A DNA stretch of 64,000 nt from Aphrocallistes beatrix. Its lineage: Eukaryota > Porifera > Hexactinellida > Sceptrulophora > Aphrocallistidae. The position numbers were made by a program, and so were the translations under genes. The notes beneath the pieces were generated by a model that saw only the letters and a program-made list of their open reading frames with translations, was not told the DNA's origin and ran no database searches. Each line of letters begins with the position of its first letter. Within the stretch, counting starts at the first letter, position 1. This document shows positions 1-64,000 of the stretch, piece by piece. Where the stretch lies: positions 12,311,524-12,375,523 of the forward strand of contig OY725488.1 in the NCBI GenBank assembly GCA_963281255.1, given 5' to 3'.

Positions 1-736
1 CGATTGGTCGCTCATTCACCAATTAATATCAGACAGTCCGCTCAATGGACTGTACATTTGGGACTTCCACGGTTTCCTCCCAGTGACAGCTGACAGCCTA
101 TCAGCGCTCTCCTCGCTGAAAGAGTTGTTTTGGGATACGGAACAAGATTGCTACGAAGCATTGCAATACTTGCATCGACTCAGTTCCATCACATACCTCC
201 GTCTACACTCTGCTTCCTGGCCATCTCCTAATCCATCCTACCCAGACTCCATCTCACGACTAATCTCTGAAAATTCCACTTCACTGAGAGAGATCAGTTT
301 ATGCGCTTTAGAAAGAATTGGGTTTGACAGCTGGGGTAGTTGCTTAGATTTAGTTTCAATTTGTTCCAACTTGATATCGTTACAACTCTCCAATTGCAAT
401 TTCACACCTGATGATATGAGTTGCTGGTACAGAGCTTTAACAGTTATGAAGTCACTCGTCTACATGAGACTCCGCTACACTCCATTACAAGATTCTGGAA
501 TGTTGGTACTGTGTCACAGTCTGAATTATCATCCAGCCATTAGGTATTTATGGATAGAACGCTGCGAGCTCAGTTCTAAATCGTGTCTTCCTCTCAAATA
601 TCTCATCTTGACACCTCCACACATCAAAATACTGGATCTTTCCAAGTCCGAACTTTCGAGTCCTGATCCCGAACAGCTGGAACTCCTCGAACAGTCAGCT
701 GAACAATGTTCCATCAAGATTGATTGGGAAGACTAA
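1..736 (+). CDS. NLR-type receptor, C-terminal LRR part (unit A copy, 5' end outside window)
   Basis: The reading frame is open from base 2 to the TAA at 734-736. It encodes the last 245 residues of a leucine-rich-repeat protein. It aligns without a gap to the end of the complete DED/NACHT/LRR gene at 30,427-33,807, at a constant offset of 33,071. Successive repeats show a beta strand of type LxxLxL (for example ITYLRL, LREISL, IRYLWI, IKILDL) every 25-30 residues. By family knowledge the LRRs of NLRs sense ligands or keep the receptor inactive in the cytosol. The start, DED-like domains and NACHT domain lie upstream of the window. The two copies differ almost only at exposed strand positions, as described in the findings. 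The 3' flank is also duplicated. A GTG at 83 could look like a start but is internal. Confidence 0.85.
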   Translation, partial: DWSLIHQLISDSPLNGLYIWDFHGFLPVTADSLSALSSLKELFWDTEQDCYEALQYLHRLSSITYLRLHSASWPSPNPSYPDSISRLISENSTSLREISLCALERIGFDSWGSCLDLVSICSNLISLQLSNCNFTPDDMSCWYRALTVMKSLVYMRLRYTPLQDSGMLVLCHSLNYHPAIRYLWIERCELSSKSCLPLKYLILTPPHIKILDLSKSELSSPDPEQLELLEQSAEQCSIKIDWED

Positions 737-1320
737 CACTCATTGAAGGTAAGTATTCTCTAATTTTAAATTTAAATAATTTAGTTCGATTCAATTCCAA
801 ATCTAATTATACTTTGAATTTAATTTAAACTATTGAATTCCCGCAAAAATTTAATATTTCTGAATCGATTATAAAATAAAACCTCACAGAAGAACAATTA
901 ATTTAATTAATAAAATATTTTAAATTTCTCTTTGAATTTGGTTTAAATATAATTAATTTCTTCATTTCTATAAATAGAATGTCCTACTAATCTATTGGCT
1001 TAGAAGTCTGTGTCATTCATTCACTGATATCTCAATGCAGTACATCTTAACTGTCCTACTTCTCTAGGTGTCAGCTGCTACTCAATCCCCTTTCTCTCTC
1101 TTCCTATTTCACACCTCTATAGTCACCCCTTCCCTGCTATAACACATCTACTCTTCTCCCCACTCTATCTGCTAGAGATTGTCTGCTAGCTTGAACTTGA
1201 ATTGTGTATTTGTCTGAGTTCTGAATAGAAATATCATTAAAACATATAAACTCACTCTATTCAACTTTACTACATCGTTATTATTGGGATAATTTAATTC
1301 GGATTAGAACCAGAATGCTG
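737..1320 (+). other. 3' UTR region of the unit A NLR with candidate intron 749-1077
   Basis: Twelve bases after the stop codon a strong splice donor (AAG/GTAAGT) occurs at 749. A pyrimidine-rich acceptor (TCCTACTTCTCTAG) ends at 1077. Both signals and the spacing are conserved in the duplicate at 33,820-34,137. An ATTAAA lies near 1,235 and could serve polyadenylation. No other coding potential is seen. That this is a 3' UTR intron is an inference; cDNA would settle it. Confidence 0.45.
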
Positions 1321-1329
1321 GTAGTAATG

Positions 1330-1460
1330 TTTTGACCTTACTCGGCGAGGTGTGAAAATTTCACTGAGAATTTAAGATAACTGAGGAATTATATTATTCA
1401 GTGAATGCAAAATTTCTAATTTCTGCCTTGTCCAATTCCTCAGTCGATTCGTTCGAATTT
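1330..1460 (-). mobile_element. Old Helitron 5' end fragment (unit A)
   Basis: On the minus strand this stretch resembles the first ~150 bases of the younger Helitrons in the window. It shows a form of the GAATTGATTGAAGAATTGG block and then TTCACACCTCGCCGAG, as at 29,310-29,425. It is diverged, and the same relic lies at 34,405-34,530 in unit B, so it predates the duplication. Confidence 0.45.
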
Positions 1461-2166
1461 ATAAACAAGAAATCTTTAACATAATACGATTTCATATTTA
1501 CGTATCTTTGGCAAGCTGTTGAAGATTTCATCCTAAATTTCCATCTTATAAGCAATTTTGTTCCAAATTTAGTACAGGTCAATGCTGTAGATTTTCCAGG
1601 ACGTACATATGTAATGCAAGACATGAAACACTATTCATGTAATATTACTAATTCTATTAGAAATGAATAGCATCCTTCTTTTAACACAGAGATCATATTT
1701 TACTAGAATTCTAAACAAATTATTATCAAAGATTTCTATTATTGACAATTAAGTAAATTCATTGTAATTTCGTTCAAGTGACTCATAATTGAAGTGTGCT
1801 TTTTTTCAATTATTTAACTGCTACCATGAGGTTACTTACAACAATCCTATTGCCATATAGCTTGACTATATTACTGCAGATTATCGAACTATGGAAACCC
1901 AAATAAAAAGTTTAAATCTTAAGAAAATCTATATACCTGGAATGACGAATTCATTTGTTGATTCTGACGTATGATACAATTACGAGTAAGATGCTATTGC
2001 CTATTGCTGAACAAGGAGACACATGAAAATTGTCTTAACTACAATTACGGACTTCAGGTATTTGTGTTGGTTTTATACTGTTACAAGTATTTATTGCCTA
2101 ATTAAACATTATAACTATTTTGTGGGAAAGCATGGCCCTCCTGGTCTCCGTCATTTCCGGTTTAAG
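1461..2166. other. Non-coding, shared with unit B
   Basis: The stretch aligns with about 34,530-35,170 until base ~2,040 with scattered substitutions and small indels. No convincing reading frame or RNA gene is seen. Confidence 0.5.
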
Positions 2167-2390
2167 CTAGATTATTCGTGGATTTGGGTCGATATCAACA
2201 GCTGGGATAGATCCAACGAATGAATTTACGGCGGCATTTTCAGATATCTCTAGAACGTAGGATGGATATGTCTGGGGTGCGTTATCATTAATATCTTGTA
2301 TTGACAGAACACGAACAGTTGCAGTGGCCGTCTTACGGGAAGAAAGTTCCCAACCTGGAGTCAGTGGACTCTCAGTGGTCCACATAAGGT
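2167..2390 (-). pseudogene. Cadherin-repeat exon fragment
   Basis: The minus-strand frame contains the hallmark of a cadherin extracellular repeat junction. It reads TATATVRVLSIQDINDNAPQ and continues with YVLEISENA and VGSIPAVDIDPNP. These match the end of one repeat (calcium-binding DxNDNAP linker) and the start of the next (xxExA and AxDxD calcium ligands). Cadherins are calcium-dependent surface adhesion proteins built of many ~105-residue repeats. Only about 70 residues are present. The frame stops soon after, and no partner exon or membrane segment is seen nearby, so this looks like a stranded exon or duplicated gene fragment. It has no counterpart at the matching place in unit B. The cadherin assignment is secure; whether it is still an exon of a distant gene is not known. 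Confidence 0.65.
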
Positions 2391-2449
2391 ATCAGGGGAT
2401 CGATTCACTCTACTTATTATTTCAAATCGATTCACTCTACTTATTATTC

Positions 2450-3125
2450 TGTATAATCAATACTGTAGCAAGAACATGCACCAGCACGAATTGATTCAAG
2501 AACACAATGGATAAGCAGCAGAGACTGGTTACTGTGTAGAATGTAATAATTCACATCATATACCTCACCAGGATATTATACAGCTCTCTAAGATACTCTC
2601 CTAGTCTCTAACTCATGAATTTCCATACGTCTAAATCACTAATGACAGTGTAATATAGGGAAATTGGGTGATATTTTAAATTTTCACTCTAAGCCAAGTA
2701 TTAGCACTGATTAATAATTGCATACATTTCCATTTGTGTAAGTAAGATAATATATTTTCTGGAATTAGATCGAAAATTTTGCAAAATCATTTCCAGTTAA
2801 ACATTTGGGCGGGAAAGCATTCAATGCTGGGGTCTGTACTATTAATAGATTGACCTCAGGACTAGTTCGGATTTATTTATAACTGATAAATCATGAGAAT
2901 TTCTGGTGCAATGTATTATGCATATAAAATACTTGCACAGAGATCATCGTGATACCTTCCTATGGTGACCGCAACGATCATTGGAGATCATCAGTGAATT
3001 TTTAGTGTTTTAGGAACCCATATTTTAATTTTCTGGCAATTCCCCGGCATTTGCTATTCAATCATTGGTGAAATCTATCGATAGTTGGTATTGTATATAA
3101 TTATAATTGGTGATACTAATGATCG
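2450..3125. repeat. Duplicated non-coding block (partner 37,805-39,065)
   Basis: The block is nearly collinear with unit B. There it is interrupted by a 574-bp TIR element (38,186-38,759), and this copy preserves the empty site near 2,828. A ~90-bp motif at its end (beginning near TTGCTATTCAATCATTGG) recurs at 35,740-35,815 and again near 38,990. No gene was found. Confidence 0.7.
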
Positions 3126-3216
3126 CTGGCCCGCGTGCAACTCTGATGCTGTCATTATTTTCTTTTGTTTGTTGTAGAGCGTTTGTAGTTCGTTTGATAA
3201 ATTAGTGGGTTTTTAC

Positions 3217-3637
3217 CAGGGTTGAAACCGAATAGTTGATTATTCGGTTTAACCAAATATTATTTGCAAATAGTTGATATTTGGTTTGTAACCAAATATC
3301 ATTATTTGGTATTCGGTTGAGAACCGAATAATTTGGTCAACCGAATAATTTGCATGCTTTTCCAACACAATCACATGTTCTTACATGAGGTGGTCCGACA
3401 CAAATAAATCTAATAGGCCTACTTATACTTGATTATATTTTTGTATAAATATTTATAAAATATATAAACATTTATGGAAAAATATAATCAAGTATTATTT
3501 GGTTGACCAAATATTCAGTTGACCAAATTATTCGATTGACCAAATTATTCGGTTTGATCATTATTTGGTTAACCAAATTATTCGGTTTGACCGTTATTCG
3601 GTTAAATTGGTATTTGGTTGAAGCGGTTTCAACCTTG
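3217..3637. mobile_element. hAT-like MITE rich in an AACCGAATAATTTGGT motif
   Basis: The ends form an inverted repeat, CAGGGTTGAAACCG on the left and CGGTTTCAACCTTG on the right, of the CAGGG type common in hAT elements. The subterminal regions consist of many direct and inverted copies of a short motif resembling CAACCGAATAATTTGG. The 8-bp flanks do not match, so no target duplication is shown. There is no coding potential. Confidence 0.5.
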
Positions 3638-3849
3638 TTATTGGCCAAATAGACAAACCAAAAGAACAACTGCACTGTCATTTGTAATAGAAATATTCCA
3701 AATACGGAGATAAATGTGAAAATAATAAACATATATAACAACTCCATTTAATAGCACCAAGTATAAAGGAACCTTACCTATATAGCATCCAATTTTCGAA
3801 CACATAATAGTAGAGTAGCACAAATAAAAATTGATAGAAGGCATTTATT

Positions 3850-6530
3850 ATACAGTGGAACCTGTATATAACGGCCACACACTACAAATGGGTGTAAACA
3901 ATCCAGAACCAGCGGTCAACATACCGGCCCGAACCAGCAACCACCACACCAACAGCAGCAGCAGCAGCAATACCAGCAACCTCAAAACAACAATTACACG
4001 ATACCTACACAAACCTACAACAGCAGATAGACAAAGCCCTGCGCTAAATGCATCGCTGCCGCCACCATGATCACAACCGCTGAATATAAATACACTGACA
4101 AACTAACCTTTAACCCAAAAGTAAACACACTCCAAGAACACCTTAACATCCTCCCAAGAACTCTCCATAAAAGATTTAATGGAATATACGCTTCAATCAC
4201 AGCTGGAACCCCAATCACAGTGAAAGAGGAGGATGCCCGCTCACTACACAACAATCCAAAAGGGAAATTTTCTACCAATATTCAAACCAAAAACCATACC
4301 CACAAGAAAAAGCAACCACATACACTGCCACCAGGGATATCGCACTGCACAGAATGCGCATAACCATAATTACTGCAGCGCAAGCCCAAAAAACTGCGGT
4401 GCAGATCGAACACAAGCTTGTGATAATGGCAGGTGCAGCCACCCACTGATTAAAGAAGAATCCATCTGGAGGTGCAATAACCAATTCACAATACAGTGTA
4501 GCATCCGCGCACTCAACAACAACAGATCGGCAAATTTGTATTAGGGGAAGTAGGATTAAGTGCCTTACCTGCTTCCCTACCCATCACAATGTTTACTGAA
4601 CATTCATGCCAACTCTGTTCAAACTCAACATTACATTACCACTACCTAAACGAAAATTTCAACATTCGCAAACAGATAACGGACCTAAACCGCTTCCAAA
4701 CCAATGGCACTATGCCCCCAGTATTCACGTACTCCACCTGCAATTTGCACGTGGCAGTACTCCTATAAAAACTTATGGAATACGGTAAAAGCTTCCAAAT
4801 CCCTATCAAACAATCTCCCACACCCTTCCTGACTCGTTTCAAACACCTACTAACACTAACCAGAAACACACCACCAATGACAAAATTCACTATCGAAAGA
4901 AACAGAAACCGAACGTACAGCAAATACCAGCAAATATTAAATACATTAGAACAAAAACTCAAACAACAGCAAGCCACAGTACTTTCCGCAGATAAGGGAC
5001 CGGGCCTAATAATTATACAAAATACAACTGTTCTGCAGCTGTACAATGAATGCATAAAGCAAAATGCACAACGTGCACCCTGGCATCTATCTGGACCACC
5101 TAGCAACACCGCCCTACTAAACCCCTTCTAACGATCAAAACTAACGACGACAGAATTCCAACCTTCTACTTTAAAATTTAGACGCATAAAGAAATCTTGC
5201 ACAAATAACCAAACACAAAGAAGTTTACGCCTACAACTTCGGTCCCATAACAATGTGCACCATTGCACGACCAATAGTGAATCACACTAACTCAGTCACG
5301 GTACTGTGTTCAGACATCCTTCGTCCACTAATCTCTCCAACCATAGAAAGGTGCACATATCTAATCCCTGACATATTTAAAACCATCGACGCACTAATGG
5401 CGTTCGAAGCACCCCAAAAATACACATTGGAGACATCGAAGAATTATATCCCTCCACTCCACACAGTCTCATATTCACAGTATTCAAACATTACAACTCC
5501 ACACGAAAGAGGGAACTGCAACTGCTTGAACAACTACTCAAATGCAATTACCTTACAGATGAAAAATAATCTACCACCTAGGTAGAGACAGAATTCCCAT
5601 GGGATTGCCACTCGCCCCAGAACTGGCACGGATATGCACAGCATGCCTGCTAAGAGACTACCAACCACCCATAGAGCAAGCACTAACACTATATTCTGAC
5701 GACGTAGCGGCAACATATCCAATCGACACACTACCATTAAAACCTTACAAATTGATACCAACAGCCGACAATGCTACACAGGATGCCATGTACGACACAA
5801 ACAAAAAGGAATTCAAACCAATCCAACAAAAATACAGGCAAGCAGTTCCCTTGCATCCCCACTCATTCCACCCATCCTCCAAGCTAGCCAAAAAAACTAC
5901 TTCGGTGCAGCATTCCGAGCCACACAAATAGTTCACAACCCAGCTGAAGCACTAGACTACATTCTGCAAAAATACTTACCAGCATTACAGAGGCTCGGAC
6001 ATGACTGCACCGAAGTAGTCGAAAACATGGTTCGCATTGCCTACTTTCCACAAAGATCGGAGAAAAAGAATAATTTAAATACCTTCCAAACATATCATAT
6101 CAATGCTCGGATTGAAATACCCAAAGTGAAGATTTACACAACAGAACCTGCAACTTTTTATAAATGAAGCAAACGAAAACTGCAAACCTGAAATCATTAC
6201 AAACAAGATACAAAAGACAACAGCCAACCAGACTTACCCAACACGCCACTACCCAAAAAGCAAGCACAAAAAGCAGTTTTTAATTAACAGCAGCTACAAA
6301 TCAAACTTCAAGACACAGCACAGCGCTAATACTAATTATATCTAACTCACTACGAACTAGCACTAATACTAATTATTCTAAACTTCAACACACTGCACAG
6401 CGCTAATACATCTTACTCCAAGACATAGCACAGCGAACAAAGAACAAATAAGAAAGAACGTAGCAACAGTAACGATCCATAATAACTACATACCAGCTAA
6501 ATAATAAGGTAATAGTATTTCCAAATTAAA
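3850..6530 (+). mobile_element. Penelope-like retroelement, copy 1 (heavily broken)
   Basis: Fragments of translated similarity run through all forward frames. They match the better copy at 15,560-18,408: the conserved SADKGPG block near 4,995, the CTIARPIVNHTNS block near 5,260, MGLPLAPELAR near 5,600 and YSDDVAATYP near 5,695. The order is that of a Penelope-like reverse transcriptase. About 1 kb of upstream sequence, including a Gln/Ser-rich stretch near 3,930-3,980, is present here and missing from copy 2. The element begins next to a pogo-like terminal motif at 3,852 (CAGTGGAACCTGTATATAAC). It carries many breaks and cannot be functional. The AC-rich tail without genes ends near 6,530. 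Confidence 0.75.
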
Positions 6531-7084
6531 TTCTGCGGGAACATTCTGATTGACTATTGTGGTATGATGAAATCCTAATTCAACGTTCTATTGATACGGA
6601 CAATCTTATAGTACAGTGCATAGTTCATTTCTTAGGATTTGCCACACCCATAATATTATCTAATTTAATTTGTTGTAAAATGTTTGCTAAAAACAAGAAA
6701 TCTGATAGAAACATTCTATTACAAACCTCGGAGCGGAAACAGGAACTTTTTAATATAGTAATGCCCTCCCCCAGCTTTTTCATTCATAGTAGATTAGGTA
6801 CATTTTATTATTGAATTTAATACATTTATAGTGTAGCTTTGCTTCTTCCTTGCCCATCCAGTTTCAGAAAACTTGATATTGGTAACAGTTTGAGCACTCA
6901 TTTAATAAGCCAAAACTAGTAACAATTATGAAACATCAGAAAAAAACCAAGAATTAATGCTTATCTTTGTACAAAATCTTGCTCAAGGGTAAAAAGGATT
7001 AGAGCTGATGCAGCGCATATATCCGACCAAAGACTGAAAAGATCAATGGCCTAGTATTTTGCAAAGTTTTTATTAGCTTGCACT
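6531..7084. other. No gene recognised
   Basis: One frame at 6,557-6,814 has a hydrophobic stretch (FLGFATPIILSNLICC followed by KMFAKNKK) that resembles the fifth helix and third loop of a rhodopsin-type receptor. It lacks an ATG, flanking helices and conserved motifs. I do not call it a gene. Confidence 0.3.
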
Positions 7085-7385
7085 TTCCCTCATTATCTAT
7101 CCTTGCTGTATTTACCATCTTAGGATGATGACAAAGTTTTAATTTCATTGTCCAAGAATGGAAGCATTTGTATATCAGAAAAATCTTTGAGCTTCTTTTG
7201 AAGGGGCTTTATCTGATTTTTATGTGTTTTCTCGCTGAAGAATTTGAGTAGATGAGTTAACAAAGATTTCTCGTGCAGAATCTTCCAAGTTAACCAACTC
7301 CTATTTGGAAAAAAAGCCTCACCAGTCACCAGGAAGGCTTTAGAGTACGCTTTATGTAAAAAACTTGTTTAAACAGTTATTAAGC
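7085..7385. repeat. Duplicated block (partner 45,085-45,400)
   Basis: About 300 bases are clearly homologous to unit B, for example GGATGATGACAAAGTTTTAA and CCAGTCACCAGGAAGGCTTT. Both copies have indels that do not respect codons, which argues against a conserved protein. It anchors the collinearity between PLE copy 1 and the ZYG11-like gene. Confidence 0.6.
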
Positions 7386-7589
7386 GTAGAACCCAATTAA
7401 CTGAAAATATTTTGTATTAGCTGCTATGTGTGAGAGCTATTCCAGTCCTGCCAAAAGTGACCCAATTAAGCAGAGTTGACTAGATAGAAGGGATGCGATT
7501 TATGAGAATTCAAATGCTCTGAAAATGGCACTGTTTAGTGTAACATGTTTATTGAATTTTCTGTTAAATACATTTAGCATAATATTACA

Positions 7590-9965
7590 ATGAACTGGGT
7601 AGCTGTTGAAGGAACAGAGAATAACTTCTCAATCTATGCCCAGCGTCTACAGAGTCTATCGGGCTTGTGTATCTCCAACTTTTCAAATTCTCTCAGAAAT
7701 GTTTACAAATTAAACTCCGCCACTCTTCATAGCCAGTATGGAATAGAAGATATAGTTGACTACTTCCGGTCTATCCCTTATTTCTCTAATTCCACTCAAT
7801 CTGTTCTTCCTTATTGGATTTCAGATCTACTCTACAATCACATTTCAAAAGGAGAAGACTGTCCAAATAATTTTATTGAGGAATTCTTCTCACATCAAGT
7901 CTGTACTCTTTCCAATATAACTTTAGCAAATTTGAGTTCTGTACCACAGATTCATTATAGACTATCGCATCTTAAAACTTACCATCTAACATTACTTGAT
8001 TTCTCAGGGAATCTTAACATTTTTAGTTCTTCTTTGGCACCATTAATCGAGTCTAATGTTTCCCACTCCCTAAGAATCTTAAAACTTCGAGGCTGCACTA
8101 ACTTTGATTCTGTATCTTCACTATTCTGTTTTATGAACCTAGTAGAATTGGATGTGAGTGAGAATGAATATCTCAACTGGGGTTCACACAGTTTGCTAAA
8201 AGCTATGGCTGAAATCTTATCCTCCTTCACTCGTTTACAGACACTGGACCTTCACTTAACTAATCTCCTTTCAACTTGTCACGCTAATAGTATCAACATC
8301 ATGCATGGATTTGCTGCAGGTTTTCCTGATCCATTGGCTTTTGTTAAGTTACAAGAACTGTATTTATTCATTCACACTTCGTATTATATATCATCTTCGA
8401 CCTTTTCTTTTGAAAGCTATGTATGCAAATTCTATGAATTTCTATTTCAACTTCCTTCCATTACTCACCTTGATTTATCAGGTTGGCCATGTCTCAATTG
8501 GCTCCCAGGAAACACTATAACAGACTTCAGTAAGAAATTGTCCTTCTTTGGGCTCTATAATACCGCAATCACAGATGAGAAGTCGGATATTTTGATACAT
8601 TCCGTGGAAGTTACAGGATTATGCGAAGAAAAATACCTGGTACCAACTGTGGTCCGATATCATTGCATTAGTGGCTATTTAACTGAACTCTTTGGTCGTG
8701 TGCATGACAACATAAAAAGGAAATCTGTGGTTTATTCTGATGATACTCTCCTTAAATTGACTCATATTGTGTTAGACGCATTGGATCATTACACCTCTCT
8801 TCTCCTCTCTCCATCTCCTCCTTCAACCTGGAAGAACCTAAAGTTAGTATTGGCCTGTCTTTACTCGCTGGGAAATGTTATTGAAAGTAAGCTGAGTGAG
8901 GCACTTGTACGTCGTTTCATTGACTCTTCTATCACACTGTTACATTATGTCAATGTAAACGAATTTAGCGAACATAGTCTAGTAGGAGTGGTGCTTAATG
9001 CTTGCAAGATCTGCTCATTTTTCTCATCTAATTATTGCTTCGAACAATCCAACCAGACAATGCATTTTGTCTTAGCAAAGTTCATTTTGTATATTATCAA
9101 TGAAGTTTGTCGAGAACCTGACAGGTTGCATTCCCCCACCGATACAAGTCTCTCTTCCATTTTGTACAATGTGCAACTGATTCTCCACAACATGTTATTT
9201 GACCTGGAACCAAACCAAAAGACTTTTGTAGGCATAGATCTTAACGGGATAGACATCCTGATGCACTTCGTAGATATGAAGCTAACTGAGAAAAGGATAG
9301 ACGAGGATCTAGTCTGTGCTTGGAGTATTATAATGAGTTTGACATATCTATGTTTCCCCAACTGTCTAAGATTGTGTAAGCAGGAGCACATTGAGCTGTT
9401 AGTTCGTGCACTGGGAGAAATCTCTCACAAGAAGTTGATTGGAGAGATCATGGGCTCTATTGAAAATATCGCAGAATTCTGCATTCAGGAAGAATCAGCA
9501 GCTGTTTCTTCTCAGCTGTTGGCTTCGGTACTCACAGTGCTACATAATCACGATATATACAATCAAAACGCTATCTCGTCTGCCATCGCGTCTTCCGCTT
9601 ACTTCGCAATGGGAAGTGAGAAGTGGGGCTGGGAAGAGAGTGGAGAAGAGACACTGTCTCTAGCTGTTGAGTTGATTAGCGTGTTAGATTACCGTGTAGC
9701 TCGAGTCAATGCTAGTTACAAAACCTTAGATTTCTTAGTAGAATGCTTGGGAGCAAAAGAAAAAAGGATTGTGTTGTGTGCGTTATGGATTATTTGTAAC
9801 CTAGTGTATGAGAAACCTGAATTTTACTTGAATCTTCTGACTGAGGAGACAATCAAAGTGATATACGGAATCATGTCTTCTCATTCAAATGATTCCATTT
9901 TCCATAAACTGTCGAGAGAAGTTGTGAAACTGTCTGAAATCACTACCAAATGTGCAGAGTTATAA
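7590..9965 (+). CDS. ZYG11/ZER1-like LRR-armadillo protein, putative CUL2 ubiquitin-ligase substrate receptor
   Basis: This is a single open frame of 791 codons. The ATG at 7590 is the first Met after an in-frame TAG at 7575. Residues 27-36 (SLSGLCISNF) fit the BC-box pattern LxxxCxxxF that binds Elongin B/C. It is followed by an N-terminal helical region. Leucine-rich repeats occupy about residues 130-330, for example LRILKLRG, LVELDVSEN, LQTLDLHLTN and ITHLDLSGW. The remainder to the C terminus is helical and looks armadillo-like (LKLVLACLYSLGNV, LCALWIICNLVYEKPE). This order and length match the ZYG11/ZER1 family, whose members recruit substrates, including N-terminal glycine degrons, to CUL2 ligases. 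The gene has no intron and no close copy in unit B. The family call rests on architecture and motif fit; a generic LRR-ARM protein is the alternative. Confidence 0.6.
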   Translation: MNWVAVEGTENNFSIYAQRLQSLSGLCISNFSNSLRNVYKLNSATLHSQYGIEDIVDYFRSIPYFSNSTQSVLPYWISDLLYNHISKGEDCPNNFIEEFFSHQVCTLSNITLANLSSVPQIHYRLSHLKTYHLTLLDFSGNLNIFSSSLAPLIESNVSHSLRILKLRGCTNFDSVSSLFCFMNLVELDVSENEYLNWGSHSLLKAMAEILSSFTRLQTLDLHLTNLLSTCHANSINIMHGFAAGFPDPLAFVKLQELYLFIHTSYYISSSTFSFESYVCKFYEFLFQLPSITHLDLSGWPCLNWLPGNTITDFSKKLSFFGLYNTAITDEKSDILIHSVEVTGLCEEKYLVPTVVRYHCISGYLTELFGRVHDNIKRKSVVYSDDTLLKLTHIVLDALDHYTSLLLSPSPPSTWKNLKLVLACLYSLGNVIESKLSEALVRRFIDSSITLLHYVNVNEFSEHSLVGVVLNACKICSFFSSNYCFEQSNQTMHFVLAKFILYIINEVCREPDRLHSPTDTSLSSILYNVQLILHNMLFDLEPNQKTFVGIDLNGIDILMHFVDMKLTEKRIDEDLVCAWSIIMSLTYLCFPNCLRLCKQEHIELLVRALGEISHKKLIGEIMGSIENIAEFCIQEESAAVSSQLLASVLTVLHNHDIYNQNAISSAIASSAYFAMGSEKWGWEESGEETLSLAVELISVLDYRVARVNASYKTLDFLVECLGAKEKRIVLCALWIICNLVYEKPEFYLNLLTEETIKVIYGIMSSHSNDSIFHKLSREVVKLSEITTKCAEL

Positions 9966-10249
9966 AAGATAATAGTTTATATTCTGGATATTAATTGTTT
10001 TTCTAACATTGTTTTCTTAACGCGTTACTGTACATTGTAAAGTTGTCCATATTTTTGGATGATTATAGGATAAATATCTAAAACTTTCATTATGATTCTG
10101 GACACTTTTTATATTTGTACGTGCATGTGTATCAGCAAATAAGTTAAATTCCAATATTGTAATGTTGAATCAACAATGTGCAAATTATAGAATATATTCT
10201 AGTAAACCACTTTGTTCATAACAAAGTGGTTCATATGTTGAAAGGTCAG
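9966..10249. other. 3' flank of the ZYG11-like gene
   Basis: The sequence is AT-rich without a canonical AATAAA. A perfect hairpin, AACCACTTTGTT and its complement AACAAAGTGGTT, lies at 10,205-10,232. No other feature is seen. Confidence 0.35.
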
Positions 10250-10255
10250 TTTGTA

Positions 10256-11042
10256 CCATAGACTCCTTTAAGTAAGGACTGTAGGCGTTCAATCTCGGGT
10301 CCTGGGACTTGGGTCCATTGTGTATTATTGATTTCCCGTAATCCGCTCAAGTTAGACATGGGAGATGTATTATTGTTGAATAGGAAGTCGTATTTTTAGA
10401 GTCCATTGGTCATGATGGCCTACCTCAACTATGTGTGGAATGTGAGTTATGTGGTTTTTCACACCTGTTTTTCACAGATTTAAGATACATTTTGGCAATT
10501 TTCTGACCTGTTTTAAGCACATTTTAAAGCGTTATTAATGTAGGATTTTCGAAGATAATCAAGGTAGGAACGGGTTAATTCGAAATATTTGGACATTTCA
10601 AATGGAATGTTGCTACATTCCAGCGTTGCTATGGAAACGTATGTATACCATTTGAGCCGATATCTTGAAAACCGTTACAGCTAGACAGGCAAATTTGACT
10701 ATATTTGATAGATAATAGGTTACTTTCTATTAGCTCCTAATACATTTTTTAACATTAAATCTTAAGGTTTTCGAGATATGGTGCAATATATTTTATGAAT
10801 CATATTTGTTAAATTGCACCATATCTCGAAAACCTTAAGATTTAATGTTAACTCACATTCCACACATAGTTGAGGTAGGCCATCATGACCAATGGACTCT
10901 AAAAATACGACTTCCTATTCAACAATAATACATCTCCCATGTCTAACTTGAGCGGATTACGGGATATCAATAATACACAATGGACCCAAGTTCTAGGACC
11001 CGAGATTGAACGCCTACAGTCCTTACTTAAAGGAGTCTATGG
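10256..11042. mobile_element. Foldback/MITE element, 194-bp terminal inverted repeats, 6-bp target duplication
   Basis: The 194-bp arms 10,256-10,449 and 10,849-11,042 are inverted copies with few mismatches, beginning CCATAGACTCC. They are flanked by an exact direct repeat TTTGTA at 10,250-10,255 and 11,043-11,048. A second, inner inverted repeat (10,751-10,787 and 10,813-10,849) abuts the right arm. The 300 bases between are unpaired and resemble the arm of the larger palindrome at 12,576-13,359. There is no coding capacity. The superfamily is uncertain; 6-bp duplications are unusual among common animal DNA transposons. Confidence 0.8.
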
Positions 11043-11078
11043 TTTGTACTTATCCTTACTATTTTAAAACTTGATTAA

Positions 11079-11562
11079 TCTATATATATATATATCTCTG
11101 TAACGAATTGATTGAAGAAACTGCCTGGCATAAAATGCTGATTTTTGGCATGAGGGAGTTTTGGGCTATGGCTCCAGTAAGTTCTGAGCTCAGAGCAAAA
11201 TGTCGACTCATCATGGAATTATGACGTCATTGTCACATTTTTAAAAGTTAAGCAATACAGTTATTTGAACATAACTCAGCCATTATAGGAGGTAGAAGGT
11301 TGAAATTTTAATAGAATCTGATGCAACTGTCTTCAAAAAAGATTATTCATCACCCTGTTATGACGTCATCATTACTCATCAAAATTTTAAAAATTGATAA
11401 ATTTGTGATTTTTCGTGCGATATAGATTATAACAGGACAGACGTATTAAGACATGTTATCTTCCTTATAATTAACCAAAGTGACCCCAGGCGACCGAAGG
11501 GAGCCTCTGGCGGACACAAAGTGTCCGCCAGCCGCGTAGCGCAAGCAAGCGAAGCGCGCTTG
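11079..11562 (+). mobile_element. Non-autonomous Helitron-like element, short subfamily
   Basis: The element starts 5'-TC (TCTATATATATATATC) after an A and ends with hairpin CAAGCG-AAGCG-CGCTTG before a T. This fits the A/T insertion without target duplication known for Helitrons. A second, perfect 11-bp hairpin (CTGGCGGACAC/GTGTCCGCCAG) lies just upstream of the end. The terminal CTTG departs from the usual CTRR. It has no coding frame. It shares the GAATTGATTGAAGAA block and the 3' end with the larger Helitrons of the window. Confidence 0.65.
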
Positions 11563-12575
11563 TTATGTATATTATTGCAAGTAGTGTTATAAAGAGTTTT
11601 GTGGTAAGCTTATATTATGATCTAAGATGACTAACCATGCTTTTTGCTAGATTCTAGAATAAGAAGATTACTATATGCAAATAGGAATAACAGCGTTTGT
11701 CAGCAGGGCGAGAATAGGTACCTAGGAAGGTCGGGGTCAAATCCATGGTGTACCTTTGGTATAAATCTAGAATTGATATGTCAAATAGTTTCGGAGTTAT
11801 CTTATATATTAAAATGCTAGGATTTTTTTTGTGTTTGTCCGAATTGATTGAAGAATTGGGAAGTCATAGATATATGAAAATTGGCATGTAGGTGTCAAAT
11901 TATATGACTACGATTAAGTTCTAAGATCTAAGTGAAATTTTCACACCTCTGCAAAAAAATGGAAAACAATTTTCCGCACCTTTTCTATACAAAATAAATG
12001 ACTAAAGGACTACACTTTCACAATAGAAATTATTGTACAACACTACAATAGATCGTCATTGTTAATAATACTTCAAAGCCACAACTTATGTTTGATATCT
12101 TAAATGTATTATAGTGTATAGCAATAAAAAAGATTATGTGCATATTTTCACACCTTTATATACATATTTTCACACAATTTAATGAATTTTGAAAATAATG
12201 CTAGAGACTAGAATCCAAAGGTAACATAAGGTATTTAGGTTTGTAGATTTCGAGCATCATATTTTTGAGTAAATTTTCTAATTAATTTGTTTACTTTTGT
12301 TTACATTAGATAGATAAAGTAAACAAATTACAAAAATAGGCTAGAAGCTGGCTTCCAACGAATATAATGGGTATTCAGGGGTGTAGATTTAGAATATTCA
12401 ATGGAATTAAGGTATGGAACAAAAAGATAATCTAACATGATAGTTCAATTTACCTACTTATTGTGGCCATGAATTAGTGAGAGTGGTCAATATTAAGTTA
12501 TTGAATAACATAATTAATGAGCAATTATTTGGTAATTCCAGGCGCCCGCAGTGCGACTCTGCGGACACGTAGTTA

Positions 12576-13359
12576 TAAACATGGTATCAAAGTACATATA
12601 TCCGTTGGAAAATTTTCGATTAGTCATCATATCATTGCGCAAGGACAATTTTAGCGATTTTCTAAGCTGTTTTAACCCTATTTCTAAATGGTATTAAGGT
12701 GTGATTTTTGTGTAGAACCAAGATTAGTACAAGGTGATTTGAATAATTTAGAAATTTTCAATGGAATGTTGTTACATTCCTACGTTGCTATGGTAAAGCA
12801 TTTTGGTCAGTTTGGGCCATTTCATGCAAACTGTAATGATTAGAGCTCCAAATTTGATTGTGTTTGATAGGCAATGGACTACTTCCTATTAGGTGATAAT
12901 ACAACTTGAACTTCTAAATTCAACGAGTTTTGAGTTATGGATTGATTTTAAGAATGTGACCAAAACACTAAATTGTCGCATAACTCTGTAGTCTGTGAAT
13001 TTAGAAGTAAAATTTGTATTATTACCTAATAGGAAGGAAGTAGCCAATTGCCTATCAAATATGATCAAATTTGAAGACCTAGTTCTTACAGTTTGCAGGA
13101 TATGGCTCAAACTGGTCAAAATGCTTTACCATAGCAACTCAGGAATGTAACAAAATTCCATTGAAAAATTCTAAATTTTTCAAATCAACTCGTACTAATC
13201 TTATTTCTACACAAAAACTCTACCTTAATAACATTTAGAAGTAGGTTTAAAACAGCTTAGAAAATTGCCAAAATCCTCCATAAAATGACCTGTTGCGCAA
13301 TGATATGATGACTAATCGAAATTTTGACAACGGATATATGTACTTTGATGCCATGTTTA
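12576..13359. mobile_element. Large palindromic element, ~390-bp arms, TA at both flanks
   Basis: The ends read TAAACATGG and CCATGTTTA, with TA on both outer sides. The arms pair along their length with moderate divergence around a centre near 12,970. Each arm contains a block (about 12,640-12,900) also found once inside the foldback at 10,450-10,750, including GGAATGTTGTTACATTCC. There is no protein. It could be a MITE dimer or a foldback transposon. Confidence 0.6.
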
Positions 13360-13381
13360 TATATGCTGGTAATACATTCTT

Positions 13382-14265
13382 CGGATTACTTATATGTCGG
13401 CTAGCCGACATATAAGCAAATATGGCCGCCATATAAGGATCTAGCCGACATATAAGTGAATATGGCCGCCAAATAAGGGGAGTATGACACTTGTGTACAG
13501 AGACAGTTGTGTACAAGATTTGTGGGACAGTTGTGTACAAGCATTAGAAAGATACGTAGTTGTAGACAGCCCTAATAATATCAGTGGTTCTTTAACTAGG
13601 GTACTAGAGGTACACCAGTGTAACGTAGGGTATTTGTCAGAATTAACCGCTACCTGTGAATATGAGTTTAAATAATATTCCTACCTGTTTTTTTGTTTTT
13701 AAACAACACAGATTATTATTTGTTCAGAAACCAAAGAAGTAGATAAATACAGTTCACGATTCAACTCATATTCACAGGTAGCGGTTAATTCTGTACCCAA
13801 AATACCCTACGTTACACTGGTGTACCTCTAGTACCCTAGTTAAAGAACCACTGATATTATTAGGGCTGTCTACTACAACTATGCATCTTTCTAATTCTTG
13901 TACACGATGAAATGTAAATGTCTCTGTGCACGATGAAATGACAACGACTACAAAATAGCGAAATCAATTTTGTAAATGAGTATTGCATAGAATATTTATA
14001 GTTCTTCATGCAAGGGTCAGTCAGAGTCCCTATTTGGCAGTTAGGGATAGCATGTACGTATGCATGGAGGATCCTTATTAGACGGCCATTTTTGCTTTAT
14101 GGCTGCTAAACATACATAATAACGCATGAGAATCCTTATTTGGCGGCCATATTCACTTATATGGCGGCTAGGAATAGGCGTGCATGAACTATCCTTATAT
14201 GGCGGCCATATTTGCTTATATGTCGGCTAGCCGACAATGTCGGCCGCCGACATATAAGTAATCCG
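13382..14265. mobile_element. MULE-type MITE with exact 9-bp target duplication
   Basis: The ends CGGATTACTTATATG and CATATAAGTAATCCG are inverted repeats. They are flanked by an identical 9-mer TACATTCTT at 13,373-13,381 and 14,266-14,274, the duplication size typical of Mutator-like elements. Subterminal zones carry many copies of a TATATGGCGGCC-like motif on both strands. An internal inverted pair (about 13,550-13,675 and 13,755-13,885) forms a second hairpin. It is non-coding. Confidence 0.75.
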
Positions 14266-14639
14266 TACATTCTTAATGCCTATCCTACATGATTAACGAT
14301 TTTAGGCTAATCGTGTATTAATTCATTCGGCTATTACCGCATCCTTGGTTATTTTACTGTGAGGCATTATTAGAGTAGGCTATGATAATGGGTATTCTGG
14401 GGTGTAGATTTCGAATATTCAATGGAATTAAGGTATGGAACAAAAAGATAATCTAACATGATAGTTCAATTTACCTACTTATTGTGGCCATGAATTAGTG
14501 AGAGTGGTCAATATTAAGTTATTGAATAACATAATTAATGAGCAATTATTTGGTAATTCCAGGCGCCCGCAGGGCGACTCTGCGGACACGTAGTGTCCGC
14601 AAATCGCGCAGCGCAAGCAAGCGAAGCGCGCTTGTAATT

Positions 14640-15540
14640 ATAATATTAAGATCACAAAATGCTGCGTAATCGTAAAGATTTAGCATAATTTAAAAATAAA
14701 AGTGTTAGGTGCCAATCTCCATATAATGTCCCATCACAAAAATTTCAAGTGTTTACATTTTAAACTGTCAATAGGAGAGGCAGTACGGTCGCACACCTTC
14801 ACTCATTCCAGAACTGTGCACCTATACATTTGATTGGATCATAGTTCCTATCCACGTACTAGTATCTTATAATAATATAAATTTATAAATAACATTTTGT
14901 AATATAGGGTGAACTGTGTAATAATCATAATTCCCACGCTCCTAAACCCTTTTGGAGTTAAAATCATGCGCCTGAAGGCGCTTTATATACGCTCCTTGAT
15001 AATTCCTTTTGTGTTTGAGACAGGAAGACTACATTATACGTGGTTCGAATCCACGGGCTAAGCGTAACGGGGCTTTAGGGCCTTCAGGCATGCCTGCTAT
15101 GACATGTAGTCTGTCGTTTAGGCTACTGCAGATCTGAGTCTAAGTGACTAGCCAAGCCAGTAATTTGCATGTCTCTGGTTCATTCTGATATCCCATAAAG
15201 GAAAAGAGCCAATTTCACCAATTATTTACTTAACTAACTGTGACGAGTGAGTTTGAAATGGACAGACACATCCTGAATTCCACTGAATACTCGCCTAGAC
15301 GATTGAAATAGGCTGTAGGTACAGGCCCGGCGGGAACTAATTTTATTGGTCCGGCCATGGACCTACAAATAGATTCCGGACCAAATTGACTATCCAAAAT
15401 TTACTGGCCTTGAAGTAGCAGCAAGCTGGGGGGTCTGAGGTGCTTAAGCCTCCTAATGGGGTCCATGGAAGCTGACCAACATCCGTTCATTCTTTTTCCA
15501 GATTCTTCTAATTTTGTCGTTCTGGAAATATAAATTAACT
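14640..15540. other. No gene; isolated tRNA-like T arm at 15,039-15,055
   Basis: A perfect TpsiC stem-loop (CGTGG-TTCGAAT-CCACG) containing a box B is present. No matching acceptor strand, anticodon arm or box A was found upstream. It may be a tRNA or SINE relic. The inverted pair CTGAAGGC/GCCTTCAG lies about 110 bases apart around it. The remainder has no supported feature. Confidence 0.35.
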
Positions 15541-15559
15541 CCGAGGACAATCCTCTCAT

Positions 15560-18408
15560 CGCTGTGACATCCCAGAGATATTTCAACATAGATAAAAAGA
15601 AAAACAACACATATAAAAAGTTCCAACAAACGCTAAACACACTGGAACAGAAGCTAAAACAGCAACAGGCGACAGTACTATCAGCGGATAAGGGACCCGG
15701 ACTATTAATAGCACAAAATACAACTGTACTGCAAATATACAGAGAATACCTAAAACTCAATGCACATAACGTGCACCCGGCAATCTACATAGACCATTTA
15801 AACAATATCAGGGACACACTCGCAAAACTAAACCCCCTCCTAACATTGAAGACAAATGATGACCGAGTTCCAACCTTCTACTTCAAGATCAAAACGCACA
15901 AAGACGTATTTAACGCGCAGCCAACAAAGCACAAGGAGATCTACACATACAACATAGGGCCAATAGTAATATGTACCATAGCTCGCCCCATTGTTAATCA
16001 TACCAACTCAATAACGGTCCTATGCTCCGACATACTCCGGCCCCTCATCTCCCCAATAATAGAAAGGTGCAAATATCTAACGCCAGACATCTTCAAAACT
16101 ATAGATGCACTCATGGCATACGGAGCACCATCTCAAATATATACAGGGGACATAGAAAAATTCTACCCGTCCACCCCACACACACTAATAATAACAGCTT
16201 TCCACCACTACAATACCCAACAAAAGAAGGAACTACAACTACTCAAAGAACTCCTCAAATATAACTACCTAACTGATGGAAAAAACTTCTACCACCTGGG
16301 AACAAAAGGAATCCCAATGGGACTGCCACTGGCGCCGGAACTAGCACGCATGTGTACAGCGTACCTACTAAGGAATTACGAACCACCAATAGGGGAAGCA
16401 CTAACTCTATACTTTGATGATGTGGCAGCAACCTATCCCATCAAAGCTCTACCTCTAAAACCGTTCAACCTACTACCCACCACCGATAATACAACACAGG
16501 ACGCAACATACGACACTGCGAAAAAAGATTTTTGCCCTTGCAGCAAAAATACAGACAAGCTGTCCCACTACACCCCCACTCATTCCATCCGTCGACCAAA
16601 CTCGCGAAGAAAACCTACTTCGGTGCAGCATTCCGAGCCACTCAGATAGCGCACAACCCAGCAGAAGCACTGGACTACATGCTGAGAAAATATTTACCAG
16701 CGCTACAACGGCTCGGACATGACTGCACCGAAGTAATCGAGAACATGGTCCGGATCACGTACTTTCCTAAAAGAACGGAAAAGAAAGACGTGAAATACAC
16801 GCCCAGCATTCAATATCAATTTTCGGATACCAGACCGACTAAATCCCAACTCGAACCGTTCCAAAACAACAAGGAATACAAACTACAGGCAATCACACCC
16901 ATGCCACCAATACTTAAGCTCCAATGCTTCACACCGAAAAGACATAAAGCCAACCACGTGATATTCCCTTGCCCCAACTACAGTTGCCCAATGTGCAGGC
17001 AATATGAACACATCGAGAGCCTAAATGCAAGCATCAATGTCCCAATCATCCCCTGCTTAAGGTACAGAAGTACATATATACTATTCAAGCGAAACGAGGA
17101 GCACATAAAACACGCCTATATAGGAACAACAAACCTACAAGAAACTAACATTTGCAACGTGGGGAAATACAACAGGATACGCATACATCTAAAGGAAAGA
17201 AAAAACATCGGATGGCAATACCTAACTTTATACGGTGCGAAAGACAAAATGCCACAAGGCGAAAAAACAAGGAAACACAAAGAATGGGAAAAGAAAATTA
17301 AACATAAATACCCCAGAATCCGATTGTTTTCTACAGACGAACTCGTAAGATTTTACGAGATATGCGACACGTATAACCCAGAATAAAAAGGCCGCCAAAT
17401 CTTCTAAACTCGTTCCTACCCCCGCATCTAAATCCCCTCGAACTTTCATAACACCGGACGAAAAAAAACCCATATCCCACTGCACTCACACAACATCGAA
17501 CAGAAAACCCCCTCAAATCTCCCCCGAACAACTACATTCCCCAACCAAAACACCATTACCGCCCGCCCTTTTATATGACTCGTTTCTTTACACTATCCAA
17601 CTTTTTGCTACTTTTTATAATTGAAGAAACCACAACCTACTACTCTTTCATACAATTCAAGAAACCGCAACCTACTACTCCTTTTTTCTAATCCAATATA
17701 CTACTCCTTTTTAATCCAAGAGAACTCACCCCATAAACCACGACAACTCCTACCTATACTCAGAACTAACTACAGCTACAGCTAATTAGAACATTAAAGT
17801 AGCAACAGTAGACTACCAGTGCTATTACACTTTAGCCACTACATTCCTACTACATTCCAACTACAGCATTTCAATTACTACATCAACTACTACATCCTAT
17901 ATTAGAATACTTCCAACTACATCTGGAAATAGAATACGATGATTTACTACTACATCCTATATTAGAATACTTCCAACTACATCTGAAAATAGAATACGAT
18001 GATTTACTACTACATCCTATATTAGAATACTTCCAACTACATCTGAAAATAGAATACGATGATTTACTACTACATCCTATATTAGAATACTTCCAACTAC
18101 ATCTGAAAATAGAATACGATGATTTACAGCTAAAATACCAGAAACAGAAAGCGTAGCAACTCAAGCACGCAAACTTAACTTAACACAGAAACTGCACAGA
18201 GAAAACTAAATAAAGAATAAAACCAAACGTCACTGACTCGAACACAACACGAACTAAATACAGAACTAAAAAGGCACAAATCAGAACATTGAAACATAGA
18301 AAGATAAAGAACTTGAAGAGACTTAAATAGTCGAAAGATTAACAATTGTACATCTTGTTCAACTTAATATTACTGTAATTTTGCTAATTGATTATTATTA
18401 AAATCATA
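15560..18408 (+). mobile_element. Penelope-like retroelement, copy 2 (5'-truncated, broken)
   Basis: Two long forward frames (15,564-16,649 and 16,532-17,386) encode a reverse transcriptase and then a linker and endonuclease. Reverse-transcriptase landmarks are SADKGPG, IYTGDIEKFYPS (motif A), GIPMGLPLAPELAR (motif B) and LYFDDVAATYP (catalytic YFDD, motif C). After the RT come a cysteine cluster (CPNYSCPMC) and a candidate GIY-YIG endonuclease (TYILFKR then HAYIGTT and a downstream Arg). This is the domain order of endonuclease-bearing Penelope-like elements. The copy starts well inside the element compared with copy 1, as expected from incomplete reverse transcription. It is broken. The long AC-rich tail contains a 60-bp minisatellite, and its 3' edge abuts a hAT sequence at 18,409. 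Confidence 0.8.
17886..18125. repeat. 60-bp minisatellite, four units, inside the Penelope-like tail
   Basis: Four head-to-tail 60-base units beginning TACATCCTATATTAGAATAC occupy the stretch, with one substitution between the first and later units. The unit length is divisible by three, so a minus-strand frame stays open by chance. The near identity points to recent expansion. Confidence 0.9.
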
Positions 18409-20030
18409 CACAAACGATACTTCCATTTATCTGTGTTGTGCTGAGGGAGCACAAGTTCAATTCTCTTCGGAAAGGTACCATTTGGTCCGTGATTTTAGAT
18501 TAATCCACTGATATTACTTCCAACAAGAACCTCTGTTTGTTGAGCAAGACTCATAGTGAAACTACATTCATTGGTATTGTTTCTCTTGATGATGGACGAG
18601 GGGTGACCATCGCTAACGCCACTAAGAAGTTATTTGAGAAGTATTGTACTCCTCTGGCCAACTGCTGTGGAATTGGAAGCGATGGGGCAAGCTGTATGAC
18701 AGGTCAAGTCAATGGCTTCTTGAAGTTCTGTCAGGATATGGTCAGGGAAGCTCGTGGTGACAAAGGTGTACGAGATAGTGTTATCCAGGTTCACTGCGTT
18801 TCAAACCGTGTTGCACTAGCCGCCACTGATGTATACTCACTTAAAGGTGACGAAGGTAAATCTTTGGCAGTGTTGACCAGCTGTGTCGTGTAGCATATTC
18901 CTTCTTCGCAAGGTCAACCATAACCAGGAAGGAGTACATGCAACTTCAGTCTACGTTCTCAAACTCAAACTCCTCAATTCTCTCTGTGAGACCAGGTGGA
19001 TCGGCGCTACCGATGTATTGCTACTCTTGATGACTATGGCAAGGCAATGCAGCAATTCATTCATGGAAACCTCCGTCTGAGATGCACGACAGAAGTGCGT
19101 TTATTCGCAGTTCTACAATGACCACGTGAGGGACTTGCATGATCTGCACCGCATACTACACATTGTGTGGTCTCAGCCAGCGCACACAGCGAGAGAATTC
19201 ATCGCTTTGGCGGGCATTTGTTCACGCACTCAGCGCACAGAGTCACATCTCAGAGCTGTCTGAACTGGGGTCTTTGGGAAAGAAGCTGGAGAAGGCGTTT
19301 GTCTCCTTGATAGCAAAGCTGTTCCCTATGGATGATGCTTGTGCGGTTATGCCTTTTGATTTTCACTGCTATGCGAGAGAAGCGAGAAGTTTGTCAAAAG
19401 AGAAGTGAAGAAAGCTATTTTATACATTGTGAAGAAGAGTCAGTATCACTTTTATGGAGAGAATAAATCAACCCTGCAATCGCTCTACATTGATTACAGA
19501 AAATGTGAAATTTACGCCATTCAACATGGAATGCCGCACCTCCAAGATGTGTAAAGCATCTTTTGCAAGAGCTGTGTTCTGATTCTTCAAAGTTGGTGGA
19601 TATTGTTAGTTGTTTGCCTGATAGTTCTGCAGCCGCAGTGCGAGTGTTCTCTGTTCAAAATAGAATTAAGAACAAATACCGAAACAGTTTATCTATCCAC
19701 GTTCTTGATCAACTAATGACGGCGAGACTCCTGGAAGTTCAAAAGTGTATGAAACCAATGCAATTGAGCAGTGATGTTCCAAGAAAGATAGAAGAGTATG
19801 CAAAAGCAAATCTGGTGTAAAGAAGATTAAATCCAACTTACTCAGTGCAATCCTGGAAAGAGTGCATTGGATCTAGACAGTGATACAAGTGAAGGTGAAG
19901 ATTCCATCCCTGAAGGAGATTATGCTGACAGTGAAGATGGAGATTCAGACTGGATTGAGGAGCAACATTGGCCTAGCACTGTGACATATCTGAAGGCTGG
20001 GAAAGCGATTGATATTTAATAGTAGATTTT
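18409..20030 (+). pseudogene. hAT transposase remnant (unit A)
   Basis: Forward frames carry hAT transposase landmarks. They include CGIGSDGASCMTGQVNGF followed by a ValHisCys motif (18,640-18,810), and near the end SVQNRIKNKYRNSLSIHVLD (19,640-19,700), the usual C-terminal region. The family resembles ZBED/DUF4371-type hAT proteins. The coding sequence is interrupted by several stops and frameshifts, for example after 18,893 and 19,078. The N-terminal part, including the DESTDIT aspartate region, is missing or damaged. Homology to the fuller copy at 49,930-52,050 begins exactly where the Penelope-like tail ends. Confidence 0.7.
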
Positions 20031-21465
20031 ATTGAGTTAGCATGAAATAACATGGAAGTTATTGTGTGCTAAGTTTCTCTTATAGTAAGTATACCAACAA
20101 ACTTAAATAGGAAAAATATTGTATATACCCTCTAGTTTGGGCATGCCCCTCAAATTTCCGGGCAACCACTCAAAAAGGCCAATTTTATGGGGGGAGTAAG
20201 ATCGAAAATGGAGAAAATTCCGAGGGGTACCCCCGAATTGCCTAGAGAGAACACTGGGGGGAACAGTTACCTTTATTCAGACGTTCAGATAGGAAAGATA
20301 ACTTTCAGGAGAAATCTAATTGCTCCATCTTGTACTGCCTAGAAACAATCTAAAAATTGATGCACTCATTTCAGAAGTGTGCCACTATACATAGCATTGT
20401 ATGCAAACTGACAGTGACTCCAGCATCGATAGCTGTTGTTAAATATCTCATAGTTTGAATCGATTGATTTCCTCTTTTTTTCGAATTTTGAACATGGATG
20501 CACGAATTTTGGGAGTCCGCCTGTACTTATAAATTTATTTATCTATAACTTCTCCGATTCATGAGAACCTGTTCTATGTCTCCATTTCTTTCCTTCTTTT
20601 ATTCTATTCATTCAGCCTAGCTAGAGCGAGTCTACCAGAGAAGATTCTATAAGATTTGAAATTTGTCATCCATGGTCCATCATCCTATTCTGCTATAAGA
20701 TGAGGAAGCTTTACTCAAGAAGGAACGCACTCCTGAACCAGGGATGAAGCAGACAAGTTCCATTCTCTCTAATATTAGGTTTGTTGCTTTGTTTATTTAT
20801 TTATTTATTTTTGTTTGTTTGTTTGTTTGAATCACTTTGGCTACGACTCTGCTAAATTGTCTCAATACTCAATTTATATTGTAGAGGGATTTGTCAGAAT
20901 CTTAAGGTTGTCATTAGTCAGAATTTCCTTTACTGGCGTTTGTCAGAATCAGTTTTATCAGTTCTGACTTTGTTAGAGTGGGAGTTCTATTCTAGTTTCG
21001 TGAGAGTTTGGTTGAGTGGCATTTTAGTTTTTTAGAATTAATGGGAGAGCGAATGTGAGCATTTGCAGAGTAATATACATAAGAAAGTTGTGAAAAGGAG
21101 CTAGATTCTGACAAAGATTCTGACAAATGCAAGTCCATGGTACATATTATATACGGTATTAGGCAAATTGTTAATGTCGAATAAAATATTGTTAGTTTGA
21201 CAAGTTTTTGTTTCATCATTGTCGAATGCGAAACTCTATCGCAGTGACTTCATTCAGTCTGACAGTCTGGAGGTCTGGGACCAACAAGACCCTCCCTACG
21301 CCTCTGATACTCGTTTAGTTCAAATTAATCCTATTCTCGTTTTCTGTGAATTTTTCACTCAGGTGTCTCTAAGTCCTATTATGTCCTAAGTCCTATTATG
21401 TCCTTTGTAAGGTTTGAATAATATTACTCCATTAATCCATGATAGTGAGAAGATTTTATAAAGTA
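20031..21465. repeat. Duplicated non-coding tail (partner 52,040-53,570 and pieces to 57,390)
   Basis: The hAT remnant is followed by non-coding sequence shared with unit B, including GTGTGCCACTATACATAGCA. Unit B contains an extra 302-bp MITE where this copy reads GTCATTAGTCAGAA near 20,911. A third partial copy of 20,578-20,900 lies at 54,407-54,770. No gene is seen. Confidence 0.6.
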
Positions 21466-22234
21466 CAAGCACGCTTCGCTTGCTTGCGCTGCGCGGCTTG
21501 CAGACATTGCGTGTCCGCAGAGTCGCCCTACGGGCGCCTGAAGTTACTCAATCTAACATATTTTGGGAATTTTTCCTTTATATAAATATCGTAAACAAAG
21601 GTCAACGAATAATTTCTCATATGGATCCGAAAATATAATATTCGAAATCCAGAGCACTAAAAACCCCATGTCAACCGTTGAAAGCAAGTTTCTAGCATAT
21701 TTTTGAGATTTATTTACTTTATGTATCTATTGTAAACAAAAGTAAACAAATAATTTATCATATCGATCTGAAAATATGATATTCGAAATCTACACCCCTA
21801 AAAACCCCATGTCAACTGTTGGAAGCTAGTTTCTAGCATAATTTTAAAAATTCGTCAAATCGTGTGAAAATATGTATATAAAGGTGTGAAAATATACAAA
21901 TAACCTTTTTAACTGCTATAGACTATAATATATAATAGAGACATTCATAAAACTTATTGCTTTGAAGTATTAATTACAATTACAGCCTACAATATTGTCG
22001 TATAATGATTTCTATTGTGAGAGTGAAGCCGTACATAGTAGTATTGTATAGAAAAGGTGTGAAAAATTGTTTTCCATTTTTTTTGCAGAGGTGTTAAAAT
22101 TTCGCTTAGATCTTAGAACTTAATCGTAGATTCATCATTTGAAACCTACATGCCAATTTTCGTATCTCTACGACTTGCCAATTCTTCAATCAATTCGAAC
22201 AAACAAAAAAATCCTAGCATTTTAATATATAAGA
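21466..22234 (-). mobile_element. Non-autonomous Helitron-like element, complete, with empty site in the duplicate
   Basis: On the minus strand it runs from TCTTATATATTAAAATGC to GCGTGCTTG (769 bp), between A21465 and T22235 of the plus strand. The duplicate locus at 57,390 reads AAAGTATATGTACAG without the element, whereas here the flanks are AAAGTA and TATGTGTACGG. This shows a precise insertion between A and T with no target duplication, which is diagnostic of Helitrons. The terminal hairpin reaches the very end, and a second hairpin (GCGGACAC and relatives) precedes it. There is no coding frame. Confidence 0.85.
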
Positions 22235-24169
22235 TATGTGTACGGTATTACGATGAATTTAGCTCTCCATACAAATCCATTGTCTTCAGAGAGTTAATCA
22301 TTTCTTCATTTTATCAATGCATTCACTGACCATAAAGCTGATACATACAAAAGGGATTTCTAGTCCATAACCAGCTCCTCTATTAGTTTCCCTGTCACTT
22401 CTGCATTAGCGATGTTGACATCTCTCTTTAGAATGGAGACATGTGTAGTGCGATATTATAAGGCACATGTCCTACAATAGTCCAATTCCATAATTGCCAA
22501 TCTCTTCATCTACGTACGGAGTTCTCTAATTGTCCAGTTCATCACCATTTCTCCCCTTGAAGCCCTGCGGACAATTCTGCCTCTCAACTCTCATCTCGTC
22601 GTGTGTAAACGATTTCGAGTAAAAAGTTAGATCTCACCACAGATCCCACAAATCCCACGATTTGAGAACTTCTCAGGCTGAGAGTCTTGATCCGATACGA
22701 GTGTGTCTTACAAAAATCTTTATATAATGTCTCACGACAGAATTGAACTCGTTATTAGTTTTAAGAGTTAATTATGGCGTATGGGTTAAAAATGATATAT
22801 TGCACAAATGCTAACGAGAATGAGTTTGAATTTATTGTTTTACAAATTTGAAATTTGTTGTTTTACAAAATAATTCCTCGAAGCACCCTTATAGGAGGGT
22901 TTTACCTAAAATACCCACTTGACTCAATTAAATTGAATTAAGATTTAGACTAGTTTCTAACTTCAAATCCTTGGTAGCAACATAACTCAAGAAGTATTGA
23001 TTATATCACAAAACATCCCAGATGTGAATTCACTGAGAAGACACATTATCTGAAATTAGAATATTCCATTGAAGTACTTAACTGCATTATTTCTAAGAAA
23101 CTATTCTGTGTCTAAACCACTTCTCAAGTTCACCATGCTATTAAGCCATCTGTTCTGACATGGTTATAATCTATTGTGTGGTTACTGACAAATCTTGTTT
23201 CAGCTTTATTGTCTGTTGTAACAGGATTGATAGTTGCAATTCAAAGTGATCGCTTTTCTCGTAGAATCATGGAACATCTCGTACAACCCACATTTCTTCA
23301 ATTAATTACTGTTTAAAATTAATGGTTGATGATAGATTCCAATCATCCAATAAGGTTGTTTAGATTTCAATTTCTCCTGAAGAATTTGTTTATTATTGCA
23401 GTTCTTGTAGAGAGTAAGGAGGGTCTGGGGGGGTTTGCCCTCCCGAAAAATCTTTTAATCATAGACGCTTAAGTCTCGATCTACAGCTATTGTTGTCACC
23501 TAGGGAGAAGGAAATCTCGGACTTATCCGACACCACGTCCCCCTGGCTCCAGACCTGGGTTGGGTCGGTCCCTTCCAGGTACCCACAATTGGCGCCTATT
23601 GTCAAAACCGCCGAATTATCCAAATACTGCTGAACAAAACTTCGATAAACAATGAATTCATGCCCAATTCCATACTATCAATGCTCCTAAGTTCTCCCAA
23701 TTCAGTTATAGCTAATAGAGAAGCTTAATCACATTCCTTGGTTCAAGGTAGCAAATAAGCTTAGTGTCCTGACTTGTGTGAATCTGTTTTGATATTAGAG
23801 ATCAAGACATCGATATAAGATTGAACTTCTCCTGCAAAGTCCTCACTTTCAAGTGATTCTGAATGTCAGTATCTTGTAGTGTTGTTTCAAGGTTCATTAA
23901 GTATCCACTTCGTAGGTTTTCCACGTTATCTAAAGCATACAAATTGTCCTGTAAGATCCATTCCAAATTAATAAGTTCAGTGCATCAGGGGCGTAGCTAG
24001 ACATCTCGCAGGAGGAGGCAGATTTTTAAAATTTTATCCTACATGTTCACATATGGATCTACAACCTTTGTTAATTAGCAATTATTTTGCTTAATTTATC
24101 TTTTAGAGATTTATATATATCGTGATTGTGTGAGTTATTCTCGTTCTAACTAGACTACAACTTAACATG
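22235..24169. repeat. Duplicated block, no gene (partner 57,391-60,000)
   Basis: The block is collinear with unit B apart from indels, among them a 772-bp MITE present only in unit B (empty site here at 23,005). A CAGGGGCGTAGCTAG motif at 23,988 is typical of a hAT terminus and lies near the hAT transposase piece that follows. The stretch 23,400-23,560 has no counterpart in unit B at the matching place. No coding region is supported. Confidence 0.55.
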
Positions 24170-24590
24170 GCTCTGTAGAATGTAAGAGAGATGTTGGCAT
24201 CTGCTCTTTTTCCTCACTCATCTCTGCTCCAGAATCAAAACGCCCGTATTGCCCGCTTCTGCCCACTTCCTACGCTCCTGCAATGCATCACTGAGATATC
24301 AGTGGCTTCATCCATGGTCACGGAAAAATTTCTTTTCTTGTCATCTTCCAATACTTTCTTTTCCAGAGTTGCTCCAATTGCCTAAACCATTTCAGCATTG
24401 ATCTCCACGGATTGATAATTTGCATTTTTACCCTTAAACATCTCTGACAATGTTGTAACAAGCTGAATGCTTACCTCCTTTAGATCTGCGAGTTCGTTGT
24501 ATTTCCTTTTTGTCAGGAAGTACTTGCATCGTAGTGCATCCCGATAAGCAACTTTATCTTGTAAAGATAATGTTTTCTTCAAATGTGTAA
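24170..24590 (-). pseudogene. hAT transposase fragment, second family (unit A)
   Basis: On the minus strand a ~130-residue stretch includes KYFLTKRKYNELADLKEV, ATLEKKVLEDDKKRNFSV and TMDEATDISV. The last part is the first catalytic-aspartate region of a hAT transposase (DEATDIS). One stop codon lies in the middle (near 24,380). The remaining domains are absent. The same fragment is in unit B at 60,000-60,430, so it predates the duplication. It probably belongs to a hAT element whose CAGGGGCGTAGC terminus is at 23,988. Confidence 0.6.
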
Positions 24591-25394
24591 GAAGATATCA
24601 GTGTGTTTCCTAGTTACCTAATAGTATCGATGATATGTTAGTACCACCTTTTAAGGGAGTCGCTGAGCTGAAATGACAAAAAGATGGATTATACAATCAG
24701 TGACTCCATCGCAGTCATTATGATATCAGTCTACTGTCTTGTTTAATTGGAATATCTTACTGATCTATAATTTTGGGATCCTAGCTATTCCTAGGAAATA
24801 AGATAGAAATATAATTACCTTTTCATACTGTAAGATTCATTTTCCTATTAAACTGAACTGAACTTGTTCTCTCTGCACAAAAGACAATATATCTGTTTAT
24901 TTCCTCTTTCTCAGTTGTTTACACGAAATTAATGAACTCCAACTAAACCGAATTGAATTTGTTTGTCTCGTTTGTTATGGATATCTCTCACTTATCCAAC
25001 TTTAATTAGTTTCTAATTGATTTCTCTGCAAATTTTCAATTGAATATTCAAATCTTTAAAGTATTTTGATTAATACAAGCAAGCTTTGCTTATCTGTGTT
25101 ATGTGAATTTGTTCCGTAGAATTTCTCGGAAGACTTACAAGGCATCCATTCCATAAGCTATCTCCTAATATAGGAGCTGTATAGCATGGTAATAGTAAAC
25201 TGCGGCGTCGTTGTGGACAAAATAAGATTTGATTAACCAAATTCCCCTAGATACGCTATTGACCGCATGGAATTTACACATTTTTTACTTTCAGTCTCGT
25301 TATTTTGTTCAATCAACTCCTGATGCAGCTAACTTCTTGGTCGGTGTTTATTTGTGTAGACTTAATGCATACGATTTAATGCATTATTTCTCTA

Positions 25395-25570
25395 TTCAAC
25401 AGCGCACTTCGCACACTAGCGTAGCGCGGCTAGCGAGCACTTTTGTTCGCAGAGTCGCGGAGATTTCAACAAATACAGAATCGATAGATTGAAAATGCCA
25501 AATTAGGAATCTACGTCACTAAACTCCATGTCAACAGTTGAACTAGTTTCTAACAACTCTATACTAGGAA
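25395..25570 (-). mobile_element. Old Helitron 3' end fragment (unit A)
   Basis: Reverse-complemented, 25,400-25,470 aligns with the GC-rich 3' end of the young Helitrons (CGACTCTGCG then AGCCGCGC then GCGAAG). The adjoining bases match the interior (CCATGTCAACAGTTG versus CCATGTCAACTGTTG). It is diverged, and the partner at 62,888-63,050 shows it was present before the duplication. Confidence 0.5.
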
Positions 25571-28500
25571 CTGCATTGAAACTATTCACAGCACTAATTT
25601 GGAAATGATTATACTTTGATTTGAATGAAATGTATAGAGTCAATGAATTTCGAATATCTAAGTGCTTTGCATCTTTTAGATTGAGAAGCTGGAGTTGAAA
25701 TCTGCAGCTTCAACGGAGCTTTGACGATGCAAACATTCCAGTGTAGATCTCTATGCACATCCCACGAGGAAGTCAGGAGACTCATCTCTCCTGCGCCATA
25801 ATAAGTGCTAAGAACCGCACTCGGTGAAGTCTCTAGTGAGAATACTCGCCTGGAACCAGTGCGTAGCCAGCTCTAGACTTTGGCGGTGCGTCTCCTCTTC
25901 AAGGAGGTGCGCGGTTGTCTCATTCCACCTCACACCTTGTCTACTCTGCCTGGACCTGTGCTGATGACTGGACTGAAAGAGCTGAAGCTTCTAGTCGCTG
26001 CTCACAGTCCAGCAGAAGAGGAGAGTTACAAACTGATTGTGAGGAGAGTTTGTACATCAGTTTACTTATGTAAACTGTTTAATGTATAATTAAGAGATCT
26101 TAATGGTTTATTAATAATAGAATACTTCACTATGCTACATTCTGTATTCACAAATTTATAAATATCCCGTCCCGAAAGTGTGCTTTTATAAAATATTCAA
26201 ATTTCCCCTCTACGACGTGATTATGAACATTCGTTTATAATGAACTAACTTTCAGACCTCAATCTTATTGCTTTCATGGAGTTAGAGTTGAGTAGAGTTC
26301 GCTTAATTAACATGAAGTCTCCCTATTATGAGCATTTCAAGCTCCTCCTAAGAGTTCATAATAAGCAACCCTGACTCTACTCTATTCTTATTTCACAACT
26401 TTTAAACCGTACTACTCAATGTAAACTTTTTAATGCATTATTGAAGAGATCTTAATGGATTTATTAATAATAGAAGACTTCTCTATGCAAAATTCTGCTT
26501 TCGTACTTGTATAGATATAACATATGTCAATCTTGAAGACAGCCTCCATGTCTAAGTAAATGCAATGATTTTATCCAACAAAATTTCTTGAAAACAATTT
26601 TTGAATAAATTAATTTGACCAAAAAGTGAACTTTGAATTCAAATTATCAAATCAAAATACAGACAAACTAGCAGACTACAAAGATAACAAGTTTTCCAAA
26701 ACAATGATTCGTCGATTAAAATGTGAAATTGCCTGGCACAAGTGGTTTAAGAATTTCTAGAAATCAATCTTGGTTGAATTATTATTGGAAGTATGCAGCA
26801 TCTGATGTAATTAGTAGGAATTTGCTTAGGGACTTTTCTCTCAGTTTAAAGTACAATGCATTCTACCACAAAACAATAAGACTAATCTTAAATCTACCTA
26901 GCACAGAGCTCAGTGAATAGATAAATAGCGAAACTTTCTGGAATATCATCTTCAAACTCGCAATAAATCAACAACAACAAAACAATAACAACACAACAAC
27001 GAAAATAGTCAAAGAATTCTGACTTCAACTCGATTGAACGCATTTCAAATCAATTCGAAACGCACACAAACAAACTTCGAACTGACGAATAACGAAACAT
27101 TTTCACAGAAACAACAGTCTCAAACCAGTGACAAGTGAGTCAATGTTTATTTAACTTTAAAATTGTTATTATTTGAATTAATCGACAATTTGTTTTGAAT
27201 TAATAATTTATCTAAACACTGCTGAAATGTCGAGATCTTTCAAATTATTTAAATTCTGAGAAAATTCGCTTAATTCCACAATAAATTTTGAAATTTTGTA
27301 TTAACAATATTAAAACATGTCAAACAGTCTTTTGATTAATTTGCTGATTTCAGTATATAATATGTTCAGTGGGGAAAAGGAATCTTTATCACTGGATTAC
27401 TGAATATACTCGAATACTCGCTGGACCTTTGAATTCTCGCCCCAAAGAGAATGTTCAATGTTTTACCTGTTAGAAAATTTTTAATTTGTAAATTCTTCCT
27501 TTCTATCTTTTTATGATTCAATCATGTGGTAATATTCATTGAAGTTTGCTTATATTTTAAACTTTTCTGGTTATTTGGGGGTTAACTTAATAATCGCTCC
27601 ACTACTATTCGAGTATACACAGTGCTTGAATTTATGATCTAGTTCTTTCTCACTTCAGATGACGACAAGTTCTCAAAAATGCAAAATAATTCATTTATAA
27701 AATGTGATTTCTCTCTCTTGTATTATCAATTTGATGCAATTTAAGAAGCTTAAAGTTTCGTTTATGAGACGAGAAAATATGAATTATAAACTTTTTTCGC
27801 ATAATTATGGTTTCTAAATACTATTTCTAATGGAATAACATCGCTAGCTACACAAATATGTGTACTATTGTCGTTATAGCTTATTATTTGGTGGTTGCAA
27901 TTTTTACATAAAAATTTCGGGTTGGTAAATAGTATAACACAATTTACACACGTAAAATTGGGCGCTATTTTCCATCTACGAAGCCTATTTTCGTTTTTAT
28001 TACTTTGAACTATTAAGAATTCGAAACGAAATTCGCACAAAACATTTAAATATTGCATTCTGAAACGCTAATTAACCCAAATAATTGACTGAATATTGAA
28101 ATAATTTACTGATTCTCACGTGTATAGTACTTGAGCAGATTAATATTCTAAATGGACTATGATAAGTTTACATAGTATATTGACTGGCAAGGTTCATGGA
28201 CAATTTAATGTAACAAATCTATTTTAATTTTTTATTGCAAATAACCATTTCATAGAGATTATTTAATAGAATAATAGACAAGGAATTATGAACTGTACTG
28301 AATTCCTCAATGTAATGTTTAGTATGGAATAGCATGAGAGATATCTTAAGTGTAAAGTTTCTCTATTCTACTAATTCTAAATATAGTACCGTAGTAGATT
28401 TCCTCGCTGATAGTAACTACCATGGTTATTATTTATTTTCATATATGGTTGAAGTAATTAACTTTGTGAGGCATTAAATCGTGGGGAAAAACAGAGGATA

Positions 28501-28876
28501 AACACAAACTCACTCACAGAGTATCAACTAAATTAGATTTAGTATTCCACTAGTTTATCCACTGTAGTGTGGCAGTGCTGTTCCATATTAGGTAATGCTA
28601 GGACAATTTGCTCTGAGTTGAAATACCTCGAAGTTGGATTCTAAGCATAATGTTCTGTGATGTACAAAGAGCGCCAAATATGCGCTCGCGCTTCCGTTTC
28701 GCTTCTGCCACCGTAAATCCCTGCACTCGGAATGGCGAATGTTTTGTCGCTGAAATTTATTTATTAATCCTATTCAGCTTTAGAACAAATTCATGGTTCC
28801 CATCAGTTTGTAGTTCCATTCTAAAATGTCATCGACGAAACATCCGTTTACCCTGTGCTCACGTGTTTTTGAGTTA
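25571..28876. other. No gene recognised; contains a GC-rich block conserved with unit B
   Basis: The stretch to ~26,500 is shared with unit B (63,050-64,000). Bases 25,720-26,090 are unusually GC-rich for this window and well conserved in the duplicate (63,190-63,570). The short frames there are not the same length or frame in both copies. From 26,530 on the sequence is single-copy here and AT-rich. A CAGTGACAAG/TGAGTC donor-like site lies near 27,130. A possible 5' exon of the NLR cannot be excluded. Confidence 0.3.
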
Positions 28877-29033
28877 CAGTGGAATTCTCTTATTAGCAAT
28901 ATTGCTCTATTAGCATCCAATATTCAGGTCCCAGGTGAAGATGTTTGTTAATTATGTTCCCTTATTCGCAACTTCGCGTATTAGCAACCATTTTATGAGC
29001 AAAACTCGGTTTGCTAATAAGTGAATTCCACTG
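28877..29033. mobile_element. Short pogo-like MITE, TA duplication
   Basis: The inverted ends CAGTGGAATTCTCTTATTAG and CTAATAAGTGAATTCCACTG are bordered by TA on both sides (28,875-28,876 and 29,034-29,035). It is 157 bp and non-coding. A degenerate relative starts at 37,273. Confidence 0.75.
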
Positions 29034-29257
29034 TAGGCTCTAATTCCTATCTATTTTGCTTGTGTCTGTATTCAATAATCTGGAACATAACGTAATTTGT
29101 TCGGTATTTAAAATGCTATTATCATCCTATGCGTACAGTATGGATTTTAAGGTTGTAAGTGAGTCTGATACTCTAGGGCAGGATACCAAGTTTGATCGCC
29201 ATTAACCATCTTCCATGTGTATGGAGTGTGAGCAAATGCGAAGTTCATCAATGATAA

Positions 29258-30045
29258 TCTTATATATTAAAACTCCAGGATTTTTTTTTGTTTGTTTTTT
29301 TGTTTGTTTGTCCGAATTGATTGAAGAATTGGCAAGTCGTAGAGATACGAAAATTGGCATGTACGTGTCAAATGATGAATCTAGGATTAAGTTCGAAGAT
29401 CTAAGCGAAATGTTCACACCTCGCCGAGATAGGTGACAAAATGTGCTGACCAATCAAATTCGATTATTTTATAATGCAAATACATTGGAATAAAATAGTA
29501 GCGACTTATGCATACAATCAAAAGAACTATTTGTGATTGAAATTCATTGGTTTATGTGAACCAATCAATTATCAGCCTTTTATAATGCCATTCACACGAT
29601 TCTATTTCACATAAATGATTGAATATTGCTATTTTGAGTCTATAATTTGATTGTTAACAGCAATTAAAGTGTGTTATATGCTACGATCAATCAATTCTAT
29701 CATAAAATAACTTTTAATGACATGGACTGGAATTGATTATTTAAGTATAATAATCTTTAGCAATGTGAACTTTGTGTATTCAAATTGAGCTTACATCCAG
29801 GATTAGTTGACTTAATACGAAGTAAATTATATTTATCACGAAACAAAATTTCTGCTACAGTTCTGATTTCATTGATGTAACCGTAGACAAATGACAATCC
29901 AGCGTACTTAGTATAAAACAAGAAAGCGACGTATTGTTTCTCTAATAGTGTAATAGTGGGCGCTTGCGGACAAGCGCCCACTGGGTAAATCTGCAGACAC
30001 GCAGTGTCTGCAAGCCGCGCAGCGCAAGCAAGCGAAGCGCGCTTG
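29258..30045 (+). mobile_element. Non-autonomous Helitron-like element, complete
   Basis: It begins TCTTATATATTAAAACTCC after A29257 and ends GCGAAGCGCGCTTG before T30046 (788 bp). Its ends match the proven element at 21,466-22,234, but the interior from about 29,430 to 29,950 is different. Only the ends are conserved, as in other Helitron families. The 3' hairpins are CAAGCG/CGCTTG and a longer GGGCGCTTG/CAAGCGCCC at about 29,960. It lies about 380 bases upstream of the NLR start. Confidence 0.7.
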
Positions 30046-30426
30046 TATTAGATTAAATCAGATATTTTAGGTGAATGTTGATTATACATTTTTGGTATCT
30101 GGTCTACCCGGGACTTTCTCATACAACCTGTGTCACTGACACATAACAGTTGTGCGTTACATCGTTAATACTGCTTTTTAGATCCAAATTATCTCTGAAT
30201 TTTTTACTAAAATCATAATTTACTGAATTAATCTCAAAAAAAGTGTTGTAATACGCTTTGCAGTGAAGGTGTTAAAATACGAAAATTGATTATTACTATT
30301 AGAATCATGACTGGGGAATGGGGGAGAATTTTAATGTTCACCAAACGAATTCCACACCGATAGAAGTTCTCTCTATTTGAGTTTGAAAAGACTTAAATTT
30401 ATATTCCATATATCACTCTAGATAAA
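30046..30426 (+). promoter_or_regulatory. Upstream region of the unit B NLR
   Basis: No clear TATA box or initiator can be assigned. An in-frame TAA at 30,394-30,396 precedes the ATG at 30,427, so the protein starts there unless an upstream exon is spliced in. The nearby Helitron end marks the upstream limit of sequence specific to the gene. Confidence 0.3.
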
Positions 30427-33400
30427 ATGTCAGAATCAAAGAAGCTGCAAGCAGAAGTGTTCATGGAACTGGAAGGCATGCTAACACCTCAGATAATCCG
30501 CACGCTAGGAAACGCTGTGAACGTTCCCGCACGAATAATGGAGAACGCCGAGACTAATCCGATCAAGTTCCTGTTCAGACTGAAAGAGTGGGACCAGTTG
30601 GACCCCGCTCTCTTCGACCAGGCTCTACAGAGCATCAGTGGACGCATGGTGCACAGCGCCAGGAAGCTCTCGTGGCTGAGCAACCCTCAGCACACCCACT
30701 CTTCCCCCCGAGCTCAGACACGGTCCGTCGCAGGCTTCGTCCAGCTGCTGACAGACGAACTCACCTCCCAGCAGTGGATGGTGCTGGCCAACACTTCGGA
30801 AGAGAAGGAGACGAGATCCATGCTGAGAGAGTGTGTGGACAGTAAGCTCATCTCCAAAGACACCAGCGACCTCTGTGAGTTCCTAAAAATAGTAAAGCGA
30901 AACGATTTGTCAGAAAAGGTTCGTACCTATGCACCCGCATTCCAAAAAATGTCGAAAGAAACGTTCGATTCGCAACTCCATCAGGAGATAAGCCATGATG
31001 AAATCGACAGTAATGCTGGCTTAGACATTTGTCTTAAACGTTACATGAAAACGCACAACAAAGACGTAAACGTCGTCCTTGACGAAGGCAGTGTCCCGAT
31101 CGAATCCGTCTACACACCTCTCACTGTGATTAAGGTGAAGCCAGCCGAAGAGAGAGTGAAAGAGGAAAGCGGCATTAATGAAATCGACTTCCTAAGAAAT
31201 ATCCATAACAGAGTTCACCTCCAAACCGTAGAAGTAGTAGACTTTGAGTCAATCGTCACTACGAGTCCGAGCAGCGATAATTCCATCTGGTGCTTGATCG
31301 GCAACCCCGGTAGTGGTAAGAGTTTTCTCTGCAAGCACTTCGCCTATTTATATGGTACCCACTCCCTGACCAATTTCAGCTACGCCCTTTCTATTCCTTG
31401 TCGTAGCAAAGAGTGGCACAAACTGGAAGAAGCGAGGCACGAAGCGGGAAACCCAGTCGACGAGGAGTTCATTGTCAGTTGGCTGGCACTTTCCATGTCA
31501 TTTGGCGCCAAATGGACCAAATCCCTGACCCAACACCTGCTAAGATCCGATGGAGACGGCCTTTTCATTATCCTCGACGGCGTGGATGAGTTCTCGAGGA
31601 ATGTTCCGTTTGAAACGACGCTGCTTTGCAAAATCCTGGAGAGGCGTTTCCTCACGTTTAGCACCATTTTGGTGACAAGCCGTCCGAGTGCTTGGTCCGA
31701 CCTGAGTTTCAACCACGGCTCCCAATTCAAGATTAGCGGCAATTTCCAGGTCCTCGGTTTCTCTCCAGAAAACCGAGACATCTACTTTGGTAAGCGAATG
31801 GCAACCGTAGACAAACTGAACGCCGTTTTTAAGATGTTTTACCGCCACGAGGAAATCGAACAACTCGCACTGGTCCCAGTGAATGCTAGTTTGTTCACTT
31901 CACTGTTCAACAACTCCGATTCCATCCTCACTACCACCCTTTCCCACATCTACACACAGCTGGTCGTGTACATCATTCGTCGCCAGTTGTGCCGGATGGG
32001 TCTTGATGAGCACAGTGACGTCCGCGAACTGTCCAAGTTCCATCCCGGGATCAGGAAGTGCATTCGCGCCATTGGGAAGGAAGCGAATCAGGGCCTTTTC
32101 GACCGAGACCTCACTTCCGATAAGAACATTCCTTTGAAGATCGGAGATGAAATATTAAGTAGCGAGCGACTGGGTCTGATGCATGCGCATATCAAAGTGG
32201 TTGGTTTCGGTCATCGTGTGAAGGTGTGGACATTTCAGCACCTCACCATCCAAGAGTTCATGACCGCTCTGTCCATCTGCTCCAACTCGTGGACAAAGCA
32301 GTGCTTCATTGTCCGGTACATAAGTTCCAGTGTCCAGTACCTGTCCATCTACAAGATGGTGATTCGGTTTGTGAGTGGCATCTTGAGACAGAACGCAGGT
32401 CGCATCACGCCCATTCTCTGTCGACATGTAATCCCTAAACCACTGTCTCTCTCCGAAGTACCGATGATTTATCAGCTGTGTTATTTCATTGAACTTGTTG
32501 ATGCTTCAGGCTGGATTGAATTCACAAAATCATTCCTATTATTATCCACTCTAATTAGCGAAATGAATTGTGATTCTATTTGTGAGCATTTCGCCTATTT
32601 TAAGAAACAGTTTCCTTACCCAATCTACTTGAATTTCGACTTCACTGTGTCACCAAATGAATGGCATTGTTTCATACAATCATTGAAATACGTTCACAAC
32701 TTTCATGTAATATTTATTCATTCCGGTTTTATTAAATCAACACAGTTCAATTCTCTGCTCCCAGCACTCTCCTCTTGCCATCTGGATTACTTAGCACTCG
32801 CTTTTGTTAATGAAGATTTCGAAACGATCCTTTCCTTCACTGGTCCGCTCTCCTCTGCCACTCTACCTGCTAGCACCAGAATTGGCATTGATTTCATATC
32901 GTGTGATCTGACAGCTTGTAACGATTCTCAGCTGCTGTTCCCTTCCACCAACCAATTCACTGGAAGTTTGAGTTTATATGAATCTGCAATGAAGCATTCA
33001 ATGCTAGAGAACTTGACCAATCAATTCAGGTCATTACACAATTTGTTCTATAGGCCCAAGTCGAATGATTCCGATTGGTCGGTCATTCACCAATTAATAT
33101 CAGACAGTCCGCTCAATGGACTGTACATTCAAGACTTCCACGGTTTCCTCCCAGTGACAGCTGACAGCCTATCAGCGCTCTCCTCGCTGAAAGAGTTGCA
33201 TTGGGAAACGAAACAAGATTGCTACGAAGCATTGCAATACTTGCATCGACTCAGTTCCATCACATACCTCCGTCTAACCTCTGCTTCCTACCCATCTCCT
33301 AATCCATCCTACCCAGACTCCATCTCACGACTAATCTCTGAAAATGCCACTTCACTGAGAGAGATCAGTTTAATCGGTTTAGACGAAATTGGGTTTGACA

Positions 33401-33807
33401 GCTGGGGTAGTTGCTTAGATTTAGTTTCAATTTGTTCCAACTTGATATCGTTACAACTCTCCAATTGCAATTTCACACCTGATGATATGAGTTGCTGGTA
33501 CAGAGCTTTAACAGTAATGAAGTCACTCGTCTACTTGAAGCTTGAATACACTCCATTACAAGATTCTGGAATGTTGGTACTGTGTCACAGTCTGAATTAT
33601 CATCCAGCCATTAGGTATTTACTCATATATCGCTGCGAGCTCAGTTCTAAATCGTGTCTCCCGATCAAATATCTCATCTTGACACCTCCACACATCAAAA
33701 TACTGCGACTTTCCAAGTCCGAACTTTCGAGTCCTGATCCCGAACAGCTGGAACTCCTCGAACAGTCAGCTGAACAATGTTCTATCGAGATTGTATGGGA
33801 AGACTAA
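30427..33807 (+). CDS. NLR-type receptor: DED-like/DED-like/NACHT/LRR, complete single exon
   Basis: One open frame of 1,126 codons starts at the first ATG after an in-frame stop. Residues ~8-75 and ~100-172 each look like a death-effector-type six-helix domain (for example FVQLLTDELTSQQW and LCEFLKIVKRNDLSEKV). The NACHT domain follows, with Walker A GNPGSGKS at 292-299 and Walker B LFIILDGVDE at 379-388. The TSRPSAW sensor comes next, then LGFSPENRDIYF, as usual for NACHT ATPases. A helical region follows, and from about 720 to the end come leucine-rich repeats. NLRs are cytosolic sensors that oligomerise with ATP and recruit effectors through death-fold domains. The first two thirds are visibly GC-richer than the LRR part, with the change near 32,430. 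The gene is paralogous to the partial one at 1-736. Domain order and NACHT call are firm; DED rather than another death-fold class is likely but not certain. Confidence 0.92.
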   Translation: MSESKKLQAEVFMELEGMLTPQIIRTLGNAVNVPARIMENAETNPIKFLFRLKEWDQLDPALFDQALQSISGRMVHSARKLSWLSNPQHTHSSPRAQTRSVAGFVQLLTDELTSQQWMVLANTSEEKETRSMLRECVDSKLISKDTSDLCEFLKIVKRNDLSEKVRTYAPAFQKMSKETFDSQLHQEISHDEIDSNAGLDICLKRYMKTHNKDVNVVLDEGSVPIESVYTPLTVIKVKPAEERVKEESGINEIDFLRNIHNRVHLQTVEVVDFESIVTTSPSSDNSIWCLIGNPGSGKSFLCKHFAYLYGTHSLTNFSYALSIPCRSKEWHKLEEARHEAGNPVDEEFIVSWLALSMSFGAKWTKSLTQHLLRSDGDGLFIILDGVDEFSRNVPFETTLLCKILERRFLTFSTILVTSRPSAWSDLSFNHGSQFKISGNFQVLGFSPENRDIYFGKRMATVDKLNAVFKMFYRHEEIEQLALVPVNASLFTSLFNNSDSILTTTLSHIYTQLVVYIIRRQLCRMGLDEHSDVRELSKFHPGIRKCIRAIGKEANQGLFDRDLTSDKNIPLKIGDEILSSERLGLMHAHIKVVGFGHRVKVWTFQHLTIQEFMTALSICSNSWTKQCFIVRYISSSVQYLSIYKMVIRFVSGILRQNAGRITPILCRHVIPKPLSLSEVPMIYQLCYFIELVDASGWIEFTKSFLLLSTLISEMNCDSICEHFAYFKKQFPYPIYLNFDFTVSPNEWHCFIQSLKYVHNFHVIFIHSGFIKSTQFNSLLPALSSCHLDYLALAFVNEDFETILSFTGPLSSATLPASTRIGIDFISCDLTACNDSQLLFPSTNQFTGSLSLYESAMKHSMLENLTNQFRSLHNLFYRPKSNDSDWSVIHQLISDSPLNGLYIQDFHGFLPVTADSLSALSSLKELHWETKQDCYEALQYLHRLSSITYLRLTSASYPSPNPSYPDSISRLISENATSLREISLIGLDEIGFDSWGSCLDLVSICSNLISLQLSNCNFTPDDMSCWYRALTVMKSLVYLKLEYTPLQDSGMLVLCHSLNYHPAIRYLLIYRCELSSKSCLPIKYLILTPPHIKILRLSKSELSSPDPEQLELLEQSAEQCSIEIVWED

Positions 33808-34404
33808 CACTCATTGAAGGTAAGTATTCTCTAATTTTAAATTTAAATAATTTAGTGCGCCTCAATTCCAAAACTAATTATACTTTGAATTTAATTTAAA
33901 CTATTGAATTCCCGCAAAAATTTAATTTTTCTAAATCGATTATAAAATAAAGCCTCACAGAAGAACGATTAATTTAATTAATAAAATATTTTAAATTTTT
34001 CTTTGAATTTTGTTTAAATAGAATTAATTTCTTCATTTCTATAAATAGAATGTCTACTAATCTATTGGCTTAGAAGTCTGTGTCATTCATTCACTGATAT
34101 CTCAATGCAGTACATCTTAACTGTCCTACTTCTCTAGGTGTCAGCTGCTACTCAATCCCTTTCTCTCTCTTCCTATTTCACATCTCTATTACTCACCCCT
34201 TCCCTGCTATAACACATCTACTCTTCTCCCCACTCTATCTGCTAGAGATAGTCTGCTAGCTTGAACTTGAATTGTGTATTTGTCTGAGTTATGAATAGAA
34301 ATATCATTAAAACATATAAACTCACTCTATTCAACTTTACTACATCGTTATTATTGGGATAATTTAATTCGGATTAGAACCAGAATGCTGGTAATAATGT
34401 TACG
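33808..34404 (+). other. 3' UTR of the unit B NLR with candidate intron 33,820-34,137
   Basis: The donor AAG/GTAAGT sits 12 bases after the stop codon, and the acceptor TCCTACTTCTCTAG ends at 34,137. Both are identical to unit A. An ATTAAA lies near 34,306. The short distance between stop and junction would not trigger decay by the vertebrate 50-nt rule. Confidence 0.45.
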
Positions 34405-34530
34405 ACCTTACTCGGCGAGGTGTGAAATTTTCACTGAGATTTTTGAGCTAACTGAGGAATTATATTATTCACTGAATGCTAAATTTCTAATATCTGCCTT
34501 GTCCAATTCTTCAGTCAATTCTTTCACGTA
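34405..34530 (-). mobile_element. Old Helitron 5' end fragment (unit B)
   Basis: This is the duplicate of 1,330-1,460. The reverse strand shows CACACCTCGCCGAGTAAG and the GAATTGACTGAAGAATTGG block of the Helitron 5' end. It is diverged and non-coding. Confidence 0.45.
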
Positions 34531-35850
34531 AATAAACATGAAATCCTTTATATAAATTCACAGCTAGCTATGATAACAAATCAGTGGAATCCGATTTACT
34601 AATATAATTTATATTTTCTTTCGCAATTAAGACTTCTTCCTAAATCTCCATCTAATGAGCAATTTTGTTCCAAATTTAGAACAGTTTAATACAGTAGATT
34701 TTTCAATGCGTGCTTATGTAATACAAGACATGAAGTACTATTCATGTCATTACTAATAGTATTAGAAATGATTACATCCTTTTAAGTCAGAGATCGTATT
34801 TACTAGAGTTCTAAACAAACATTATTATTACAGACTTATATTCTTTAATTACTAATTATGTTTACAATATTCCTGACAATTGAGTAAACTCATTGCAATC
34901 TCATTTAATTGACTCACAATTGAAGTGTGCTTGATTTCAATTATTTAACTGCTACCATGAGATTACTGACAACAATACTAGTACCATTTAGCTTGACTAT
35001 ATTGCTGTAGATTAGGACCATGGAAACCCAAATGAAAAGTTTAATCTAAATCTGTATCTAAGAAAATTTATATAATTAGAGTGACGAATTCATTTGTTGA
35101 TTCTGTCGTTGTATGATACAATTACGAGTAAGATGCTATTACATATTGCTGTACAAGAGGATACATGGAAATTGTCCTAAAAAACTGGAATTTGTCTTAA
35201 TTTGTATTGGTTGGAATCGGTCCTATTTTTTGAAACTTGTCCTAAATTTCAATAAATTTGTTGACTTTGTTATAACTCTCCAAAATGCTCACTTTACACT
35301 CTCATTCATTCTATTTGTTTTAGGACAAAATCCTGTTTCTCTAAACAAGGAAGGATAAGATTGCTATTATCCTTAAAATGTCTGCATATCGCTTATTTTG
35401 ATTATTGAACTACTAAATTATAACAGCTGGATTTATTCAACAAATGAGGAAGTTTAATCTAATCTGTACTGTTATAAAATTAATAGAGAAAGAGTGCTGA
35501 GTTTCTTTGTTGATTCTGACGCTGTATGTTACATGCTATGAGTACGATGCTAAGCAAGGAATGAATGAACATTGTTACATACAACAATTGAGTTTTAATA
35601 GTTCAGATACTAATCTATTTATGGAATCAATAGCATTGCGTTTGTCACATTTGAATTAATCAATTGATGATAGTTACTAGAGCAGTGATTCCCTAGCTTT
35701 TTTAAAAATTGAACCAGAAAATTAAAGCAATGGCTATTCAATCATTGTTTAAATCCATAGACAGTTGGTATTGTATATAATTATAATTGGAGATACAGAT
35801 GATCGCTGTATAGGTATACTCCGAAAAAGCGGGACATCTTGCCAGAAATA
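34531..35850. other. Non-coding; first ~640 bases shared with unit A
   Basis: Homology to unit A fades after ~35,170. A copy of the ~90-bp motif found at 3,040-3,125 and 38,990-39,070 lies at 35,740-35,815. Nothing else is supported. Confidence 0.5.
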
Positions 35851-37180
35851 CAGGGTGTCTCAAAAGTTTTTTCCGGTTGTACTAATACCCATAACTAGTA
35901 AACTATAGTATAGAAATCTTATATTATTTACCAATATAATCTCCTCTAAGTTGGATAAAAGAATTAATTCGAGCAGGCATCCCTGAGATTAAATTCTCCA
36001 AAATCGACGGCGTGAGTCCATTCCAGATATTTTTCAGGTAATTAGTGAGCTCTGACAAGTTGGTGGCTGGTCTCTTCTTGTCAAGCTCTGCTTGAATAAT
36101 CGCCCAAAGATTTTCAATGGGATTTAAATCTGGTGAATTGCTAGGCCAAATTCCTTTTGCCCAGTAGCCCTGGGATATGATTGGAAAGCCAGGTTTGCGT
36201 CTTTTTGGCGGTATGGGTAGGAGCCCCATCCTGCATAAAAATGGCCTCGGACATCAAGCGACACATCTTTTGTTCTGTCATTGGGCCTGTAGTTTTCCTT
36301 CTCTTCAAGGTAGGAAGGCAGGACTTCTCCAAAATTTCTTTTATATATATTTTGCATTTACAGATTGTTTGAGAGGAAGAAAATGGAGTTCCGAGAGCCC
36401 AGTGCCACTCATCATCCCCCAGACCATGATTTTAGGCGGGAATTTAACTGTTTGAATAGGTTCAATGTTTCGCGCATTCTGACTCCAAACCCGATCGTTC
36501 TGCCGATTTGAAAAGAACTCTCATCACTAAAAAGAACCCTTTTCCAATCCTGTTCACCCCAAAATTTATGACTAAGGCAGAATTGTAGCCTCTGTTCCTT
36601 CTGTTTTTCCGACAATTTTGGATGCGAAGGTCTTTTGTATGACTTTGCTCCGATGGTATTCCTTAAATAGCGATGTATAGTGTTTTTACTAACTCTCTGT
36701 GAATTTTTCGAAACGATACAAGCAAGTTTTCGCGTAGACTGCCAACGTTTGCCTAGAGATTTTCTGATAATGATTTTAGGAACGCGAGAAAGCCGTGTTG
36801 GACGCCCAGACCGAGGTTTGTCTGCCATGGATTTGCCTGATAGAATCCTCGTTTTCCAATTCCAAACAGTCTTAATTGTAGCCCCTAAGGTCTGAGCAAT
36901 CTGTTTCTGGCTAATACCAGATTCTAACATACCGATTGCACGTAATCTCTTACCAATTCTGGAATTTTGGACATCCATTATATAAACTATATATTGATGA
37001 TGAAGTGAGGTCAAGAAAATTACAAGATGCTAACAAATACAATTGATTTGTATTTCATTCAAACATTATGACCAATCAAGTTAAATATGATCATAAAAGG
37101 GCGAGTTTAAATGCAAGCACTGATGTAAAAGGAATATTTTGATTAATTATAAAACCGGAAAAAACTTTTGAGACACCCTG
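35851..37180 (-). mobile_element. Tc1-like transposon with broken DD34E transposase
   Basis: Inverted ends CAGGGTGTCTCAAAAGTTTT and AAAACTTTTGAGACACCCTG are flanked by TA (35,849-35,850 and 37,181-37,182), giving 1,330 bp. On the minus strand the transposase starts at the ATG at 36,978 (MDVQNSRIG). It has paired helix-turn-helix domains (GISQKQIAQTLGATIKTVWNW) and a GRP-like hook (KPRSGRPTRLS), then LFSDESSF with the first aspartate. The frame is lost near 36,430. MQDGAPTHTA with the second aspartate lies in another frame, and SPDLNPIENLW with the glutamate lies in a third (35,924-36,229). At least two frameshifts therefore make it inactive. There is no counterpart at the matching place in unit A. 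Confidence 0.9.
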
Positions 37181-37272
37181 TAGTGCAGTTGGCAAATATG
37201 CTATTCCATGGAGAAATGAAAATAATTTTATTTATTTTTCTATGCTGTTCCCAATTTGAGTCTTTTCCAGTA

Positions 37273-37420
37273 CAGTGGAATTCGCTTATTAGCAAATCAA
37301 GTTTTGCTCATAAAATGGTTGCTAATAAAGGAACAGAATTAATACAAAATATTCGCCTGTGACCTGAAGATTGGTTATTAATAGAGGAATATTGTGAATA
37401 AGCAAATTCTGTGTCAAGTA
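37273..37420. mobile_element. Degenerate pogo-like MITE
   Basis: It starts with TA then CAGTGGAATTCGCTTATTAG, like the MITE at 28,877-29,033. The interior TTGCTCATAAAATGGTTGCT is the reverse complement of that element's interior. The right end is eroded. Confidence 0.5.
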
Positions 37421-37441
37421 ATGAAAACGACCGGAAAATGA

Positions 37442-37631
37442 CAGGATTGCTGTAGGAATGGAATTCCCATTCCCACAGGAAATCCCACATAGTCCCACAG
37501 ATGCTCACATAATCCCGTAGATTCCCACATGTGGGAATTCCCATAACCTTAAAGTCATTCCCCTCCCATATGGAAATCTGTGGGGTTCCCCATGGGAATT
37601 CCCACAGATTCCCATTCCCACTGCAACCCTA
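37442..37631. mobile_element. hAT-type MITE, 8-bp target duplication with one mismatch
   Basis: The imperfect inverted ends are CAGGATTGCTGTAGGAATGG and CATTCCCACTGCAACCCTA. The flanks are GAAAATGA (37,434-37,441) and GAAAATAA (37,632-37,639), the 8-bp size of hAT. The interior is built of GGGAATTCCCAC-type motifs. It is non-coding. Confidence 0.65.
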
Positions 37632-37804
37632 GAAAATAATCTTGATCGCGATCCCTTTTGAACTTTCGATCTTTCCATCTTGATCGAAATCGCTAATAAT
37701 AATATCAGCTCATCTTCTTTTCACGATCGACTAATGGCCAGGTTTTATCCTAGGACATGATACAGCCAATTTTATTGGTTCATATCAATACTCAGTACAA
37801 GTTA

Positions 37805-39065
37805 TTCTGTATAATCAACACTGCAGCAAGAGTGAACACCAGCACGAATGGATTCAAGAACACAATGGATAAGCAATAGAGGTTGGTTACTGTGTAGAAT
37901 GTAATAATTCACATCATATACCTCACCAGGGTATTATACAGCTCTCTAAGATACTCTCCTAGTTTCTAACTCAAGAATTTCCATACGTCTAAATCACTAA
38001 TGACAGTGTAATACAGGGAAATTGGGTGATATTCTAAATTTTCACTCTAAGCCAAGTATTAGCACTGATTACTAATTGCATACATTTCCATTTGTGCAAG
38101 TAAGATAATATATTTTCTGGAATTAAGTTGGAAACTTTGCCAAACCATTTCCGATTATTCATTTTGGGCGGGGAATCATTAAATACAGTCGACTCTCGTT
38201 AACACGTACGTACACCAAGGGACCGTGGAGATGTGTGCTCCTTATCCGGAGTACGTATTAACCGAAGTACGTACACCAGGGGACCGTGGAGATGTGTGCT
38301 CCTTATCCGGAGTACGTATTAACCGAAGTACGTACATAGCCACATTTGTCCAAAATACTTAATATACATAGTGATAACTACGTGAGAGTATGACATTGTA
38401 CTTGTCAAATAGAGAACTCATTATCGATGTTGTATTAACGAGATTCGACTGTATTTTCATTGAGAAATATCTGTCTAGTATATATCTACGTACATACTAC
38501 GTACCATATTCAAATTGCTCGTAGGCACACACCTGTTCGTATTAACCGTGTTCGTATTAACCGATGTATTTAGTATTGAAAACGCACTGAAGGGGACCCA
38601 CAAATCGTACTTATTATCCGATATTTCGTCTTATCCGTGTTCGTGTTAACCGGAGTTCGTTTGTATATATTTTGCCATAGATTAGGTTGGGGAATGAAAA
38701 CTTGTACTTCTTATCCGATTGTACTCCTTATCCGTGTTCGTATTAACGAGAGTCGACTGTACTGGAGTCTGTACTATTAATAGAATTGACATCAAGACTA
38801 GTTTGGATTTATTAATAACTGATATAGAATGATAATTTCTGGTGCAATGTATTATACATATAAAATGCTTATACAGCAATAATCGTAATACCTTCCTATG
38901 GTGACCGCAACGATCATTGGAGATAATCAGAGAATTTTTGGTGTTTTTAGGAACCCATATTTTAATTTCGGGTGATTCCCGGGCATTTGCTATTCAATCA
39001 TTGGTAACATCCATCGATAGTTGGTATTGTATGTAATTATAATTGGAGATACTGATGATCGCAGT
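37805..39065. repeat. Duplicated non-coding block (partner 2,450-3,125)
   Basis: It is homologous to unit A along its length except for the inserted TIR element at 38,186-38,759. No gene is present. Confidence 0.65.
38186..38759. mobile_element. Pogo-like MITE, TA duplication, absent from the duplicate
   Basis: The ends CAGTCGACTCTCGTTAA and TTAACGAGAGTCGACTG are perfect inverted repeats with TA on both sides (38,184-38,185 and 38,760-38,761). Unit A reads AATGCTGGGG at the same place, the unoccupied site. Inside, a ~65-bp direct duplication (38,214-38,335) contains GACCGTGGAGATGTGTGCTC. There is no transposase. Confidence 0.85.
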
Positions 39066-39108
39066 ATAGCTATACTCTTATAATATGCAGTTGAACCTGC
39101 TATAACGG

Positions 39109-39630
39109 CTACTTAGTAAACAATCCAGATTTCACTGTAGTTCTTATAATCTTGCAATATTTCTTGCAATATATCATTGATCTGACAGGTTCGTAATGAC
39201 AGTGAAAATTAGAAATGTAGATTGAGCCATGGTTGCAATCATAATTTGCTGCTCTTAAAAGATTCCAGCGAATCTCACTGATGCTAGATCCCCGAGTGCG
39301 GTAGAAATTATTCGCGACATAGATATCTGTTTCTAGTATCGCTGAGGCTGCCATTATCTCGACATCTCCACCCCAAATCGATTCGCGAAATACAAGATTC
39401 TCGTTCATAAGATATTCGCATGGAGTGGTCTTCTTTTGGCGGAAATACCATGCAAGCTGACTTGTACCCTTACGTGCAATGAAATTTGCTATGATAGAGC
39501 GAATCTTTAAGTGTTCATGTTGATTTCCAGTTATTATTTGCGACAAGCATCGAAATAAACAGTTTCCATCCCCGATGATAGTTTCAGTCTCCCAAGGTCT
39601 GCAATAGCAAAGTTGTTGACCGACAAAATT
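39109..39630 (-). pseudogene. OTU-type cysteine protease domain, probable transposon-derived copy
   Basis: The minus-strand frame encodes an OTU domain. The motif IIGDGNCLFRC carries the catalytic Cys, followed by an alpha-helical region, then GGDVEIMAASAI, and a C-terminal FHCHYEPV that carries the catalytic His. It is a close relative of the OTU domain inside the Ginger-like element at 40,247-43,403, but lies on the opposite strand and outside that element's inverted repeats. No start codon is obvious, and no integrase part was found beside it. I infer a remnant of a second element copy. OTU enzymes cleave ubiquitin chains; whether this one ever did is unknown. Confidence 0.6.
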
Positions 39631-41788
39631 GGTGGATTGATTAGATTACGAATCAAAAGTTAAATTAAGTAATCTACATTTTTCTTGCTGCCAGGTTTCA
39701 TTCACAACGAGTACTTTAGGATCTTTGTCTAGTTCAGGTCCATTTGTATGTAGTATGTTGCCAGTAAAGTGGAATGGATTGAATATTAAAGATTAAAATT
39801 ATATTTAAATTCAATTTATATAGATAAGTTAAATATCTGTTCATGTATGTCATCAGTAAACTACGTAAAAGATATCGTAATGTACTTGTAAGTAAATATT
39901 TGTTATTGTCATAGTCGATTACTTACTTTTAACAGAGTCATTGTTGCGGTTGCCAAGCTATTGTATTAGCTAATCGTTTTGACTCATAATATCACGGTAG
40001 TTAAATATCCCTGGTTTAGTAATACTAATGACTCAAAATATCACGCTAGTGGAATATCCATGGTTCACTAATACTAATAACTCAGAATATCACGAAACAG
40101 TTCTTTATAATATTGTAGTATTTCTTAACTGCAAACGTTAACATAGCTATTCTATACATTCCAACCTATGCAAGAAAAACAGCGTGGCATGGGTAGTATT
40201 GTAGTGGGACATTGAGCTATTTAGCTAGATATATATCTGTATTAGTCCTGTTGCGTGGAATTCTGAGACGCATAGAATTTTGAGACACTAGTGTTATAGA
40301 ACTATGGATTGCGTAGAATTTTGAGACGCATAGAATTCTGAGACTGAGTTCACTAGCTACGTATATAATCTCAATATTATTAATTCATACCCAAGATTTC
40401 ACTTGACCTGATCTATTGCTTTTCATCATGCCCCAGTTATTAATATAAAACTTGATTCAGCTCCAAAAGAACCATCAATGAGGGGTGTGGTCCGGTGATA
40501 TTCTACATCATAACTAATTATGTCGATTGTATATATCCCAATCATTCGTAATCAATACCCTTACACCTGAAATGCTGATTGAAATAATGACAATATATGT
40601 GGCAGCTAATTATTGATGCGGGCAGTGCAGTGGGGCTGAAACAAGTTTTCAGCGGCCTTATAAGAATGTATTTGATGTTATGTGCTTTTCGCCATTATAA
40701 ATGGATCGTTTGGAGTACGTCCGAACATTTGAATTCTTAAAACATGGAAAATATCCAGATGGATTTTCCCGTCAACAGAAGTGGAACTTCAAGAGGAAGT
40801 TGACCAGATTTTTCGTATCTGAGTCGGACATACTCTACAAGGTGAGTACGATCTAATAATTCTGGTATTTACGATTTATTCAAAGATTTTTTAAAAGCGA
40901 ATAGAAAATATTCTAAAATATAGCTGCTTGACCGGCTACTGACCTTTATATTTATTAACTTTAATAAATAAATAAATTACCATATTAAGATATTGTCAGT
41001 TAAACACTCAATTATTTTAATTTCTGAAAAAACTTGACCTGTTCCATGTATAAACATTTCCGAACGAATTTTCGTCTTGGAGTATTTTATTAAAACATAT
41101 TTGTATATCGTTTTTAATTGTATTAATTACAGAGAGAGATAATAGATGAACAGGAGAGAGACTTCCAGGTTCCATCCCGTGATGATGTCCCGAGTATATT
41201 GGAAAAATATCATGACCATCTTTTACATTCTGGAATGAATTCCACTGCCCAATCAATTCAGCAGCGCTATTACTGGATGGGGATGTATACAGAGATTGTG
41301 AACTACGTGAGTTTGGCATATTATTAATGATGAGTCTTCACTTTCATTACTAATTAGTTAAACAAAATTAATCAACCATTGTATACTAGGTAAAAACTTG
41401 TGATGCTTGCCAGCAAAATAAAGCTTTGCCACCTCAGCCACAGAAAAAGTTACAGCCGATTCCTCCTCCAGAGAGGCCGTGGAAGCACATAGGGATTGAT
41501 CTCGTATGTGATCTCTCTCCAAGTCCGGTCCGGATGGTTAAAAACACATTCTCGTCACCGTGTGCTACTTGAGCAAGTATGTAGTGGTGCGACCTCTCAA
41601 GACCAAAACCGCCGATGAAGTAACCGAAAATCTGAAAGACATATATCTCGATGTTGGTGTTCCAAATATTATCCAACACGATCAAGGCAAAGAGTTCACT
41701 AGCAATGTAAGCTATGATTTAAGTGCGCAGTTCGAAACTTTCGAATGACTACGTTTTAAAATTTATATTATAATATTTAATACTTTAG

Positions 41789-42469
41789 GCTATCCAGTAT
41801 TTGAGTTCCATTCTTTGGGATTCATTCCCTGACAACTCGAAATCCAGAAGCCCGGAGATCCCTAGCTCCAGTCCTAAAATCCAAGTTCTTTCAGAAGAGT
41901 GGCTAAGAGAGAAATGCGATTTATATGGACTCAAATTCGACTCTCTAATTCGGCAACCCGGTAACCTCGCAGCCCAACCACTTAGCTGTTATCAACCATG
42001 GGAGACCGAGAGCATAGTAGGTGATGGCAATTGTTTGTACAGATGCCTAGCGAAAGTCTTTACTGGCAAAGAAGATAACTATCCTCAAATGCGTAAAATT
42101 ATATCTCATTTTATCGCCTCTGAAGGAACAACGAAACTTGCCTGGTACTTCAAACAAAAACAAATAACCCCATGTGGCTACCTTCTAAATGAGAATCCCT
42201 GTCATCTTAATGGAATTTGGGGAAGCGATGTGGAAATAATGACGGCCTCTTGTATCTTCAATGTGGATATATATGTAGCGACCAATAACAATCAAGGAAG
42301 CTCGCTTATTCGAGTTGTTAGATGGAACCTGCATAGAGCCACTGACAATCCTGAAGCAGCCATCTACATCCAAAATTTTAATCTCCATTATGAACCAGTC
42401 ATCTCAATGATAAACTGCACCACTCCTTCTTATGGAAACATACCCGGAGATGTTCAGACTCTTGACTAA
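41789..42469 (+). CDS. OTU cysteine protease domain of the Ginger-like element (terminal exon-like ORF)
   Basis: The frame is open for ~226 codons after an acceptor-like TTTAATACTTTAG and ends at the TAA 42,467-42,469. A serine/proline-rich linker is followed by the OTU fold. The VGDGNCLYRCL block contains the catalytic Asp-Gly-Asn-Cys, WGSDVEIMTASCIF forms the middle, and FNLHYEPV carries the catalytic His. The three key positions are intact. The family removes ubiquitin or related modifiers, and in transposons its purpose is unknown. It lacks its own ATG (the frame begins Ala-Ile-Gln-Tyr-Leu), so it must be expressed as the end of a longer product, if at all. Confidence 0.75.
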   Translation, partial: AIQYLSSILWDSFPDNSKSRSPEIPSSSPKIQVLSEEWLREKCDLYGLKFDSLIRQPGNLAAQPLSCYQPWETESIVGDGNCLYRCLAKVFTGKEDNYPQMRKIISHFIASEGTTKLAWYFKQKQITPCGYLLNENPCHLNGIWGSDVEIMTASCIFNVDIYVATNNNQGSSLIRVVRWNLHRATDNPEAAIYIQNFNLHYEPVISMINCTTPSYGNIPGDVQTLD

Positions 42470-43029
42470 ATAGCTTCTTCACTCTTTACTGTACGGACTC
42501 GGTGTTTACAAACAAACAATACTATACGGACTACGTGTTTACATATGGACCTAGTTGGCAACTAGCCAGCCTGATGAGTCTTAGATAGACGAAAGGCCCG
42601 TATTTTTTCCGATGATAATAGCATTAATTTAACAAATAACACAACACCTATCTTCAAGCTAAGAGGAGAACAGTCTGATTTGTAATTAATGGATGCAAAA
42701 AGTATTTCGATGTCTCAAAATTATAACGCAGTAGACACTTTACAAGTTAACTTAGCGACAGTACGATTATCTGATTTATTGCAATATATGAGTGTTATGA
42801 AATAATGTACTGCCGATTGCTAAACTACTAAATAACCAACAATATAATTCCTTTGTAGTAAATATCTTTATATTTTATTTATTTGGTAAAATAAACATTT
42901 TTATGTTGGTATATGTATTTTATTTATTTATTATTAAACATGTTCACGTTCTTCCAATTATCTTGTAAGGTACACTCTAGAGGAGGGTTTGATTTAGTTA
43001 TTAGGATAGCCTGTATTAAAATAATTGAC

Positions 43030-43350
43030 ACTAAATCTAATAGAATGTCTCAAAATTCTACGCTCGCTATTTGCATTATAAATCTAATAGAATGTCTCAA
43101 AATTCTATGCTCGCTATTTGCATAATAAATTTAATAGAAATGTCTCAAAATTCTACGCTCGCTATTTGCATTATATATCTAATAGAAATGTCTCAAAATT
43201 CTATGCTCGCTATTTGCATAATAAATTTAATAGAAATGTCTCAAAATTCTACGCTCGCTATTTGCATTATAAATCTAATAGAAATGTCTCTCAAAATTCT
43301 ATGCTCGCTATTTGCATAATAAATTTAATAGAAATGTCTCAAAATTCTAC
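43030..43350. repeat. ~48-bp subterminal tandem repeat of the Ginger-like element
   Basis: About seven head-to-tail units contain TCTCAAAATTCTACGCTCGC, with alternating ACG/ATG and attata/ataata variants. The core motif is the reverse complement of the GCGTAGAATTTTGAGA motif at the left end. This suggests amplified transposase-binding sites. Confidence 0.85.
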
Positions 43351-43403
43351 GCAATCCATAGTTCTATAACACTAGTGTCTCAGAATTCCACGCAACAGGA
43401 CTT

Positions 43404-44035
43404 TCCAACTTAATTGCAATGAGTTTACACAAAAATCTAAAACTGTCTTAAGATTTTCTCAGTTGTTGTAAAGGTATAGCATATAACTCCTCGCTTAAAA
43501 CACCTTAAACCATAAGAATATAATTCTTGCTTTAACTGTCAGGAATTCAAGGTTGAACTAATCATATCTGATATCATTATTCATGAGTACCGAACACAGA
43601 ATATCAACTCATTTGAGAAGTTTGTAGAATTGTTACTTTCTAGTTTCCTAGCTGATTCCAATGTTAATTATTAGGATTTATATAAGATCACATTACTCAC
43701 TTCAATGTCTGATTAGGAATAGCGTCTGTCTTCACCACAACATTCCATAGTGTGAAGAAATTACTGAGTTTATTCTAGGATTGAAATGAATATTCGAAAT
43801 AGTAAATCGAGCAAATATTCGTTCGTTGTATGACGTAAGCATATTTCAGCCTACATTGTCTATCTAACTGACTCAGAAGTTGTATTTGCTTGAGAAATGT
43901 GCTGACTGTTCTCCATTTGAGTTAGAGATTGAACTATGTTTGATCAGTAGACTAGGAATCTGGATATAGACATTACTTTGGAAATCTGTACATCCCAAAT
44001 CTTATTTAATCACAGAGAGGATGTTATAAAAGGGT
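43404..44035. other. No feature seen
   Basis: The sequence is AT-rich and non-coding on both strands. No repeat was recognised. Confidence 0.4.
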
Positions 44036-44190
44036 AGTGGTCCTTATAGACATGTCTTAGCCGATATAGACATGTAGTGACCATTATAGACAGGTTATTG
44101 CTAATTGCCGTCATAGATAGCTCTTAGTCGTAATAGACAGATCTCGGCCGTTATAGAGAAGTAATGACCGTCTTAGACAGGTTTGTAGAT
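44036..44190. repeat. Degenerate short repeats (CCGTTATAGACAG type)
   Basis: About nine degenerate copies of a 15-18-bp motif resembling GACCGTTATAGACAGGT follow each other. Such arrays are common inside pogo-like MITEs whose ends read CAGTGGAACCTSTATAAC, and motifs of that kind occur at 3,852 and 39,089. Confidence 0.5.
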
Positions 44191-44464
44191 TTGTATAAAT
44201 TCCTACTTATCTCATCTTCCCTTTCTCCTAGTCGCACAATCAGAAATTTTCTTAGAAAAAATCGGGGAGGGGGGGGGGGTAATTTTGAAACTTTGGAGTT
44301 GGGATAAAGCTAACTGATGAGTTTAACTGCAGTAAACTGCACAGTTAGCTTTATTTAGACGTTCAGATAGGCAAGATAACTTTCAGGAGAAACCTAATTG
44401 ATCCCCCTTGTATCGCTTAGAAAAAATCTGAAAAATAGATGCGCACTCATTTCAGAAGTGTGCC

Positions 44465-45080
44465 ACTATACATAGTGTCAGGTAACTAGGTTACCTATAG
44501 AGAGTAGTCACAAATCCTATTCGCTTCAGTAGGAATATGTTCTAGTAACCTTGTAGGCTTGTCTACGTTCTAGTATATATCCACTACGAACATTATTAGT
44601 ACTGTCATTTCTCAAATTAGAATTATTAAACTTCCATTGAGAATAACCTGCAGCATCTTGGTTGTCAGCTTCCCGAACCAGCGCCGCTCCCAGTCAAAGA
44701 GTGGCTAGAGAGGGAATAGGCCGAGATCACGACGAAGAAGGGCCGGGAATTATTACGGGAAAAGGCCACCCAAGTGATTTCGGATATCGAGATATCGGGC
44801 CTATATCCATGGTGAACGAGGAAATTAAGGGAAGAGGAGCTAAGACGTGTAAGAGCGGAGAAATAAACATTAGCAATATCAAGAAATGTCTAATGAAGAA
44901 TCTCCTAAAGTGGAAGAGGGTGTTTTCAGACTGGGCATATTTCCTAGAGGAAGAGGAACTACTAACCTGAGGAGGAATCCAGGAACAAACCAGGGAAGTC
45001 TCGCACGTACGTCACTCCCGCCTCCCGTGCGCGATGTTTCATCTGCGGGTCCGAGGGACACTTCATGTCTCTCTGGAAAA
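44465..45080 (+). mobile_element. Possible LTR-retroelement fossil with gag-like tail
   Basis: A charged frame (44,662-44,970 and the adjoining frame to ~45,080) ends with CFICGSEGHF, which resembles a retroviral-type zinc knuckle. A possible LTR-like stretch beginning TGTCAGGTAACTAG lies upstream at 44,477. No polymerase or second terminal repeat was found. It is old and broken. The assignment is weak. Confidence 0.3.
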
Positions 45081-45084
45081 TAAG

Positions 45085-45400
45085 ATTGAAATATTTCCCT
45101 CTTTATCTATCCTTGTTGTATTTAACATCTAAGGATGATGACAAAGTTTTAATTTCATTGTCCAAGAATGGAAGCAATTGGTATATCAGAAAAATCCTCT
45201 TAGAGCTTCTTTTGAAGGGGGATTTATCTGATACACCGATATTTTATTTGTTTTCTCGCTGAAGAATTTGTGTAGATTTTAGGTTGACGAGTTAACAAAG
45301 ATTTTTCGTGCAGCAGTTAACCAAATGCTTTTTATAAAAAAGGCCCCGCCAGTCACCAGGAAGGCTTTAAAGTACTCTTTACGTAAAAAAACAGTTGTTA
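45085..45400. repeat. Duplicated block (partner 7,085-7,385)
   Basis: It is homologous to unit A with several frame-breaking indels, so a protein is unlikely. It marks the shared backbone just upstream of the NHL genes. Confidence 0.55.
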
Positions 45401-45972
45401 AGTTGAAGACGATATGTTTTTGAAGAACAAAATCGATCAAAGTAATTTCATCTTTTTGTGAAATCAATCAATGATTTGATTGGGAGAAATCAGTTAAAAT
45501 AATGTAGCTAAGCTTTACTATCGTAATTCTAGATATATTATGTGTCAATTTAATGAAACTATTTTCTATATCATAGTACAAGTACTTTAAGTTGAACTAA
45601 AGATTTGCAAATTATGAACAAGTAAGTTAAGTTAGTAGATAGAATGGCGGTTAATATATTGATAGGTAATTACGCTTGAACTGATCATATTGCAAATAAG
45701 TTACAAGTATATGAAGAGTATCCAGGTGTCGAGATGACCATGCTTTCAACTAGATTTTAAAAAAGAGCATTAATATGTGCAAAATTTATTATCAACCTTT
45801 GCTGTCGATTATATAAAATCATTTTAAAAGCATACAAGTAGAAACGTTGTGAAAAAGATGCTTAAATCTCATCTATAGTGAATTACCAGTCTAATCTCCA
45901 TTCTAATCAGTACTGACAGGATCATGAAATATGTTGTAGAGAATCGTGCATAGTAAATGGATGAAATGTTCC

Positions 45973-45980
45973 TATATAAG
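45973..45980 (+). promoter_or_regulatory. TATA box of the first NHL gene
   Basis: A consensus TATATAAG stands 57 bases upstream of the ATG at 46,037, a fitting distance for a short 5' leader. No comparable box was seen for the second NHL gene. Confidence 0.45.
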
Positions 45981-46036
45981 ATAGTCTCACAAGACTCCTC
46001 CTGTTCAAGCACAATACTATCTTTCAAGTTGAGTAA

Positions 46037-46939
46037 ATGACCATAACATTCCCCACCTCACAACCCATGATCCCAGTGGAAATCCACATCGACCCAGTCT
46101 TCGACCACGTTACTGCGTGTGCGAAGAGTGGTACAGCTCATGGGACGCTTATGTGTCCTCATGGTGTGGCGCTAGATCCTCTCACTAACCACATCTATGT
46201 CGCTGAGGGAGATGTATTGACAAATTTCGCGCGGATGTCTATATTCTCTGAGTCAGGAGAGTACTTGAACAGCTACACCCATGAGTTTCTGCAATCATTA
46301 TGGGGTATCGCCATACACGAGAAAGACGTGTATGTAACGGACTGGGTGGTGAATGCTGTGTTCCATTTCAGGATAGAGCCTGACTTCCATCTGGTGGCTA
46401 GTCGAGGGAGCAGAGGGTCTGGAGTTGGACAGTTTGATGAACTCCGCCAACTCTCCATCTCTACTGACGGACATCTGTACATAGCTGATAGAGACAACGA
46501 TAGAGTTCAAGTCCTAGATAGATCCCTACATCCGATTAGAGAAATTACACATCCATCCATGCACAAACCTTGCGATGTAAAGCTAACGAGTGAAGAGATG
46601 TACATACTTAGTTCAGAGGATTCTGCTTGTGTGCACGTATTTGCTCTCACTGGCTGCAAGAAACGCTCTCTAATCACTTGTGGTGATGGAATGCAGGTGA
46701 CTAGAGCCTACTTCTTCTGTCTCAGCGACAAAAAATGTTTAATTATCAGCGATCGCTCTGCACACCAGATCAAATTGTTTTCAGAAGAGGGAACTCTCCT
46801 TCACACTCTCGGTGAACCTGGACTCGAAGCAGGAACGTTCAACTATCCTTATGGATTAACTCTGACATCAAATCTCAAATTGATCGTCACTTCCTTCAAC
46901 TATAACTACCAACTTCAAATATTTTCTTACTGTGTGTGA
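46037..46939 (+). CDS. NHL-repeat beta-propeller protein, first of a tandem pair
   Basis: The single exon of 300 codons has an in-frame TAA directly before the ATG. The protein is almost wholly NHL repeats: CPHGVALDPLTNHIYVAEGD, LWGIAIHEKDVYVTDW, LRQLSISTDGHLYIADRDND, then CDVKLTSEEMYIL, the KCLIISDRSAHQIKLF blade, and a last YPYGLTLTSNLKLIV. About six blades of 42-48 residues fit a closed six-bladed propeller, as in the C-terminal half of TRIM-NHL proteins. There is no RING, B-box, signal peptide or membrane segment. NHL propellers bind RNA or proteins; the ligand is unknown. The neighbour at 47,904 is a diverged duplicate in the same direction. Confidence 0.88.
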   Translation: MTITFPTSQPMIPVEIHIDPVFDHVTACAKSGTAHGTLMCPHGVALDPLTNHIYVAEGDVLTNFARMSIFSESGEYLNSYTHEFLQSLWGIAIHEKDVYVTDWVVNAVFHFRIEPDFHLVASRGSRGSGVGQFDELRQLSISTDGHLYIADRDNDRVQVLDRSLHPIREITHPSMHKPCDVKLTSEEMYILSSEDSACVHVFALTGCKKRSLITCGDGMQVTRAYFFCLSDKKCLIISDRSAHQIKLFSEEGTLLHTLGEPGLEAGTFNYPYGLTLTSNLKLIVTSFNYNYQLQIFSYCV

Positions 46940-47855
46940 TAAGTTGTTTGGATGAATATTTTCAATGCTGCTCCCCTTTAAAAAATAGTAATGGAATTCC
47001 GCTCTGCCTTCATTACATCCCTGAGTATGGTATATTTAAGGTGCATTTTCGTGCCGCTCTTAGTATAGTAGGAGATGCCTTATGTCAGGATTTTAAGGTG
47101 TATTTTTCAGTAAAATTAACGGTTCAATAATTTTTTGTTAATCTAAGCACTTTCGATGCCATTCATTGTTTTAAATCGATTAGTTACTTCAAAAGCCTTC
47201 AATATAATAGACTTTTATGTATATGAAAAATTATACATGTATACAGTACTAGTATTTTCCCACGAATATCATTAAAGCATGGTAGTGATAATATATTATG
47301 AGTCTGTTTATTTACAGTAGTTACCACACCTCATAGTAGGAATTCTAGGATCGATAGGCGTATAGGACTGTTGTGTGATATCTTGAGATCCTAGTATTGT
47401 GTAACCATGGATGATTTAGTACCGTTATATCTTGAGATCGTAATATTTTGAGATATCGTAGCATTCTGAGATTTTGTTTGGCTTACTCAAATGGCCTCCT
47501 AGCAATCGCTACTTCTCGAAGTTAGTTGTCGCCTCGGCCTATTGGTCGATTCCCATTCGCTTGAAGTAATCCATGGTGAGGTAAAATTCGTACCATGAAT
47601 TGGCTATAGTTACGTAGTAGGCTGTGTGGAAAATCCATCCGAACTAATGACAGTTCCTAAAATTCTAACTAATGCATGTGCCTCACTATAAGTTCATATT
47701 TATTCCTAGTGCGAAACTCATATTATGCATTAATTTTTATACTAACTAGTACTATCCATAAACACTATCAGAATGGTTGAATTAAGACTATAATTCTTTG
47801 AGGTTCTTAACTCATTACAATGCTCTATTCTCCTTAAACTAGCTTCTTTAAATAT
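46940..47855. other. Intergenic; terminus-like relic at ~47,363-47,490
   Basis: The stretch GACTGTTGTGTGATATCTTG with following TGTGTAACCATGGAT resembles the left end of the Ginger-like element (TCCTGTTGCGTGGAATTC and GAACTATGGAT), including repeated CTTGAGAT motifs. It looks like an old isolated terminus of a related family. No gene is present. Confidence 0.35.
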
Positions 47856-47903
47856 TTGTTCACTTGTAGTCTTATCTTAGTAATATTCTCTCAAGTTGAG
47901 TGG

Positions 47904-48803
47904 ATGACCGTGGAATTTCCCACATCGCAGTTCGTGGATACAGAAGAGGTCCAAATAGACAGAGACTTCGATCACCTGGTGGCATGTGCGAAGAGTGGCA
48001 TGACTCCTGGTAATCTCCTTAATCCTCATGGCGTTGCTATAGACCCAGCCACGAACTGCATATATATCGCCGAGGGAGATCTTAATAGAACAATCGCTAG
48101 AGTGTCTATATTTTCTGAATTGGGCGAGTACCTAAACTGCTACACTAACGAACTCATGGAGGGATTATGGGGCATCGCCATACATGGAAACAGCGTTTAT
48201 GTGACTGACTGGATTCTACATACTATATTCCATCTGGAAATAGAACCTGAGTTTCGTCTGATAGCTAGGCTTGGGAGCAGAGGTTCTGACATCGGAAAGT
48301 TTAATTACCCCAGCCAACTTTCTATCTCTACTGACGGAGATGTTTACATAGCTGATATCTACAATGATAGAATTCAAGTTCTAAATAGTTCCCTTCACCC
48401 GATTAAGGAATTAACTCATCCTTCCATGCACGAACCTTATGACGTTAAATTAACACCAGAAGAGATCTACGTACTTAGTCCAGATGATTCTCCTTGTGTG
48501 CATGTGTTTAATTACGGAGGACAAAAGATGCGTGCTTTAATCACACGTGGAGTTGGAATGCAAGTCACTCGCCCCTTCTTCCTCTGTCTTGATCCTGAAA
48601 ACTCATTGATTTTGAGCGATACAGATGACCACAATATCAAAATATTCTCCAATAACGGAGACTCCCTTTACACTGTAGGAGGACGTGGAAACGAAGCAGG
48701 AATGTTCTATTGTCCTCATGGATTGACACTCACTCCCAGTCTAAAACTAGTCACTGTCTCATACAACGTAAAATACCGACTTCAAATATTTTATTCTCTA
48801 TGA
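47904..48803 (+). CDS. NHL-repeat beta-propeller protein, second of a tandem pair
   Basis: This is a single exon. The frame is open upstream to 47,856, but there is no ATG before 47,904, and homology with the first gene (MTxxFPTSQ) fixes the start there, giving 299 residues. NHL blades are NPHGVAIDPATNCIYIAEGD, LWGIAIHGNSVYVTDW, LSISTDGDVYIADIYNDR, YDVKLTPEEIYVLSPDDS, NSLILSDTDDHNIKIFS and CPHGLTLTPSLKLV. It is about 60 percent identical to its neighbour by eye, so the pair is not recent. Differences are spread over blades and loops, unlike the focused pattern in the NLRs. An AATAAA at about 49,098 may end the transcript. The function beyond a binding propeller is unknown. Confidence 0.88.
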   Translation: MTVEFPTSQFVDTEEVQIDRDFDHLVACAKSGMTPGNLLNPHGVAIDPATNCIYIAEGDLNRTIARVSIFSELGEYLNCYTNELMEGLWGIAIHGNSVYVTDWILHTIFHLEIEPEFRLIARLGSRGSDIGKFNYPSQLSISTDGDVYIADIYNDRIQVLNSSLHPIKELTHPSMHEPYDVKLTPEEIYVLSPDDSPCVHVFNYGGQKMRALITRGVGMQVTRPFFLCLDPENSLILSDTDDHNIKIFSNNGDSLYTVGGRGNEAGMFYCPHGLTLTPSLKLVTVSYNVKYRLQIFYSL

Positions 48804-49929
48804 AATTTGTTTTGTGTAATTATTTCTTTTTAGCATTTGGTATACCAAGAATTAGAGAAAAATTTGTTAGTTTCTAAATTGTCCATTTCTTCTGTAGAAC
48901 CTCGTGAATATGAAGTTCAGAGGGTCGAAATTTGTTGTATTATCCGGTAATTCCTATTATTGTAATTAACTGGTGACATTACATGTACTTTTCCCGTAGG
49001 GGATAGAATATCTATTCGTACAATCTTGTTTATTATTATCGTTTGTATTAACGAGGCTCTGGTCTATTTAAGCTTTTTAAAGGCAGTTAAATTGAAAAAT
49101 AAAACCATATCATAGGTCAAACTAGAGAATTCCAGTCAAATTTAGGTTATATCTCGTCCCATAACCAACTCACCCAAATCAACTCGTCCCAAATACCAAC
49201 CTGTTTCCTAATTTACAGGTAATTTATTGTAATTTTAAAAATTTGACATAAAATCAACCGAAAAATAGGAACAAATCGATTAATTTGTTTCTTCGCATCA
49301 TCTTGGCTATGTCTTTGCTAAATTGTCTCACTACTCAATATCTACTGTCAGGGGCAGCGTTGGCTCACCATTACATAGGCGTAGGAGTAGGTGCGGCAAG
49401 TCCGGCTTTGGCCGGACTTCTTTTTTAGCCGGTCCGGTTTTTGGCCGGACCATGAATTTTCCTATTTGCTGACTTATAAGTTTGTGCTATTGCATTCCAA
49501 TGTATGTTTATCTTTTGTCTGACCTTATTTATCAAGTTTGCTAGCTGAATTATATCTCTCAATGGCATCGCCTTTTTCTCTTTTCTCCGCATTTTTTTTG
49601 TCTCCCTGGTTTCTATAACTTTCACCTAAAATTCCTACTTATCTCAGCTTCCCTTTCTATTATTCACACATCAGAGATTTTCTTATAAAAATAATCGGGG
49701 GGGGGGGGGGACAGTGTTCCCTCTAATTTTCGGGGGGCAGACTTCTGACGGGGTGCATCAGAAAATCTGGTACTTAAATACTTCAAAGCATATTTTCCTG
49801 AGGAAAGGGTCAGTTAGGTGTAAATCGGTTACATTCTACCCTAAAATTCTCATCGTTCCTGTCTATGAGCTAAATGCTCTAACAGAGATCCGCTCTTTTT
49901 CCAGATTTATTACTTTTCATTAGCTCTAT
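48804..49929. other. Intergenic, repeat relics, no gene
   Basis: A GGCAAGTCCGGC/GGCCGGACTT palindrome-like stretch lies at 49,396-49,452. A CCTACTTATCTCAGCTTCCC and poly-G motif at 49,630-49,712 recurs at 44,205-44,275 and in part at 55,690-55,760, which suggests the 5' end of the hAT repeat that follows. Confidence 0.4.
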
Positions 49930-52050
49930 TTTTGAAATGTTCTGCTCGAAGACAATTGCTGACTTCCATAAACTCTGTCCGAATATCGAAGTAGAGAAGG
50001 CTTCACTGATCGATTACATTTACCGCTGTAGAGAGTGTTCCTTGCGTGGATTTCTAAAATGAATTTCGGGAAATGGAGGGCACTGTACTGTACTGGAAGG
50101 CGTTATAGAAGTAGTGCCTTCAAGGTACATTTTGAGAGCTGCAAGGGAATGGAGAACAGAGTTCATCCTGTCCTTCCACTCACGATAGACAAGATTGGCA
50201 CAAAGAGACAGAGAGCTCAGTCTGAAGCAAAGATTCATCGTGAAGAAGAATGGAAGCAGGGTATGCTAATGTCTTTCTGGTTGATGGAGCTGATCACCAA
50301 GCAAGAAATATCGATGACCAAGCGAATCCCGCTACTCTCATGGGGTGACAAGCTTCTAGAGCATGGTCGTCTAAGCAAGCATTGGCGAGGAAGGAATTAT
50401 ACACAAACGATACTTCCATTTATCTGTGGTGTGCTGAGGGAGCACAAGTTCGATTCTCTTCGGAAAGGTACCATTTGGCCCGTGATTTTAGATGAATCCA
50501 CTGATATTACTTTCAACAAGAACCTCTGTGTGTTGAGCAAGACTCATAGTGAAACTACATTCATTGGTATGTTTCTCTTGATGATGGACGAGGGGTGACC
50601 ATCGCTAACGCCACTAAGAAGTTATTTGAGAAGTATTGTACCCTCTGGCCAAATGCTGTGGAATTGGAAGCGATGTGGCAAGCTGTATGACAGGTCAAGT
50701 CAATGGCTTCTTGAAGTTCTGTCAGGATATGGTAAGGGAAGCTCGTGGTGACAAAGGTGTACGAGATATTGTTATCCAGGTTCACTGCTTTCAAACCGTG
50801 TTGCACTAGCCGCCACTGATGTATACTCACTTAAAGGTTACGAAGGTAAATCTTTGACCAGTGTTGACCAGTTGTGTCGTGTAGCATATTCCTTCTTCGC
50901 AAGGTCAACCGTAACCAGGAAGGAGTGCATGCAACTTCAGTCTACGTTCTCAAACTCAAACTCCTCAATTCTCTCTGTGAGACCAGGTGGATCGGCGCTA
51001 CCGATGTATTGCTACTCTTGATGACTATGGCAAGGCAATGCAGCAATTCATTCATGGAAACCTCCGTCTGAGATGCACGACAGAAGTGCGTTTATTCGCA
51101 GTTCTACAATGACCACGTGAGGGACTTGCATGATCTGCGCCGCATACTACACATTGTGTGGTCTCAGCCAGCGCACACAACGAGAGAATTCATCGCTTTG
51201 GCGGGCATTTGTTACGCACTCAGCGCACAGAGTCACATCTCAGAGCTGTCTGAACTGGCGCCTTTGTGAAAGAAGCTGGAGAAGGCGTTTGTCTCCTTGA
51301 TAGCAAAGCGGTTCCTATGGATGATGCTTGTGCGGTTATGCCTTTTGATTTTTCACTGCTATGTGAGGCGAGAAGTTTGTCAAAAGAGAAGTGAAGAAAG
51401 CTATTTTATACATTGTGAAGAAGAATCAATATCACTTTTATGGAGAGAATAAATCAACCCTGAAATCGCTCTACATTTATTACAGAAAATTTTCGCCATT
51501 CAACATGGAATGCCGCACCTCCAAGATGTGGTAAAGCATCTTTTGCAAGAGCTGTGTTCTGATTTTTCAAAGTTGGTGGATATTGTTGGTTGTTTGCCTG
51601 ATAGTGCGAGTGTTCTCTGTTCAAAATAGAATTAAGAACAAATACCGAAACAGGTTATCTATCCACGTTCTTGATCAACTAATGACGGCGAGACTCCTGG
51701 AAGTTCAAAAGTGTATGAAGCCAAGGCAATTGAGCAGTGATGTTCCACGAAAGATAGAAGAGTATGCAAAAGCAAATCTGGTGTAAAGAAGATTAAATCC
51801 AACTCACTCAGTGCAATCCCAGGAAAGAGTGCATTGGATCTAGACAGTGATACAAGTGAAGGTGAAGATTCCATCCCTGAAGGAGATTATGCTGGCAGTG
51901 AAGATGGTGATTCAGACTGGTTTGAGGAGCAACATTTAAACAACGAACATGTAACAACAAAGAAGCAGAAGTACTACTAAAATAGCCTAGCACTGAGACA
52001 TATGTGAAGGCTGGGAAAGTGATTGCTATTTAATGGTAAATTTTATTGAG
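49930..52050 (+). pseudogene. hAT transposase (unit B copy), broken
   Basis: The longest piece is 50,035-50,598. It has a BED-like Cys/His remnant, a helical DUF4371-like region and VILDESTDITFNKNLCVLS with the first catalytic Asp. Downstream frames include GASCMTG-like sequence near 50,680 and VQNRIKNKYRNRLSIHVLD (51,620-51,680), the C-terminal region. Frameshifts and stops separate the parts, for example after 50,598 and near 50,650-50,700. It is therefore not functional but is fuller than the unit A copy at 18,409-20,030, from which it differs by small indels. Known hAT enzymes cut and paste DNA with 8-bp target duplications; ends were not identified. Confidence 0.7.
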
Positions 52051-52927
52051 TTAGCATTAAATAACATGGAAGCAGTTATTGTGTTCTAAGTTTCTCTTAT
52101 AGTATGTATACCAACAAACTAAAATAGGAGAAATATTGTATATACCCTCTAGTTTGGGCATGCCTAATTTCCGGGCACCCACTCAAAAAGGCCAATTTTC
52201 TGGGGGGTAAGATCGAAAAAGGAGAAAATTCCGGGAGGTACCCCCGAATTGCCTAGAGAGAACACTGGGGGGGGGAACAGTTACCTTTATTCAGACGTTC
52301 AGATAGGAAAGATAACTTTCAAGAGAAATCTAATTGCTCCGTCTTGTACTGCCTAGAAACAATCTAAAAATTGATGCACTCATTTCAGAAGTGTGCCACT
52401 ATACATAGCATTGTATGCAAACTGACAGTGACTCCAGCATCGATAGCTGTTGTTAAATATCTCATAGTTTGAATTGATTGATTTCCTCTTTTTTTCGAAT
52501 TTTAAACATGGATGCACGAATTTTGGGAGCCCGCCTGTATTTATAAATTTATTTATCTATAACTTCTCCGATTCATGAGAACTGTTCTATGTCTCCATTT
52601 CTTTCCTTCTTTTATTCTATTCCATTCAGCCTAGCTAGAGCGAGTCTACCAGAGAAGATTCTATAAGATTTGAAGTTTGTCATCCATGGTCCATCATCCT
52701 ATTCTGCTGTAAGATGAGGAAGCTTTACTCAAGAAGGAACGGCACTCCTGAACCAGGGATGAAGCAGACAAGTTCCATTCTCTTTAATATTAGGTTTGTT
52801 GCTTTGTTTATTTATTTATTTATTTTTCTTTGTTTGAATCTCCTTGGCTACGACTCTGCTAAATTGTCTCAATACCCAATTTATATTGTAGAGGGCATTT
52901 GTCAGAATCTTAAAGTTGTCATTAGTC
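52051..52927. repeat. Duplicated non-coding tail of the hAT repeat
   Basis: It is homologous to 20,040-20,910. It contains GTGTGCCACTATACATAGC and the GAGGAAGCTTTACTCAAGAA block, which recurs a third time near 54,553. No gene is seen. Confidence 0.6.
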
Positions 52928-53229
52928 GAATGGCAGACATTTCGTAGAAAGGACATTACGTCCTCTGAATGTTAGTTACCTGACAACGGGTAGCATAACT
53001 TCGTTCCCTGAAATACCCCTTTCGCACCTACTTATTTCTCAGTCAAAAGCCCTCATTTCACCTTTTTTTAGAATATACTCCGCTCCAAAAGCCTCAACTT
53101 CCGTTCCTTATACATTAGTACCCGTTTATTTTAGTCTTTAGTGAGACGAATTTCCCGTAAAGCAGAAACGAAAATTCCGCTACACAATGTCCGATAACTA
53201 ATGTCCTTTCGACGAAGTGTCCGATTGTC
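52928..53229. mobile_element. MITE with 9-bp target duplication and GGACATT subterminal motifs
   Basis: It is flanked by TCATTAGTC at 52,919-52,927 and 53,230-53,238, and unit A shows the unoccupied site GTCATTAGTC near 20,911. The imperfect ~33-bp inverted ends share CGTNGAAAGGACATTA. The 9-bp duplication suggests a Mutator-like family. A diverged second copy, with more GGACATT/ACATTTCGTC motifs, lies at about 54,772-55,115. It is non-coding. Confidence 0.7.
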
Positions 53230-53761
53230 TCATTAGTCCGAGTTTCATTTACTGGCGTTTGTCAGAATATGTATGTTTTATCAGTTCTGACTTTGTTAGA
53301 ATGGGAGTTCTATTCTAGTTTCATGAAAGGGTGGTTGAGTATCGTTTTAGTTTTTTAGAATGAATGGAAGAGCGAAAGTGAGCATTTGCAGAGTAAAATG
53401 TATAAGAATGGTGTGAAAAGGGATTACATTTGACAAAGATCTGACAAATGCAAGTGCCCACTATAGATCCATGTAAGAATACGATAAACCTAGAGTCCAT
53501 GGTACATATTATTTACGGTAGTATTAGCCAAATTGTTACTGTCGAATAAAATATTGTTTGTTTGTTAAGTTTTATCTCATTATTGTGGCAAACTAAGTCC
53601 TATTTATAGAAATATTTTTTCTAATACAGAATTACTTCGAATAGTATTCTCCTCGAATAATCGCCTTCCCTAAAGAATTACTCTGTCCATGCCATAAGGG
53701 CATCTCCCTATAGGAGCTGCACTAAAAAGGTGTGAAAGGGAACTAGATTCTATTGATCTAC

Positions 53762-54406
53762 TGTTGAATTCGTGACATGACAATTCGTGACGGACAATTC
53801 GATGTACGGTACAGAACTACGTCACTAATTGACGTGAAGGCAGAGGCCAAGCAGGAGGCAGCGACAAAGGAAGCCGTTACATCGGGGGTTGAGACATAGT
53901 ACCTACTCACCCGGCAGAGATGCGGAAGTAAGCAGAAACCAATTCCAGACAAGCGAAGGAAGCGTATAAAAGCTTCCACGCCTTCAAGCCCCCAGCTAGT
54001 GGTCCATATAAACCGACTCTCTCGCTTACTAATTTTAATTTTTCCACTTCCCTCTTATTACCCCCATTTATTAAATTAAGGTATATCGATTTTATCCAAC
54101 ACACCTTTTCACTGTTTGTATCAACTATTTTCATCTGAATTATATCAAACATTTTGATCTAATCTTAGCTAATCTGATTTGTATTGTGAAAAGCTACCTC
54201 GCTTTTATTCGGACCAAAGACTAGGTTCTGATTACTGGCAGCTGGGGTCCAAAGGTTTTGCCCTTGAAACTAACGACTTTTTGTCCTACATTTGGACAGA
54301 TTCATCTAATTTAGAGTTTCTAGAAAAACAAATAACTTCTGATGACACCTTCCCTTCAATTATTTTATAATTTACTTTAAATAAATATTCAGAATTTATT
54401 CAACCA
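53762..54406 (+). mobile_element. Solo-LTR-like fossil
   Basis: The stretch is absent from unit A. It starts TGTTGAAT and ends ATTCAACCA, with a TATAAAAG box at 53,968 and an AATAAA at 54,380 near its end. These are the usual parts of a long terminal repeat. No internal coding region adjoins and no matching 5-bp flanks are seen. It interrupts the hAT-associated repeat, whose third copy resumes immediately after. The family is not determined. Confidence 0.4.
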
Positions 54407-55430
54407 GGGCGTCTCCATTTCTTTCCTTCTTTTATTCTATTTCATTCAGTCTAGCTAGATATGAACCTCAGCAACCGGCGAGTCTGCTAGAGGAGATTCT
54501 ATAAGATTTGAAGTTTGTCATCCATGGTTCATCATCCTATTCTGCTATAAGATGAGGAAGCTTTACTCAGGAAGGAGCGCACTCCTGAACCAGGGATGAA
54601 GCAGACAACTTCCCTTCTCTTTGATATTAGGTTTGTTGCTTTATTTCTTTATGTTTGTTTGTTTGTTTGAATCACCTTGGCTACGACTCTGCTATATTGT
54701 CTCAATACCCAATTTATATTGTACGTAGAGGTACACTGCATTTGTCAGAATCTTAAAGTTGTCATTAGTCGAATCACTTCGGACACTTCATCGAACGACA
54801 TTTCGTCGACAGACATTACGTCCTCTGAATGTTAGTTACCAGACAACGAGTAGCGAACTGTCGTCCCTAGAATACCCCTTTCGTACCTACTTATTTATCG
54901 ATCAAAATCCCTCATTTCACCATTTTTTTTAGAGTATACTCCACTTCAGAAGCCTCAACTTTCGTTCCTTATATATTAGTACCTGTTTTTATTTAGTCTC
55001 TAATGAGACGAAATTCCCGCAAAACAGAAAGGAAAATTCGACTACACATTGTCCGGTAACTAATGTTCAGAGGACGAAATGTCTGCGCCGTAATGTCCAT
55101 CGATGCAATGTCCATTCTTTTCGGTACTGTGTAGTATTTTATGTCTTATTATTATTTGACAGGTTTAATGTCCTATTCCTACTTGGAATGGTTTAGGCAT
55201 TATTCTTACTTCAGAAATATTTTCTTATTCCTACTTCAAATTCAGATTTATTCCTATGCCCCCTACTGTGGTAAAGGTGAGGTGTCATCAATAACTCTCT
55301 TAAGAACGCTGAATTTAACCTGAATTAGCATTTTGAGATGAAAAAATAAAGCATTCCAGGCGGTTGTCAGGTATTTTTGTCGCAGTAGAGGCACTCAGGT
55401 GTCTCAGAGTCTAATTGTGTCCTCGGACCC
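54407..55430. repeat. Third partial copy of the hAT-associated repeat plus second GGACATT MITE
   Basis: Bases 54,407-54,770 match 20,578-20,910 and 52,588-52,927. Bases ~54,772-55,115 are a diverged copy of the MITE at 52,928-53,229, inserted at the same GTCATTAGTC sequence, so the MITE-bearing version was itself copied. Bases 55,380-55,430 match 21,355-21,400. No gene is present. Confidence 0.55.
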
Positions 55431-57359
55431 GAGGAGCATTTAGGTGTGAAATACGTCCCACAATACCAGACATTCTCAATGTGTTAGTTAAAGTCTTGGT
55501 CTAAAATTATATTTGAATTTAGTTCGTTTTCCTATGAAAAATGGATTTCTGGAAAAATTTCTATCTCCCTAATTTCCTTAGTTCGTCTTTTCCTTTTTGA
55601 TTTCTTTAGATCAAATTCTCATTTGGCAATATTTGGTCCAATTCCGACATTTTAGATTAGATTTCAGACAAGAAAATGTTCTTTTTCCCCTCTCCTACTT
55701 ATCTCATCTTCTCTTCTCTCAGTCTCACAATCAGCAATTTTTTACCGAAAAATCGGGTTGGCGATTTGACCCTTTTAGAAACTTAGAAGAGACAGGAGTT
55801 AGTTTAACTGTTGAGTATGACTTATTAATGAATATTTACTTTTATTCAGACGTTCAGTGGGGAAGACGTGTATGTTATTCTATTTCTGGCCTAACTTCAT
55901 ATCCAATGTACTAATCAAAACCAATTGTATATAGACAATATAAACCTATTCTATTTATAGGAATGCTATGTCTAATATAGTCATATACACATTGAATATT
56001 ATTCTCATCCATCGTCTGTATTTCAGATATTATATCAAGCATTGAACAAATACTATTTCTATTTTCTATTTTATGAATCAATGTTTATCATTCATTATTC
56101 AGTTTAGTTCGTTCAGTTAAAGTTCAATAAGTTTGTTTTGTCAATGATGACGTTGTCAATGCTTGAATATCTCTCAATGCATTATAATGGTAGCATCACT
56201 CAGTATGGAAATGTGTTCTTCTTTATTCCTATTATCAATGGTATATTTGTCTGGTTTATTTTCTTTATCAAAACGCAATTATTATTAGTGTAGCTCTGGA
56301 CCAGACACTCTGGTTGGAGATACCATGGACGTTGTACGACGCCTATCCGTTCAGCGACCTGAGAAATGTATCATATTCCTCTTTGATTTTTGTGTAGATT
56401 TATCTCCACCCTTTTCACACCTCTCGGACCCAATCATGTTGATAATTCCATTGTTAAATTCAGCTAAATTTTCTTAAATATACTGAATATGAACGTTCAA
56501 GAATGAATGAATATTTCTAAAACGGTTTCTATCTTTACATTTAAGATTTATTCCTACTTTGAATTGAATTCGTTTCCATTGAATATCTAATTCAATTCAT
56601 CTCCATTCAGTCAGTATTCAGTAGAGATAGACTGTACTGGAGAGTTAATAATTAGGATTCTGATTCTTATATCCCTGGTTCCTTCAGTTCTAGAACAACT
56701 CTGTCTATCTCTGTGAATTAACTTCCTGATTAGACACAGCAGACAGAACTTAGTGATTTTACGTGTAAAATTAAGTTTTATAAGTCTGATATATCACACT
56801 TTTATTTCGATGAAGTCGATACAGATTTCTGACCATATATGGAGCATCTATTAATAATTTATTGTTTACAGAAAATTTACATTCTTTGTGAGGTTTTAGA
56901 GTTTTTGTGTCTGATTTAGTCACCTTTTCGGCGTATCAAAACTATTATTGTTTATAGAAAGTTTATATTATTTTAGTGCAGCTCCTAGTATAGGAGATGT
57001 CTGTGTCATGATCTGCGTGTGATGTCCGTCAACTCTCTCCTGGAATTATATTGAACCAAATTGCATCAAGTTTGAACCAAATATTCCTTATTTTGCGGAG
57101 ACTTTAAGCTGGGTTCAAATTATGATTTTTTTAACACCTTTCCACAAAAGGTGTCAAAATGTATTATCCAAACAGAATCCAGGGATTTAGCATTACAGTT
57201 AGCTGTTATTTTATTGATTAACAAGCGCGCTCATATTTTCACACTCAAAATGTGACAATTGTGGTGACCAATAAAACTTCATGGTTTTAATCTAACTGCA
57301 GAATTTAATATAATTAGTTAAGATGGATACGATCTGGTGGAAACACTAGCCATGAATCC
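55431..57359. other. No gene recognised
   Basis: The sequence is AT-rich and absent from unit A. A CTCATCTT/CAGTCTCACAATCAGC motif at 55,690-55,745 relates to the 5' part of the hAT repeat. A possible Helitron 3' relic (reverse strand GAGCGCGCTTGTTAATC) lies near 57,222. Nothing else is supported. Confidence 0.4.
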
Positions 57360-58141
57360 ATGATATTTCCAATATTCTATAATTACCAAAGTATATGTAC
57401 AGTATTACGATAAACTTAGCTCTACATACAAATCCATTGTCTTCAGAGAGTCAATCATTTCTTCATTTTATCAATGTATTCACTGTCCATAAAGCTGATA
57501 CATACAAAAGGGATTTCTAGTCCATAACCAGCTCCTCTATTAGTTTCCCTTCACTTCTGCATTAGCGATGTTGACATCTCTCTTTAGAATGGAGACATGT
57601 GTAGTGCGATATTATAAGGCACATGTCCCACAATAGTCCAACTCCATAATTGCCAATCTCTTCATCTACGTACGGAGTTCTCTAATTGTCCAGTTCATCA
57701 CCATTTCTCCCCTTGAAGCCCTGCCGACAATTATGCCTCTCAACTCTCATCTCGTCGTGTGTAAACGATTTCGAGTAAAAAGTTCGATCTCACCACAGAT
57801 CCCACAAATCTCACGATTTGAGAACTTTCTCAGGTTGAGAGTCTTGATCCGATACGACTGTGTCTTACAAATAATCATTTATATAATGTCACAAGACAAA
57901 ATTGAACTTGCTATGAATCAATAAAGAGTTAATTATGGCGTAGAGGTTAAAAATGATATATTGCACAAATGCTAATGATAATGAGGTTGAAATTTATAGT
58001 TTTACAAAAAATCATCCAATCACTCTTATAGGGTTTTACCTAAAATACCCATTTGACTCTCAATAAAATTGAATTCGAATTTAGACTCGTTTCTAATTTC
58101 AAATCCTTGGTAGCAACATAATTCAAGAAGTATTGATTATA
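57360..58141. repeat. Duplicated block (partner 21,430-23,005), empty of the Helitron
   Basis: This is the unit B counterpart carrying the intact Helitron target AAAGTATATG at 57,387-57,396. The sequence is otherwise non-coding, with AT-rich indels relative to unit A. Confidence 0.65.
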
Positions 58142-58913
58142 CATAGGGCATTCCAAAAGTTCTCGTCCCAAATCTGTATCTCAAATGAGAGTGAAATTAG
58201 GATATTTTCAATTTGTCCATTGTATTCCTTGGGGATCAGCTTCCAATTTGTATATTGGTATATTTTAAGAGGACAATTATTGTAGTTCCTTTATTAGATT
58301 TTTATGCATCTGTTTAGGGTAATGTCGAAAATTTGGAATCTTCCCATTGAAAATGGCTTAAAACTAAATTTGAAGAATATAAGTTGTGAAAATCGTAGAA
58401 TAAGGTCATTAAAAGGTGAAATAATTAAGAACCAATGTGAAAAAGTAATCGGGAGGTGTTCAATAGTATTACTCGTGTTGAAAAAATATCATGCCACTTT
58501 TAGTGGATTTTTTGTCAATTTTCGCCACTCAAAAAGTGGGACAAAAATGGTAGTAAACCACTTCAAAACATGTATTCCCTCTAGTATTTCCTCAGCCTCA
58601 AACTATAATACTTCAGAGAATTCAATCTATATGTTAGTTGATACGTAGAATTGGATGGCGGGATCAGTTTTAATCTAAATTTGCTCAGAACTGAAATATA
58701 TCAAAGGGAACCCCAAAGATCACGTTCAAAGGGACTATATTACCGATGTACAAAATCTAATATAGGAACCACAATAATTGTCCTTTTAAAATAAACCAAT
58801 ATACAAATTGGAAGCTGATCCCCCAAGGAATACAATGGACAAATTGAAAATATCATATTTTCACTCTCATTTGAGATACAGATTTGGGACGAGAACTTTT
58901 GGAATGCCCTATG
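58142..58913. mobile_element. TA-flanked MITE with ~145-bp inverted ends, absent from the duplicate
   Basis: The ends are CATAGGGCATTCCAAAAGTT and AACTTTTGGAATGCCCTATG, with inverted repeats extending to about 58,286 and 58,770. TA lies at 58,140-58,141 and 58,914-58,915. Unit A has a single GATTATATCACAAAAC at this point. The first 18 bases resemble the terminal repeat of the mariner at 60,627 (CTTAGGGCATTC). A 114-codon frame inside shows no known motif and is likely accidental. Confidence 0.85.
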
Positions 58914-59999
58914 TATCACAAAACATCCCAGATGTGAATTCACTGAGAAGACACATTATCTGAAATTAGAATATTCCATTAAAGTACTTAACTGCATTAT
59001 TTCTAAGAAACTATTCTGTGTCTAAACCACTTCTCAAGTTCACCATGCTATTAAGCCATCTGTTCTGACATGGTTGTAATCTATTGTGTGGTTACTGACA
59101 AATCTTGTTTCAGCTTTATTGTCTGTTGTAGCAGGATTGATAGTTGCAATTCAAAGTGATCGCTTTTCTCGTAGAATCATGGAACATCTCGTACAACCCA
59201 CATTTTTTCCAATTAATTACAATTTAAAGTTAGTGGTTGATGATAGATTCCAATCATCCAATAAGGTTATTTAGATTATTTCCAGACCTGGGTGGGGTCG
59301 GTCCCCTCAAGGCACCCGCACTTGGCGCCTATTGCCACAACTGTCAAATTATCCAGATTCCGCAGAGCAAAATTTCTATAAACAATGAATTCATACCCAA
59401 TTTCATACTATTAATGCTCCTAAGTTCTCCTAATTCAGTTATAGCTAATAGAGAAGCTTTATCACATTCCTTGGTTCAAGGTAGCAAATAAGCTTAGTGT
59501 CCTGACTTGTGTGAATATGTTTTGATATTAGAGATCAAGACATCGATATAAGATTGAACTTCTCCTGCAAAGTCCTCAGTTTCAAGTGGTTCTGAATGTC
59601 AGTATCTTGTAGTGTTGTTTCAAGGTTCATTAAGTTTCCACTTCGTTGGTTTTCCACGTTATCTAAAGCAGACAAATTATCCTGCTTCCATTCCACATCT
59701 AATAAGTTCAGTGTATCAGGGACGTAACTAGACATTTCGCAGGAGGAGGCAGATTTTTAAATATATTTTTTAGGTTTACAAAAAGCGAGCGTCCTTAAGG
59801 AGGGTCTGGCGGAGTTTGCCCTCTCAGGAAAATGTTTATATCTTACATGTTCACACATGGATCTACAGCCTTTTAAAATATATAATTAGCAATTATTTTG
59901 CTTAATTACTCTTTTAGAGATTTATATATATCGTGATTGTGTGAGTTATTCTCGTTCTAACTAGACTACAACTTAACATGGCTCTGTAGAATATAAGAG
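58914..59999. repeat. Duplicated block, no gene (partner 23,005-24,170)
   Basis: The block is collinear with unit A. It lacks the ~130 bases at 23,410-23,540 but has a similar GGAGGGTCTGGCGGAGTTTG stretch at ~59,799 instead. No coding region is supported. Confidence 0.55.
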
Positions 60000-60430
60000 A
60001 GATGTTGCATCTGCTCTTTTTCCTCGCTTATCTCTGCTCCAGAATCAAAACGTCCGTATTGTCCGCTTCTGCCAACTTCCTACGCCCTGCAATGCATCAC
60101 TGAGATATCAGTGGCTTCATCCATGGTCACGGAAAAATATGTGATTTCTTGTCATCTTCCAATACTTTCTTTTCCAGAGTTGCACCAATTGCCTGAACCA
60201 TTCCAGTTATGATCTCCACGGATTGATAATTTCATTTTTACCCTTAAACAGCTCTGACGATGTTGTAACAAGCTGAATGCTTACCTCCTTTAGATCTACG
60301 GAGTTTGTTGTATTTCCTTTTTGTCAGGAAGTACATGCATCGTAGTGCATCCCGATACGCAACTTCATCTTGTAAAGATGATGTTTTCTTCAAATGTGTA
60401 AGAAGATATGTGTGTTTCCTAGTTACCTAA
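60000..60430 (-). pseudogene. hAT transposase fragment, second family (unit B)
   Basis: This is the duplicate of 24,170-24,590 and contains the MDEATDISV region on the minus strand (codons around 60,105). It has extra frameshifts compared with unit A, for example in the LTKRKYN region. It is inactive. Confidence 0.55.
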
Positions 60431-60626
60431 TAGATCAATGGTATGTAGATACTACCTTATGAGGGAGGAGCTAAGCTAAGATAAAATGAAAGGATTATAC
60501 AATCAGTGACTCCATCGCAGTCATTATGATATCAGTCTAATGTCTGGTTTAATTGGAATATCTTACTGATCTATAACTTTGGGATCCTAGCTATTCCTAG
60601 GAAATAAGATCGAAATATTGAATATA

Positions 60627-61962
60627 CTTAGGGCATTCAAAAAGTTCGTAACTCAGTATGGAAAAAGGGGTAATACACATTATATCATATCAAAACTTTA
60701 CTAAATGTTCAAAGTAATCTCCCTTGTACTTAACTACGAGCTTTAACCGCTCTACCCACATATAAAATGTCTTTTTATACTCCTCTTCCGGGATGTCTCT
60801 AAGGTACCGTTGAATGGTCCTCCCAAGTTGCATCCTCTCATCAAAAGTCTTCCCTGCTAGGTGTTTTTTGAGACCATCAAATAGCCAAAAGTCACAGGGT
60901 GCTAGGTCTGGACTATAAGGAGGGTGATCTAATTCGACAAGCCTCATGGACTTCAATTTGTCCTTCACCTGCTTCGATTTATGGGGTCTGGCATTATCGT
61001 GCAATAATTTTATCCCCCTGAGTCCACATCCTGGACGACGCTCTAAATAGTGTTTCTTTATAGCAGGAAGTATCACCGTTGCATAAAAGTTTCCTGTAAC
61101 AGTCCTACCCTTTGGGGTGCAAATTTGACACACTGGGCCATGTGAATCAAAGAATATCGTGTACATAACCTTGCGGCCCCAGTGGTCCAGACGGGGGATT
61201 GCAGGTGGATCTGTGCCTTTCCGGAGCCATACTCTATTCTGTTCCTTACGTAATGGCTCTGAAAACCGTATCCAGGTTTCATCTCCTGTACAGATCTCGA
61301 ACAATCGCCTTTCATTGCAATGACCATAAATTTTCAGGAGAGACTTAGCTGCATCCAATCGAGCCTTCTTTTGACTGTCAGAAAGCAAATGCGGGACCCA
61401 ACGGGAACAAACTTTCCTCAGGCCAAGATGCAAACTCAAAATCTCATGAACTGTTCCCGATGACAAGTCAACATGGTTAGCAATACCCTCAATCGTGATA
61501 TGTGGTTCCTCTTCAATCATTTTGGATACCAGAGAGATATTATTAGTGGTGGTCGCCGTAACCGGTCTTCCAGCCCGAGGGTCATCTGCTATCGCCTCTC
61601 TCCCCTCACGAAAACGAATACTCCACTTCTTGACGGTAGATTCTGAACAAGCATCACTGCCATAAACTCGGGATAGATCATTGAAAATATTCCTCGGAGT
61701 GTCTCTAAGAAGCGACCTGATTTTAATATAGGCTCTATACTCTACATTAATTTCTGGTATTTTTGAAGCCATAAATATCACTGTGAGTCAAACAGCCAAA
61801 TGTAAAAATGATGTAACTTCTCAAGTATTTGATCAATTTAGATAAACTAAACAGTAAATAGGAGTTTAAATATGGCTCTGTAATAATCACACTAGAACTG
61901 ATTTTAAATAAGGCTAGCAAAGAAATGATAGGTAGGGTTACGAACTTATTGAATGCCCTAAG
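60627..61962. mobile_element. Mariner transposon, apparently complete, absent from the duplicate
   Basis: It spans 1,336 bp with ~28-bp inverted ends CTTAGGGCATTCAAAAAGTT and its counterpart, bounded by TA (60,625-60,626 and 61,963-61,964). Unit A shows the uninterrupted site (AATATAATTACC near 24,812). The two ends differ at only a few positions. It carries one open transposase gene on the minus strand. Confidence 0.92.
60690..61772 (-). CDS. Mariner transposase, DD34D, open reading frame
   Basis: The first ATG is at 61,772 (MASKIPEINVEYRAY), giving 360 residues, slightly above the usual ~345. An N-terminal helix-turn-helix contains the WSIRFREGREAIADDPRAGR hallmark with GRP. The catalytic triad is present: CTGDETWI, LLHDNARPH and YSPDLAPCDFWLF. 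There are 34 residues between the second and third aspartates, the DD34D spacing of mariners. The sequence has no stop or frameshift, so the protein could be functional. It binds the element's ends and cuts and pastes at TA. Its place between bases 66 and 1,146 of the element is typical. Activity cannot be judged from sequence alone. Confidence 0.92.
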   Translation of the reverse strand: MASKIPEINVEYRAYIKIRSLLRDTPRNIFNDLSRVYGSDACSESTVKKWSIRFREGREAIADDPRAGRPVTATTTNNISLVSKMIEEEPHITIEGIANHVDLSSGTVHEILSLHLGLRKVCSRWVPHLLSDSQKKARLDAAKSLLKIYGHCNERRLFEICTGDETWIRFSEPLRKEQNRVWLRKGTDPPAIPRLDHWGRKVMYTIFFDSHGPVCQICTPKGRTVTGNFYATVILPAIKKHYLERRPGCGLRGIKLLHDNARPHKSKQVKDKLKSMRLVELDHPPYSPDLAPCDFWLFDGLKKHLAGKTFDERMQLGRTIQRYLRDIPEEEYKKTFYMWVERLKLVVKYKGDYFEHLVKF

Positions 61963-61964
61963 TA

Positions 61965-62397
61965 ATTGCATTTTCATAACTGTTAGATTAGAATCCCATT
62001 AAACAGAACTGAACTTGTTCTCTCTGCACATAAGACAATATATCTGTTTATTTCCTCTTTCTCAGTTGTTTACACGAAATTAATGAACTCCAACTAAACT
62101 CAATGGAATTTGTTTGTCTCGTTTGTTATGGATATCTCTCACTTATCCAACATTAATTAGTTTCTATTTGATTTCTCTGCAAATTTTCAATTGGATTCAA
62201 ATCTGTGACGAAGAGTATTTTGATTAATACAAGCAAGCTTTGCTTATCTGTGTTATGTGAATTTGTTCCGTAGAATTTCTAGGAAGAACAGACTTACAAG
62301 GCATCCATTCCATAAACTATTTCATAATATAAAAGCTGTATAGCATGGTAATAGTAAACTGCAGCGTCGTTGGGTTGGAGACGAAATAAGATTTGAG
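61965..62397. repeat. Duplicated block, no gene (partner 24,812-25,225)
   Basis: The sequence continues the unit A homology with small differences. It is non-coding. Confidence 0.55.
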
Positions 62398-62714
62398 CAA
62401 GGCTGGATTCAGTTAACCGGTTAACCGCCACAATCACGGTTAAAGGTTAAGAAATTGTTGGATCGGTTAGCCGATCTGCTATATTTTCTAAAAATTTAGA
62501 CTAATTTAATTGTTTATCGATGGAGATTCATGAATATTACTTCTAAAAAATCGATAATCAATTATAATTTCTAATTTTAATCATTTAGTATATTTCGAGA
62601 CCACTGAAAATAGATATTTCTACCAATTAATATTGAAATCGGTTAACAGGTTAACCGCCCTGAAGGAAATCAAAATAACCGAGCCCGAAAATCGGTTAAC
62701 CAACCCCAGCCCTG
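62398..62714. mobile_element. hAT-type MITE with GGTTAACC motifs, absent from the duplicate
   Basis: The ends CAAGGCTGGATTC and its partner GGGGTTGG...CCAGCCCTG form a hAT-like inverted repeat. ATTTGA stands on both sides (62,391-62,396 and 62,715-62,720), and unit A has one ATTTGATTAACC at 25,227. Subterminal GGTTAACCG motifs recur on both strands. It is 317 bp and non-coding. Confidence 0.75.
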
Positions 62715-62887
62715 ATTTGAATAACCAAATTCCCCTAGATACGCTATTGAGTGCATGGAATTTACACATTTTTGACTTTCAGTCTCGTTATTTTGTTCAA
62801 TCAACTCCTGTTGCAGCTAACTTCTTGGTCGGTGTTTATTTATGTAGACTTAATGCATACGATTTAATGCATTATTTCACTATTCAA

Positions 62888-63050
62888 CAGCGCACTTCGC
62901 ACACTAGCGTAGCGCGGCTAGCGAGCACTTTTGTTCGCAGAGTCGCGGAGATATCAACAAATACAGAATCGATAGATTAAAAATGCCAAATTAGGAATCT
63001 ACGTCCCTAAACTCCTGTCAACAGTTGAACTAGTTTCTAACATCTATACT
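62888..63050 (-). mobile_element. Old Helitron 3' end fragment (unit B)
   Basis: This is the duplicate of 25,395-25,570, with the same diverged GC-rich end (reverse strand CGACTCTGCGAACAAAAGTG). It confirms insertion before the duplication. Confidence 0.5.
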
Positions 63051-64000
63051 AGGAACTGCATTGAAACTATTCACAACACTAATTTGGAAATGATTGTACT
63101 TTGATTTGCAATGAAATGTATAGAGTCAATGAATTTCTAATATCTAAGTGCTTTCATCTTTTAGATTGAGAAGCTGGAGTTGAAATCTGCAGCTTCAACG
63201 GAGCTTTGACGATGCAAACATTCCAGTGTAGATCTCTATGCACATCCCACGAGGAAGTGAGGAGACTCATCCCAGCAAATGGCTGAGAGTCTAACAGCTC
63301 TCCTGCACCATAATAAGTGCTAAGAACCGCACTCGGTGAAGTCTCTAGTGAGAATACTCGCCTGGAACCAGTGCGTAGCCAGCTCTAGACTTTGGCGGTG
63401 CGTCTCCTCTTCAAGGAGGTGCGCGGAGTTGTCTCATTCCACCTCACACCTTGTCTACTCTGCCTGGACCTGTGTTGATGACTGGACTGAAAGAGCTGAA
63501 GCTTCTAGTCGCTGCTCACAGTCCAGCAGAAGAGGAGAGTGACAAACTGATTCTGAGGAGAGTTTGTACAGTTTAATGTATAATTAAGAGATCTTAATGG
63601 TTTATTAATAGAATACTTCACTATGCTACATTCTGTATTCACAAATTTCTAAATATTCCGGCCTAAAAGTGTGATTTTAAAAATATTCAAATTTCCCCTC
63701 TACGACGTGATTATGAACATTCGTTTATAATGAACTAACTTTCAGACTTCAATCTTATTGCTTTCATGGAGTTAGAGTTGAGTAGAGTTCGCTTAATTAA
63801 CATGAAGTCTCCCTATTATGAGCTTTTTAAGCTCTTCCTAAGAGTTCATAATAAGCAACCCTGACTGTACTCTATTCTTATTTCACAACTTTTAAACCGT
63901 ACTCCTTAATGTAAACTATTTAATGCATTATTGAAGAGATCTTAATGGATTTATTAATAATAGAAGACTTCGCTATGCAAAATTCTGCTTTCGTACTTGT
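63051..64000. repeat. Duplicated block, no gene; GC-rich part 63,190-63,570
   Basis: It is collinear with 25,570-26,510 and continues past the window end. Indels of 10-25 bases relative to unit A occur inside the GC-rich part, so a shared protein frame is not maintained. Confidence 0.5.

Follow-up and report, generated by a model that had tools for sequence, protein, structure and literature searches.

The window analyzed here is a stretch of 64,000 nucleotides of contig OY725488.1 (positions 12,311,524 to 12,375,523, forward strand) from the hexactinellid sponge Aphrocallistes beatrix. It contains the 3' end of one putative NACHT-LRR (NLR) gene, hereafter copy 1 (locus L004), and the whole of a second, hereafter copy 2 (locus L001). 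The full copy 1 gene lies at G000:C1:12308882-12312256, with its start ~2.6 kb upstream of the window. The NLR features are as follows.

1..736, + strand: 3' end of copy 1 in open frame; last 244 codons with LRRs 7-15, stop codon at 734-736
737..1373, + strand: 3' flank of copy 1, homogenized with the copy 2 flank at 33808-34443
30427..33807, + strand: complete copy 2, one open frame of 1126 aa with a helical N-terminus, a NACHT domain, helical domains, and 15 LRRs
30427..31041, + strand: N-terminal module of copy 2 (residues 1-205), helical and weakly DED-like, separately exchanged
31288..31794, + strand: NACHT NTPase domain of copy 2 (residues 288-456), placed by Pfam
32614..33804, + strand: LRR domain of copy 2 (residues 730-1126), placed by motif positions and the DSSP strands of the structure model
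33808..34443, + strand: 3' flank of copy 2, homogenized with that of copy 1; identity drops beyond it

Right behind the copy 1 stop codon, a GT donor-like site can be read from the sequence, and repeat family D12 spans positions 1120-1373 in the copy 1 flank at 97%. Elsewhere in the window, a 795-aa open frame at 7578-9965 (+) is related to ZER1 (Pfam ZER1-like_2nd, E = 8.2e-15; LRR_Zer-1 below its cut-off), and a tandem pair of NHL-repeat open frames, ~71% identical in DNA, lies at 46037-46939 and 47838-48803 (+). An OTU-protease-like frame was found at 41789-42469 (+; Pfam E = 3.9e-7), with a similar-looking frame, judged by eye, at 39109-39645 (-). The mobile-element-like sequences include a reverse-transcriptase frame at 15534-16649 (+; RVT_1, E = 2.2e-8), an open mariner-type transposase frame at 60690-61787 (-; HTH_48 and Transposase_1), and a further transposase-like frame, by eye, at 36412-37029 (-); positions 4886-6112 are 74% identical to 15582-16828. 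Large inverted repeats at 10255-11043 and 12643-13279, with arms 98% and 85% complementary, are perhaps mobile-element palindromes. The segments 18402-26510 and 50395-64000 make up the second, collinear block of a ~32-37 kb tandem unit, in which matching pieces, 76-97% identical, are separated by insertions.

Copy 2 matched the NACHT family (PF05729) with E = 8.6e-15 and 55.4 bits against a cut-off of 26.7. NACHT was the best match among its 8 Pfam families at E ≤ 0.1, and NB-ARC was not among these eight; among the five relatives scanned, NB-ARC appeared only in P0023 (E = 0.061, below the cut-off). By sequence, the LRRs matched ribonuclease inhibitor and NLRP LRR proteins (best E = 8.6e-16), and the matches to Pfam LRR models all fell below their cut-offs. 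The N-terminus of copy 2 resembled a DED with E = 0.034, and those of its relatives P0096 and P0101 with E = 1.4e-5 and 2.1e-5, all under the Pfam cut-off; the Pfam scan found no DED in P0001, P0002, or P0023. An AlphaFold model of copy 2 (81 aligned sequences; mean pLDDT 87, pTM 0.74) placed helical N-terminal regions before an NTPase core and 15 strands in the C-terminal part, most with helices between them. The best Foldseek matches of this model by E-value were NLRP3, NLRC4, and NOD2 (TM-scores 0.2-0.5). By its domains and predicted fold, copy 2 is a putative animal-type NLR.

We searched the genome assembly (G000; 100.5 Mb, 28 contigs) for related genes. A protein search yielded at least 41 NLR matches (421 first-look candidates, of which 41 were scored), and at least 94 NACHT matches passed the Pfam cut-off (94 of 176 scored). 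Of 30 loci, 29 carry complete open frames of 1116-1151 aa. One contig holds six close NLR genes in a span of ~280 kb, in the order L002, L006, L004 (copy 1), L001 (copy 2), L005, and L003. Large stretches of the window are present twice in the same order, as would be expected if two alleles of one gene had been placed in tandem by the assembly. However, the whole proteins of the two copies differ at ~26% of residues, a forced alignment of their 5' flanks gives only 37-45% identity, and six such genes occupy the 280 kb; an assembly artifact of this kind is hardly credible.

To compare LRR positions, we used the hydrophobic pattern to assign position 4 of each repeat; at that stage the variable codons of clades I, C1c, C1b, and C6 were known, but not the per-position counts. 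In copy 2, position 4 falls on residues 735, 762, 789, 821, 848, 873, 899, 924, 948, 980, 1009, 1037, 1065, 1093, and 1120. Fourteen of these 15 residues lie inside a predicted strand of the structure model and the last lies 1 residue ahead of its strand. The residues at +1 and +3 from each position 4, that is, positions 5 and 7, vary most; strand alternation and general knowledge of LRRs suggest that they face the concave side.

An earlier note on this sequence had aligned window positions 2-736 with 33073-33807 without gaps and counted 21 replacement and 5 silent codon differences. Our codon comparison gave exactly these figures: 26 of 245 codons differ, by 42 bases in all: one base in 14 codons, two in 8, and all three in 4. 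Four of the five silent changes lie at most two codons from a replaced codon. Replacements are strongly concentrated at LRR positions 5 and 7, where 12 of 18 codons differ versus 9 of 226 other codons (Fisher, 6e-11, with position classes of our own assignment), although the statement that nearly all of them sit there went too far, since 12 of the 21 do. Among the nine outside positions 5 and 7, five come directly after the strand (positions 8-11), one is a conservative M/L exchange at position 4, which is buried, and the remaining three are at other sites.

The near-constancy claimed for the untranslated, non-coding sequence was overstated, holding only close to the genes: the 3' flanks are 95% identical in the first 250-base window and 98% in the second, but 91% in the third and at most 84% beyond. 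Window positions 1-2038, coding part included, match copy 2 at 88%. For the whole genes, the notion of paralogs that differ almost only at exposed LRR sites breaks down, as the full proteins are 74% identical. Measured in 50-column windows, DNA identity between the copies is 55-60% in the first 300 codon columns, 58-84% in the following 450, and 92-97% in the remainder; the notion therefore fits the LRR cassette and not the receptors as wholes. Likewise, the two receptors do not share one frame throughout: the LRR cassette is common to both, but the N-terminal and NACHT parts have diverged. The first observation thus had its numbers and its direction right and its scope too broad.

We then scored eight DNA clades of close paralogs, covering 32 of the 41 loci (L001-L041); L008, L018, L022, L023, L028, and L029 were excluded as too distant, L019 as broken, and L031 and L036 as incomplete. 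In clade I, which comprises the six genes around the window, amino-acid-variable columns made up 14 of 15 at position 7 and 10 of 15 at position 5, versus 1 of 15 at buried position 4 and 0 of 15 at buried position 6. Pooled over the eight clades, the variable fraction was 0.71 at position 7, 0.57 at position 5, 0.43 at position 8, and 0.10-0.12 at positions 4 and 6. Silent-only changes among invariant residues ranged from 0.05 to 0.14, with no peak by LRR position. At the variable sites, tyrosine made up 14.4% of residues versus 3.6% at the rest, tryptophan 2.8% versus 1.3%, and phenylalanine 4.1% versus 4.6%. The ENA protein P0002, a close relative of L003 (an allele or a paralog), differs from it at 15 of 30 position 5/7 residues.

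A peak at positions 5 and 7 was also present in 12 of 13 protein clusters and absent in one (P0066/P0070/P0071/P0074). These clusters of at least three members were drawn from the hits listed (120 of 190), with proteins >1050 aa only, and they are not independent of the DNA clades, as some genes are common to both. Among the DNA clades, C6 departs from the pattern: 1 of 15 columns varies at position 5, and 1 of 15 at position 7. The members of C6 (L026, L027, and L030; G000:C6 5.10-5.13 Mb) are close NLR paralogs free of position 5/7 diversification and offer a natural control.

We fitted a two-class codon model with separate omega for positions 5/7 and for all other codons, using one tree per clade. 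In clade I, omega was 10.5 at positions 5/7 versus 0.49 elsewhere (2dlnL 322), a value that is approximate, like those below, because recombination breaks the single-tree assumption. The corresponding values were 24.5 versus 2.28 in C1c, 16.2 versus 1.56 in C20b, 14.0 versus 1.28 in C1b, 7.4 versus 0.86 in C2, 5.7 versus 0.98 in C4, and 5.6 versus 0.83 in C20, and across these seven positive clades 2dlnL ranged from 49 to 322. Only in C6 did the two-class model bring no significant improvement (0.5 versus 0.80). Since omega also exceeded 1 outside positions 5/7 in C1c, C20b, and C1b, selection is not confined to these positions.

The concentration of replacements at exposed strand positions, as first proposed from the window pair, was thus borne out by the omega contrast in clade I and recurred in seven of eight DNA clades and 12 of 13 protein clusters. 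The contrary outcomes that the earlier note had named, an even spread of replacements or dN/dS well below 1 at the strand positions, were found only in C6 (omega 0.5) and in one protein cluster. The same rates bear on the idea that the LRRs are dispensable and drift under relaxed constraint. Paralogs are many, and 5 of the 41 NLR matches contain internal stop codons, as might be expected of decaying genes; however, omega lies well above 1 at positions 5/7 (>5 in seven clades), the buried positions are conserved, and 36 of the 41 matches are free of internal stops. We consider relaxed constraint extremely unlikely.

Because recombination makes one tree per clade an approximation, we also ran a tree-free test on the motif-defined position 5/7 codons of seven clades (C6 left out). 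Base 1 differed in 35% of pairs and base 2 in 34%, whereas the silent C/T wobble differed in 2.9% (95% bootstrap 1.0-5.3). Elsewhere in the LRRs of the same clades, the wobble differed in 3.5% of pairs, giving a ratio of 0.83 (0.28-1.58). In C1c, bases 1 and 2 differed in 34 and 25% of pairs and the wobble in 0 of 163; in C6, bases 1 and 2 differed in 4 and 2% and the wobble in 8%. Position 5/7 codons change where the amino acid alters and hardly at the adjacent silent base. With the wobble at background, both indiscriminate hypermutation and long-kept variants are therefore disfavored.

Long-kept variants would mean that the variable codons are old balanced states, between which short gene-conversion tracts homogenize the frame; a similar homogenization has been proposed for MHC introns. 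Consistent with such an origin, blocks of states recur in different genes (L002 and L004, for instance, have codons 1030-1040 in common, including a silent marker), recombination is clear in the LRRs of clade I, and silent changes are mildly enriched near variable codons. Old codons should, however, carry old wobble, and the upper bound on wobble divergence at positions 5/7 is 1.58 times that of the rest, with no differing pair in C1c. We regard old balanced variants as unlikely.

The silent enrichment takes two forms. When all amino-acid-variable codons are taken together, the wobble differs more often (35 of 337 columns) than at invariant codons (96 of 1585; p 0.006), and 4 of the 13 silent changes in clade I lie adjacent to a hypervariable codon (p 0.03-0.05) and 6 of 13 within two codons (p 0.016), hinting that some variable patches are perhaps older. 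As a general sign of old or mutated patches, proximity of silent changes found no support in the wobble test on motif-defined codons.

A programmed mutator, either AID-like or a retroelement that rewrites chosen codons, could also make the variation in the strand codons. Multi-base changes within codons do far exceed random placement: L037 and L041 differ by 12 double and 2 triple replacement codons, where 2.6 and 0.04 are expected. An indiscriminate mutator fails, however, on the wobble base of the same codons, which is spared, and C6 carries the same kind of LRRs without the pattern. A programmed mutator is, in our judgment, very unlikely. Adenine-only rewriting, as by diversity-generating retroelements, was rejected as a candidate: all three bases vary in columns such as CAA/TGG/ATA/GAC/AGC or CGA/GAT, and TGG, CAA, GAA, and CGA occur in the variable columns, unlike the adenine-specific substitution of AAY templates.

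The five full genes of C1c allowed the NACHT and LRR parts to be set side by side over 10 pairs. The NACHT block (480 codons) shows 8-12 replacement and 14-30 silent differences per pair, whereas the LRR part (~440 codons) shows 34-44 replacement and 2-9 silent differences. In g37/g41, for example, there are 8 replacement and 29 silent differences in the 480 NACHT codons and 44 and 2 in 438 LRR codons. The NACHT-bearing block of C1c is under purifying selection. In 10 of 10 pairs, silent divergence is lower in the LRR part (0.007-0.030) than in the NACHT block (0.043-0.092), so that, judged by silent sites, the LRR cassette is the younger part, although its amino acids have diverged far more. 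As a rough estimate assuming ordinary mutation rates, silent divergence of about 1% would take some hundred thousand to millions of generations, which suggests that selection suffices, with ample time for ~20 replacements per lineage.

The genes are mosaics, in which the N-terminal, NACHT, and LRR parts have separate histories. L001 and L002 are 97% identical in the NACHT part and not in the N-terminus, with a switch near codons 200-209; the best relative of the L001 N-terminus among 29 full-length loci is 48% identical, and L002 is not among its six best matches. In C1c, it is mainly the N-terminal part that sets g38 and g39 apart, both from g37, g40, and g41 and from one another (silent divergence 0.30-0.34 versus 0.05-0.09). 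The first 2.75 kb of L003, which run from 1.5 kb upstream to about codon 400, are 99-100% L004-like; its LRR is ~95% like L004 and L001 alike, and from ~620 bp past the stop codon it is 98-100% L001-like, where L004 is 80-86% or less.

All six clade I genes are at least 90% identical to one another through the final ~350 codons of the LRR cassette and ~500 bp of 3' flank. Farther out, the flanks are mostly different; exceptionally, L003 and L004 are alike upstream and L001 and L003 downstream, where L006 also resembles these two, though less closely. By the PHI test, recombination was evident in the clade I LRR, with 107 informative sites and 0 of 2000 permutations, and likewise (0 of 2000) across complete C1c genes; the signal was weak in the C4 LRR (0.0125) and not significant in the C1c LRR alone (0.139).

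Overall, our analyses make it very probable that the window samples a tandem NLR array within a large germline repertoire, in which selection has diversified the LRR face on a fixed scaffold and modules have been exchanged besides. NLR genes with one long open frame each would stand in a tandem array, part of the large repertoire of a ~100 Mb genome. The LRR would form a ligand-facing solenoid whose scaffold stays constant while very strong diversifying selection replaces strand positions 5 and 7 and, less so, 8-10. Unequal crossing-over or gene conversion would swap modules, namely the N-terminal part, the NACHT part, and the LRR cassette with ~500 bp of 3' flank. Such exchange would spread and re-sort binding faces, keep silent sites and the near flank alike among paralogs, and probably pair a new face with different signaling parts. 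The concave face would bind ligands, presumably microbial, and binding would trigger NACHT oligomerization and death-fold signaling; these NLRs would thus serve as putative immune receptors.

A different germline process might instead target replacement changes to the LRR strand codons, for instance if very short templated patches, distinct from one another at non-silent bases only, were exchanged again and again. We consider such a process highly improbable; if true, the repertoire would diversify faster than point mutation and selection allow, an invertebrate route to anticipatory receptor diversity.

Diversification of the concave LRR face is textbook knowledge for plant R proteins. The hypervariable plant NLRs, such as RPP13 and RPP1, are described under an xxLxLxx model as having variable concave LRR strand residues, positive selection, and clusters with recombination or gene conversion (PMC8226289). 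They come closest in behavior to the sponge genes, which are best read as a putative animal analog of selection on the LRR surface combined with module exchange. Here too, the hypervariable residues fall at LRR positions that strand alternation suggests are concave, and the aromatic enrichment at variable sites is partial (tyrosine and tryptophan up, phenylalanine not). The sponge genes differ in having a NACHT rather than an NB-ARC NTPase and ribonuclease-inhibitor-type LRRs, and their variability is seen between paralogs of one genome, whereas that of plants was measured between individuals.

Agnathan VLRs likewise combine an LRR scaffold with variable concave residues, but are somatically assembled and extracellular. 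The comparison with them made in the earlier note holds in the sense of "works like" only: the sponge loci are complete germline NACHT genes (29 of 30 open), unlike incomplete germline genes, with no sign of somatic assembly. The zebrafish NLR-B30.2 genes are presented as a very large family in which gene conversion differs by domain (NACHT versus B30.2) and recognition modules have spread across NACHT groups; the same account reports positive selection in B30.2 and calls the LRRs not particularly variable (PMC4852459). In the sponge, by contrast, diversification falls on the LRR itself.

Sponge NLRs of Amphimedon (AmqNLR) and Dysidea avara are described as expanded NACHT-LRR families that cluster by species (PMC12909245), and the family here is expanded as well. 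The Dysidea avara account as consulted describes no per-position selection, and the term "positive selection" is absent from its main text (PMC12909245). The sponge family is a strong and clear-cut example of a known principle, in a setting for which the literature surveyed did not describe it. None of the literature matches listed, by their titles and abstract beginnings, described per-position LRR selection in an invertebrate NLR family; priority cannot be claimed, as the 2014 study of Amphimedon NLRs by Yuen et al. may already report LRR diversification.

In this sponge NLR family, diversifying selection with omega values of 5-25 falls on LRR positions 5/7 in seven of eight clades, a role that in zebrafish is taken by B30.2. 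The position 5/7 pattern names the residues that are likely to bind ligand in many receptors. Direct ligand recognition through the LRR by invertebrate NLR expansions, a question of long standing, thereby becomes testable, with C6-like groups as built-in controls.
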